Below are positions 1 through 39,318 of a stretch of 39,318 nucleotides of DNA, in pieces (the first letter of the stretch is position 1; each line of letters opens with the position of its first letter). Below the pieces are notes generated by a model that was not told where the DNA came from, did no database searches, and saw only the letters and a list, made by a program, of their open reading frames with translations. The stretch is from the NCBI GenBank assembly GCA_020072765.1, contig JAIQGD010000012.1, positions 1 to 39,318 on the forward strand. Reading direction: 5' to 3'. The stretch comes from Terriglobia bacterium (GTDB lineage Bacteria > Acidobacteriota > Terriglobia > Acidiferrales > UBA7541). A program made the position numbers and the translations under genes.

Positions 1-2
1 GC

Positions 3-152
3 CCCGCGCCACGAACCTACGATCCGGCCATGGTTCCCGTGATGAGTCTGGTGCGTCAATTAACTGCCCGGCGCGACCTCACATACGTATCGATTGAGAA
101 GCACGGTTTCAAACTTGAACTGCGCGCCCAGGCCGCACCGGTGGAGGCATGA
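3..152 (+). CDS. 3' end of an unidentified gene (5' end outside window)
   Basis: An open frame runs from the window edge to a TGA at 150-152 and overlaps the start region of the next gene, so it is probably the C-terminal 49 residues of the upstream gene in the same operon. The tail reads as an ordinary soluble protein end, with a basic helix-like stretch followed by SIEKHGFKLELR and a short Ala/Pro-rich tail. I do not recognise the family from so short a piece. The GGAGG at 143-147 inside its last codons is the likely ribosome binding site of the next gene. Confidence 0.6.
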   Translation, partial: PAPRTYDPAMVPVMSLVRQLTARRDLTYVSIEKHGFKLELRAQAAPVEA

Positions 153-154
153 GC

Positions 155-1021
155 ATGAATTCTCTTGGCAACGGCTGGAATGAGCCGTTGGGATCTGTCG
201 AAGGTTTCATGTTCGACCTCGACGGCACCCTGATTCTTAGCAACCGCTCGCTGGGCGGCTACCGTTTGCTGCCGGGCGCCATCGAGATTCTGAGCGAACT
301 CCAGGCTCGCAGCATACCCTTTGTCGTTCTCACGAACGGCAGCGCGTATCCCGCGGCCGAACAGGCCCCCAAACTGCGCAAGCTGGGCTTGCCCATTCCC
401 GACGAGCTTTTGCTCACACCCTCCTCTGTGGCGGCGGACCTGATGCCCAGGCGGGGCGTGAAGCGCGCCCTCGTGCTGGGGACGCCGGGGGTCGGTCACC
501 CGCTGGCGGAGGCCGGGATCGAGGTCGTCTTCCCCGGGCAAGATCGCGCTGCGGACGTCCAGGCCGTCTATATCGGCTGGCATCCAGACTGCGTCATGAA
601 GGATATCGAAGCGGCCTGCCACGCGATCTGGAATGGCGCGGAGCTATACGTTGCTTCCGACGTGCCCTTCTTTGCCACCGCGGACGGCAAGACCATGGGA
701 TATTCGCATGCCATTACCGCCGCCGTGCGCAAGATCACCCGCGCGCCCATGATCCTTACCGGAAAGCCTTCGTTGCACGCGCTGAAGCTGGTGGCAAGAA
801 AACTGGGAATTCCCATGCGCAAGGTGGGCGTCGTCGGCGATGATCCGCTGGTGGAAATGATGATGGCGCGGCGCGGCCGGGCCATCGGCTTCGGCGTGAC
901 CACCGGTTTCACAACCGCGCAAGACTGGGCGGCGCAACCACAGGGCCGGCGCCCGCATCGCGTTCTTCGCGACCTCGGCGACATCCTGCAGATGACGGCG
1001 GTCCCAACACGAAACCGCTGA
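155..1021 (+). CDS. HAD-IIA family sugar-phosphatase-like hydrolase
   Basis: This is a cytoplasmic Mg-dependent phosphohydrolase of the HAD superfamily, subclass IIA (NagD-like). All four HAD motifs are visible, numbered from the ATG at 155: DLDGT with nucleophile Asp21 and Asp23, LTNGS around residue 60, TGKPS with the motif III lysine near 204, and VGDDPLVEM near 227-235. The cap region lies between motifs II and III, as in HAD-IIA enzymes. An ATG at 149 overlaps the upstream TGA, but GGAGG at 143-147 sits seven bases before the ATG at 155, so 155 is preferred. The overlap implies translational coupling to the upstream gene. The substrate cannot be read from sequence; phosphosugars or nucleotides are usual for the family. 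Confidence 0.88.
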   Translation: MNSLGNGWNEPLGSVEGFMFDLDGTLILSNRSLGGYRLLPGAIEILSELQARSIPFVVLTNGSAYPAAEQAPKLRKLGLPIPDELLLTPSSVAADLMPRRGVKRALVLGTPGVGHPLAEAGIEVVFPGQDRAADVQAVYIGWHPDCVMKDIEAACHAIWNGAELYVASDVPFFATADGKTMGYSHAITAAVRKITRAPMILTGKPSLHALKLVARKLGIPMRKVGVVGDDPLVEMMMARRGRAIGFGVTTGFTTAQDWAAQPQGRRPHRVLRDLGDILQMTAVPTRNR

Positions 1022-1359
1022 CGATTGCGCCACCGGGTTGGGGACTGCCCCCGCTGCAGGAGGGTGAGCCACTCGGCGCGTGGTCGATCCGGAACCTGAC
1101 GAGATCGCAACGCGGCCCTCTGAACTCCAGATTCCAAGACACCCCATGGTGTTGCACAAATCCCGTCGATAAAACTCTCGTGGAAAGCGTTCCAGAAGCA
1201 CGTCGCGATCTCTGGCAACCGCGGTTCCTCTTTCCCAGCAATCTCCACCAAGAAGGACCCTTGAAGTCGATGCCAACCGCCTGGAGAAAGTCCCTGCAAC
1301 GCAAACGCCGGGCCAATGAAATGTCAGGATTTTCGACTGCGCAAGGGTCTGGCGACAGG

Positions 1360-1722
1360 GGTTTTGACGCAGTTCCGACGCCGTAGAGGGCAAACAGTGG
1401 GTTTTCGGAGTTTGCGAACGCTTGCAAATGCTTTAACATCAATACACGTTCCCGCTGTGGGCGTGTAGCTCAGCTGGGAGAGCACCTGCTTTGCAAGCTC
1501 GCGAGATAACTCCAAACCCTCTACCGCTTCCTTCCATTTTCGTTTGTTTACAATAACTTGGGGCATCTGCTTTTTGCTCGAAAGCTAACCCCAACGGCCA
1601 AAACAGATGGGGTTTTGACACAGTTCGGACACAGCTGAAGAGCACGTGCCTTGATCACCTGCTCAGGACGAATGCTTTTGAAAGGTCGGCTTGCACCGAG
1701 ACCCCCAGGTTTTGACACAGTT
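1360..1722 (+). repeat. three direct copies of GGTTTTGACRCAGTT
   Basis: The 15-base unit occurs at 1360-1374 (GACGCAG variant), 1611-1625 and 1708-1722, always in the same orientation, with start-to-start spacings of 251 and 97 bases. Copies 1 and 2 share a longer context: GGGG at the left and TTC-GAC at the right. They lie between and around tRNA fragments in a gene-free stretch. Their role is unknown; they could be recombination sites, ends of a decayed element or members of a genome-wide dispersed repeat. Confidence 0.65.
1459..1498 (+). pseudogene. tRNA-Ala(UGC) 5' fragment
   Basis: The 40 bases match nucleotides 1-40 of a bacterial tRNA-Ala: acceptor strand GGGCGTG, TA at positions 8-9, a perfect D arm with GCTCAGCTGGGAGAGC, the 5' anticodon stem CCTGC and the loop TTTGCAA with anticodon TGC. 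The match stops two bases into the 3' anticodon stem, where GCAGG is expected and GCTCG is found. No variable loop, T arm or matching 3' acceptor strand (CACGCCC) follows. This is therefore a truncated copy, probably left by recombination within the tRNA gene, and it should not give a functional tRNA. Confidence 0.75.
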
Positions 1723-1888
1723 TTGCACGACATGCGCGTGAACGTGTTCAAAATTGATTTGCGCGCTCAAACCAGTTCTCGTTTTGTTGTCTCTGCCTCG
1801 GAATGTGCCGGACAGCCTATGGTACGCACGGATTGCAGGGCCTGACAAAGGGTTATCGAGCACTGAACGAGACCTGGCCGAAAGATAG

Positions 1889-1922
1889 TGGTCCTGGGTT
1901 CGATCCCCCACGGTCCCTGCCA
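1889..1922 (+). pseudogene. tRNA 3'-half-like remnant
   Basis: The stretch GGTCCTGGGTTCGATC followed by five C, ACGGTCCCTG and CCA has the look of a tRNA variable region, T arm with TTCGATC loop, acceptor strand and CCA end. The T stem does not pair cleanly over five bases, and the acceptor strand does not complement the tRNA-Ala fragment at 1459. It is thus a degenerate piece of a different tRNA, or a recombined one, not the missing half of an intron-split gene. Confidence 0.45.
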
Positions 1923-2258
1923 AGCTCGCGCGAATTGAGCAACGTGCAATGCCGCAGGTCGCCGATTGAATTTTGCTGACCTAGCCAAGCCTGGGGTTCG
2001 CATTCATATTGCAGGGTTTGCCGCTCATCGCCAATTCAGGCCGCCATCCCGATTGAGCGCCAGTTGGACCCGGCGTCTCGATACCACCAACGTTCACGAT
2101 GGCTTAATGTGCGACTAACTTCCTGGCGGTAGTTATGGAAGCAGGAGCGGGATGGGCGCGTCGTTCCTTAGGTGAGCATCAACGGGTCGCGCCGCGTGGA
2201 CGAAGGCGTGTCGCAGTCTCGGCGCGACCCATTTCCAGAAAAGTGATGGAGTACCCTG

Positions 2259-3713
2259 ATGTCCCGTAGTGTCTTGTTTCTCCAATTTGGGACGGACGCG
2301 GATGCAGCCATCCGGTCTCGCGTAGCCTACGCCTTCCGCGTTTTTGCGGCGATTTATGGCTATTCGGTGGCCGAAAGCGCGGAAGCGGCGGAGCTTTGCT
2401 GTGTGTATGGCGATGGCGCCGCAACCCATCCGAACAAGGGTGTTCTCCGAATACCGGCAAGATACCGCCCGCGCCCCAAATCGGCAGGGATGCCAACGCT
2501 CGAGCGCTTTCGTTATGCGAATGAGGATCTGTATCTGGTTCACGGAGTCGACGAAGCTACGGGCAATCCCGACTGGTTGGGGGAGATCTTCGAATGGTTG
2601 TCGTCCAGCTTGGAGCTGCCCAATCCGGGCCGAGACGCGGTGGGCCGCATCCCTTATTCGAAAACGGTTTTCGCACGCCAGGGGCTCTCGCCTCTGAAAC
2701 CGCACGCGGCACTTTTGATGGCGTGGATGGAGAACGTTCTTGAAAACGGAGGCGGCGCCGAATCCTTGCCGAAGGCGGTTTCGCCGGTCGCCGGCATTGA
2801 GCACGCGGTGGTTTGCTCCCACGACATCGATTTCTATTTCACAAGCCGCGCCGCGGCCCTTCAACGGCTCGGCAAGAATCTTGGAATTTCGCTGACCCAC
2901 TATCGCAGCGCCTCGTATTTCACGGCGAACTCTCGGATGATTCTCGGCCTTTTGCGCGGGAAGCGGCCGGGGGACTATCTGCCGCAGATGTTGAGCGCGA
3001 TCGAAGATTGCGGGTTCCGGTCAACACTCTTTGCGGTGGCCGATGGGGAGCATCGCCGCGACCCGATCTACAGACTCGGCCAGGTGGCTCCGCAATTGAG
3101 GAGCGCGGCAAGAAGGGGATTCCCCGTCGGCGTGCACGGTTCCTACTCGAGTGTGATCGAAAAGGGATCGCTACGGCAGGAAGCGGCTGCTTTGGAGCAA
3201 GCCGTGGGGCGACGTCCACTCGGGAGTCGGCAGCACTGGCTCCGCTTCGACCGTCACGACAAACTTTTTCATGCAATTGAACGGGCGGGGCTCGCCTACG
3301 ATTCGTCGCTGGGTTTTGCCGAGACGTGTGGCTTCCGCAACGGAGCCAGCTTCGCCTTTCCCCCGTACGATTTCGCCAAGGAAGAGCCCTGCTCTTTCCT
3401 CGAAATACCGCTGGTGATCATGGATGGCAGCCTCGAAGCAATGTCGCGGAATCGGCGGCAGGGTTCTCAGGAATTGGCGGACGCCGTTCTGGGTGAGAGC
3501 CGGAAGTGGGGATGGGGCGGAATCGGCATTCTGTGGCACAACCCCATGGAGGCCATTCAAGTTCCCGACAAGGTGAACCACGTGTTCTGGGAATGCGCGA
3601 AAAAGCGAAAGAGATATGCGGAACAGTGGATGAGCGCGGAGGAGTTCGTGGCTGCCTCTCTGGGACGTTACCAGGCCGCCGGTCTTTTGAAGAGGATCCG
3701 ACTCGATGCTTAA
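2259..3713 (+). CDS. NodB-like polysaccharide deacetylase family protein (484 aa)
   Basis: This is a probable metal-dependent carbohydrate deacetylase of the NodB/CE4 superfamily, in the HDxD subgroup. An N-terminal region of about 180 residues of unknown role precedes the catalytic part. Visible motifs are SHDID (187-191, metal-binding Asp), FPVGVHGSYS (288-297, metal-ligand His293), SRQHWLRF (323-330), AYDSSLGFAE (346-355), EIPLVIMD (382-389) and LWHN (425-428). The last four are shared nearly word for word with the protein at 6881-8281, so the two are paralogues. There is no signal peptide or membrane segment, which points to a cytoplasmic sugar or glycan intermediate as substrate. GGAG at 2248-2251 precedes the ATG by seven bases. 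It overlaps the next gene by eight bases, so it is the first gene of a five-gene run. Confidence 0.82.
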   Translation: MSRSVLFLQFGTDADAAIRSRVAYAFRVFAAIYGYSVAESAEAAELCCVYGDGAATHPNKGVLRIPARYRPRPKSAGMPTLERFRYANEDLYLVHGVDEATGNPDWLGEIFEWLSSSLELPNPGRDAVGRIPYSKTVFARQGLSPLKPHAALLMAWMENVLENGGGAESLPKAVSPVAGIEHAVVCSHDIDFYFTSRAAALQRLGKNLGISLTHYRSASYFTANSRMILGLLRGKRPGDYLPQMLSAIEDCGFRSTLFAVADGEHRRDPIYRLGQVAPQLRSAARRGFPVGVHGSYSSVIEKGSLRQEAAALEQAVGRRPLGSRQHWLRFDRHDKLFHAIERAGLAYDSSLGFAETCGFRNGASFAFPPYDFAKEEPCSFLEIPLVIMDGSLEAMSRNRRQGSQELADAVLGESRKWGWGGIGILWHNPMEAIQVPDKVNHVFWECAKKRKRYAEQWMSAEEFVAASLGRYQAAGLLKRIRLDA

Positions 3714-4761
3714 AATGCGAATCGCCCGGGCTCCGCTCCTGGACGAAGAGAACAAGACGATTCTCGATGAATACAACCGGCTGGCCTCGGCGCGTATTCC
3801 TCTGAACGAATTTGTGCACTGGGTAACCAACAGCCCGGAAGGAGCCGCGTGGCACGCAATTCTGGAAACCGACGAAGGGACAATTGTGGGTCACACGTCC
3901 GTGTTTCCTCTTCGAGCTGGCTACGGCGGGGCGGGGCTCATTCCTGCCAAATCGGAATACTCGTTTCTGCATGAGGATTTCCGAAAGGAAAAGATCCGCG
4001 GGCAGGAAACAGCCGGACGGCCCGCCTTCATCACCTTGCTCGATCGGTTGTTTCAGCACTGCCACGAACAGGGCTGGGGACCGATTTTCGCGTCCACCAA
4101 TGAAAAGAACCAGGTGTTCACCAGGAAGGTTGGGTTGCGGCCGCTCGAATTTCCGCTGTCGGAATGCCTGCTGATTCTGAAGCCCGTGAACGCCGCGAAA
4201 GCGACGCCGAATCTCAACAAATGGCAGCGAATGGCGCTGTTCGCGTCCGGAGTGGCACAGGGAGCGATCTGGCCCATCATGACAGAATGGTTCGAGTCTT
4301 CGAACGGCATACGGAAGACGCCCGCAGGGCGGGAAGGTGTGAAGGCCGGCGAGAAGCTGTTCTCGTTTTTCGAGGATGCGGACTCGCTGCGATGGAGATA
4401 TCTGGACGGGCAGTATGTCCGATTCGGAATTTCGGAGTCGCCGGAAGATTATCTGATTGCCAAGCGAGGCTCGGCATCGAGATATATGCGTGTCTGCCAA
4501 TGGCGGCTCCGATCGCCGAAGGCGACGATGCCGATTCTTGCCGCGCTGACGCGGGAGGCGCGCGCCGATGGCGCGATGGGCGTGCGTTGGGCCGTTTATG
4601 ACGGCGAGCCGCACGCGGAGGAGTTGGTCCGGCAGATGAGGCGTGCCGGAATGCTGTGCGCGCGCCGGACGCGCATCATGATGGTTCACAAGAAGGAAGA
4701 TAAATTCCTGGAGCCCTCGTTATGGTGGCTGAATGATTCGCTATTCAGCTTCGATCCCTGA
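3706..4761 (+). CDS. GNAT-like N-acyltransferase (351 aa)
   Basis: This probable cytoplasmic acyltransferase carries a GNAT-type fold in residues 1-160. It shows the alternating beta/alpha pattern, a central strand AILETDEGTIVGHTSVFPLR, a helix following FITLLDRLFQ, and the ASTNEKNQVFTRKVGLRPLEF segment typical of the last GNAT strands. Residues 165-351 form a second half that resembles the tandem arrangement of FemAB/GNAT-like enzymes in glycan clusters. The start at 3706 overlaps the upstream stop and has AGAGGA at 3691-3696 nine bases before it, which fits better than the ATG at 3715. It lies between a deacetylase and an ATP-grasp ligase, so acylation of an amine exposed by the deacetylase is a reasonable guess. 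Acyl donor and acceptor are unknown. Confidence 0.7.
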   Translation: MLKMRIARAPLLDEENKTILDEYNRLASARIPLNEFVHWVTNSPEGAAWHAILETDEGTIVGHTSVFPLRAGYGGAGLIPAKSEYSFLHEDFRKEKIRGQETAGRPAFITLLDRLFQHCHEQGWGPIFASTNEKNQVFTRKVGLRPLEFPLSECLLILKPVNAAKATPNLNKWQRMALFASGVAQGAIWPIMTEWFESSNGIRKTPAGREGVKAGEKLFSFFEDADSLRWRYLDGQYVRFGISESPEDYLIAKRGSASRYMRVCQWRLRSPKATMPILAALTREARADGAMGVRWAVYDGEPHAEELVRQMRRAGMLCARRTRIMMVHKKEDKFLEPSLWWLNDSLFSFDP

Positions 4762-4854
4762 GTGGCCCGCGACGTCATCTTGTTGAGCGACGAAGAAAAG
4801 ATTGCAGGCCGGCGGATCGCCGGCCCGCCCAGCGGAACGAGTTCGACTATTTCC

Positions 4855-6087
4855 ATGAGTGCGACTGCTCACACTTCACCGTACCCACTGTCAGTGCCAG
4901 TTGGCACGACAACGCTCGCTGCCTGCCGCGATATCGCGGAAGCGTCCGTCTTGATGACGGACGAAAGCTACAAGCACAGTCTTGGAATCATCCGGCAGCT
5001 CGGGCGGATGGGCGTGCGAGTCAGCGTCGTGGCCACCTCCCGGGACTCCCTGGTCTGCCGTTCCCGCTATCGCAGTGACATTGTTTGGTCGAAAGCAGCG
5101 ACCACAGAGGCCGTCCTTGAAGCGGCACTCGGGGCGGTAAAGGGAAAGCGTTATGACCTGCTGATGCCTGTTGGTTTTCCCATGACGATGGCGCTGGCAC
5201 AAGCTCGGGAGCAGTTCATTCCATACGTCAATCTGGAACTGGCGAGTACGGCCAAAATGGTGCGCGCCGCCAATAAAGCGGAGATGGCTGATCTGGCCAG
5301 GGAAGTCGGCGTGCCCGCCCCCCGGACCAGCGTCCTCTCCGGCATGGATGAACTGGAAAGCCTGGTCGCCGGGATGGCCTTTCCCATCGTCGTTAAACCA
5401 AAGATGGAATCACGCAAGGGAGTGGTCGCGTATGCGCGAACCATGGCCGAGTTGCGGACAATCTGCTCGGAACGTTTCGCAGGCCAGAGTTCCGGGATTT
5501 GGGAGCCGCAAATCCTACAGGAATTCATCCCCGGCTATGGCTGTGGATTTTTCGCCACCTACCAAAAGGGTGTCTGCAAGCGTGTGTTCATGCACCGGCG
5601 CGTGCGGGAGTACCCCGCGAACGGCGGAGCCAGTTGCTGCGCGGAAAGCGTTCACGAAGCGAAGCTCGAAGAATACGGCAGGCGCATGCTCGATGCTTTG
5701 GATTGGCACGGCGTGGCGATGGTGGAATTCCGGCGAGATTCCCGCGATGGCGATTATAAGTTGATCGAGGTGAATCCAAAGTTCTGGGGCTCGCTCGACC
5801 TCGCCCTGGCGGCGGGAGCGGATTTTCCAGGGGATCTTTGCCGGATGGCCCTGGGCGCCACGCTTCCCTTCACGGATGCTTACGATCGCAACTTGCGTTT
5901 TCAATGGCCGCTTTCCGGTCACGGAGATCTGTTTCATCTGTGGACTCGTCCTCAGTCGCTGTTGGATGTGGCATTCGATTTGCTGAACCCGAAAGTGAAA
6001 ACGAATGTGTGGTTGCGTGACTGCGGTCCAAACCTGGCGGAATTGCGCGGCTTGGTTGGCAGCTTCTTGCGTTCGAGGAAGAGCTAG
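4855..6087 (+). CDS. ATP-grasp carboxylate-amine ligase (about 410 aa)
   Basis: ATP-grasp enzymes activate a carboxylate as acyl phosphate and join it to an amine or thiol. Numbered from the ATG at 4855, the pre-ATP-grasp strand ASVLMTDES starts near residue 30. The lid-hinge lysine is in FPIVVKPKME near 176-185, and the metal-binding strand IEVNPKFWGS is near 304-313. The frame is open back to a GTG at 4762 that directly abuts the previous stop, adding 31 residues of low-complexity sequence. An ATG at 4954 would remove the first beta strand, so 4855 is preferred, although its ribosome binding site is weak. This architecture resembles ligases that add amino acids in glycan and peptidoglycan pathways; the substrates here are not evident. 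Confidence 0.8.
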   Translation: MSATAHTSPYPLSVPVGTTTLAACRDIAEASVLMTDESYKHSLGIIRQLGRMGVRVSVVATSRDSLVCRSRYRSDIVWSKAATTEAVLEAALGAVKGKRYDLLMPVGFPMTMALAQAREQFIPYVNLELASTAKMVRAANKAEMADLAREVGVPAPRTSVLSGMDELESLVAGMAFPIVVKPKMESRKGVVAYARTMAELRTICSERFAGQSSGIWEPQILQEFIPGYGCGFFATYQKGVCKRVFMHRRVREYPANGGASCCAESVHEAKLEEYGRRMLDALDWHGVAMVEFRRDSRDGDYKLIEVNPKFWGSLDLALAAGADFPGDLCRMALGATLPFTDAYDRNLRFQWPLSGHGDLFHLWTRPQSLLDVAFDLLNPKVKTNVWLRDCGPNLAELRGLVGSFLRSRKS

Positions 6088-6090
6088 GAC

Positions 6091-6810
6091 ATGCCATTTC
6101 GATGTTTGTTTCACCTGCACACGCGATGTTCGTTTGATTCGATTCTTTCGCCCGCCGCAATCCTGGCCCGGGCGCGGGAACTGCATGTGGATGTTCTCAT
6201 CGTCACGGATCACAACACGATTCAAGGCTCGCGGAATGTGCAATCCCTGACGGGAGGCGATCCGCCTCTGGTGGTGACAGCCGCGGAGTATCAGAGCGAC
6301 AAAGGCGACATCATTGGGCTCTTCTTGAAAGAGGAGATTCGCTCGCATGATTCGAGGGCAATCATTCAGCAAATACACGATCAAGGCGGCCTCGTCGTCT
6401 TGCCGCATCCCTACCGGGCGCATCAGCTCGACGAGGATCTGCTGGCCGGTGTGGACCTGATCGAGTCTCACAACAGCCGCTGCTCGGAAAGCGAGAACGC
6501 GCGCGCCGCCGAACTGGCGCAAAAAGTGAATCGTCCTGTTCTGGGCGGCGCCGATGCGCATTGTTCGATGGAACTGGGATCGGCGATGAACGAATTTGCC
6601 GCCGAGGCTCCGAAAGGCGAGACGGAACTGCGGCATTCCCTGCTTCATGCTCCCCGCCGCATTGTCACGCAGCGCGTGTCACCTCTATGCCCAGCGTACA
6701 GTCAGATGGTAAAAGCCGTGAAGACGAAGGATCCCATTCTGTTTTTGTCGCAGGCCAAGCGCATCACTCTTTTCCTGGCGCGAAACGCCGTGCGGGAAAA
6801 CGCCCTGTGA
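6091..6810 (+). CDS. PHP-domain metal-dependent phosphoesterase
   Basis: This compact PHP-domain protein of 239 residues has a full set of metal ligands: HLHTRCS at 8-14, TDHN at 39-42, AAEY with Glu66, LPHPY with His106, ESHNSR with Asn128, and GGADAH at 152-157. The family hydrolyses phosphoesters such as histidinol phosphate, nucleotide 3'-phosphates or small phosphosugars at a trinuclear metal site. The start follows the previous stop by three bases, with GAGGAAGAG just upstream, so translation is likely coupled. No signal peptide is seen. In this operon it may remove a phosphate from a sugar or ligand intermediate; that is inference from position only. Confidence 0.85.
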   Translation: MPFRCLFHLHTRCSFDSILSPAAILARARELHVDVLIVTDHNTIQGSRNVQSLTGGDPPLVVTAAEYQSDKGDIIGLFLKEEIRSHDSRAIIQQIHDQGGLVVLPHPYRAHQLDEDLLAGVDLIESHNSRCSESENARAAELAQKVNRPVLGGADAHCSMELGSAMNEFAAEAPKGETELRHSLLHAPRRIVTQRVSPLCPAYSQMVKAVKTKDPILFLSQAKRITLFLARNAVRENAL

Positions 6811-6880
6811 TGCCGCAATCCATGCAGGAGTCGCCGGGCCGCCGGAATGTTCGCTTGCCGTTGAGGAAGAGCGAGGTGCG

Positions 6881-8281
6881 ATGAATGCGGCGTCACGCAT
6901 TCCCGAACTTACCGGCGAGGCGCGGCGGTACGCGGTGAAAGAACTGGCCAGGCGCGCCGGCGTGGCACGCGAGTTGTTTCTGCAATGGAGGGTTGATGTC
7001 TCGCCGGATCGTACAACCCTCTCACTGGGTTCCGAGGCGAACAAGGCGATTCATTTCCTGCATCTGCCGCAAAAGCCGCTCAAGCAGCACCCGGATGGCG
7101 GCTTTTCCGCGGCACGGGCTGCCTGGTTGCGGCCCCCTGACAATGGCTCGGCTGATCTGGCTCTGGTTCTCCCCTTTTGTCCGCAGGATTTCGATCCTCG
7201 CGCGCCGCTGTATCTGATGGCGCAGGATGGGAGCGTGGTTTGCCGTGCCGACCTTCTCGCTTCGTTTGTTCTAACGCTTTCCCGGATGGAAGAAACACGT
7301 TCGGCCGCTTGCGATGAACATGGCCGTTTTCTGGCATCGGGAAGCGTGGCCCTCCAGCAAGGGTTTCTTGAACGCCCGATTCTGGATGAACACGGTCTCG
7401 CCTTCGAGCAGGTTCTCTCTTCCATTGTGCCGTCGTGGCGTCTGCAACCCCGCGTTCTGCGTGTGAAGCTTACGCACGACGTTGACCAGGTCGGAATGCC
7501 TTTTCAGCTCAATGCCAGCCTGGGTCACGCGCTCAAACGTCGCAGCGTTGCCGGCACAGTTCGCGATATCGCGTCGTTATTCAGCGGAATCGAACCCATT
7601 GAACTCAGTTTGGTCCGCCGCTTAGGAGCACTCTCTAGCGACAGGGGGCTGCACTCCGCTTTTTATTGGAAGGCGAGCGAAGCAAGTCCCTGGGACACCG
7701 GCTACGACCCGACGAACGCGAAGGTGCAATCCGTGATCCGCTCCCTGGAACAAAGCGGTTTCGAAATGGGTGTGCATCCTGCCTACAGTACGTTTCGTGA
7801 CCGGGCGACTCTTGCGCGTGAAATCGAGCGATTGAGAACAAGTCTGTCCGTAACGTCACCGGGGGGGCGCCAGCATTATTTGCGCTGGGCCCCGGACACC
7901 TGGCTCGACTGGGAGGCCTGTGGATTGTCCTATGATTCGTCGGTGGGATTTGCCGAGCATTTCGGATTTCGTGCGGGAACGGCGATTCCGTACCGGCCCT
8001 GGAGCCTCGAGGAAAATCGCGAACTGAACCTGATCGAAGTTCCTCTCGTGCTCATGGATGTAACGCCGGTCCGGTACATGAAGTTAGGGCGCCGCGAAGG
8101 ACTGGAGCGCATCCGCGCGCTGATTCGGCGCACGGCCCAGGTGGGAGGAGTCTTCAGCCTGCTGTGGCACAACACATCCTTGCTGGACCCCGATTTCGAT
8201 GACTGGTATGAACCCATACTGGATATGCTGGCAGGGGCGCGGAACTTCGGGATTCCCGCAAGGCCGGCGATGCTCTGGTAG
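6881..8281 (+). CDS. NodB-like polysaccharide deacetylase family protein (466 aa)
   Basis: This is the second HDxD-type NodB-like protein of the run and a paralogue of the one at 2259-3713. Its catalytic part includes LTHDVD (197-202), FEMGVHPAYS (294-303, His299), GGRQHYLRW (328-336), LSYDSSVGFAE (349-359), EVPLVLMD (386-393) and LLWHN (427-431). The first 190 residues form a separate N-terminal domain of mixed alpha/beta character. There is no export signal. A GAGG-containing purine-rich stretch lies just before the ATG. It ends 20 bases from the stop of the convergent minus-strand deacetylase. The presence of two long paralogues suggests two different acetylated positions or substrates. 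Confidence 0.82.
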   Translation: MNAASRIPELTGEARRYAVKELARRAGVARELFLQWRVDVSPDRTTLSLGSEANKAIHFLHLPQKPLKQHPDGGFSAARAAWLRPPDNGSADLALVLPFCPQDFDPRAPLYLMAQDGSVVCRADLLASFVLTLSRMEETRSAACDEHGRFLASGSVALQQGFLERPILDEHGLAFEQVLSSIVPSWRLQPRVLRVKLTHDVDQVGMPFQLNASLGHALKRRSVAGTVRDIASLFSGIEPIELSLVRRLGALSSDRGLHSAFYWKASEASPWDTGYDPTNAKVQSVIRSLEQSGFEMGVHPAYSTFRDRATLAREIERLRTSLSVTSPGGRQHYLRWAPDTWLDWEACGLSYDSSVGFAEHFGFRAGTAIPYRPWSLEENRELNLIEVPLVLMDVTPVRYMKLGRREGLERIRALIRRTAQVGGVFSLLWHNTSLLDPDFDDWYEPILDMLAGARNFGIPARPAMLW

Positions 8282-8301
8282 ACGAAGGCTTTCGCGCTGG
8301 C

Positions 8302-9120
8302 CTACGGCGCGCACTTGCTGGCTGGCACGGAATACAGTTGCTTGCGCGCGGCGTCAAGCTGCTCGCGTTTCGATAGGTAGCCGTTCGTTGAGGAAATGAA
8401 ATCCTCAAAGGAAGCGCTGATTTCCGCGGTGATCTCCTCGCTCGCCCGCCGGTACGTTCCGGCCATATCCAGTTCTCCGAATGTCCAGGTCACTGGATGC
8501 AGGAGGGCATGGATGCGTTCTTCGGTTCCCAAAATGTCCAGCGGCGTCTCCTTGCGCCATTTGAAGCCGCTATCGGAGATGTAGCGGACGTTGTGCATCA
8601 AGTCGTGATTGTAGGCGTCAACGTAGTATTCATTGAGCTTTTGAAGAAACGCGCTGGATGCGGGGCGGTGCTGAGAGACGGACGCGATTTTGATGTGCAG
8701 GATATTCTCAAGGGCGGCAACATCGCTCAGAACGCCTTCTAGCGGATCGATCCCGTGCGCTTCGAAAAAGTCCGTCTCGTAGTGCAACCCGACCTCGAAT
8801 CCCATGGACACGATTTGCCGGAGCGCCTCCCAATGTGGCGGTGCGGCGGGGTTGTAATACAAGGAATGCAGAAGAACGAAATAGGAAGAGCGCACGCCCA
8901 GGGAGTGCTCCAACTGCGCCATCCGCAATGCGTATCGCGGGGCGACATCAATATCGTGGCGCAGAAGCAGGAATCGCCCTTGTGAGTGAGCGCCGTGCTT
9001 CATCTCCGAAACGGTGGGGAATTTGTAGCCGAGAGTGATGGCCTTTGCCAGCACCTCCGCGTAGTGTTCGAGTGAAAAATGGTCGCTCTGAATCGCCGGT
9101 GTGCTGTGGTTCGTTTTCAT
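8302..9120 (-). CDS. NodB-like polysaccharide deacetylase (272 aa)
   Basis: This third NodB-like protein in the window is a short version without the N-terminal extension. Motifs are LRHDID (53-58), FEVGLHYETD (108-117, His113), SQHRP (149-153) and a late LLHPVTW (206-212), the His-Pro-x-Trp signature seen near the C-terminus of related deacetylases. The frame is open to 9159, but the ATG at 9118-9120 has GAAGG five bases upstream and starts 11 bases after the stop of the lipoyl/beta-helix gene, so that start is preferred. It is the last gene of the E1 operon. It may prepare the amine that the beta-helix transferase acylates, or reverse that acylation. Confidence 0.8.
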   Translation of the reverse strand: MKTNHSTPAIQSDHFSLEHYAEVLAKAITLGYKFPTVSEMKHGAHSQGRFLLLRHDIDVAPRYALRMAQLEHSLGVRSSYFVLLHSLYYNPAAPPHWEALRQIVSMGFEVGLHYETDFFEAHGIDPLEGVLSDVAALENILHIKIASVSQHRPASSAFLQKLNEYYVDAYNHDLMHNVRYISDSGFKWRKETPLDILGTEERIHALLHPVTWTFGELDMAGTYRRASEEITAEISASFEDFISSTNGYLSKREQLDAARKQLYSVPASKCAP

Positions 9121-9131
9121 GGGAGCCTTCG

Positions 9132-10754
9132 TCAAATGAGTCCTGCGTGATAACGCCAAGGCCCGGGTTCCAGGCGGATGCCGCGCTTGCGCAGAAACTC
9201 CCGAGCCGCATCCGCGAAAAGTCCCGACGGGCCGTGAAGAGTCTGTTTCAGAACGTTCATCACGGTGATGCCTGCCGATAGCGATGCGGGGGCGGAATCG
9301 AAAGTCCAGAGTACGGTTTCATCCGCATTCTCCAACGGAGGCAGGTGAGTGGGAAGGGATTCAAGAAAGCCCAACTGATACATCTTCCCGTTGTGCACGG
9401 CCGTGAAATTCAGAAGAGGGCTGGTTTGGACCGGCTCCACCTGCACGTGTTTCAACTGGAGAAGCTCGTGAAATTGCCGCAGCATCGTCTCCGCGATCTG
9501 CAACTGTTTGTGGCGGGTGACAGGGCGGGCTGCATCGCGAACCACATGCGCGGGAACGCCAATCGCCAGCTTCCCCTTGGGAATGGCGGAAATTAGATAG
9601 GAATTCGACGCCAAGACCGAACCCTCCCCAACGCGCGAGCCGGCGTACAGCGTGGCATTCATGCCAACCTGGGCGAAGTCTTCGAGAACGATGGGGGCGA
9701 AGGTGTTTTCGTGGCCTTCCAGGATGGAGTGGCCGATGTTGTGCGTCACCAGAATGGTGCGCTGGGTCAGAAATACTTCCTTGCCAATCACCACGGGCCG
9801 GCAGATGTTGATGAAGAGGTCGTCGCCGAGATACACGTTGTCTCCGGCGACGAAAACGGCCCAAGGGTCGGCGTTCCCGCCGCCGCCGATTTGAATGCGG
9901 CTGCCCGCGAATGTATTCTGGCCGAATACGACGGTTCCACCCCGGATAACAAGCCCTTCGCGGAAGCTGGAAAGGGCGGAAATCGCTACGCGTTCGCGAA
10001 CGATAACGCTACTGTTCTCACCCACGCGCACGCCGTCCCCAAGCTGAATCTGCGGGGCAATCAGGATGGTTCGCTTGCCGATCACAACATCTTCGCCGAT
10101 CTCGGCGCCATGTTTTCGGTAGACTTTGCATTTGTCCGCCGGCGATAGTGCCGCGATGGCTTCCGGATCCTTGCGCAAGGAATCCAGAAAGGCCGGGTCA
10201 AGCATGCCACGGCTCGTCTCGGCCGCAAGGCCGGGGAGAGAAACCCCCTCGAGCGAAATGCCCTTCAGCGCAAAGTGCAATGGCCCGGCGGAAGCACTGC
10301 CAACCGGCCCGCGTGCAAGGTAGTCCTGAACGTGCTGTTCCCGAACCATGGCGATTCCCGCGAAGGTTTCGGGGGCAAGTCCGTTGCACTCGATGAGCGC
10401 CAGAGCTTTCTTGCTGAATCGCGTTCCGGGCAGCGAAACATCCGGCGAACGCGGAGCGTCGCTCGTTGCCACGGCTGCAAAGGCGAGCGGGGGCCTCGGC
10501 TCAACAGCGGGCGCTTCCGCTCCGATGTACGCCACGATCGTTCCCACAGCCAGGTCCTCACCCGCCGCGACTCTCAAGTGAACCGTGCCACTGCCTGGCG
10601 CAGCGAGTTCGACAAGCGCCTTGGAAGTCTCTATCTCAGCCAGATTCTGGCCCTCGCGGACCTCGTCGCCATCCTTCACCAGCCACGCCACGAGCTTGAC
10701 GGATTCGTCATTTACGTTGATGAGCGGAAGCTCAACGGCCGTAGCCTTAGACAT
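9132..10754 (-). CDS. lipoyl domain + E3-binding-like domain + left-handed beta-helix acyltransferase fusion
   Basis: The protein begins like a 2-oxoacid dehydrogenase E2. A lipoyl domain (about 3-78) has the modification lysine in IETSKALVEL, Lys45. After a Pro/Ala linker comes a peripheral-subunit-binding-like helix pair (about 108-146). Where an E2 catalytic domain with an HxxxD motif should follow, there is instead a hexapeptide-repeat left-handed beta-helix (about 216-405), with a probable catalytic histidine in LVTHNIGH (His338) and the typical ending AIGVPAHVV. Residues 415-540 form a C-terminal domain I do not recognise. The ATG overlaps the stop of the E1 gene by eight bases. The obvious reading is acyl transfer from lipoyl to a sugar or similar acceptor. 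The domain assignments are strong; the reaction is inference. Confidence 0.85.
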   Translation of the reverse strand: MSKATAVELPLINVNDESVKLVAWLVKDGDEVREGQNLAEIETSKALVELAAPGSGTVHLRVAAGEDLAVGTIVAYIGAEAPAVEPRPPLAFAAVATSDAPRSPDVSLPGTRFSKKALALIECNGLAPETFAGIAMVREQHVQDYLARGPVGSASAGPLHFALKGISLEGVSLPGLAAETSRGMLDPAFLDSLRKDPEAIAALSPADKCKVYRKHGAEIGEDVVIGKRTILIAPQIQLGDGVRVGENSSVIVRERVAISALSSFREGLVIRGGTVVFGQNTFAGSRIQIGGGGNADPWAVFVAGDNVYLGDDLFINICRPVVIGKEVFLTQRTILVTHNIGHSILEGHENTFAPIVLEDFAQVGMNATLYAGSRVGEGSVLASNSYLISAIPKGKLAIGVPAHVVRDAARPVTRHKQLQIAETMLRQFHELLQLKHVQVEPVQTSPLLNFTAVHNGKMYQLGFLESLPTHLPPLENADETVLWTFDSAPASLSAGITVMNVLKQTLHGPSGLFADAAREFLRKRGIRLEPGPWRYHAGLI

Positions 10755-12717
10755 GAGCGTGAAGGCCTTTCAGAGCAGACAGAATGGAGCCGGCGTTGGG
10801 AAGCAATTCATTCTCGAGGGGGCCGCAAGATGGAATGGGATGTTGCGGCGGAGCGAGCCTCTTCGAGACACGCAGGACGCCGGGCGCCAGCTCCATAATT
10901 TGTGCGATTAACTCGGAACCAAGTGCGGCGAACGCCTGGCCTTCTTCCACCACCAGCAAGCGATGGGTGCGCTCCAGGGATTCGATCACCGGCCAGGGAT
11001 TCAGTGGATACAGCTGGGTCGGGCAGATTACTTCCGCCACGAGTTCGAATTCGTCGAAGGCGCGGGCAATCGCCTGCTCCACATACGAAAGCACGCCACC
11101 ATAGCAGAAGACCGTGATTTGCGGCGGCTCCGCGGGACGCAGGCGGCAAGAAGGAAAAGCTTCGTCCGTCTTTTCCAGAGTGAATCCTTCGGGAACGGCC
11201 GCGCCAAGGCGCGATGCATATAGAACTTTGTTTTCAATCACTAGCGTCGGGCGATCACTGCTGGTGAGCAGTGTGTCGTACAGCGTTCCGGGATCGATCC
11301 GTGAGTTCAGGGCCAGGACGCGAGTGTGCGGCAATCCGAGAAAATGTTTCTCGAGAGACTGGCTATGCGTGGGCCCATAGCCTCGCCGTCCGCCCATGGG
11401 CGTGCGCACGATCAGCGGCACGCGCATTTGGTTGTTGTACATGTACCGGAATTTCGAGGAGTGGTTGATCAGTTGATCGGCTGCGAGAGTCAAAAAGTCG
11501 CCAAACATGATCTCGCACACGGGAAGACAATCTCCCATCGCCAAGCCGTTGCCTATGCCGACGATGGCGGCTTCGCTGATAGGCGTGTTCCGCACGCGGC
11601 CGGGGAATTCGTCACTCAGCCCCTTCGTTACCTTGAAGGCTCCCCCGTAGGGCGATTCAATATCTTCTCCGATTAGAACGATGCGCGAATTGTGCTGCAT
11701 GTTGCGCCGCAAGGAGTCCCGAATACTGGCGACAACCATCGTTCCGGCTTCGGCTTGCGCCGCCGGTGTCCACGACGGCTTGCCGACTTCTGGCAGATCT
11801 TCGTCGTCATCGGCTTGCCGCGCGTACGGAGCTTCTTCGGCTGCCACAACCGCCGCATCCACCTGCTCTCTTGCGCGGACCAGTACCGCAGGATCCGCGT
11901 CTGGATGTTCTTCAAAAAACAGTCGTAGCGGATCGCGAGCCCAGTGCAAAGTAATTTCTTCCCGGTCGCGGTCGTCATCTCCCTTTGAATGCGGCATCAA
12001 CCGGTATGTATCCACCTGCAAGAAACCTGGCTGCCGCTTCTGGCGCACGTGTGCAACGCTTGCGGCCGCAATTTCGAGCAAACGCTCCGGCTCCCAAGTG
12101 GAACCGTAAAAATAGGGGATATCGAAGGATTCCGCGCGGGCGCGGATGCTGCCGGCCAGAGTCTGGCTTTGCGGCGTGCTTTGCGCGTAGAAATTATTTT
12201 CCAGGACAAAGAGAAGAGGCAGTTCCCACTTGCTGGCACAATTGAGTGTCTCGTAGACGGCGCCTTCGCCAAGTGTGCCGTCGCCGAGGAAAACAACCGC
12301 AATGTTGTCGAGCCCCCGCATTTGCAGGGACATGGCCAGCCCCGCGCCGATCGGGGCAATGCCGCCTTGAACGCCATTGCTGAAAAAACCGGTCTTCACA
12401 TCGCAGAGATGCTGGCTTCCACCACGCCCACCGCAGACGCCGCTGGACTTGCCCATGATTTCCGCGACGAGACCCTTCACATTGCCTGTGCGGGCCAGAA
12501 AGTGGCCATGGCAACGATGGTTGCTGAACATGACGTCGCCGGAGCGAAGTCCGCGAGCGATGCCAATGCCCACCAACTCCTGCCCAACGCAGGTGTGCAC
12601 CGTGCCGAATAGTTTGCCGTCCGCGAACAGCCGAAGAAGACGTTCCTCGACTTCCCGGATCAGAGCGGCCAGCTCAAAGGCCTCGACGAGAGATGATCGA
12701 CTTGAGATCTTCTGCAT
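10747..12717 (-). CDS. 2-oxoacid dehydrogenase E1 alpha-beta fusion (thiamine diphosphate)
   Basis: This enzyme decarboxylates a 2-oxoacid on thiamine diphosphate and would load the acyl group on a lipoyl arm. Numbered from the ATG at 12717 (656 aa), residues 10-300 are E1 alpha: HRCHGHFLARTG near 67-78, GGRGGSQHL near 96-104, and the cofactor motif GDG (145-147) to NN (174-175). Residues 320-656 are E1 beta: IGEDIES, ISEAAIVGIGNGLA with the conserved Glu near 382, GPTHSQSLE, and the C-terminal PLNPWPVIESLERTHRLLVVEEG. The two chains are separate proteins in many complexes. The frame is open to a GTG at 12795, but the alpha homology begins just after 12717. No E3 gene is in the window. Acetoin or pyruvate dehydrogenase-like E1 is the closest match by eye. 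Confidence 0.88.
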   Translation of the reverse strand: MQKISSRSSLVEAFELAALIREVEERLLRLFADGKLFGTVHTCVGQELVGIGIARGLRSGDVMFSNHRCHGHFLARTGNVKGLVAEIMGKSSGVCGGRGGSQHLCDVKTGFFSNGVQGGIAPIGAGLAMSLQMRGLDNIAVVFLGDGTLGEGAVYETLNCASKWELPLLFVLENNFYAQSTPQSQTLAGSIRARAESFDIPYFYGSTWEPERLLEIAAASVAHVRQKRQPGFLQVDTYRLMPHSKGDDDRDREEITLHWARDPLRLFFEEHPDADPAVLVRAREQVDAAVVAAEEAPYARQADDDEDLPEVGKPSWTPAAQAEAGTMVVASIRDSLRRNMQHNSRIVLIGEDIESPYGGAFKVTKGLSDEFPGRVRNTPISEAAIVGIGNGLAMGDCLPVCEIMFGDFLTLAADQLINHSSKFRYMYNNQMRVPLIVRTPMGGRRGYGPTHSQSLEKHFLGLPHTRVLALNSRIDPGTLYDTLLTSSDRPTLVIENKVLYASRLGAAVPEGFTLEKTDEAFPSCRLRPAEPPQITVFCYGGVLSYVEQAIARAFDEFELVAEVICPTQLYPLNPWPVIESLERTHRLLVVEEGQAFAALGSELIAQIMELAPGVLRVSKRLAPPQHPIPSCGPLENELLPNAGSILSALKGLHAHV

Positions 12718-12845
12718 GGTTATGTGAGTACCGTCTCTCTTGAAAAGCAGCTGCTGGACCGCGAAGCCAACTCCCTGACGGTATTTGCCAGGCACGGCTT
12801 CGCAAGCTCATGGCTCTCGAATCCGAGCACGATAGGCCAGAGGCA

Positions 12846-12888
12846 ATTCTGGAATATAAACAGGCCGTGACAATTTCTTCACATTGTC
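12846..12888 (-). promoter_or_regulatory. candidate promoter with inverted-repeat operator upstream of E1
   Basis: On the minus strand, TTGTCA (12873 to 12868) is followed after 16 bases by CAGAAT (12851 to 12846), a fair sigma-70-like pair about 130 bases before the E1 ATG. The -35 box lies in an inverted repeat GACAAT-N8-ATTGTC (12869-12888), which could be a regulator site. Matches of this quality arise by chance, so this is only a candidate. Confidence 0.25.
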
Positions 12889-13192
12889 TGCGGAAGGTCG
12901 GTGGACGCTCCAAATTCATGCCGAGGCGGATGTAGCGACGAGCGCGACGCGCGGAATGTGCAGCGTGCTGGCCGCCATGCGCAGGCTGCAGTTTTCATAG
13001 TCCTGTCATCTTCCAATAACCAGCGCTGACTAATCATGTTCCACCCAGCCTTCCGCATGATTGACGGTATTTTCAGGGAAGTGCAAAGCCGTGGACGGGA
13101 ATCGTCGCAGGCCAGGGCTTTGCATGCGACTGCCTTGGCGCGGGCGTTTCTGGAAGTTACTGAACAGGCTGCCGCTGTAAGGCAGAATGGCG

Positions 13193-13238
13193 GAGCCGTA
13201 CGCGCGGTTCTAGCGAAGCGCTGCACGACGTACGGTTC
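13193..13238 (+). other. hairpin resembling group II intron domain V
   Basis: GAGCCGTACG (13193-13202) pairs over ten positions, including one G-T, with CGTACGGTTC (13229-13238). The outer arms closely resemble the GAGCCGTA...TACGGTTC arms of bacterial group II intron domain V. The inner part is 26 bases, longer than in a standard 34-base domain V, and contains AGCG-AAG-CGCT. No reverse transcriptase or other intron domain is recognisable nearby, so at most it is a 3' remnant. Confidence 0.3.
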
Positions 13239-13404
13239 GTTGCATCCAGATGGCTTGCCGCCTGAATCCAGCAGGAACATGAGGATGAAATGACGGCGCG
13301 CCCAGCGAGCATGTGCGTCGGCATGTTTTGGCCATCCTGCCCAACGCTGGAAGACTGGGGGCATTGGGTTCGTTGCTTCCTGACCACAAACAGGGAATGG
13401 ATCA

Positions 13405-14388
13405 ATGTGCGCTCTAGTGCAGCAGACATTTAGTTGTGATGTGCGAGTCGGGGCCGCTGGTAAACGTCGAGGGAAGCCGTATCGCGTCGTGGCGGGCGGG
13501 CTGACGTTCTTTTGCGCGAAGTTGCCGGCACTGCTCAATAATGAGCAATGGGATGTTCGCGACCGTTCGCAGCGCACGCCAGGGCACGTCTTGGGGCTGA
13601 TCCGAGATTTGCCCGGATGTGATTTGGCCTACAGCTGGGCCGGGCGAATCAACATGGGCAAATTTCTGTGGGCGGCGCGATGCCTGGGGGTCAGAAAAGT
13701 TGTGCTGTTCTGGTGCGGGAGCGACGTCCTGCACGCGAAGAAGCTGCTGGCCCTGGGCAAGATGGACCCCTGGGTGGCCAGTCGAATCCATTGGGCTGCG
13801 TCTCCTTCCTTGGCGGAAGAGGTGCGCTCGCTGGGGTTGCGCTGTGAGTTTGTGCAAGCATCTTTCGTCGAGCCTGTTGCTTCTCCCAAACCGCTCCCCA
13901 GAAAATTCTCCGTCCTCGTATTCATGCCCAGAGCGGATCGCGGCGAGTTATACGGCTGGGACCGGATCGTGGACGTGGCTCAGTCACTTCCGTCCGTGGA
14001 TTTCCAACTCGTGGGTTTGCATCCGGGGCAAACCCTTCAGGGGCCGGCGAACATATGCATGCACTACTTTACGAGTGACCTGACGCCGTTCTACGAGCAA
14101 GCCACGGTTCTCTGGCGTCCGGTGCGGCATGATGCCGGTGTTTCCTTCATGGTGCTTGAGGCGCTCGCGCACGGTCGCCACGTTCTCTATACCTACCCGA
14201 TTCCCGGCGCCACGCAGGTGAGCGGCGCAGGGGAAGCGAAGCGCCAACTAGAGCATCTGCGTGAACTGAACGCCGCCGGGAATCTTCCCTTGAACCACGC
14301 GGGCATGCAGAGCATTCGGACTACGTATGCAAGGGACGTCGTGCGCAACGAACTTCACCGCCGCTGGGAAGACATTATTGCATCGTGA
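13405..14388 (+). CDS. putative GT-B-type glycosyltransferase (327 aa)
   Basis: The protein is clearly paralogous to the one at 37664-38608. Shared blocks include (V)FMPRADRGELYGWDRI near 172-188, ATVLWRPVRHD near 233-243, MVLEALAHGRHVLYTYP near 249-265 and GSD near 105-107. The C-terminal half has the look of a GT-B donor-binding domain, with the Glu of LEAL in the place of the usual E-x7-E element. I cannot assign it to a named family. The first 20 or so residues are not conserved in the paralogue, so the true start may be a GTG near 13441. It ends where the next glycosyltransferase frame opens (TGA 14386-14388). It probably adds a sugar to a lipid-linked or nucleotide-linked glycan in the cytoplasm. 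Confidence 0.7.
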   Translation: MCALVQQTFSCDVRVGAAGKRRGKPYRVVAGGLTFFCAKLPALLNNEQWDVRDRSQRTPGHVLGLIRDLPGCDLAYSWAGRINMGKFLWAARCLGVRKVVLFWCGSDVLHAKKLLALGKMDPWVASRIHWAASPSLAEEVRSLGLRCEFVQASFVEPVASPKPLPRKFSVLVFMPRADRGELYGWDRIVDVAQSLPSVDFQLVGLHPGQTLQGPANICMHYFTSDLTPFYEQATVLWRPVRHDAGVSFMVLEALAHGRHVLYTYPIPGATQVSGAGEAKRQLEHLRELNAAGNLPLNHAGMQSIRTTYARDVVRNELHRRWEDIIAS

Positions 14389-14543
14389 AGTATGAATACG
14401 GCGCCACTCTGTCCCGATTGAACGGGGCGGCCCAGGCGAGCAGGGGTGTGGCGCCGACCGAATCGTTGCGAAGCAAACCGCAAGCAATCGGCAGCTACAG
14501 CAACCGAAGGAAGGCCAGCCTGTCCCAGGGACCCATTACTCCG

Positions 14544-15686
14544 ATGCCTCAACTCAAAGTTGTGCATATGACCTCGGTTCATGATGCGGCCGATCCACGC
14601 ATCTTCCACAAGGAGTGCCGTTCTCTCGCCCGAGCTGGATTTGAAGTCACGGTTATTGGACCACACGAGCAGGATTCCATCGTGGACGGTGTTCGGATCA
14701 GGCCAATCCAGCGTGACGACGCGCGATCCGCACGCATGACCCGAACCTCATGGCGTGTCTACGAGGAAGCCCGGCGGCAGGATGCCGACGTGTACCACTT
14801 CCACGACCCGGAGCTAATCCCTGTCGGGCTTCTTCTCCGCGCGCGGGGAAAGCACGTCATTTACGACATCCATGAGGATATGCCCAAGGATGTCTTGTCC
14901 AAGGACTATCTGTTCGCATGGAGCCGCCCGATGCTTTCCTGGCTGATCGACCGGATCGAACGAGCGGCTTGCAGACACTTTTCTGCACTCGTCGTTGTCA
15001 CGCCGACCATCGCCGACCGTTTGAAGAAGAGCAATCAGCGTACCGTAGTTGTTTACAACTACCCAGACGCGTGTGAACTGGTAAGCAATGGCGGTGGGAT
15101 GCCATGGGAAAGGCGCCGGCAATCGGTCGCATATGTCGGCGGGATCACCGTGAAGCGCTCCATCTCGGAGATGGTGTGCGCCATGGCGCTGCTGCCGAAA
15201 TCTCTCGAAGCGACGCTCGAACTGGCAGGGCCTGAAGTTCCATCCGAGGCGAATTCCGAGGAACTGCGCAAGCATCCCGGCTGGGCAAGAGTACGTCATC
15301 ACGGCTTTGTAGACCTCGCGACGACGTACAGCATTCTCAAAAGTGTTCGGGCGGGCTTGATGATTCTGCGTCCCGAACCAAACCACGTTCACGCGATGCC
15401 CCTAAAACTCTTTGAATATATGGGAGCGGGTCTCCCTGTCATTTCGTCGGACTTTCCCTTGTGGCGGCGAATTATTGGTGAAGCTGGTTGCGGGATCTTT
15501 GTGGACCCCATGAATCCCAAGGAAATTGCCCGGGCGATCGAATACATCCTGTCCCATCCCAAGGAGGCGGAAGAAATGGGGCGACGCGGTCAGGCGGCCG
15601 TTCTGGAGCAATTCAATTGGGACTCGGAGGCTGAGAAACTCGTCCGTCTCTACAGGGAGTTTAAGAATCCCCGGTGTGCGAAGTAG
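14544..15686 (+). CDS. family 4 glycosyltransferase
   Basis: This is a retaining GT-B enzyme of the GT4 type, transferring sugars from a nucleotide donor. The N-terminal domain starts VVHMTSVHDAADPRIFHKEC, a common opening of this group, with VYHFHDPELIPVG near residue 75. The donor-site element is in HAMPLKLFEYMGAGLPVIS near 285-303. The frame is open back to a GTG at 14385 that overlaps the previous stop, but those 53 residues are not family-like; the ATG at 14544 begins exactly at the conserved domain, with AGGGA twelve bases upstream. No membrane segment is seen. It likely follows the preceding glycosyltransferase in the same transcript. Confidence 0.85.
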   Translation: MPQLKVVHMTSVHDAADPRIFHKECRSLARAGFEVTVIGPHEQDSIVDGVRIRPIQRDDARSARMTRTSWRVYEEARRQDADVYHFHDPELIPVGLLLRARGKHVIYDIHEDMPKDVLSKDYLFAWSRPMLSWLIDRIERAACRHFSALVVVTPTIADRLKKSNQRTVVVYNYPDACELVSNGGGMPWERRRQSVAYVGGITVKRSISEMVCAMALLPKSLEATLELAGPEVPSEANSEELRKHPGWARVRHHGFVDLATTYSILKSVRAGLMILRPEPNHVHAMPLKLFEYMGAGLPVISSDFPLWRRIIGEAGCGIFVDPMNPKEIARAIEYILSHPKEAEEMGRRGQAAVLEQFNWDSEAEKLVRLYREFKNPRCAK

Positions 15687-15879
15687 CCGGCATCGCCGCA
15701 CCCGACGGATACGGATCGGCGAACGCTGCCCGCAATGTCGCATGTCCCTCTGTCCCGGGAACGATTCGTCAATCGTCTCGAAACATTTTCATGTCAGTCG
15801 CACGGCGTTTACATGGCTCGCATAGCATGCCCTCGCTTTTGGATGCGGCCACCACCCCGTCAAGGATTTAGCTAGACTT

Positions 15880-18069
15880 ATGCGGCGTTTGCTTGTGACC
15901 CTTTGCGCCTTTCTGCCCTTGCTGGCTGGATGCAGCGGTGTGCCTGCCGACCCGCCAATCCAAGTCGTCATCACCAATCCGTTTCCCAGTGATGCCATAC
16001 AAGTCGGAGCCGCACCGTACACCTTGCATGCGACCGTCACCAATGATCCGCAGGGCCGGGGCGTGATCTGGTCCCTCACGCAGGCGAATACCAACTGCTC
16101 GCCAGACTGCGGCACGCTGGTTTCTACGGACTCACCCAGCTTCGGCGCCATCTACACGCCGCCGTCCGTTGCTCCGCAAAACCAGCAAGTGAACCTGTCC
16201 GCCATTTCCGTCGCCAACCATCAGCAGTTATACTCCTTTATCTTCACGATTATTCCGCCCATCGCCGTCAGCATCACCAATAAGTTCGATTCCACCGTGG
16301 CGAGCGGTCCGGCCGTTGTTGTGAATGCCTCCGTTCTGCATGACGCCGCCGGCGCGGGTGTTACCTGGGCGCTGACTGCGAACGGGGCGACCTGCTCGCC
16401 TGCTTGCGGCACGCTCCAGCCCGCCGCGGCCCCCAGTTTTTCGGCTCGTTACACTCCTTCCAGCACAACGCCTGCTGGCGCCAATGCCTCCCCCACCATT
16501 ACCGCAACCTCCGTCACAAACAGCTCCGCCAGCGACAGTTGTAACTTTACCGTCCGCAATCCTCTTTCCTTATTTAAGGGCCATTTCGCTTTTGTCCTTC
16601 GCGGATACGATTTGACCGGCGCCCCCACCGTGGTGGCTGGCTCCGTCAATTCCGACGGCAACGGCAACATCACCGACGGTGAAATTGATTACAACAACGA
16701 TGGCGGCATCCTGAATATTCCCGCTCCCACCACAGGGACATACACGGTTGACAACTCCTTCAACGGCACTACCAAGGTGGTGCTTGAAATCTCCAGCTTT
16801 ACCTTCCCTGGCACCAACATCGATCTGAAATTCCGCTTCTTCCTCTCCGCCGACGGCCAGCGCGGCCGGATGATTGAGATTGACGGAAGTGGTTTCTTGA
16901 ATGCGGGAACGATTCAACTCCAGGATTCCTCCGCGTTAGGATCGAAACCCTCCGGGAATTTCGCCTTCGGGTTGGATTCCGACGCGCCCGTGGGTGGACG
17001 CGTGGTCTCGGTTGGACAGCTTGTGCTGGGCTCTTCCGGAATTACCGGCGGGACAATCGATCAGAGCGAGGCGGGAGCCGCCTCTCCAATCTACGCCGCC
17101 GCGCCTATTTCTCCGGCTTCGGTGGCCGCGCCGGATGCAAACGGCCGCGGCACGTTCGACATTCTGGTCAACGGCATTCCCTCGCAGTACGCCTATTACA
17201 TTGTGGACTCGGCTCATTTCCTTCTGATCCAAATTGACCGGGGATTGCAAACGGGCACGGTTCAGACCGGCAAGGCCATCGCCCAGAAGACACTCACTGC
17301 CGACAGTGTGAATGCGACCAGCGTTCTGCAACTCACCGGTATGGACGAGCCTACGGGCACCAGCACCGTCGGCCCGGCCGTCATCATCGGCGTGCTCAGC
17401 ACTTCCAGCGGGAATGCTTTCAGTTTGACTTTTGATTCCAACGATATCGGGACCATTCTGACTTCACATCTGGCATCTGGTTCGATCGCTTCGTTCGATC
17501 CGGCCACCGGACGCGCCGTGCTTTCTTCCCCAGGGGGATTTAACTCTGGTTTTGTCGATTCCGCGGTTATGTATCTGTACGATCAGGCCGCGGGCTTCTT
17601 TATTGATACGGACATCTCGACTCCGCCGGGCACGCCGGTGGACCAAACCATGACTAACAACGCATGGTCCGGCACCTTTGTTCCTCGAATCGGCTCTTCG
17701 TTCACCGCGCAGAGCCTTTCCAGCAACACGGTTGCGGGGTTCGGCGGCTCCGCGGCTCCAACCGTTCCGAACTTCGATCTCGGCGTGACTCTTAACAGTT
17801 CGGCGGGAACCTACGTCGCCGCAGGCGACCTGAATTCTCTTCCGTCTCAGGACAATGCCGCGACGGACTTTCAATTTTCCGGCACGTTCCAGATACTCAA
17901 CTCTTCTCTGGGACACGGCGTTGTAACGCTCCCTGCCAGCTTCTTCGGCGATTTCACCTCGGGCACGACCGTGAAAGCCTCGTTCTACATGATCGCTCCC
18001 AACCAGTTCGTGCTGATCGGGGTGCAGTCGGGACTGTACTCGGGAGTAGCCTTCTTCGACCCGCAGTAA
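15880..18069 (+). CDS. outer-surface lipoprotein with Ig-like repeats (729 aa)
   Basis: A lipoprotein signal is clear: basic MRR start, hydrophobic core, and lipobox LAGC with Cys18. Two Ig-like domains of about 95 residues follow (25-115 and 120-215). Each has the motif CSPxCGTL and the ending YTPxS, and the two cysteines probably form a disulfide. The remainder (about 225-729) contains several beta-rich units opening GHFAFVLRGYD or GNFAFGLDSD and containing DGNGNITDGEID-like turns, which could bind calcium. This kind of protein is common in Acidobacteriota, and its function is not established. It may be a surface adhesin or structural protein. There is no evident operon partner; the upstream gap is 193 bases. 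Confidence 0.8.
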   Translation: MRRLLVTLCAFLPLLAGCSGVPADPPIQVVITNPFPSDAIQVGAAPYTLHATVTNDPQGRGVIWSLTQANTNCSPDCGTLVSTDSPSFGAIYTPPSVAPQNQQVNLSAISVANHQQLYSFIFTIIPPIAVSITNKFDSTVASGPAVVVNASVLHDAAGAGVTWALTANGATCSPACGTLQPAAAPSFSARYTPSSTTPAGANASPTITATSVTNSSASDSCNFTVRNPLSLFKGHFAFVLRGYDLTGAPTVVAGSVNSDGNGNITDGEIDYNNDGGILNIPAPTTGTYTVDNSFNGTTKVVLEISSFTFPGTNIDLKFRFFLSADGQRGRMIEIDGSGFLNAGTIQLQDSSALGSKPSGNFAFGLDSDAPVGGRVVSVGQLVLGSSGITGGTIDQSEAGAASPIYAAAPISPASVAAPDANGRGTFDILVNGIPSQYAYYIVDSAHFLLIQIDRGLQTGTVQTGKAIAQKTLTADSVNATSVLQLTGMDEPTGTSTVGPAVIIGVLSTSSGNAFSLTFDSNDIGTILTSHLASGSIASFDPATGRAVLSSPGGFNSGFVDSAVMYLYDQAAGFFIDTDISTPPGTPVDQTMTNNAWSGTFVPRIGSSFTAQSLSSNTVAGFGGSAAPTVPNFDLGVTLNSSAGTYVAAGDLNSLPSQDNAATDFQFSGTFQILNSSLGHGVVTLPASFFGDFTSGTTVKASFYMIAPNQFVLIGVQSGLYSGVAFFDPQ

Positions 18070-18076
18070 GTTGTAG

Positions 18077-18099
18077 CTGGGAAGGATCCCTGTTCCCAG
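18077..18099 (+). terminator. possible weak terminator hairpin
   Basis: CTGGGAA (18077-18083) and TTCCCAG (18093-18099) form a seven-base perfect stem around a nine-base loop, eight bases after the lipoprotein stop. No T tract follows, so factor-independent termination is doubtful. Confidence 0.3.
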
Positions 18100-18211
18100 T
18101 GGCGCTTCCACCGTAAAGGGAAGGTCCTCTCGGCCGCCCGCTATTTTCTCGTAGGTGTAATCGATTTGTAATGAAAGGCGAATACCATCGTCCAACCTAA
18201 TAGCCCTGCGC

Positions 18212-19416
18212 TTGGAGCTTAGATTGGCTCAACTTTCTCCGTCGCGTTCTTCTCTTGCCGCCATCCTGTCACCCGGGGTGCCCCTGTCGTTTCCTGGCTA
18301 TAAAGCGCGCAAATACTTGCCCGAACTTGATGGCCTGCGTGCCATCCCCATTTTTATGGTCATCACCGTCCACATGGCCGACGGCGTCTGGCACTGGCTG
18401 AACGGCGGATTCGGTGTCACGGTCTTCTTTGTCTTAAGCGGTTACCTGATCACGATGCTCGGGCTGCGTGAAGAACAGCAGCGGGGAAAGATGGACATGC
18501 GCGCCTTTTACACCCGCCGCGTCTTCCGCATTTTCCCGCTCTACTATCTGGTCTTGGGCGTCTATGTTTTTCTGATACTCGGCGTGAAAATCGCGCCAGA
18601 CAAGATTCCCGGATTCGCTCCTGCGTTGCCATTTTTCATCTTCTACTTTCCGGAAGTCGCCACCCATATGGGACCCCACGGCGGATTGTTACCGTTCTAT
18701 CAGGCCTGGTCATTGGGCATCGAGGAGAAATTCTATTTCTTCTGGCTGGCCTTGGCCTTTCTTTTCCTGCGTGCCAGGAGTTGGCCGCGCCGCACCCTCA
18801 CGGCCCTCCTCATCCTGGTTTTCATTTTTTACATTTATTGGGCGCCTTGGCTAGGCGCTTATCGCGTTCAGTCCTACGCACTGATCCTATTGGGCGCGAT
18901 GTTGGCCTTGTTGCTTGAGGAGCCGGCGGGATTCGCATTCATGCAGCGCTTTGCCGGTGCGATGTTCTACCTTGTTCTGCCAGTCTGGTTTTTGTGCAAC
19001 TCTCGAATATCCCGGCGCGCTATCCGCTATATATTCACCCGGCATACGGGTTTCTTGTCATGTTGCTTCTAGGCGCGCTGGTCACCACGCAGGGTTGGAT
19101 GAACCTCTGGCTCTCTCAGAAGCCTCTTGTTTTCGTCGGCAAAATATCCTACGGCATGTATCTGATCCACATCCTCTGCTTGAACATCGTGGAGAAATTC
19201 ATTCGTCCCAACGGATGGCTTGCCACGCCTGCTTACCTCGTCACGTGCGCCGTAACCATTGCCGCCTGGGTCTTGCATATCACCGTCGAGCAGCCCATGA
19301 TCGATCTGGGTAAACAATTGCTCCGCCGCCGCGAGACCCTGGCCGCCACCAGATCAGCGGCGGTCATCTCCTCGAACGTGATCCGTTTGCCGGGCAGGTC
19401 CGAACCGAACTCATGA
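18212..19416 (+). pseudogene. acyltransferase-3 family membrane protein, frameshifted
   Basis: This is an integral membrane O-acyltransferase of the OafA/NolL type, which modifies surface glycans. The first frame (18212-19072) starts with YLPELDGLRAIPIF and the conserved His in ITVHMAD, then FFVLSGYLIT, FYTRRVFRIFPLYY and WSLGIEEKFYF, with repeated membrane helices. Homology then continues in another frame from about 18990 to 19340, with FVGKISYGMYLIHILCLN and ITVEQPMIDL. The shift maps to a run of five T at about 18989-18993; one extra base would restore a single frame. The start is uncertain: the open frame begins with a TTG at 18212. The last 20 codons to 19416 are antisense to a methyltransferase remnant. 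It is either a real pseudogene or a sequencing indel. Confidence 0.8.
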
Positions 19417-19613
19417 TTTTCTTTCGCCACGTACTTGACGCGGATGTCGATCCCGAACACATCCCGGAAACCAAAATCAGATATGATCTTGGAATAGAAC
19501 CCGGCGGTGCATCCGATATCCAGCGCGCTTCCACATTCCTGAATAATGCCAGCCGTGATCAGTTTCTGCACCATGCGCTGGAAGAGCGCAATCCGGTAAG
19601 TGTGCGCCTTCAC
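19344..19613 (-). pseudogene. truncated SAM-dependent methyltransferase
   Basis: The minus frame from GTG 19613 encodes an amphipathic helix, then SALDIGCTAGFYSKII, a glycine-rich SAM-binding motif I, then VFGIDI with the acidic residue after strand 2, and ITFEEMTAADL, the motif III region. Homology stops near 19344. The frame continues only as the antisense of the acyltransferase gene. An in-frame TGA lies directly before the GTG. The C-terminal half and substrate domain are missing, so the gene is almost certainly dead. Confidence 0.65.
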
Positions 19614-19642
19614 TCAGAACGCATCATGTCCACGCCCGGAGC

Positions 19643-20764
19643 TCACTGGTGCTCGCCAATCGGGGAGCCTGCTGGCATCTTGGGCGGGAAGTAGTGGATG
19701 CGCTGAGATTTCTCGATCGCCGCAGGCGGCTTTGCGCCGGGCTGCAATTGAGCCTTGATCCACTCCAGGAGGCGGCCGTTGGCGGCGGCAGGAAAGAGAG
19801 CGGCGCTGTCGCCATACTGATTGATCTCGGCGGTGTCCGGAGCGGCGGCTTCGAGATGCTCCTGGGCGGCGTCGGGCATGTGGCCATCTTTTCGAACGTC
19901 CTGGATTCTGAGGCTGCGCGCCTTCACCTTGGGAAGCCATTGGATGGGATCGAGGGGCGCAATCTTTGCAAGGGAGTCCGGCGTATTGATTTTCAGGCGG
20001 TCCTCCGAAGGAATGAAGGTGGAGGTGCCGACAAACGTGGGCCAGTCTCCCCAGGGCGTGAGCACATCCACCGCCTTGATGCGCGCATCGGTGGCCGAAG
20101 TGAGAATGGCAATTGCGCCGCCCGAGCCCTGCCCGAACATTCCCACGCGAGTCATGTCGAGATCCTTGCGCGTGGAAAGATAATTCAGAATCATCTGCAC
20201 GTCGTGGACGGTGGCGCCCAAAGACTCCTGCAAGTTCGTGAAGAACGTAGCATTCATGGCATGGTGTTCCCAGCGATGGCCGGTGAGGGCGGAAACGAAG
20301 CCGACCGCCGCAAAGCCATTTCCAGTCACGTAGCCGCCCCAGCTGTCTGTCTTGAAGCGATCGGTGTCCTGCGGGTAGCTGTAGAGATAGAGGACCACGG
20401 GCGGTTTTTCGACTCCGCGGGGCTTCAGAATGTAGACGTCAATGGGATCGCCGGGCCGCCATTCCAGGTGCCACCGCTCGCGGATATAGGGTAGCCCAGG
20501 CTTGTCGTCCACTTCACCGAGAACGGCAAGTTCCAGCTTCAGGGAACTCTTTTCGACGGGAAGCACGGAAAAATCCTCGTGGTAGGATTTCGCATCCTCC
20601 GCAGCAGGCTTCTTTTCAGAAGAATTGTCCCTTGGCTTCTCCCCTTGATGATTGGCCGGATTCGAGGGAGCTTCCTGCCGGGCGAACGCTCTCGGCGTGC
20701 CGAATGAAAAAAGCCCAATGAGGATGAAACCCACCCAAGCTCGTCTTCTCGGAAAGGAACGCAT
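19643..20764 (-). CDS. exported alpha/beta-hydrolase-like protein (373 aa)
   Basis: A signal peptide (MRSFPRRR, hydrophobic core, cleavage after TPRAFA, about residue 28) sends it across the inner membrane. Residues 95-345 look like an alpha/beta-hydrolase of the acetyl-xylan-esterase/dienelactone-hydrolase kind: PPVVLYLYSYP for the first strand, a nucleophile elbow VGMFGQGSGGAIA at 207-219, and a late Asp/His region RIQDVRKDGH. The elbow reads G-Q-G-S-G, with glycine at the expected serine position and Ser214 one place later, so activity is uncertain. The ATG at 20764 has GAGAGG upstream and begins the signal peptide; the frame is open to 20938 without purpose. It may act on polysaccharide esters in the periplasm. 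Confidence 0.72.
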   Translation of the reverse strand: MRSFPRRRAWVGFILIGLFSFGTPRAFARQEAPSNPANHQGEKPRDNSSEKKPAAEDAKSYHEDFSVLPVEKSSLKLELAVLGEVDDKPGLPYIRERWHLEWRPGDPIDVYILKPRGVEKPPVVLYLYSYPQDTDRFKTDSWGGYVTGNGFAAVGFVSALTGHRWEHHAMNATFFTNLQESLGATVHDVQMILNYLSTRKDLDMTRVGMFGQGSGGAIAILTSATDARIKAVDVLTPWGDWPTFVGTSTFIPSEDRLKINTPDSLAKIAPLDPIQWLPKVKARSLRIQDVRKDGHMPDAAQEHLEAAAPDTAEINQYGDSAALFPAAANGRLLEWIKAQLQPGAKPPAAIEKSQRIHYFPPKMPAGSPIGEHQ

Positions 20765-20924
20765 CGTTTTTGGCCTCTCAGTTTGCGTGGCGGAACCGCG
20801 CGGAACTATAAAGAAGGAAAAAGCAATGCGTGTGAATCGAGGATGAAGAAACTGTAACGCGGCACCTGCGTGTGGAATTGCCCAGCGACTTCCGGCCGAC
20901 ACACTCTCGGATTCCAAAAAATAA

Positions 20925-20952
20925 GGCGGGCGGCCCACAAGAGCCGCCCGCC
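20925..20952 (-). terminator. Rho-independent terminator of the PstS-like gene
   Basis: GGCGGGCGGC (20925-20934) and GCCGCCCGCC (20943-20952) form a ten-base GC stem with an eight-base loop. On the minus strand the stem is followed by TTATTTTTTGG. It lies 31 bases past the stop of the gene at 20984-22762, in the right orientation to end that transcript. Confidence 0.85.
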
Positions 20953-20983
20953 CTTCTCGGATCTAAATCTGCTACGTTTGTTC

Positions 20984-22762
20984 TTACTGAATCCAGGTCA
21001 GGAACTCGTTCCCAGTCAGGTTGAAGTAGTCTTGGTCCTGAATGTCGAGGAACGCCACGCCGGCCACATCGCCACCCTCTTCAACGCAATTGGGGGCGGT
21101 CTGGTCAGAAGCGCAGAATCCAGACGCGGTGCCGTTGTTCGCCGACTTCCCGGAAACCGGGTAGTGTGAGCGGAACGCGGGCATTCCATCCACTGTGCTG
21201 GTGCAGGCTGCGTTAGCGCAGTAAATGGCCGGAACGAAGTCCGGGATGTTGACGTGGGACTGATCCTGGGTTGCCTGGATCAGCGTGGTCACGCTTGGGC
21301 CGCTCGTCGGTGGCGTGTAGCTGTTGTAGACGGCCGCCCGAATCATGGACCAGTTGCGATAGTTGCCGTTCTTGACGTTGTCAAACGTCGGCAGAGGACC
21401 CGTGCACGAGAATGTTCCGAGATTGATCGCGCCCGTGCAGTTCGGGAAGCTGCCGCCGTTGGTGGAGTAGCTGGGATAGATCGGGTCCACTCCGTCCAGC
21501 GTCATGTACTTGATGTTGCTCTTGCCGCCAAAGGTTCCGAGCCCCCAGAAGGCGTAACCGAGGCTGTTGGGGTTATTGGCGGAGTTGACGGCGTTCACTT
21601 CCTCACCAGTGCCAATGGCACGGGTACGGAAGCCGCCGTAGGTGGCGCCGCCCGATCCCGTCACGTTCATGGGGTTGGCGCAGGAGACGGTCGGAGGGAC
21701 GTACGTCGCCGTGGACGGCGGCGTGAAGCACTGAGCGGGCGTCGGACCGAAGTTGTACTCTTGGCCATAGTCGCCGCCGTGGCTGTCACGGGTGTGAACC
21801 ATCTGCCATTCAAAGGTATTGTAGGTGCCGGACATCGGTTCGCGCGCCACAACGTGAAGAGCCTTCGGTGAGCCCGTTTGGTAGCCAACCAGTTGGTCAT
21901 TGACACCAATCAGGCCGGACCAGAGGGAAGTGACAGTCGTGTGATTGATGTTGGTCGGCAAAAGCGCGCCGAGTCCACCGGCGGCGGTATCCGTCTTGTT
22001 GTAGAAGATCACGATCGGGTCCGCGCCAACATTGATCGTCTTGTACCCGGGAATCGGGAGGCCCGTGAAGGGGTCCGTGCCCGAGATGGAAAACGCGACG
22101 ACTTGAGAAGAGGTCTGCGAGTAGGAGCTCAGAATGGACGTGCCGATTCCGCCGAGCGGGCCGTATCCGAAGCAGGTTTCGTCGGTGACCGAGCTGCGGT
22201 TGCAAGCGGCGCGGCCGTATGCCATCTGGCCGTCCTCGGGACGGATGTCCGTGAAGGCGATGTTGAAGTGCTGCCCGTTGAGGAGGCTGTAGACGGCCGA
22301 GGGAAGACCGGTCGTGGCCGTATCCGTCACGAAAGCCACTTTGTTGGCGCCGGCAGTCGTGAGTGCCGCCGAAGTCAGGTTCAGGGTTGCATCGCCGGTA
22401 GCGGCCTGGCCGAAGAACAAACGCTGGCCGACAACCGAATCCACCGAAAGATACGCGCAGACGGTGGTCGGAGTCGTATCGTTATCCCAAACGACGGCAA
22501 TGGTGCCGCCTTCGGCCGGAATTGAGCCGTTCCGTGCATCAATGCCTTGGGCAATCGCTGCTCCGGCGGTCCACAACTTCGTTCCGCAGGTCGTGCTGGT
22601 TCCGGTGATCGGATCGCCGGCAAGCATCGCGATCGTAATGTTACTAAAGACGCCGGACGAGCCGACGGCCACGATCTGTGGTGCCTGCGCGTGGCTGACC
22701 GAGGCGCAGAGCAGCATTGCTGCGCTCGCCAGGGCCGTCGTACAAAGCTTCTTGAGATTCAT
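20984..22762 (-). CDS. secreted PstS-like substrate-binding-type protein (592 aa)
   Basis: A signal peptide ends at SVSHA, about residue 25. The mature protein begins QIVAVGSSGVFSNI, like the first strand of PstS-type periplasmic binding proteins. It contains further elements of that fold: ADPIVIFYNKTD, SLWSGLIGVND and VVAREPMSGTYNTFEW, the last with the Ser-Gly-Thr turn that binds phosphate in PstS. It is about twice the length of PstS and has many Cys and Asn/Gly-rich insertions. AGGAG eight bases before the ATG at 22762 makes the start firm, and a strong terminator follows. No ABC transporter genes are near. It may be a secreted ligand-binding or surface protein and could serve the divergent TonB receptor. 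Confidence 0.65.
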   Translation of the reverse strand: MNLKKLCTTALASAAMLLCASVSHAQAPQIVAVGSSGVFSNITIAMLAGDPITGTSTTCGTKLWTAGAAIAQGIDARNGSIPAEGGTIAVVWDNDTTPTTVCAYLSVDSVVGQRLFFGQAATGDATLNLTSAALTTAGANKVAFVTDTATTGLPSAVYSLLNGQHFNIAFTDIRPEDGQMAYGRAACNRSSVTDETCFGYGPLGGIGTSILSSYSQTSSQVVAFSISGTDPFTGLPIPGYKTINVGADPIVIFYNKTDTAAGGLGALLPTNINHTTVTSLWSGLIGVNDQLVGYQTGSPKALHVVAREPMSGTYNTFEWQMVHTRDSHGGDYGQEYNFGPTPAQCFTPPSTATYVPPTVSCANPMNVTGSGGATYGGFRTRAIGTGEEVNAVNSANNPNSLGYAFWGLGTFGGKSNIKYMTLDGVDPIYPSYSTNGGSFPNCTGAINLGTFSCTGPLPTFDNVKNGNYRNWSMIRAAVYNSYTPPTSGPSVTTLIQATQDQSHVNIPDFVPAIYCANAACTSTVDGMPAFRSHYPVSGKSANNGTASGFCASDQTAPNCVEEGGDVAGVAFLDIQDQDYFNLTGNEFLTWIQ

Positions 22763-23424
22763 TTCGTTTTCTCCTCTTAGAGAGTGTGTGCCAGGGTTAA
22801 CGGACAAATATCTGCCACTCGACGAATGTCCGGGTGAGGTGCATCCTCAACGCTCTATCGTGAATCGATCATGGACCGCGTTCTCCGTGCCCGGCTTCCG
22901 CACGCCGCCCCGGATAGCCGGACGAAGTGAAGGCTCGGACCCGCACAGACACAGCCAGCGTCGAGGACCGCTTCTATCGAATCAGAGTGAACTCGATCGC
23001 AACTCCCTCGGCTGGCGGGCACTATCTGCGAGTTGTATTAAGAGGTGGTGAAGCAGGCGAAAAACTAGGATGAAACTCGGCGCTTCCATCCATTTTAACT
23101 TCCCTTTGTGACGCGTGAATGAACCGCGCGTTGTCGTTTGTAGACATCATTCTCGGCGCGATGAGCAAGAAGCGCGTGAGGAGGGTGCGGCGCGAATTCC
23201 TTTTCGAGAAACATAGTCCTTTTGATTTCGTTGTGGGCACTGATCCTCGCAGCGCCCGCGCATGAGGACGTGATTGGCCTCAGGGCGCGGCCGCATTCCG
23301 CGCCGCCTTCACTCGCGGCACTATTATTGATAGTAATTCCATTCACGAGTCATCTCGACGTAACAGTGTAGCTGCAAGGATGACACCGGGCAGAGGACGT
23401 CTATTCCTTCAAGGGGTAATTCGA
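22763..23424. other. divergent intergenic region, PstS-like gene / TonB receptor
   Basis: About 660 bases separate the two divergent starts. Open frames here have neither ribosome binding sites nor family-like sequence. It presumably holds both promoters, but I see no pair of boxes good enough to name, and no RNA gene or repeat. The only firm sites are AGGAG before 22762 and AAGGGG before the GTG at 23425. Confidence 0.5.
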
Positions 23425-26400
23425 GTGAGACGGAGAATTGTGTTGTTTGTTGCCATGCTTGGTGTTTGCGCTGGATTGATCCTTCCGGCCAAAGCGCAAA
23501 ATAAGACCGCTGCGGCGCAGTCCGGCCAGACGACGGTCAGCGGGACCGTTCAGGATACTTCCGGCGCGGTCATTCTCGGCGCAACTGTGACTCTTACCGA
23601 CGGAGCGAGAACGAGCCACAGCGCCACCTCCGATGAAAAAGGTGAGTACCGCATCGAGGGCCTCGCCCCCGGCTCCTACCGTGTGAAAGCCACATTACCG
23701 GGGTTTGCCGATTTCGTTAAGGAAGGTCTTGCTCTCGGGGCGGGGGAACTCATGCGTTTTGATATCACGATGGTTCCCGCTGCAGTGGCCACGAAAGTCG
23801 AGGTGCAGGGCGAGACCACGACCCAGGTGGAAACGGAAAACGCGCAACTCGCCGGCACCATCACCAGCCAGGAAGTCACTACCTACGCCTTGAACGGCCG
23901 GAACTTTACGCAGCTCATCGCCCTGGCGCCCGGCGTGAGCAATCAAACCGGTCAGGATGAAGCGCACGTCGGCGTCAGCGGCAGCGTGAATTACAGCGTC
24001 AACGGAGGCCGCGTCGAATACAACAGCTACGATGTGGATGGCGGCGACATCCTGAATGCCAGCATCAACGGCAGCAGCAGCACTTTGATCGTCTATCCCA
24101 GCTTGGACGCCATCAGCGAGCTACAGGTTCTCACATCGAACTATGGCGCGATGTACGGCCGCAGCGCTTCGGGCACAACCCTGGCCAGCACCAAGTCAGG
24201 CGGCTCTTCGTTTCATGGCGACGGCTATTTGTTCCTGCGCAACAACCATTTGAATGCCCGTAACTATTTTGACCAGACCTCCGAAGCCCCCCTCTACCAA
24301 AAGTATGAGCCCGGAGCCACCATCGGCGGACCTCTCTTCATCCCCGGCGTCTACAATGAGAAGAAGGACAAGACCTTTTTCTTCTACTCGACCGAGTACA
24401 GGCACGACCGGGAGCCGGTGAATTTCCACCAAGCCGTTCCCAGCGCCGCCGAGCGCGATTGCCACAATGCCGTGAATCCCAATCCGGATTGCCTGGCAGC
24501 GCCGACGGGGACGCTGTTCGGAGATTTCAGCGATCTTTGTCCCGCGCCCAAGGCCGATGGCAGCCTCGCGTATTTTTCCCGAACCGCTCCCGGTTCCCCG
24601 GTGGCACCGTATTTCGCGGATTGCCCGGGACGTCCTGCGCAGACAGCCGGGGGAGCGCCGCCCAATTCCTTCACGCCTCTTCGGCAGGACAATCTGGTGC
24701 TGATCGACGCGCGGTCAGCGGCGATTCTGAACACCAACCTGATACCTATGCCTAATGCCGTCAGCGGTTGCAATCCGGGCTCCGTTGCTTGTTACTCGGC
24801 CTCCGTGTCTCCGCTCACCACGTGGTGGGAAAATCTCGCCCGCCTCGATCACAACATTTCTCCGACCCAGAAGGTCTACTTCCGTTACATCCACGACTCC
24901 TGGAGCACGGTCGTGCCCGCTCCGCAGTGGGGGTTCGTTCACAACAGTTTCCCCACGGTGCAAAACGAGTTCGTTGGCCCGGGCACAAGCGTGGTGGCTC
25001 ATTACACCGCCACGATCAAGAACCGCCTCGTGAATGACGTGGCCATCGCGTACACGACCGATCACATCCGCCTGACCAACGTTGCCGGGCCCGGCGTCAC
25101 GACCCTGGACCGATCGGCGGTTCCCGTAATCAACAACCCTCCCTGCCTGAACCCGAGCAGCCCCACCTGCGGCCTCGGCTACATCTTTAACAACGGTTTC
25201 GGCGACAAGATTCCCGGAATCATCATCAGTGGCACGAATGCCGCCTACGGCGGTCAAGGCTTCGCCGTGGATTCCAGTTACATGCCCTGGCATCACTCCA
25301 ACCCAACCTACAGCCCGCGCGACGACGCCACGATGGCGCTCGGGAATCACACCCTGGAGTTTGGAGTCCTTTTCATTCTGGCGCAACGCAACGAAGTCAA
25401 TCCGCCCGTCGGAGCGAATATCGGCGACCTCCAGGGGCTTGCGACGTTCACCAACGTCAACAACACTGACAGCACCGGAAACGTCTTCGCCGATTTCCTG
25501 ACGCCGCATATCTTCAGTTACCAGCAGGACAGCGCGCAAAGCGTCTTCCACAATAGCTACCGCATCGCCGAACCTTATTTTCAGGACAATTGGAAGGTCA
25601 CGCCTCACCTGACCCTGAACCTCGGTGTACGCGTCAGCTTTTTCGGGTTGTACAAGGAGAAATACAACCACTCCTATAACTGGGTGCCGTCTGAATTCAG
25701 CACCACCCTATCCTCCGAGGTTGTTATCAATAGCCGCTGGGGCTATTTGCAATATGCCGGCACGGGCACGACCGTGCCCCTCGATCTCAATAACGTCGAT
25801 CCCCACATCGTGAACGGCATCGTGCAATGCGGCGTCAGCAAATACGCGAATGGCAAACCCGTTCCGCCTGGGTGCATGACCAACCATCTCGTCAATCCTG
25901 CTCCGCGCCTGGGCTTCGCGTGGGATCCCTTCGGGAACGGGAAAACTTCCGTGCGCGCGGGTTACGGCGTCTTCTTCGAGCACGGCACCGGGAACGAAGC
26001 CAATACCGGCTCGCTCGAGGGCAGTGCGGGAGCGATCTCGTCCAGTGGTGTTCTGGACATGACGCAATACTACCCGCTCGGCTGGGGCTGCATCGGAAAC
26101 GCTGGTTCCAGCTGCCCGGCCTTTGGCGGGACGTTCCCGATCAATGTCACTTCGATTCCGACCCGCGCCGTGTGGCCCTACGCCCAGCAGTGGAGTTTGA
26201 GCGTTCAGCGCCAGCTTCCTCGGAATCTTCTGGGAACTATTGCGTACGTCGGCAGCAAAGGCACACACCTGACTGCGGAGCTTCAGGTGAATCAGTTGCT
26301 TCCGGTGAGCGCGGCGGAGAATCCTTTTCTGCCGGGCCAGCCGCTCACCACCGATATCTGCTCTGGATATGGTGCGGGAGTGTTTACCGTAAATGGCAAT

Positions 26401-27453
26401 AGCATCGGCGCCAGCCAGCCCGGTTATATCAATCTCCTCGCGGCCTGCGCGGGACTCGCCAGCCAGATTCCCATGCCCAATGCGCTTCGCCAGCCCGGTT
26501 ACGTCATCGCTCCGGGCATGGGCCAGATATTCTCGCTACAGAACATCGCCGATTCCCACTATAACGCGCTGCAACTTTCCTTGCGCCGCACGAAGGGGCC
26601 CTTGGTCCTCGGCATTTCGTACACCTACAGCCACTCGATTGATGATTCGTCCGATCGCACCAGCGCCACTTTCATCAACGCCTACAACTTGGCGCAGAAC
26701 AAGGCCAGTTCCGACTTCGACCAGCGCCATTTGTTGAACATCAGCTACGTCTGGACGCCGCCGCTGATGCGCATCGGACATTGGGGCAAGGACTTTTTCA
26801 ACTTCCATAGTGACAACTGGCAACCGGGCAGCGACAATGGTCCCTCGAACCTCGTCAAAGCGATCTTTTCCAACTGGGAAGTCGCCGGCATCACCGTCTT
26901 TTCCACCGGCACACCGTTCAGTGTGATCAACGGAGGAAGTTCCTCCGGCATCTCGTCGCTGGACAACGCCGGCGTCGCTGCCGTTCTCGGCCCCGGTTCC
27001 TACCCGGACCTGGCGCCCAAGGGCACTCCCTCGGCATGCACCGTCATCTCATGTGCCAGCACAGGCTCCGCCATCGGTCCCATCCTTGGGAATGTCGGCC
27101 GATTTGTGGCGCCGCAGGGGCTGACATATGGCAACGCAGGCCGCAACTTCCTGAACAATCCGAGCCGCCTCAATTTTGACCTGTCCATCACGAGGAAGAT
27201 GGTCGTTGGGGAGGGGCGTTCCCTGGAGTTCCGCCTGGAAACCTTCAATACGTTCAACCATACGCAGTTCCGCATCTACGATCCGTCGAATCCCGGGAAC
27301 GCCGGAAACAACGTCATTACTTGCTACAACGGCGTGAGCGCTGCGGCGGGCGTGCCCAACTATCAGGCGTGTGAGGGCGGAAGCTCCTTCCTCCGGCCGA
27401 TTGATGCGCACCGTCCACGCACTCTCCAATTGGGCGTGAAGTTCTTCTTCTAG
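23425..27453 (+). CDS. Oar-like TonB-dependent outer-membrane receptor (about 1342 aa)
   Basis: This outer-membrane beta-barrel probably imports large ligands using TonB energy, as in SusC- or Oar-type receptors. Numbered from the GTG at 23425: signal peptide 1-24 (AKA/Q), a carboxypeptidase-regulatory-like domain 31-118 (SGTVQDTSGAVILGATVTL, then GEYRIEGLAPGSYRV), a plug about 125-250 (TYALNGRNFTQLIALAPGV, then YGAMYGRSASGTTLASTKSG), and a barrel to the C-terminal LQLGVKFFF, ending in the aromatic residue needed for barrel insertion. AAGGGG nine bases before the GTG supports this start; an ATG at 23380 would only lengthen the signal. Receptors of this length are a hallmark of Acidobacteriota. 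The ligand is unknown; oligosaccharide or peptide is usual. Confidence 0.9.
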   Translation: MRRRIVLFVAMLGVCAGLILPAKAQNKTAAAQSGQTTVSGTVQDTSGAVILGATVTLTDGARTSHSATSDEKGEYRIEGLAPGSYRVKATLPGFADFVKEGLALGAGELMRFDITMVPAAVATKVEVQGETTTQVETENAQLAGTITSQEVTTYALNGRNFTQLIALAPGVSNQTGQDEAHVGVSGSVNYSVNGGRVEYNSYDVDGGDILNASINGSSSTLIVYPSLDAISELQVLTSNYGAMYGRSASGTTLASTKSGGSSFHGDGYLFLRNNHLNARNYFDQTSEAPLYQKYEPGATIGGPLFIPGVYNEKKDKTFFFYSTEYRHDREPVNFHQAVPSAAERDCHNAVNPNPDCLAAPTGTLFGDFSDLCPAPKADGSLAYFSRTAPGSPVAPYFADCPGRPAQTAGGAPPNSFTPLRQDNLVLIDARSAAILNTNLIPMPNAVSGCNPGSVACYSASVSPLTTWWENLARLDHNISPTQKVYFRYIHDSWSTVVPAPQWGFVHNSFPTVQNEFVGPGTSVVAHYTATIKNRLVNDVAIAYTTDHIRLTNVAGPGVTTLDRSAVPVINNPPCLNPSSPTCGLGYIFNNGFGDKIPGIIISGTNAAYGGQGFAVDSSYMPWHHSNPTYSPRDDATMALGNHTLEFGVLFILAQRNEVNPPVGANIGDLQGLATFTNVNNTDSTGNVFADFLTPHIFSYQQDSAQSVFHNSYRIAEPYFQDNWKVTPHLTLNLGVRVSFFGLYKEKYNHSYNWVPSEFSTTLSSEVVINSRWGYLQYAGTGTTVPLDLNNVDPHIVNGIVQCGVSKYANGKPVPPGCMTNHLVNPAPRLGFAWDPFGNGKTSVRAGYGVFFEHGTGNEANTGSLEGSAGAISSSGVLDMTQYYPLGWGCIGNAGSSCPAFGGTFPINVTSIPTRAVWPYAQQWSLSVQRQLPRNLLGTIAYVGSKGTHLTAELQVNQLLPVSAAENPFLPGQPLTTDICSGYGAGVFTVNGNSIGASQPGYINLLAACAGLASQIPMPNALRQPGYVIAPGMGQIFSLQNIADSHYNALQLSLRRTKGPLVLGISYTYSHSIDDSSDRTSATFINAYNLAQNKASSDFDQRHLLNISYVWTPPLMRIGHWGKDFFNFHSDNWQPGSDNGPSNLVKAIFSNWEVAGITVFSTGTPFSVINGGSSSGISSLDNAGVAAVLGPGSYPDLAPKGTPSACTVISCASTGSAIGPILGNVGRFVAPQGLTYGNAGRNFLNNPSRLNFDLSITRKMVVGEGRSLEFRLETFNTFNHTQFRIYDPSNPGNAGNNVITCYNGVSAAAGVPNYQACEGGSSFLRPIDAHRPRTLQLGVKFFF

Positions 27454-27729
27454 TGCGTTGCTGAAAATGGAATGTGGGACGGGAGGACGGCGGTTTCACG
27501 CAGCCCCAGGTCTTCCGATCTCGTCAGGGTTTCGATCCAGCGTGGCGCCGATGGTTTCAGCGCCGTGCGAATCCTTCCTCGGCACGCCAGACGGTGATGC
27601 GCAGAACGATACCGGCACACCCGTTCTCATGATTGGATGCTGCGCGGGCCTGAAATCCTATTCGGAGCTCGGCAAGGCGGGTGGGCAGGCTTCGTAGCGA
27701 CGGCGGCTGGTTCGCTTCACGCAGCGGTT

Positions 27730-29709
27730 TTACAGCGCGGATTCTTGGGGAGTCGTGAAGGGGCGGGGATTCAACGAGAGCACTCTCACCACATGACGGC
27801 CACCAACCCCAGCGGCCTGCGCCTTTGGCGCGAGGAGCGTGCTGTAGCCCAGTCCCATGGTCTCCAGCAGTTCCAGGACGTGCGTCCGGTCGTTGTTCCC
27901 CGCGCTGTGCAATAGCCGGGCGACGTCGGCCATCAGCGAAGCGTGATTGACTGCCTGCGGCTCGATCACGGACAGTTTCTCCATGGATGTTGGCGAGAGT
28001 GTTTCCGCCTGCGCCACCAGCTCCTCGGTGAGTTTTTCCCCGGGCCGCAAGCCGGTGATCGCGATGTGGATGTCCTTCTCTGGCTCCAGGCCCGAGAGCA
28101 GAATCATTTCGCGCGCCAGTTCCAGAATATTCCGGGGATTCCCCATATCGAGAACGAAAGTCTCTCCGTGACCGGCCAAGGTGCCGGCGCACAGGATCAA
28201 CTGCACCGCTTCCGGGATGGTCATGAAATAGCGAACGACGTCGGGATGCGTGACCGTTACCGGCCCGCCCGCCGCGATCTGCTTCTGGAACAGCGGCACG
28301 ACGCTCCCGCGGCTTCCGAGAACATTTCCGAATCGCACGCAGGCAACTCTCATCCCGCCCGCGTTCCTCTGCGCCTGCACGAGCATCTCGCCGATTCGTT
28401 TGGTGGCGCCCATGACGTTTGCGGGGTTCACGGCCTTATCCGTCGAGATGAAGACAAGTCGCTCGACTCGGAATTCGGCGCTCACATCCAGAACGTTCTT
28501 TGTTCCACCGACGTTGTTCAGCACCGCCTCGCAGGGTTGGATCTCCATCAGAGGCACATGCTTGTGCGCGGCCGCATGGAAGATGGCCTGCGGGCGGAAT
28601 TCGGAAAATATGCCGCGCAAGCGGCTGGTTTCCCGAACATCCGCGATGTGGGTCTCGATCGAGACCGGGAAACCGCGTCGGCGCAGCTCCTGGTCCAGTT
28701 CGTAAACCGCGTTCTCGTCCTTGTCCAGAATGGCGATCTTGGAAGGATGGAGCCGCCCGAGCTGGCGAACCAGTTCGCTGCCGATCGAGCCCCCGGCCCC
28801 GGTCACCAGGATGCGTTTCCCTCGATAGGTGGGGCCCGCGACCTCTTCGAATTCACTCACCTCGATGCTTTCGCGTCCCAATACCTCTTCCACGGCCGTG
28901 TCGCGCAACTCGCTGATCTGAACCTGGCCGCTTAGAATTTCCCGCAAGCTGGGAATGATCTTGGCTGGAACGCGCGCGCGACGGCATTTGGCGAGCGTCC
29001 TTGCCAGGGTACCTCGGCTCGCTGTGGCCATGCTGATGATGACTTCATCAATCTGCCACTCCCGGACCAGCCGTTCAAGGTCATCTCCGTTTCCGACGAC
29101 GGGCGTGTCGCTGATCACCGATCCGACCTTCAACGGATCATCGTCAATGAAACCGGCCACGTCATAGGAGGGACTGTTCTCCATTTCCTTGCGCAGCATC
29201 AGGCCGGCGCGCCCCGCGCCATAAAGAAATGCCCGCTTGGTCGGATTCTCCAAGGACGACATCTTTCGTTCGTGGGCATACTGCATGCGCCGCAGCGCGC
29301 GGATACCCAGCGATGAGATGAGCGAAAGAAGCCCCTCGAAAACGAGGATGACGACGGGGATGCGGACCCATTCGGCAAAGGCGGCGTGCCGCGGATAGCA
29401 GAGGGCTATCGCCAGGAACATGACGCTGACCGAGCCGATGGACCGGGTGATTTTGACCGCATCCGAGATCGAGACGAACCGCCACACCAGCCGGTAGACG
29501 CCCAGGACATGGTGCGCGGCAATCCTGGCCAAGACGACTACAGGCAACCACACGAGGAGTTGATGCAACTCCACCGCATTCAGCCAGCTTTCAGAGCGAA
29601 GCAGGCAGGCGGCCGCCAAGGAAACCGCGAATACGGATGCGTCGAGGATGACTTGGTTCGTGCGCGTGTACAGGTACGCGGGGGCCATGGCCTTGCGGTC
29701 AAAGAACAC
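27730..29709 (-). CDS. FlaA1/WbpM/CapD-type nucleotide-sugar 4,6-dehydratase (659 aa)
   Basis: This membrane-bound dehydratase converts UDP-GlcNAc to a UDP-4-keto-6-deoxy sugar, the usual entry to bacillosamine- or QuiNAc-type sugars. It has four N-terminal membrane helices (about 20-37, 49-68, 90-106, 118-135), a first Rossmann region with FLYGAGRAG (161-169), and a C-terminal short-chain dehydrogenase domain with TGAGGSIG (303-310), ISTDKAVNP (421-429) and MGATKR (433-438). The last two carry the modified Thr/Asp/Lys catalytic set of this family. The start is GTG at 29709 with AGAGG six bases upstream. It is the last gene of the minus-strand glycan cluster, 33 bases after the sugar transferase. 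Confidence 0.9.
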   Translation of the reverse strand: MFFDRKAMAPAYLYTRTNQVILDASVFAVSLAAACLLRSESWLNAVELHQLLVWLPVVVLARIAAHHVLGVYRLVWRFVSISDAVKITRSIGSVSVMFLAIALCYPRHAAFAEWVRIPVVILVFEGLLSLISSLGIRALRRMQYAHERKMSSLENPTKRAFLYGAGRAGLMLRKEMENSPSYDVAGFIDDDPLKVGSVISDTPVVGNGDDLERLVREWQIDEVIISMATASRGTLARTLAKCRRARVPAKIIPSLREILSGQVQISELRDTAVEEVLGRESIEVSEFEEVAGPTYRGKRILVTGAGGSIGSELVRQLGRLHPSKIAILDKDENAVYELDQELRRRGFPVSIETHIADVRETSRLRGIFSEFRPQAIFHAAAHKHVPLMEIQPCEAVLNNVGGTKNVLDVSAEFRVERLVFISTDKAVNPANVMGATKRIGEMLVQAQRNAGGMRVACVRFGNVLGSRGSVVPLFQKQIAAGGPVTVTHPDVVRYFMTIPEAVQLILCAGTLAGHGETFVLDMGNPRNILELAREMILLSGLEPEKDIHIAITGLRPGEKLTEELVAQAETLSPTSMEKLSVIEPQAVNHASLMADVARLLHSAGNNDRTHVLELLETMGLGYSTLLAPKAQAAGVGGRHVVRVLSLNPRPFTTPQESAL

Positions 29710-29742
29710 GGAACACCTCTGATTGCATTCCCGGCGTTCGTT

Positions 29743-30414
29743 TCAGAGCTGAATCCCATGCCGGGGAGCGTTTGGTTTTAGCTTGCCAATGTCTGCGGAT
29801 TTCAGAAGAAGTCGTGCACAAGTGTTCACAATCAGTTTGAAATCCGCGGTAAATGTGATGTTTTCAGCGTAACGGAGATCGCTTTCCAGCTTGGCAGGGA
29901 GCAAAACGTTCAGATAGAAGGCTTCCTTGTCGGGCTGGTTGGCGAGAAGTGTTTCTTCGGAGATGTACTGGTTGGCCGCGGGGCCTGTGATGCCCGGGCG
30001 AGCCTTGAGAACCTCGCGCTGCCGCGGTGTCAAGCGCCGGGTATAGGCGGGGACCTCCGGCCGAGGACCCACCAGGCTCATGTCTCCCATGAGGACGTTG
30101 ACGAGTTGAGGAAGCTCATCGCATTTTGTGCGGCGCAGCCACCTCCCGAGAGGGGTGATTCGGGAATCGCCCGAGGCGGTCAGCAAAGCTCCTGTTCCGG
30201 CCAGTTCGTTCGTCATGGACCGGAACTTCCAGATCAAAAACGGCTTTCCGTCCCGTCCCGTGCGTTCTTGCCGGAAAATGACGGGCGGTCCGCTGGCGAG
30301 AAGGACCAGCAGGCCGAGCATCAGAAGAAACGGGGAGAGCAGAATCAGGCCGACGAAGGCACAAAAGGCGTCGAACCATCTCTTCCCGATCCGCGAATAA
30401 AAGGAATTCGTCAT
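29743..30414 (-). CDS. short phosphoglycosyl transferase (PglC/WcaJ-C type)
   Basis: This is the initiating enzyme that moves a sugar 1-phosphate from a UDP-sugar to undecaprenyl phosphate at the inner membrane. It is the minimal 223-residue form. A single hydrophobic segment (about 14-40) is probably the re-entrant helix. The catalytic region has VIFRQERTGRDG (45-56), WKFRSM (62-67), the Asp-Glu pair in KCDELPQL (97-104) and LVGPRPE (114-120). It pairs naturally with the dehydratase that follows and the aminotransferase before it, as in bacillosamine-type pathways. No clear ribosome binding site precedes the ATG at 30414. Confidence 0.92.
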   Translation of the reverse strand: MTNSFYSRIGKRWFDAFCAFVGLILLSPFLLMLGLLVLLASGPPVIFRQERTGRDGKPFLIWKFRSMTNELAGTGALLTASGDSRITPLGRWLRRTKCDELPQLVNVLMGDMSLVGPRPEVPAYTRRLTPRQREVLKARPGITGPAANQYISEETLLANQPDKEAFYLNVLLPAKLESDLRYAENITFTADFKLIVNTCARLLLKSADIGKLKPNAPRHGIQL

Positions 30415-30480
30415 GAGTATCGGTCGGCGGACCGCTCATTCATCAGAACTGTGTCGCAGAGCGAATCTTTCAGGCCAACA

Positions 30481-31650
30481 TCACACATGGAAGCGCCGGG
30501 CGATATCCCGAAGGGCTTCCACCACGCGCCCCAATTCGTCTGGTGTCATGTCCGGATAGATGGGGAGGGAGAGGGCCCGCTCAAATCGATCTTCGGCGTT
30601 GGGAAACTGTCCCGTACAATAGCCGAGTTGTTTCTGATAGAGCGGATGCAGGTGCAATGGGATGAAGTGGACCGAGGAGCCTATGCCGCGCTCTTTCAGC
30701 TCTTCCATGACTTGGTCCCTGTGAATCCGCAAGGCCAGCGGATTGACCTCCACGACATACAAATGCCAGGCGTGTTGGTGTCCGGGCGGCACAGAAGCGA
30801 GTGTGAATGCATCCTGATCCATCAGCAATCGAGAGTATTCCTCGGCCACTCGCGCTCGTGCGTTTCGCATCGAATCGCACTTGGCCAGCTGCGCCAGTCC
30901 CAGCGCGGCCTGCAAATCGGTCAAGTTGTACTTATATCCGGCATCGAGAATTTCGTAGCGCCACCCTCCTTGCGCCGTATAGCGATTCCAGGCATGGCTG
31001 CTGATTCCGTGCAGGCTGAGAATGCGCATGCGCTCGGCCAGCTCGCCGTTTTCGGTGGTAATCATCCCGCCTTCGCCCGTGGTCAATGTCTTTGTGGCAT
31101 AAAACGAGAAGCAGGTGACATCACCGATCGTGCCGACCATCTTTCCCTTGTAGGAAGCGGGCAGGGCGTGCGCTGCGTCCTCGACAATCTTCAACTGATG
31201 GCTGCGGGCGATTTCCAGGATGGAGTCCATTTCGCATGGGTAACCAGCGTAATGAACCGGGATGATGGCGCGGGTTCGCGGCGTAATTGCCGCCGCGATT
31301 TTGTCCGGATCCATATGGAAGGAACCGGGAAGACAATCCACCAGGACCGGACGCGCATTCCTGTAGAGAACTACCTCACCGGAAGCCGCGAAGGTCATTG
31401 TCGGGACGATCACCTCATCCCCTGCAGTGATTTCCAGGGCAGCCAGCGCCAAATGAAGCGCGGCGGTGCAGGAATTGACGGCGACCGCGTGGCTCGCGCC
31501 TACGTAGCCGGCAAAGGCGGTTTCGAACTCACGGACGCGCGGCCCGCTGGTTAACCAGCCACTGTCCAAAACCTCAAGAACCGCCTTTTTCTCTTCTTCT
31601 TCGATCAATGCACGATGAAACGGCAAGAAAGTGGTCGATAAGGTAGACAT
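30481..31650 (-). CDS. DegT/DnrJ/EryC1/StrS-family sugar aminotransferase
   Basis: This PLP-dependent enzyme transfers an amino group to a keto nucleotide sugar. The PLP-binding lysine is Lys187 in FYATKTLTTGEGG, and Asp158 in IVEDAAHA would pair with the pyridine nitrogen. The N-terminus FLPFHRALIEEEEKKAV, GWLTSGPRV and the NSCTAALHLA turn are typical. At 389 residues it is of normal family length. GGAG seven bases before the ATG at 31650 fixes the start. Next to a FlaA1-type dehydratase it could make a UDP-4-amino-4,6-dideoxy sugar; with the WbpD-like enzyme of this cluster a 3-amino sugar (WbpE role) is equally possible. Confidence 0.92.
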   Translation of the reverse strand: MSTLSTTFLPFHRALIEEEEKKAVLEVLDSGWLTSGPRVREFETAFAGYVGASHAVAVNSCTAALHLALAALEITAGDEVIVPTMTFAASGEVVLYRNARPVLVDCLPGSFHMDPDKIAAAITPRTRAIIPVHYAGYPCEMDSILEIARSHQLKIVEDAAHALPASYKGKMVGTIGDVTCFSFYATKTLTTGEGGMITTENGELAERMRILSLHGISSHAWNRYTAQGGWRYEILDAGYKYNLTDLQAALGLAQLAKCDSMRNARARVAEEYSRLLMDQDAFTLASVPPGHQHAWHLYVVEVNPLALRIHRDQVMEELKERGIGSSVHFIPLHLHPLYQKQLGYCTGQFPNAEDRFERALSLPIYPDMTPDELGRVVEALRDIARRFHV

Positions 31651-31703
31651 CTGAGTGCTCCGGAATAGCGTGGATTCGAATGTTTCCTGCGCCAGACCTT
31701 GGA

Positions 31704-33029
31704 TTACGCGTTCATCTTCGTTTGTGGCGCGGCGGACTGTGAATCACGGGCCCACGACTTGGGAAGCCGGAGCTGGGAAACCCAGGAGGCGATCAACTTG
31801 GACCAGTCGAAGTGTTCCTCCACAAAGCGCCGCCCATTAGCGCCAAATTCACGGAGCCGGTCCGGCCTTTCGAACAGATGGAGGATTGCACCCGCCAGCG
31901 CCTCGGGATCCTCCGGGGGAACCACAATCCCGGCCTGCGCTTCTTCCACCAGCCGCGCGCACTCCCCCTTCCCAACAAAGATGAGAGGTTTGCCGGATGC
32001 GAGCACCGGAAAGATCTTCGAGGGTTTGGCACCTTCGTGTACGGGAAGCGACCGTAGCGAAGCAAGTCCGCATTCGGCGATGGAGTAATAAGAAGGCAGC
32101 TCCTCGATGGAGACGGGGTCGCGGAACGTCACGTTCTGAAGGCCGAGTTCCCGGGTCAGCAACTCGAGTTTCTTTCGGGACGATCCATCACCCAGAAATA
32201 GAAAATGCATGTCAGGGCGGTTGGCCAGAAGCTTCGCGGCCTGCAGAACAAACTCCAAGCCGTGGGCATATCCCAGCGTCCCGGCCCAAAGGATGACTCT
32301 TTTCTCGCCCAGCCCGAGCTTCTTCTTAAGCGCGAAATCCGGAGGCCCTGGCTGGTAATGAAGAGTATCGGCGCCGTTTGGCAGGTGCAGAAGTTTTTCG
32401 CGCGGCACGCCCTTTCGCGAAAACAGGGCATCGCGGATTCCATCGGTCACGGAGTTGACGTAAGCCGCTCGGCGATAACTCCATTGCTCTAGAGCCAGAA
32501 ACGCGCGATGGACGAAGCCTTCCTTTAAGAAGCCGTTGTCGACGATCGCATCGGGCCACAAATCCGCGACATTGAAGACGAAGGGGATGCCCCACACTCG
32601 GCTGGCGATGCATGCCGGAATGCTCATCGTGAGAGGTGGCGATTCGACGATCAGATAGTCTGGCTTGGTGGCGCGAAAAAGTCCATACAAACAGGTCACA
32701 CTGAAAGTCGCATAGTTCAATATCCTGCCGACTCCGCCACCCATGGCGGGGTAAAGCCAGACGCGATGAACCGGAATGCCATTGCGCATCTCGCGCACGT
32801 ACAACTTTCCCGTGTAGCCGTCGAAGAATCTGCCGCGCGGGTAGTTCGGAAGCGCCGTCACGATTTCCACTTCATGGCCGCAGCGAAGAAGTTCTGCCGC
32901 CATGGATTGCAGCCGCGTCTGTGGCCCTCCCACTTCCGGAGGAAAGTACTGTGTGAGAAAGAGAAATCGCAAGAGGTGGCGCTCCCCTGGGAATCCGTTG
33001 CTCGGAAGTCTTTGCTGAAACGACTCCAT
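31704..33029 (-). CDS. family 4 glycosyltransferase (WbuB-like)
   Basis: This GT-B glycosyltransferase opens LFLTQYFPPEVGGPQTR, the WbuB/WcaI-like beginning. Further family features are IVTALPNYPRG, the DLWPDA segment, NGAD, the hinge strand VILWAGTLGYAHG, and the donor-site stretch HEGAKPSKIFPVLASGKPLIF. It probably adds an amino sugar such as FucNAc or QuiNAc to a lipid-linked intermediate. The ATG at 33029 shares one base with the TGA of the asparagine synthase gene (TGATG), a classic coupled start. A GTG at 33056 is possible but would lie inside the upstream gene. Confidence 0.9.
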   Translation of the reverse strand: MESFQQRLPSNGFPGERHLLRFLFLTQYFPPEVGGPQTRLQSMAAELLRCGHEVEIVTALPNYPRGRFFDGYTGKLYVREMRNGIPVHRVWLYPAMGGGVGRILNYATFSVTCLYGLFRATKPDYLIVESPPLTMSIPACIASRVWGIPFVFNVADLWPDAIVDNGFLKEGFVHRAFLALEQWSYRRAAYVNSVTDGIRDALFSRKGVPREKLLHLPNGADTLHYQPGPPDFALKKKLGLGEKRVILWAGTLGYAHGLEFVLQAAKLLANRPDMHFLFLGDGSSRKKLELLTRELGLQNVTFRDPVSIEELPSYYSIAECGLASLRSLPVHEGAKPSKIFPVLASGKPLIFVGKGECARLVEEAQAGIVVPPEDPEALAGAILHLFERPDRLREFGANGRRFVEEHFDWSKLIASWVSQLRLPKSWARDSQSAAPQTKMNA

Positions 33030-34930
33030 CAACTCACTTGATGAACTCTCGCCCACATCTCAATGGAGAGGGCGCGAAAGAGCATTTCGGCGGGCAGCGA
33101 GCCAGCGCCCCCTTCGAGAAAGCGGGCACATTCCAGGGCAAGGCTCTTGGCATCGAGGTATTTGTCCATTCGAACCTCCTCGGAATGCCACAGGTGTCGA
33201 TGGCCGTTGCGCAGCCCCTTGTGCAACCACTCGGCTTCGGGCGTGGTAAAGCCCAGTTTGGATTTTCGCAACCGGATCTCATCCGGAAGCGTTCCTGCCA
33301 CGGCCTCACGCAACAGCCACTTGCTCCACCCGTCGTGGAGCTTGAATGAGTCCGGGCACCTCACGGCCAATTCCACAAGTCTGTAGTCCAGGAAAGGCAG
33401 CCGAGACTCGACGGAGTGAGCCATGGAATTCCGATCCTCGTGACGCAAAAGCTTCGGCAGGCTGATTTTCAGGAGATCGGACTTCTGCCGCTCCGCAATA
33501 TTGGCGCCGGCGCCGATCCATTGCTGCGAATTTCGCGATACGTTGCGCAACGCCGGAGTTGCCAGTCTTCGGAGCGCAGAAACCCTGTTGCGGAAGAGCG
33601 CGGGCAAGTACCTGCTGGCAGTGCCTACGGTCCAGTAGGAACTCGTGCCGCTTTGCGCAAACAAGACCGTTTCTCGCAGGAAGCGCGGATCGGCCTTTCG
33701 GAGCAGATGCCAGAGATAGAAGAAGTAGTACTTGCGATAGCCGCAGAGGGCTTCGTCGCCGCCTTGTCCGCCTAACATAACCGGGACGCCATGGTTCCGC
33801 GCTTCCTGCATGACGTTCCACTGCGCGAAGACACTCGTGCCTCCAACCGGTTCATCCTGGTGATAGACGATGGTTTCGAGGTTCTTCCAAAAGGACTCAC
33901 TGTCCGGAAAGGTCCAGCGTCTAGCGGAGTTAGTAACGGTTGTGACTGTCGAGATGTAGGAGCGTTCGTCGAAGCGAGAATCTTCAAAACAGGCAGAAAA
34001 GGTCTGGAACGTGGAGGCAGGCGAGAGGCGCTTGGCCTCGCAGAGAATCGCGGAGGAATCAACACCGCCGCTTAGGGATACGCCCACCGGCACGTCACTT
34101 CGCAGACGGAGCTTCACCGCTTCCGCGAACCGGGAGCGAAACTCGTCCACGGCATCTTCACGCGTAACCTGAAGTTCGGGCTCCACCTTCAATTCCCAAT
34201 AGCAACGAATGGCCGGCCGGAGTGGTTCCCTGAGATGCAACGACAATGAATGCCCTCCAAGCAGCTGGGAGACGCCCTCGAAGGAAGTTTCCTCCAAATG
34301 ATCCTGGAGTCCCCATTCCAGGAAATCGGAGAGGACCCTCGGATTAGCCACACGCTTCTTGCCCAGGGCCGCCAGAACTTGCTTGATCTCCGAGCCGAAA
34401 ACGAACGTGCGGTCCGCGAGCGAAAAGTAGAATGGTTTGACACCGAAGCGATCCCGGGCGCAGAACAGTTTCTGGGCCGACCGGTCCCAGAGTGCGAAAC
34501 TCAACATCCCGTTAAATCGGTCCAAGCATTCTTCGCCCCATTGCTGATAACTTCGCAGCAGGACCTCGGTATCGGTCGCGGAATGGAATCGGTGGCCGAG
34601 ACGTTCGAGCTCGAGGCGAATTTCCTTGTAGTTGTAAATCTCGCCGTTGTAGGTCACACAAAGCGAGCCATCGTCACTCTGCATGGGCTGGTTTCCACTG
34701 GGCGAAAGGTCCAGTATGGCCAGGCGACGATTGCCGAGGCCAAGCACGGGCCTGGCAACGGCGGGAAGTTGCTCGTCATTGTGGTGAACTTCCATGCTCG
34801 AAGCTGGACCGGGGAGAGAATAGGCAAACCCATAGCCGCTCGGGCCGCGATACGCAATCATTTGCGTCATCGCGATGAGGGTCCTGGGATCGAATCCGTC
34901 AAGCGCAACGATGCCAGCTATGCCGCACAT
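33029..34930 (-). CDS. asnB: glutamine-hydrolysing asparagine synthase family protein
   Basis: The enzyme uses glutamine-derived ammonia to form an amide from a carboxylate through an acyl-adenylate. The N-terminal glutaminase domain begins MCGIAGIV with nucleophile Cys2 and contains YNGEIYNY (94-101). The synthase domain has the ATP-binding SGGVDSS at 287-293 and ends near 633. AGGTGA seven bases before the ATG marks the start. Such genes are frequent in exopolysaccharide and O-antigen clusters, where the product is thought to be an amidated uronic acid or glycan rather than free asparagine. The choice between those roles is not visible in the sequence. Confidence 0.9.
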   Translation of the reverse strand: MCGIAGIVALDGFDPRTLIAMTQMIAYRGPSGYGFAYSLPGPASSMEVHHNDEQLPAVARPVLGLGNRRLAILDLSPSGNQPMQSDDGSLCVTYNGEIYNYKEIRLELERLGHRFHSATDTEVLLRSYQQWGEECLDRFNGMLSFALWDRSAQKLFCARDRFGVKPFYFSLADRTFVFGSEIKQVLAALGKKRVANPRVLSDFLEWGLQDHLEETSFEGVSQLLGGHSLSLHLREPLRPAIRCYWELKVEPELQVTREDAVDEFRSRFAEAVKLRLRSDVPVGVSLSGGVDSSAILCEAKRLSPASTFQTFSACFEDSRFDERSYISTVTTVTNSARRWTFPDSESFWKNLETIVYHQDEPVGGTSVFAQWNVMQEARNHGVPVMLGGQGGDEALCGYRKYYFFYLWHLLRKADPRFLRETVLFAQSGTSSYWTVGTASRYLPALFRNRVSALRRLATPALRNVSRNSQQWIGAGANIAERQKSDLLKISLPKLLRHEDRNSMAHSVESRLPFLDYRLVELAVRCPDSFKLHDGWSKWLLREAVAGTLPDEIRLRKSKLGFTTPEAEWLHKGLRNGHRHLWHSEEVRMDKYLDAKSLALECARFLEGGAGSLPAEMLFRALSIEMWARVHQVS

Positions 34931-35123
34931 ACGATTTCACCTGTTTGACGATACAGATTTGCCGGCGTCCCGGCTTTGCAGTCCCAATTGAAGTTCGCCA
35001 TACTCTTTGTCTGGCCGGGATGTCCCATGACCTCTGTCGCTTCCCGGTGCCCGCAGGAAACTGGCGTCGTGTACGCGTCTCCGACTCGCGCTCCTGCGGG
35101 CCGAAGTCCTTCGACCGGCGACT

Positions 35124-36275
35124 TCAACAGATGGTGGACGCAATTAAGTGGCTGACGATGGTGTCGGCCGATGTTCCATTCCCATAGGGCGCTGCGTTGG
35201 TCCACTCTCGCAATTTACTTTCAGCCACCGCTTGCAGGATGGAATCGGACTCGGTGCCAGCGATGCGGTTGGCGCCGCACGCAACGGTCTCGGGCCATTC
35301 CGTCCGATCGCGCAAGGTGACGCAGGGGACGCCCAGATAGAACGCTTCCTTTTGGACGCCGCCGGAGTCGGTCAGGATCGTTCTGGCGTTCCTCTCCATG
35401 GCAATCATTTCGAGAAATCCCAACGGAGGCACCGGGCGAAGATTTCCGTTCAGGGGAATGCCGCTGGCGGACAAAATGTGCTTTGTGCGCGGATGCACGG
35501 GAAAGAGAACCGGCAAATCCAAGGACCTCGCCGCTTTGAGAATGGAGGACAGGCGCTGGCGATTGCCGGTATTCTCGGCCCGATGAATGGTGAGAAGGTA
35601 ATAGCCCCGGCGGTCGAGTTCGAATTCCTTCAGATTGTGATCCAGCCGCTTCTCCGCGGATTCGAGATTCTGCAACAGCGCGTCGTACATGACGTCTCCC
35701 GCGAACACGACGAGCCGCTGTTGAGGATCGTCCGCTCCGCCAATGCCTTCCCGGCGCAGATTATCCAGCGCGGATTGGGATGGCGCTAAAAGAAGCTGGC
35801 TGAGGTGGTCGGAGACGATACGATTCTGCTCCTCGGGCATGGTGAGATCGCCGCTGCGGCAACCTGCCTCCACATGTGCGAGAGGTATCTTGAGCCGCGC
35901 CGCGAGCAGCGCCCCGGCCAGGGTCGAGTTCGTATCGCCATAGACGACCACCCAGGCCAGGTTTTGTTCACGAAGCAGGGGCTCCATGCCTTGCAGCATC
36001 CGGGCGAGTTGAATTCCGTGTGACGCCGAACCCACGCCTAGATTGTGATCCGGCTGGGGAATCGCCATCTGTTCGAACAGGAGTTCGGCGACTTCGCGGT
36101 CGTAGTGCTGGCCGGTGTGAATGATCTTGTGCCGGATGAGAGGAACGTCAGGCTTCATGTTGTGAAGCTCGATGGCTCGGCACACCGGCGCCAATTTCAC
36201 GAATTGCGGACGCGCGCCGACCACGCTGACCCAAGTGACATGCGAGGCGCCTCGAAAAGAATCTGATTGACTCAT
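35124..36275 (-). CDS. non-hydrolysing UDP-GlcNAc 2-epimerase family (WecB/WbpI-like)
   Basis: This enzyme interconverts UDP-GlcNAc-type sugars and their manno epimers. Numbered from the ATG at 36275 (383 aa): VVGARPQFVKLAP (18-30), HTGQHYD (53-59), YGDTNSTLAGA (112-122), HVEAGCRSGD (134-143), TIHRAENT (229-236), VHPRTK (260-265) and DSGGVQKEAFYLGVPCVTLR (303-322), then TEWPETV. The TEWPETV ending resembles WbpI-type epimerases of the diacetamido-uronic acid pathway, which fits the WbpD-like gene nearby. The frame is open to 36395, but the upstream residues are not family-like. The ribosome binding site is unclear. A 193-base gap separates it from asnB. Confidence 0.9.
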   Translation of the reverse strand: MSQSDSFRGASHVTWVSVVGARPQFVKLAPVCRAIELHNMKPDVPLIRHKIIHTGQHYDREVAELLFEQMAIPQPDHNLGVGSASHGIQLARMLQGMEPLLREQNLAWVVVYGDTNSTLAGALLAARLKIPLAHVEAGCRSGDLTMPEEQNRIVSDHLSQLLLAPSQSALDNLRREGIGGADDPQQRLVVFAGDVMYDALLQNLESAEKRLDHNLKEFELDRRGYYLLTIHRAENTGNRQRLSSILKAARSLDLPVLFPVHPRTKHILSASGIPLNGNLRPVPPLGFLEMIAMERNARTILTDSGGVQKEAFYLGVPCVTLRDRTEWPETVACGANRIAGTESDSILQAVAESKLREWTNAAPYGNGTSADTIVSHLIASTIC

Positions 36276-36436
36276 GTGGGTGGTGATCTCCCGTGTTGCG
36301 TGATGCTTCCCCATCGTTCGCCGCGAATGACCCGGCCAACGGAGGCGATTGTCCGGCGTAATACCCTTTACGTCCTGCTGCATAATGGTGAACACACCGC
36401 CAGCGTGTTTCTTGATCGCGTGCGCGAATGGATAAA

Positions 36437-37648
36437 TTACTGCAGGGTGCCGTCGTGCACCCTTGTCTTAGCTCGGCCGATCACTGCGTCGAATCGAGGA
36501 GCATTCTGCGGAGAAAAGGCCAGATAATTGCCGTCGGACGAGCCGTAGATCCAGTTGTAGCGGTAGGAGTTCATCATCAGCTCGAGGTACGGCTGCAATT
36601 CCTCCACGGTGCGCGCCGTGGCCGTCTTGCATGTCCCTTCGTTCACCCATCCCCCGGTCGCCGACCGGTCGCTCCAAAGAGTGAGCGTCCCGGCCATTTC
36701 CACAATGCCTTTGTATTTCTCGATGAAGGTCTCCATCTCCGCGTGTCGCTTGAGAATGGCCGAACGGAACTCCGGGAGCGTCTCATGGCAGTAGCCGAGG
36801 CTTCCTTCTCCGCCCGTGACCACCTTGACCCGCAGATGTTTGCGCGCGATCTCATCCAGAAGGCCCTTGGCGACGTAGGTGGGAGAAGGATAGTAAGCCA
36901 CGCCGTCATAGGTCTTGTAGCCGGGATGCGTAAAACCCGTGACCAGGAACCAAAGAACCGCGTCCGGATATTCCTCGGCGGCAACCCGCGCCATCTGTGC
37001 GCCGATCTGCTCCAGTCCCTCGGCCGCTTTGGCCGGCGTCTTGCCCGTCTGCCGGGCCAATTCGCCGATGTCGTACTCCTTGTAGTAATTGTAGAACTCG
37101 AGGTCACAGACCACGCCGGGCGCATGGGAATCTCGCGCGGCCGCTAAAGAGTTTCGCCATATCCCGAGAAAGTCCGCGAGAGAGCCGTTTGCGTTGTCCA
37201 GGTCCGCCCCTGCAATTTTTCGGAAATAGGGCGTGTCCGCATGCGAGTTGTTCTCCGCGGCGCTGAATCCAATCATTCGATTCAGGTAAACCCAGGGCCA
37301 GATGTCCTTTTGCGTGTACTTCTTCCACTCCTTGATGCGGGCATCCATGGATGCGACCGACGGCACTTCCGAAACGTCGTAGGCGTGCAGAAACGCGACC
37401 GCAAGACCGTCATAGGGAGACTTGTCAAATTGGCGGAACTTGGCTTCGTCCATCATGAAAGCAATGGCCGTGTTCACCAGCAACAAGTAGTGTTCCGGCA
37501 AGGCGCGCGCGGCAGGCTTTTGCGCGCTGCGGGGGCCGTCCGCTAGTCCCGGTGTTACGGGTAGCGATAACACCACGATCATGACAATCGCCAGGAGCAG
37601 CCAAGGACTGGTCTTCCTGATCATTCGCGGGCCGAGATAAGTTCTCAT
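36437..37648 (-). CDS. exported protein of unknown function, possibly TIM-barrel glycosidase-like
   Basis: A signal peptide is clear (hydrophobic WLLLAIVMIVVLSLPV, cleavage after GLA, about residue 36), and GAAGG nine bases before the ATG at 37648 supports the start. The mature 367 residues alternate strands and helices, as in a TIM barrel. Acidic and aromatic residues sit at strand ends, for example VCDLEFYNYY, KVVTGGEGSLGYCHE and GTLTLWSDR, which could line a sugar-binding cleft. I do not recognise a family. It begins 15 bases after the stop of the glycosyltransferase gene, so it belongs to the glycan operon and may trim or bind the finished polymer in the periplasm. Confidence 0.55.
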   Translation of the reverse strand: MRTYLGPRMIRKTSPWLLLAIVMIVVLSLPVTPGLADGPRSAQKPAARALPEHYLLLVNTAIAFMMDEAKFRQFDKSPYDGLAVAFLHAYDVSEVPSVASMDARIKEWKKYTQKDIWPWVYLNRMIGFSAAENNSHADTPYFRKIAGADLDNANGSLADFLGIWRNSLAAARDSHAPGVVCDLEFYNYYKEYDIGELARQTGKTPAKAAEGLEQIGAQMARVAAEEYPDAVLWFLVTGFTHPGYKTYDGVAYYPSPTYVAKGLLDEIARKHLRVKVVTGGEGSLGYCHETLPEFRSAILKRHAEMETFIEKYKGIVEMAGTLTLWSDRSATGGWVNEGTCKTATARTVEELQPYLELMMNSYRYNWIYGSSDGNYLAFSPQNAPRFDAVIGRAKTRVHDGTLQ

Positions 37649-37663
37649 CGAAGCACACCTTCA

Positions 37664-38608
37664 TTACGATGCAAGGATCGCTTCCAGCCGAGAACGAATC
37701 TCCCTCCGGAGCGACTGAGGATGGTAACCATCACAGGCAATGAAACGCACGCCTTCCTCATTGATCCCCAGCAATCCTTGTCGATGAAGGCCGTGAAGAC
37801 GGTCAATGTGCACACGGGCCTCGACGGCCGTGGTCACCTGGATGCAACCCGGGAATGGATAACTCCACATCACGTGCCGTCCGTAACCCAGCGACTCCAT
37901 CACCATCCAGGAAAGGCCGTCGTGCCGCACCGGCCGCCACACGACCGTCGCCCGCTCATAGAACTTCGCAAGATTCGGAACCCGCCCATGGATCTGAAGA
38001 TTCTTGGGAGGATTGGGGATCGGTCCTTCCAACAGCCCGACGAGGTCGAAGGGCACATCGGGCAAAGCTCGCGCGACCTCCAGAATCCGATCGAGACCGT
38101 ACAACTCTCCCCGCCTCACCGTCGGCATGTAAACCAGAACGCGAAATTCTTCGGGCAGTGGCCCTGCCTGATCTGGAACCAGTGGGGAGGGAAGCGGAAT
38201 CAATTCGCATGGGACACCCAGCGCCGCGACTTCATTTACCAGCCACTCGGATTCCACCCAGTGGTGCACATGGCTTAGCACCCATGGATCGGCATTCCCC
38301 TCGGAAACATCCCTTTGTTCATCGAGCGTGTCGCTACCCACCCAGTGCATCACGATTTTCTGCTTCTCGAAAAAGTGAGCGACTTTCAGGAATTTTCCCT
38401 GCGTGACTCGTCCGCCGACTTGATAAACCAAGTCACACGCTCGCAGCTCGCGCGCCATCGCCGCCAGATTCAGGATCCCTTGGTCGGGGTAGTACCGGAA
38501 ATCCCACCCATCCCCATTCATGAGTTCCGCAAACAGTCGGCCAAAATAGACAAGGCCGTGCACGAGCACCCGTCGTTTTCGCCCCGTTTTGGCAGTGTCT
38601 AAAATCAT
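37664..38608 (-). CDS. putative GT-B-type glycosyltransferase, paralogue of 13405-14388
   Basis: Blocks shared with the plus-strand protein at 13405-14388 include VYMPTVRRGELYGLDRI, ATVVWRPVRHD and MVMESLGYGRHVMWSYPFPG, plus WVGSD in the N-terminal domain. Length and order are the same throughout. The frame is open to 38770, but that would overlap the preceding acetyltransferase; the ATG at 38608 starts a few residues before the first strand RRVLVHGLVYF. No named family is evident, though the GT-B layout is convincing. In this cluster it would extend the lipid-linked glycan. The two paralogues are 23 kb apart on opposite strands. Confidence 0.72.
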   Translation of the reverse strand: MILDTAKTGRKRRVLVHGLVYFGRLFAELMNGDGWDFRYYPDQGILNLAAMARELRACDLVYQVGGRVTQGKFLKVAHFFEKQKIVMHWVGSDTLDEQRDVSEGNADPWVLSHVHHWVESEWLVNEVAALGVPCELIPLPSPLVPDQAGPLPEEFRVLVYMPTVRRGELYGLDRILEVARALPDVPFDLVGLLEGPIPNPPKNLQIHGRVPNLAKFYERATVVWRPVRHDGLSWMVMESLGYGRHVMWSYPFPGCIQVTTAVEARVHIDRLHGLHRQGLLGINEEGVRFIACDGYHPQSLRREIRSRLEAILAS

Positions 38609-38655
38609 TCGCGCATAAGGCTGGGGTGGGCGACGGCTTCGGATTGGCTGCTCCT

Positions 38656-39312
38656 TCAATCCGCGCCGGCCGTGGCCGTCATGGTCCTTGGCGCAGGGAC
38701 CTGGAGCGGTTCCACGGGAATTGAAATTCTGGAAATCGTACCGCCGTGGGGCTCGTACGTTTTTTCGCACTCCTCACAGCGCAATACCCCGATTTCTATT
38801 TTCAGCCGCACCCCGCACTCGCACACCCACCCAACGCGGCGCGCCGGCACGCCGACAACCAACGCATGTGCCGGGACATCCTTTGTGACGATTGCACCTG
38901 CTCCCACGAAGGCAAATTCGCCTACGGTAACGCCACACACGATTGTGGAGTTTGCCCCGAGCGATGCTCCCCTCTTGATTAATGTTCTCTGGTATTCCGA
39001 CCGGCGATTGACGTGGCTGCGCGGCGTAATGACGTTGGTGAACACCATCGAAGGACCGCAGAACACGTCATCTTCCAGCGTAACCGCATCGTAGATAGAC
39101 ACGTTGTTCTGAACCTTGACATTGTTCCCAATGAGCACGTCATTACCAACATAGACGTTTTGGCCAAAAGAGCAGCGCTCGCCAATCCTAGCCCCGCTAC
39201 TAATATGAACCCAGTGCCAGACGCGCGAGCCCTCGCCGATTTGCGCGCCCTCGTCGACGATTCGATGGAGGAGGCCCTGATGGCCGTCGGCAGGGGCCGG
39301 ATCGAACGACAC
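38656..39312 (-). CDS. WbpD-like left-handed beta-helix N-acetyltransferase with C-terminal zinc-ribbon-like motif
   Basis: Hexapeptide repeats fill residues 17-150: [20 protein letters not shown], then [19 protein letters not shown], then [21 protein letters not shown]. This pattern matches WbpD/WlbB enzymes that N-acetylate UDP-3-amino-sugar uronates using acetyl-CoA. A short tail has CECG and CEEC (about 173-192), a probable zinc-binding ribbon seen in some members. The likely GTG start at 39312 is six bases from the window edge, so the gene could begin further upstream. Together with the DegT aminotransferase and 2-epimerase it suggests a 2,3-diacetamido sugar route; the expected WbpA/WbpB oxidases are not in this window. 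Confidence 0.85.
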
Positions 39313-39318
39313 CTCGGC

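Follow-up and report, generated by a model that had tools for sequence, protein, structure and literature searches.

A lipoyl–LbH fusion gene between E1 and deacetylase genes

Three genes on the reverse strand of the window (the whole 39,318-nucleotide stretch of DNA analyzed here) form an operon that encodes an E1 enzyme, a fusion of a lipoyl domain, a PSBD-like segment and a left-handed beta-helix (LbH) acyltransferase domain, and a CE4-like deacetylase (Table 1). The E1 gene overlaps the fusion gene by eight bases, ATGTCTAA, as the first-pass annotation had read from the sequence. The GC content along the window is flat (0.565–0.605), sugar dehydratase genes are present, and neither ACP nor NRPS neighbors were found among the window genes scanned. 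VimE-like genes also occur in this window. The genome from which the window derives encodes LipB, Lpd and three ordinary E2s.

Table 1 Genes, domains and key codons of the operon
Feature	Position	Strand	Size or residues	Remarks
E1 gene	10747..12717	−	656 aa	ORF 10747–12795, ATG at 12717
Lys242 codon of E1	11983..11985	−	Lys242	residue numbering of the stretch 10750–12708
Lipoyl / PSBD-like / LbH acyltransferase fusion gene	9132..10754	−	540 aa	
Lipoyl domain	10515..10754	−	residues 1–80	Pfam Biotin_lipoyl 7.7e-12, residues 17–77
Lys45 codon	10620..10622	−	Lys45	predicted lipoylation site, ETSKA hairpin
PSBD-like helix pair	10305..10433	−	residues about 108–150	candidate E1 or E3 docking site
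LbH acyltransferase domain	9555..10109	−	residues 216–400	Pfam Hexapep 4.6e-11
His338 codon	9741..9743	−	His338	candidate catalytic base
C-terminal domain	9135..9527	−	residues 410–540	RKRGIRxE...WRY
CE4-like (HDxD) deacetylase gene	8302..9120	−		third gene of the operon

An LbH domain in the place of the E2 catalytic domain

The lipoyl domain of the fusion protein, which had been noticed from the sequence together with Lys45 in ETSKA, was confirmed by its Pfam match and by alignment with the PDHK2-bound E2 lipoyl domain (VIA-align Z 13.5, 1.3 Å, 76 aligned). Lys45 does not vary among the four lipoyl-LbH proteins, and the E2-like partners compared each carry the lipoyl Lys at the corresponding hairpin. 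The fold of the domain by itself also resembles biotin domains; a biotin carrier domain was rejected on the ETSKA hairpin, which is as in lipoyl domains, and on the best solved sequence relative, an E2 lipoyl domain.

The E3-binding-like helix pair that had been proposed to follow the lipoyl domain is supported weakly, by a structure model and by profiles. Helices 115–123 and 139–147 are seen in the AF2 model of the fusion protein, and against a profile built from E2-like relatives the segment matched weakly but outscored nearly all decoys. The Pfam E3_binding profile gave a weak match (E 0.03) in one homolog only, and no PSBD match was obtained in the homolog of genome G175.

No match to the E2 catalytic domain (PF00198, 2-oxoacid_dh, HxxxDG) was detected in the fusion protein even at E ≤ 1, and a hidden E2 catalytic domain was thus ruled out by the Pfam profile scans. 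Its place is taken by the LbH domain, as initially suggested. This domain matched the WcaF family (NF007797) with an E value of 2.6e-17 and 63 bits, which is under the curated cut-off of 192, and its fold matched OatWY, LpxD and GlmU (Z about 15–16). LpxD, among the top fold matches, has a solved structure with its acyl carrier protein, and the LpxD family draws acyl groups from ACP. T337-H338 is invariant in 12 of 12 LbH homologs, in agreement with the earlier nomination of His338 as the candidate catalytic residue. The C-terminal domain is partly common to lipoyl-less LbH relatives. As the AF2 model was mediocre (mean pLDDT 61.5, pTM 0.37), neither the packing of the domains nor the C-terminal domain is interpreted from it.

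Literature searches turned up no lipoyl-LbH fusion, and for glycan loci such a joining of lipoyl and LbH domains appears not to have been described. The WcaF/OatWY-type and LpxD-type acyltransferases are alike in the LbH fold and the conserved His, and we know of none that has its own lipoyl domain and E1 partner. The canonical E2s of PDH and BCDH have a lipoyl domain and an adjacent E1 as here, and a PSBD linker domain to which the weakly matched helix pair may correspond, whereas the window system is without the 2-oxoacid_dh catalytic domain and its E1 lies outside the canonical clade.

E1 clade and conservation of the cassette

Pfam profiles identified E1_dh (1.3e-44), Transket_pyr (5.1e-26) and Transketolase_C (4.9e-10) in the single E1 chain, so the product is, judged by its sequence, a fused thiamine-diphosphate (ThDP)-dependent E1 alpha-beta, as was first read. 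In a phylogenetic tree with a comparison set of 11 canonical E1s, five of them from the window's own genome, the window E1, RenH (48% identity over 646 aa) and the Streptomyces NRPS-linked E1s formed one clade (support 100/100), and the window E1 fell outside the PDH, BCDH and acetoin E1s (100/100). Clade-specific residues around the active site are common to these proteins. Lys242, located two residues past the outer-loop His (matched by motif to H271alpha of G. stearothermophilus E1p; PMC2663715), is invariant in the RenH-type clade and present in 1 of the 11 canonical E1s. In the tree, NapB and QncN are represented by RenH and by the E1s of a Streptomyces cluster (ACP-E1a-E1b-lipoyl E2); by this placement the window E1 belongs to a RenH-containing, putatively NapB-QncN-like clade and is not a canonical 2-oxoacid E1. 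A weaker E1 match in another genome (G983) was rejected as a clade member, being a canonical PDH on inspection.

NapB/NapD and QncN/QncL, which RenH and the NRPS-linked E1s resemble, are two-component transketolases that pass a glycolyl unit from ketose phosphate to ACP (PMC6335953, PMC7570522). Because the characterized relatives of this E1 clade draw their C2 unit from ketose phosphate, the 2-oxoacid feed that had been proposed for the operon is probably wrong, or not the default. The coupling of the E1 gene to an arm-LbH fusion in a sugar locus, as read for the dedicated acylation route, is supported. A version in which the E1 decarboxylates pyruvate or a branched 2-oxoacid and the LbH domain moves the acetyl or branched acyl group from the lipoyl arm would agree with the E1-type Pfam domains and with the pepteridine E1/E2-like pair, for which transfer of a 2-oxoacid-derived acyl group without free CoA has been proposed (PMC5384830). 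The fully supported position outside the canonical 2-oxoacid E1s and the active-site substitutions common to RenH and the NRPS-linked E1s argue against it, and the neighboring deacetylase would make re-acetylation pointless, so that acetyl is unlikely as the acyl group; we consider this version unlikely.

The first-pass annotation had also proposed a search of genomes for the fusion next to an E1, and the whole cassette was found, each gene with its counterpart, in G046 and G239, two genomes from a different family; the deacetylase neighbor is at the same place in both. The identities to these genomes are 41–43% for the lipoyl-LbH protein, 51–52% for the deacetylase and about 45% for the E1. 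Full-length fusion homologs are encoded in both and in G175; there, the lipoyl-LbH gene is about 26 kb away from the closest E1 (62%), which has two E2-like proteins as neighbors. Given full-length homologs in other genera and the flat GC, a chance fusion or an assembly artefact was ruled out. Vertical ancestry in the genus is not supported, the cassette being present in 0 of the 20 genus mates examined. No relative was found in viral and phage collections, and a single scan of genome contigs gave nothing beyond short lipoyl-domain matches.

The E1s of G046 and G239 belong to a different lineage within the same clade, and a single E1 clade was disfavored (AU p 1.8e-98). As the lipoyl-LbH/deacetylase pair occurs there with a different E1 lineage, its pairing with this E1 type has outlived E1 gene exchange. 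Within the phylum, the E1-clade genes that were examined lie beside a gene for a lipoyl protein, and at one locus (L072) a lipoyl synthase gene adjoins the E1-clade cassette.

These observations bear on two other roles for the fusion protein. The lipoyl domain could merely dock the E1; a housekeeping E2 would then transfer the acyl group to CoA, and the LbH domain would use acyl-CoA, the usual donor for LbH acyltransferases. There are lipoyl-less relatives whose C-terminal domain is similar, and their donor is presumably a different one; the LbH domain may therefore still prefer acyl-CoA, and the genome has three ordinary E2s. Such an indirect route is hard to reconcile with a covalent fusion and a dedicated, overlapping E1 gene, with the invariance of the lipoyl Lys, and with a tie to the E1 clade that outlasted exchange of the E1 gene, and we regard it as quite improbable. 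Alternatively, the E1 could place a two-carbon branch on a keto sugar through a C–C bond, as PDH-E1-like pairs of the AviB1/AviB2 kind do in avilamycin and paulomycin (PMC4425429), with the lipoyl-LbH protein being a separate acyltransferase that recruits the E1. The sugar dehydratase genes of the window would suit this; a lipoyl arm is not described as needed in those systems, whereas the fusion proteins conserve the lipoyl Lys and, across the phylum, the E1-clade genes that were examined have a lipoyl protein as neighbor, which leaves very little probability for this explanation.

A CE4-like deacetylase and a putative acyl exchange on amino sugars

The deacetylase contains HDID, EVGLH and QHR motifs that are common to VimE-like proteins. 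Its top three Foldseek matches were all of the CE4 family at modest TM (about 0.4), and no polysaccharide deacetylase match in Pfam or NCBIfam was obtained for the window protein or for its G046 and G239 homologs. A CE4-type or PIG-L deacetylase adjoins 11 of 12 LbH homologs, with or without a lipoyl domain. A de-N-acetylase neighbor in almost all of the related loci suggests that the acceptor is a sugar amine exposed by deacetylation. The VimE/VimA linking-sugar pathway of Porphyromonas likewise combines CE4-type de-N-acetylation of a sugar with a new N-acylation (PMC7468200), but VimA is a GNAT/FemAB-like aminoacyl transferase and the pathway is without an E1 or a lipoyl arm.

We consider it reasonably probable, with considerable doubt, that the operon performs acyl exchange on an amino sugar of a glycan, with the deacetylase, an E1 that loads the lipoyl arm, and CoA-free transfer by the LbH domain. 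First, the CE4-like deacetylase would strip the N-acetyl group from a sugar that is probably nucleotide- or lipid-linked. The E1 would then split its donor on ThDP and reductively acylate the lipoyl group on Lys45, as its clade and the architecture of the fusion suggest; by clade analogy glycolyl from ketose phosphate is the most likely acyl group, with acetyl or a longer group derived from a 2-oxoacid being less probable. The loaded arm would then swing over to the active site in its own LbH domain; there His338 may aid the attack of the free amine on the lipoyl thioester, and the product would be a sugar N-acylated independently of CoA, possibly with glycolyl. An ordinary cellular dihydrolipoyl dehydrogenase, whose gene is present, would re-oxidize the dihydrolipoyl arm. 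We infer the direct lipoyl-to-sugar transfer, its donor and its acceptor; the more specific proposal, a CoA-free exchange of N-acetyl for N-glycolyl on surface glycans by the deacetylase, the transketolase-like E1 and the arm-fused LbH, is put forward tentatively, as a possibility short of an even chance.

Arm-based acyl delivery is already known, and its bypassing of CoA has precedents in the characterized relatives of this E1 clade, which pass glycolyl to ACP, and, as proposed, in the pepteridine E1/E2-like pair. In naphthyridinomycin and quinocarcin biosynthesis, NapB/NapD and QncN/QncL(QncM) use the lipoyl arm as acyl carrier with a non-CoA acceptor, as proposed here, and their ThDP E1 is probably of the same clade, to judge from RenH and the Streptomyces cluster as stand-ins; homologs are SclQ1-4, DinS/DinU and, in renieramycin, RenH/RenI. 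Those systems have an E2-type catalytic domain and deliver glycolyl to ACP for NRPS, whereas the window operon has an LbH catalytic domain and lies in a glycan locus with a deacetylase and no adjacent ACP or NRPS. That the characterized relatives depend on an E2-type domain and an ACP, neither of which is found in the operon, counts against the arm-transfer model, as does the position of the closest E1 in G175, beside E2-like proteins and away from the lipoyl-LbH gene. In pepteridine (Photorhabdus), an E1-like protein and an E2-T-C fusion are proposed to place an E1-derived acyl group on a free amine without acyl-CoA release, but with a carrier protein, an NRPS condensation domain and a pterin acceptor.

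To our knowledge, lipoyl thioesters have not been assigned a role as direct acyl donors for sugars, and they would have this role if arm-based transfer to an amino sugar is true. A single acyl-delivery device, the RenH/Nap-type E1 with its lipoyl arm, would in that case serve antibiotic assembly lines and surface glycans interchangeably, needing no more than another catalytic domain after the arm. Amino sugars with an N-glycolyl or similar group would be predicted in these bacteria, and the operon would constitute a simple three-protein system open to reconstitution.

Layout of the operon and predicted structure of the fusion

The E1, lipoyl-LbH (left-handed beta-helix acyltransferase) and deacetylase genes look like a separate operon, since the recognisable genes flanking the trio on either side have the opposite orientation. 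The E1 and lipoyl-LbH genes overlap at ATGTCTAA, and the deacetylase gene starts 11 bases past the stop of the lipoyl-LbH gene. The alpha-beta fusion of the E1, claimed in the first-pass annotation, was borne out by Pfam, as were the lipoyl and hexapeptide domains of its partner, in which an E2 catalytic domain was not found in a Pfam search down to E ≤ 1.

Features of the window, with domain matches or gene content
Feature	Position	Strand	Domains or content
VimE-like CE4 deacetylase	2259-3713	(+)	NCBIfam VimE, 1.6e-13 (under cut-off)
ATP-grasp protein	4762-6087		
PHP phosphoesterase	6091-6810		
VimE-like CE4 deacetylase	6881-8281	(+)	NCBIfam VimE, 9.2e-39 (under cut-off)
CE4-like deacetylase	8302-9120	(-)	
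Lipoyl/LbH fusion	9132-10754	(-)	Pfam Biotin_lipoyl + Hexapep
E1	10747-12717	(-)	Pfam E1_dh + Transket_pyr + Transketolase_C, single chain
Outer-membrane beta-barrel protein, 1357 aa	23380-27453	(+)	OMP_b-brl_4, 8e-145; N-terminus carboxypeptidase-regulatory-like
Diamino-sugar/glycan set	27730-39312	(-)	PseB/PglF-like dehydratase, PglC-like transferase, PseC-like aminotransferase, GT4, asparagine synthase, UDP-GlcNAc 2-epimerase, NeuD-like LbH

Only local folds of the AF2 model of the fusion were used because its mean pLDDT was 61.5. Lys45 lies at the hairpin of the lipoyl domain, followed by a helix pair (115-147) and the LbH (~216 to 400); beyond the LbH are a long helix and then a small C-terminal domain. 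The modelled lipoyl domain matched E2 lipoyl domains (Z 13-14.5), and the LbH matched OatWY, LpxD and GlmU (Z ~15-16, with a high rmsd of 11-12 Å over 156-167 residues). One matched LpxD structure includes the acyl carrier protein as well; LpxD receives its acyl groups from ACP, a precedent for a carrier-fed LbH enzyme.

Distribution of the fusion and its deacetylase neighbours

Genome searches (396 across the phylum, then 12, 193, 399 and 41 in chosen groups, the sets overlapping) recovered lipoyl-LbH proteins only in the window genome and in G046, G239 and G175, with Lys45 and His338 invariant in all four. The gene was absent from all 20 genus mates examined, so the locus is sporadic and probably mobile. 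The search for the same fusion adjoining E1 elsewhere succeeded in G046 and G239, which keep the order E1alpha, E1beta, lipoyl-LbH, deacetylase, with E1 as two separate genes. The G046 E1beta (L021 7900-8912), intact in G239, occupies two reading frames, possibly a real split or a sequencing error. The G175 lipoyl-LbH gene adjoins a PIG-L deacetylase; a recognisable PSBD was not found in its product, and the same contig carries, at a distance of ~26 kb, an E1 fusion 62% identical to the window E1.

In lipoyl-less LbH relatives, the His is retained together with parts of the C-terminal domain. Such genes in G750, G431, G333 and G311 adjoin an HDxD deacetylase, either NodB-like or VimE-like, whereas the neighbour of the three copies on Streptomyces plasmids is PIG-L. 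Counting the four lipoyl-bearing genes, 11 of 12 LbH genes (all but that of S. goshikiensis) adjoin a de-N-acetylase, which amounts to about eight independent loci, G046/G239 and the three Streptomyces genes being near-copies. The simplest reading is deacetylation, then re-acylation of the same amine, as was proposed for VimE/VimA (PMC7468200). On this reading, E1 and the lipoyl domain appear to form an exchangeable donor module, probably joined later to an older deacetylase-acyltransferase pair.

The E1 clade and its lipoyl partners

The window E1 shares 48% identity across 646 aa with RenH, from the renieramycin cluster, versus 25-38% with E1s of its own genome. In a tree of 22 E1s, it forms a clade (100/100) with those of G046, G239, G175, G339, G049 and G431, RenH and three actinobacterial E1s, apart from the eleven canonical E1s. 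Clade-specific residues near the active site (N63, Q99, Q114, T145, Y444 and T447) occur in none of the eleven canonical E1s, and K242, common to the clade, in one (numbers follow the stretch 10750-12708 and are 3 lower than those counted from the ATG). K242 lies two residues after the outer-loop His, which by motif would correspond to H271alpha of G. stearothermophilus E1p, a cofactor contact (PMC2663715).

Genes for lipoyl proteins that carry an E2-type domain adjoin the remaining E1-clade genes examined in the phylum; there are two in G175 and one each in G431, G049, G339 and G942. Thus the N-terminal lipoyl half is common to these modules (the lipoyl domain of the window is 42% identical to that of G175) and the catalytic half is variable, the window LbH being one variant. 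The two tandem G175 proteins (L065 5717-9864) are encoded behind the E1 fusion, and one has the catalytic motif FDARIVSG, with His replaced by Ala. Both end in a Cys-rich tail with CxxC pairs. In G339 (L072 8363-12607) and G942 (L096 7453-10786), the RenH-clade E1 and lipoyl/E2-like protein are in NRPS loci, with a lipoyl synthase gene directly after the pair in G339. For the G049 pair the setting is an exopolysaccharide locus that includes a phosphopantetheinyl transferase gene, and glycosyltransferase and asparagine synthase-like genes lie close to the G431 pair.

Directly behind the E1/lipoyl pair of an exopolysaccharide locus, a 263-aa protein (L073 12484-13275) has a possible carrier-like N-terminus ahead of a phosphopantetheinyl transferase domain (ACPS 3.6e-16). 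In G431 the pair is followed, at L066 5436-7552, by a possible deacetylase-like protein (TIFDDPD motif, without a Pfam match) and an acyltransferase-like protein, an order resembling deacetylate-then-acylate.

The LbH tree places the window with G046/G239 (100/99), whereas the E1 data reject this grouping (p-AU 1.8e-98) and pair the window E1 with G175. Given this conflict, the E1 gene has been exchanged, but for another of its clade, an argument for joint function of this E1 type and lipoyl-LbH.

Putative donor, acceptor and acyl transfer

CoA-free acyl delivery by an arm is already known in NRPS systems. No description of an LbH acyltransferase with a fused lipoyl domain was found in the literature searched, and to our knowledge there is none. 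The two-component transketolases NapB/NapD and QncN/QncL reportedly act via a glycolyl-lipoyl intermediate (Peng et al. 2012). From kinship with RenH and a Streptomyces cluster as stand-ins for NapB/QncN, we infer that the window E1 may use a ketose-phosphate donor. The protein types of the Streptomyces cluster (ACP, E1alpha, E1beta and lipoyl E2, adjoining an NRPS) are those of SclQ1-4 and QncM/N/L, for which conversion of a ketose phosphate to a glycolyl unit was proposed or shown (PMC6335953; also PMC7570522).

Amino-sugar acceptors are at hand, as the window encodes a UDP-GlcNAc 4,6-dehydratase-like protein, PseC-like aminotransferase, UDP-GlcNAc 2-epimerase, NeuD-like LbH and two VimE-like deacetylases, with no specific acceptor linked to the operon. 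The VimE-like genes, with the ATP-grasp and PHP genes between them, make a second amine-modifying set adjoining it.

Lipoylation and recycling genes are present in the host genome, which has LipB, one good dihydrolipoyl dehydrogenase and, elsewhere, three ordinary E2s. Lys45 would be lipoylated, E1 would acylate the lipoyl arm, and the arm would pass the acyl group, putatively glycolyl, to the amine of a presumed sugar at His338. The operon may exchange acetyl for glycolyl, a testable and more novel reading of it.
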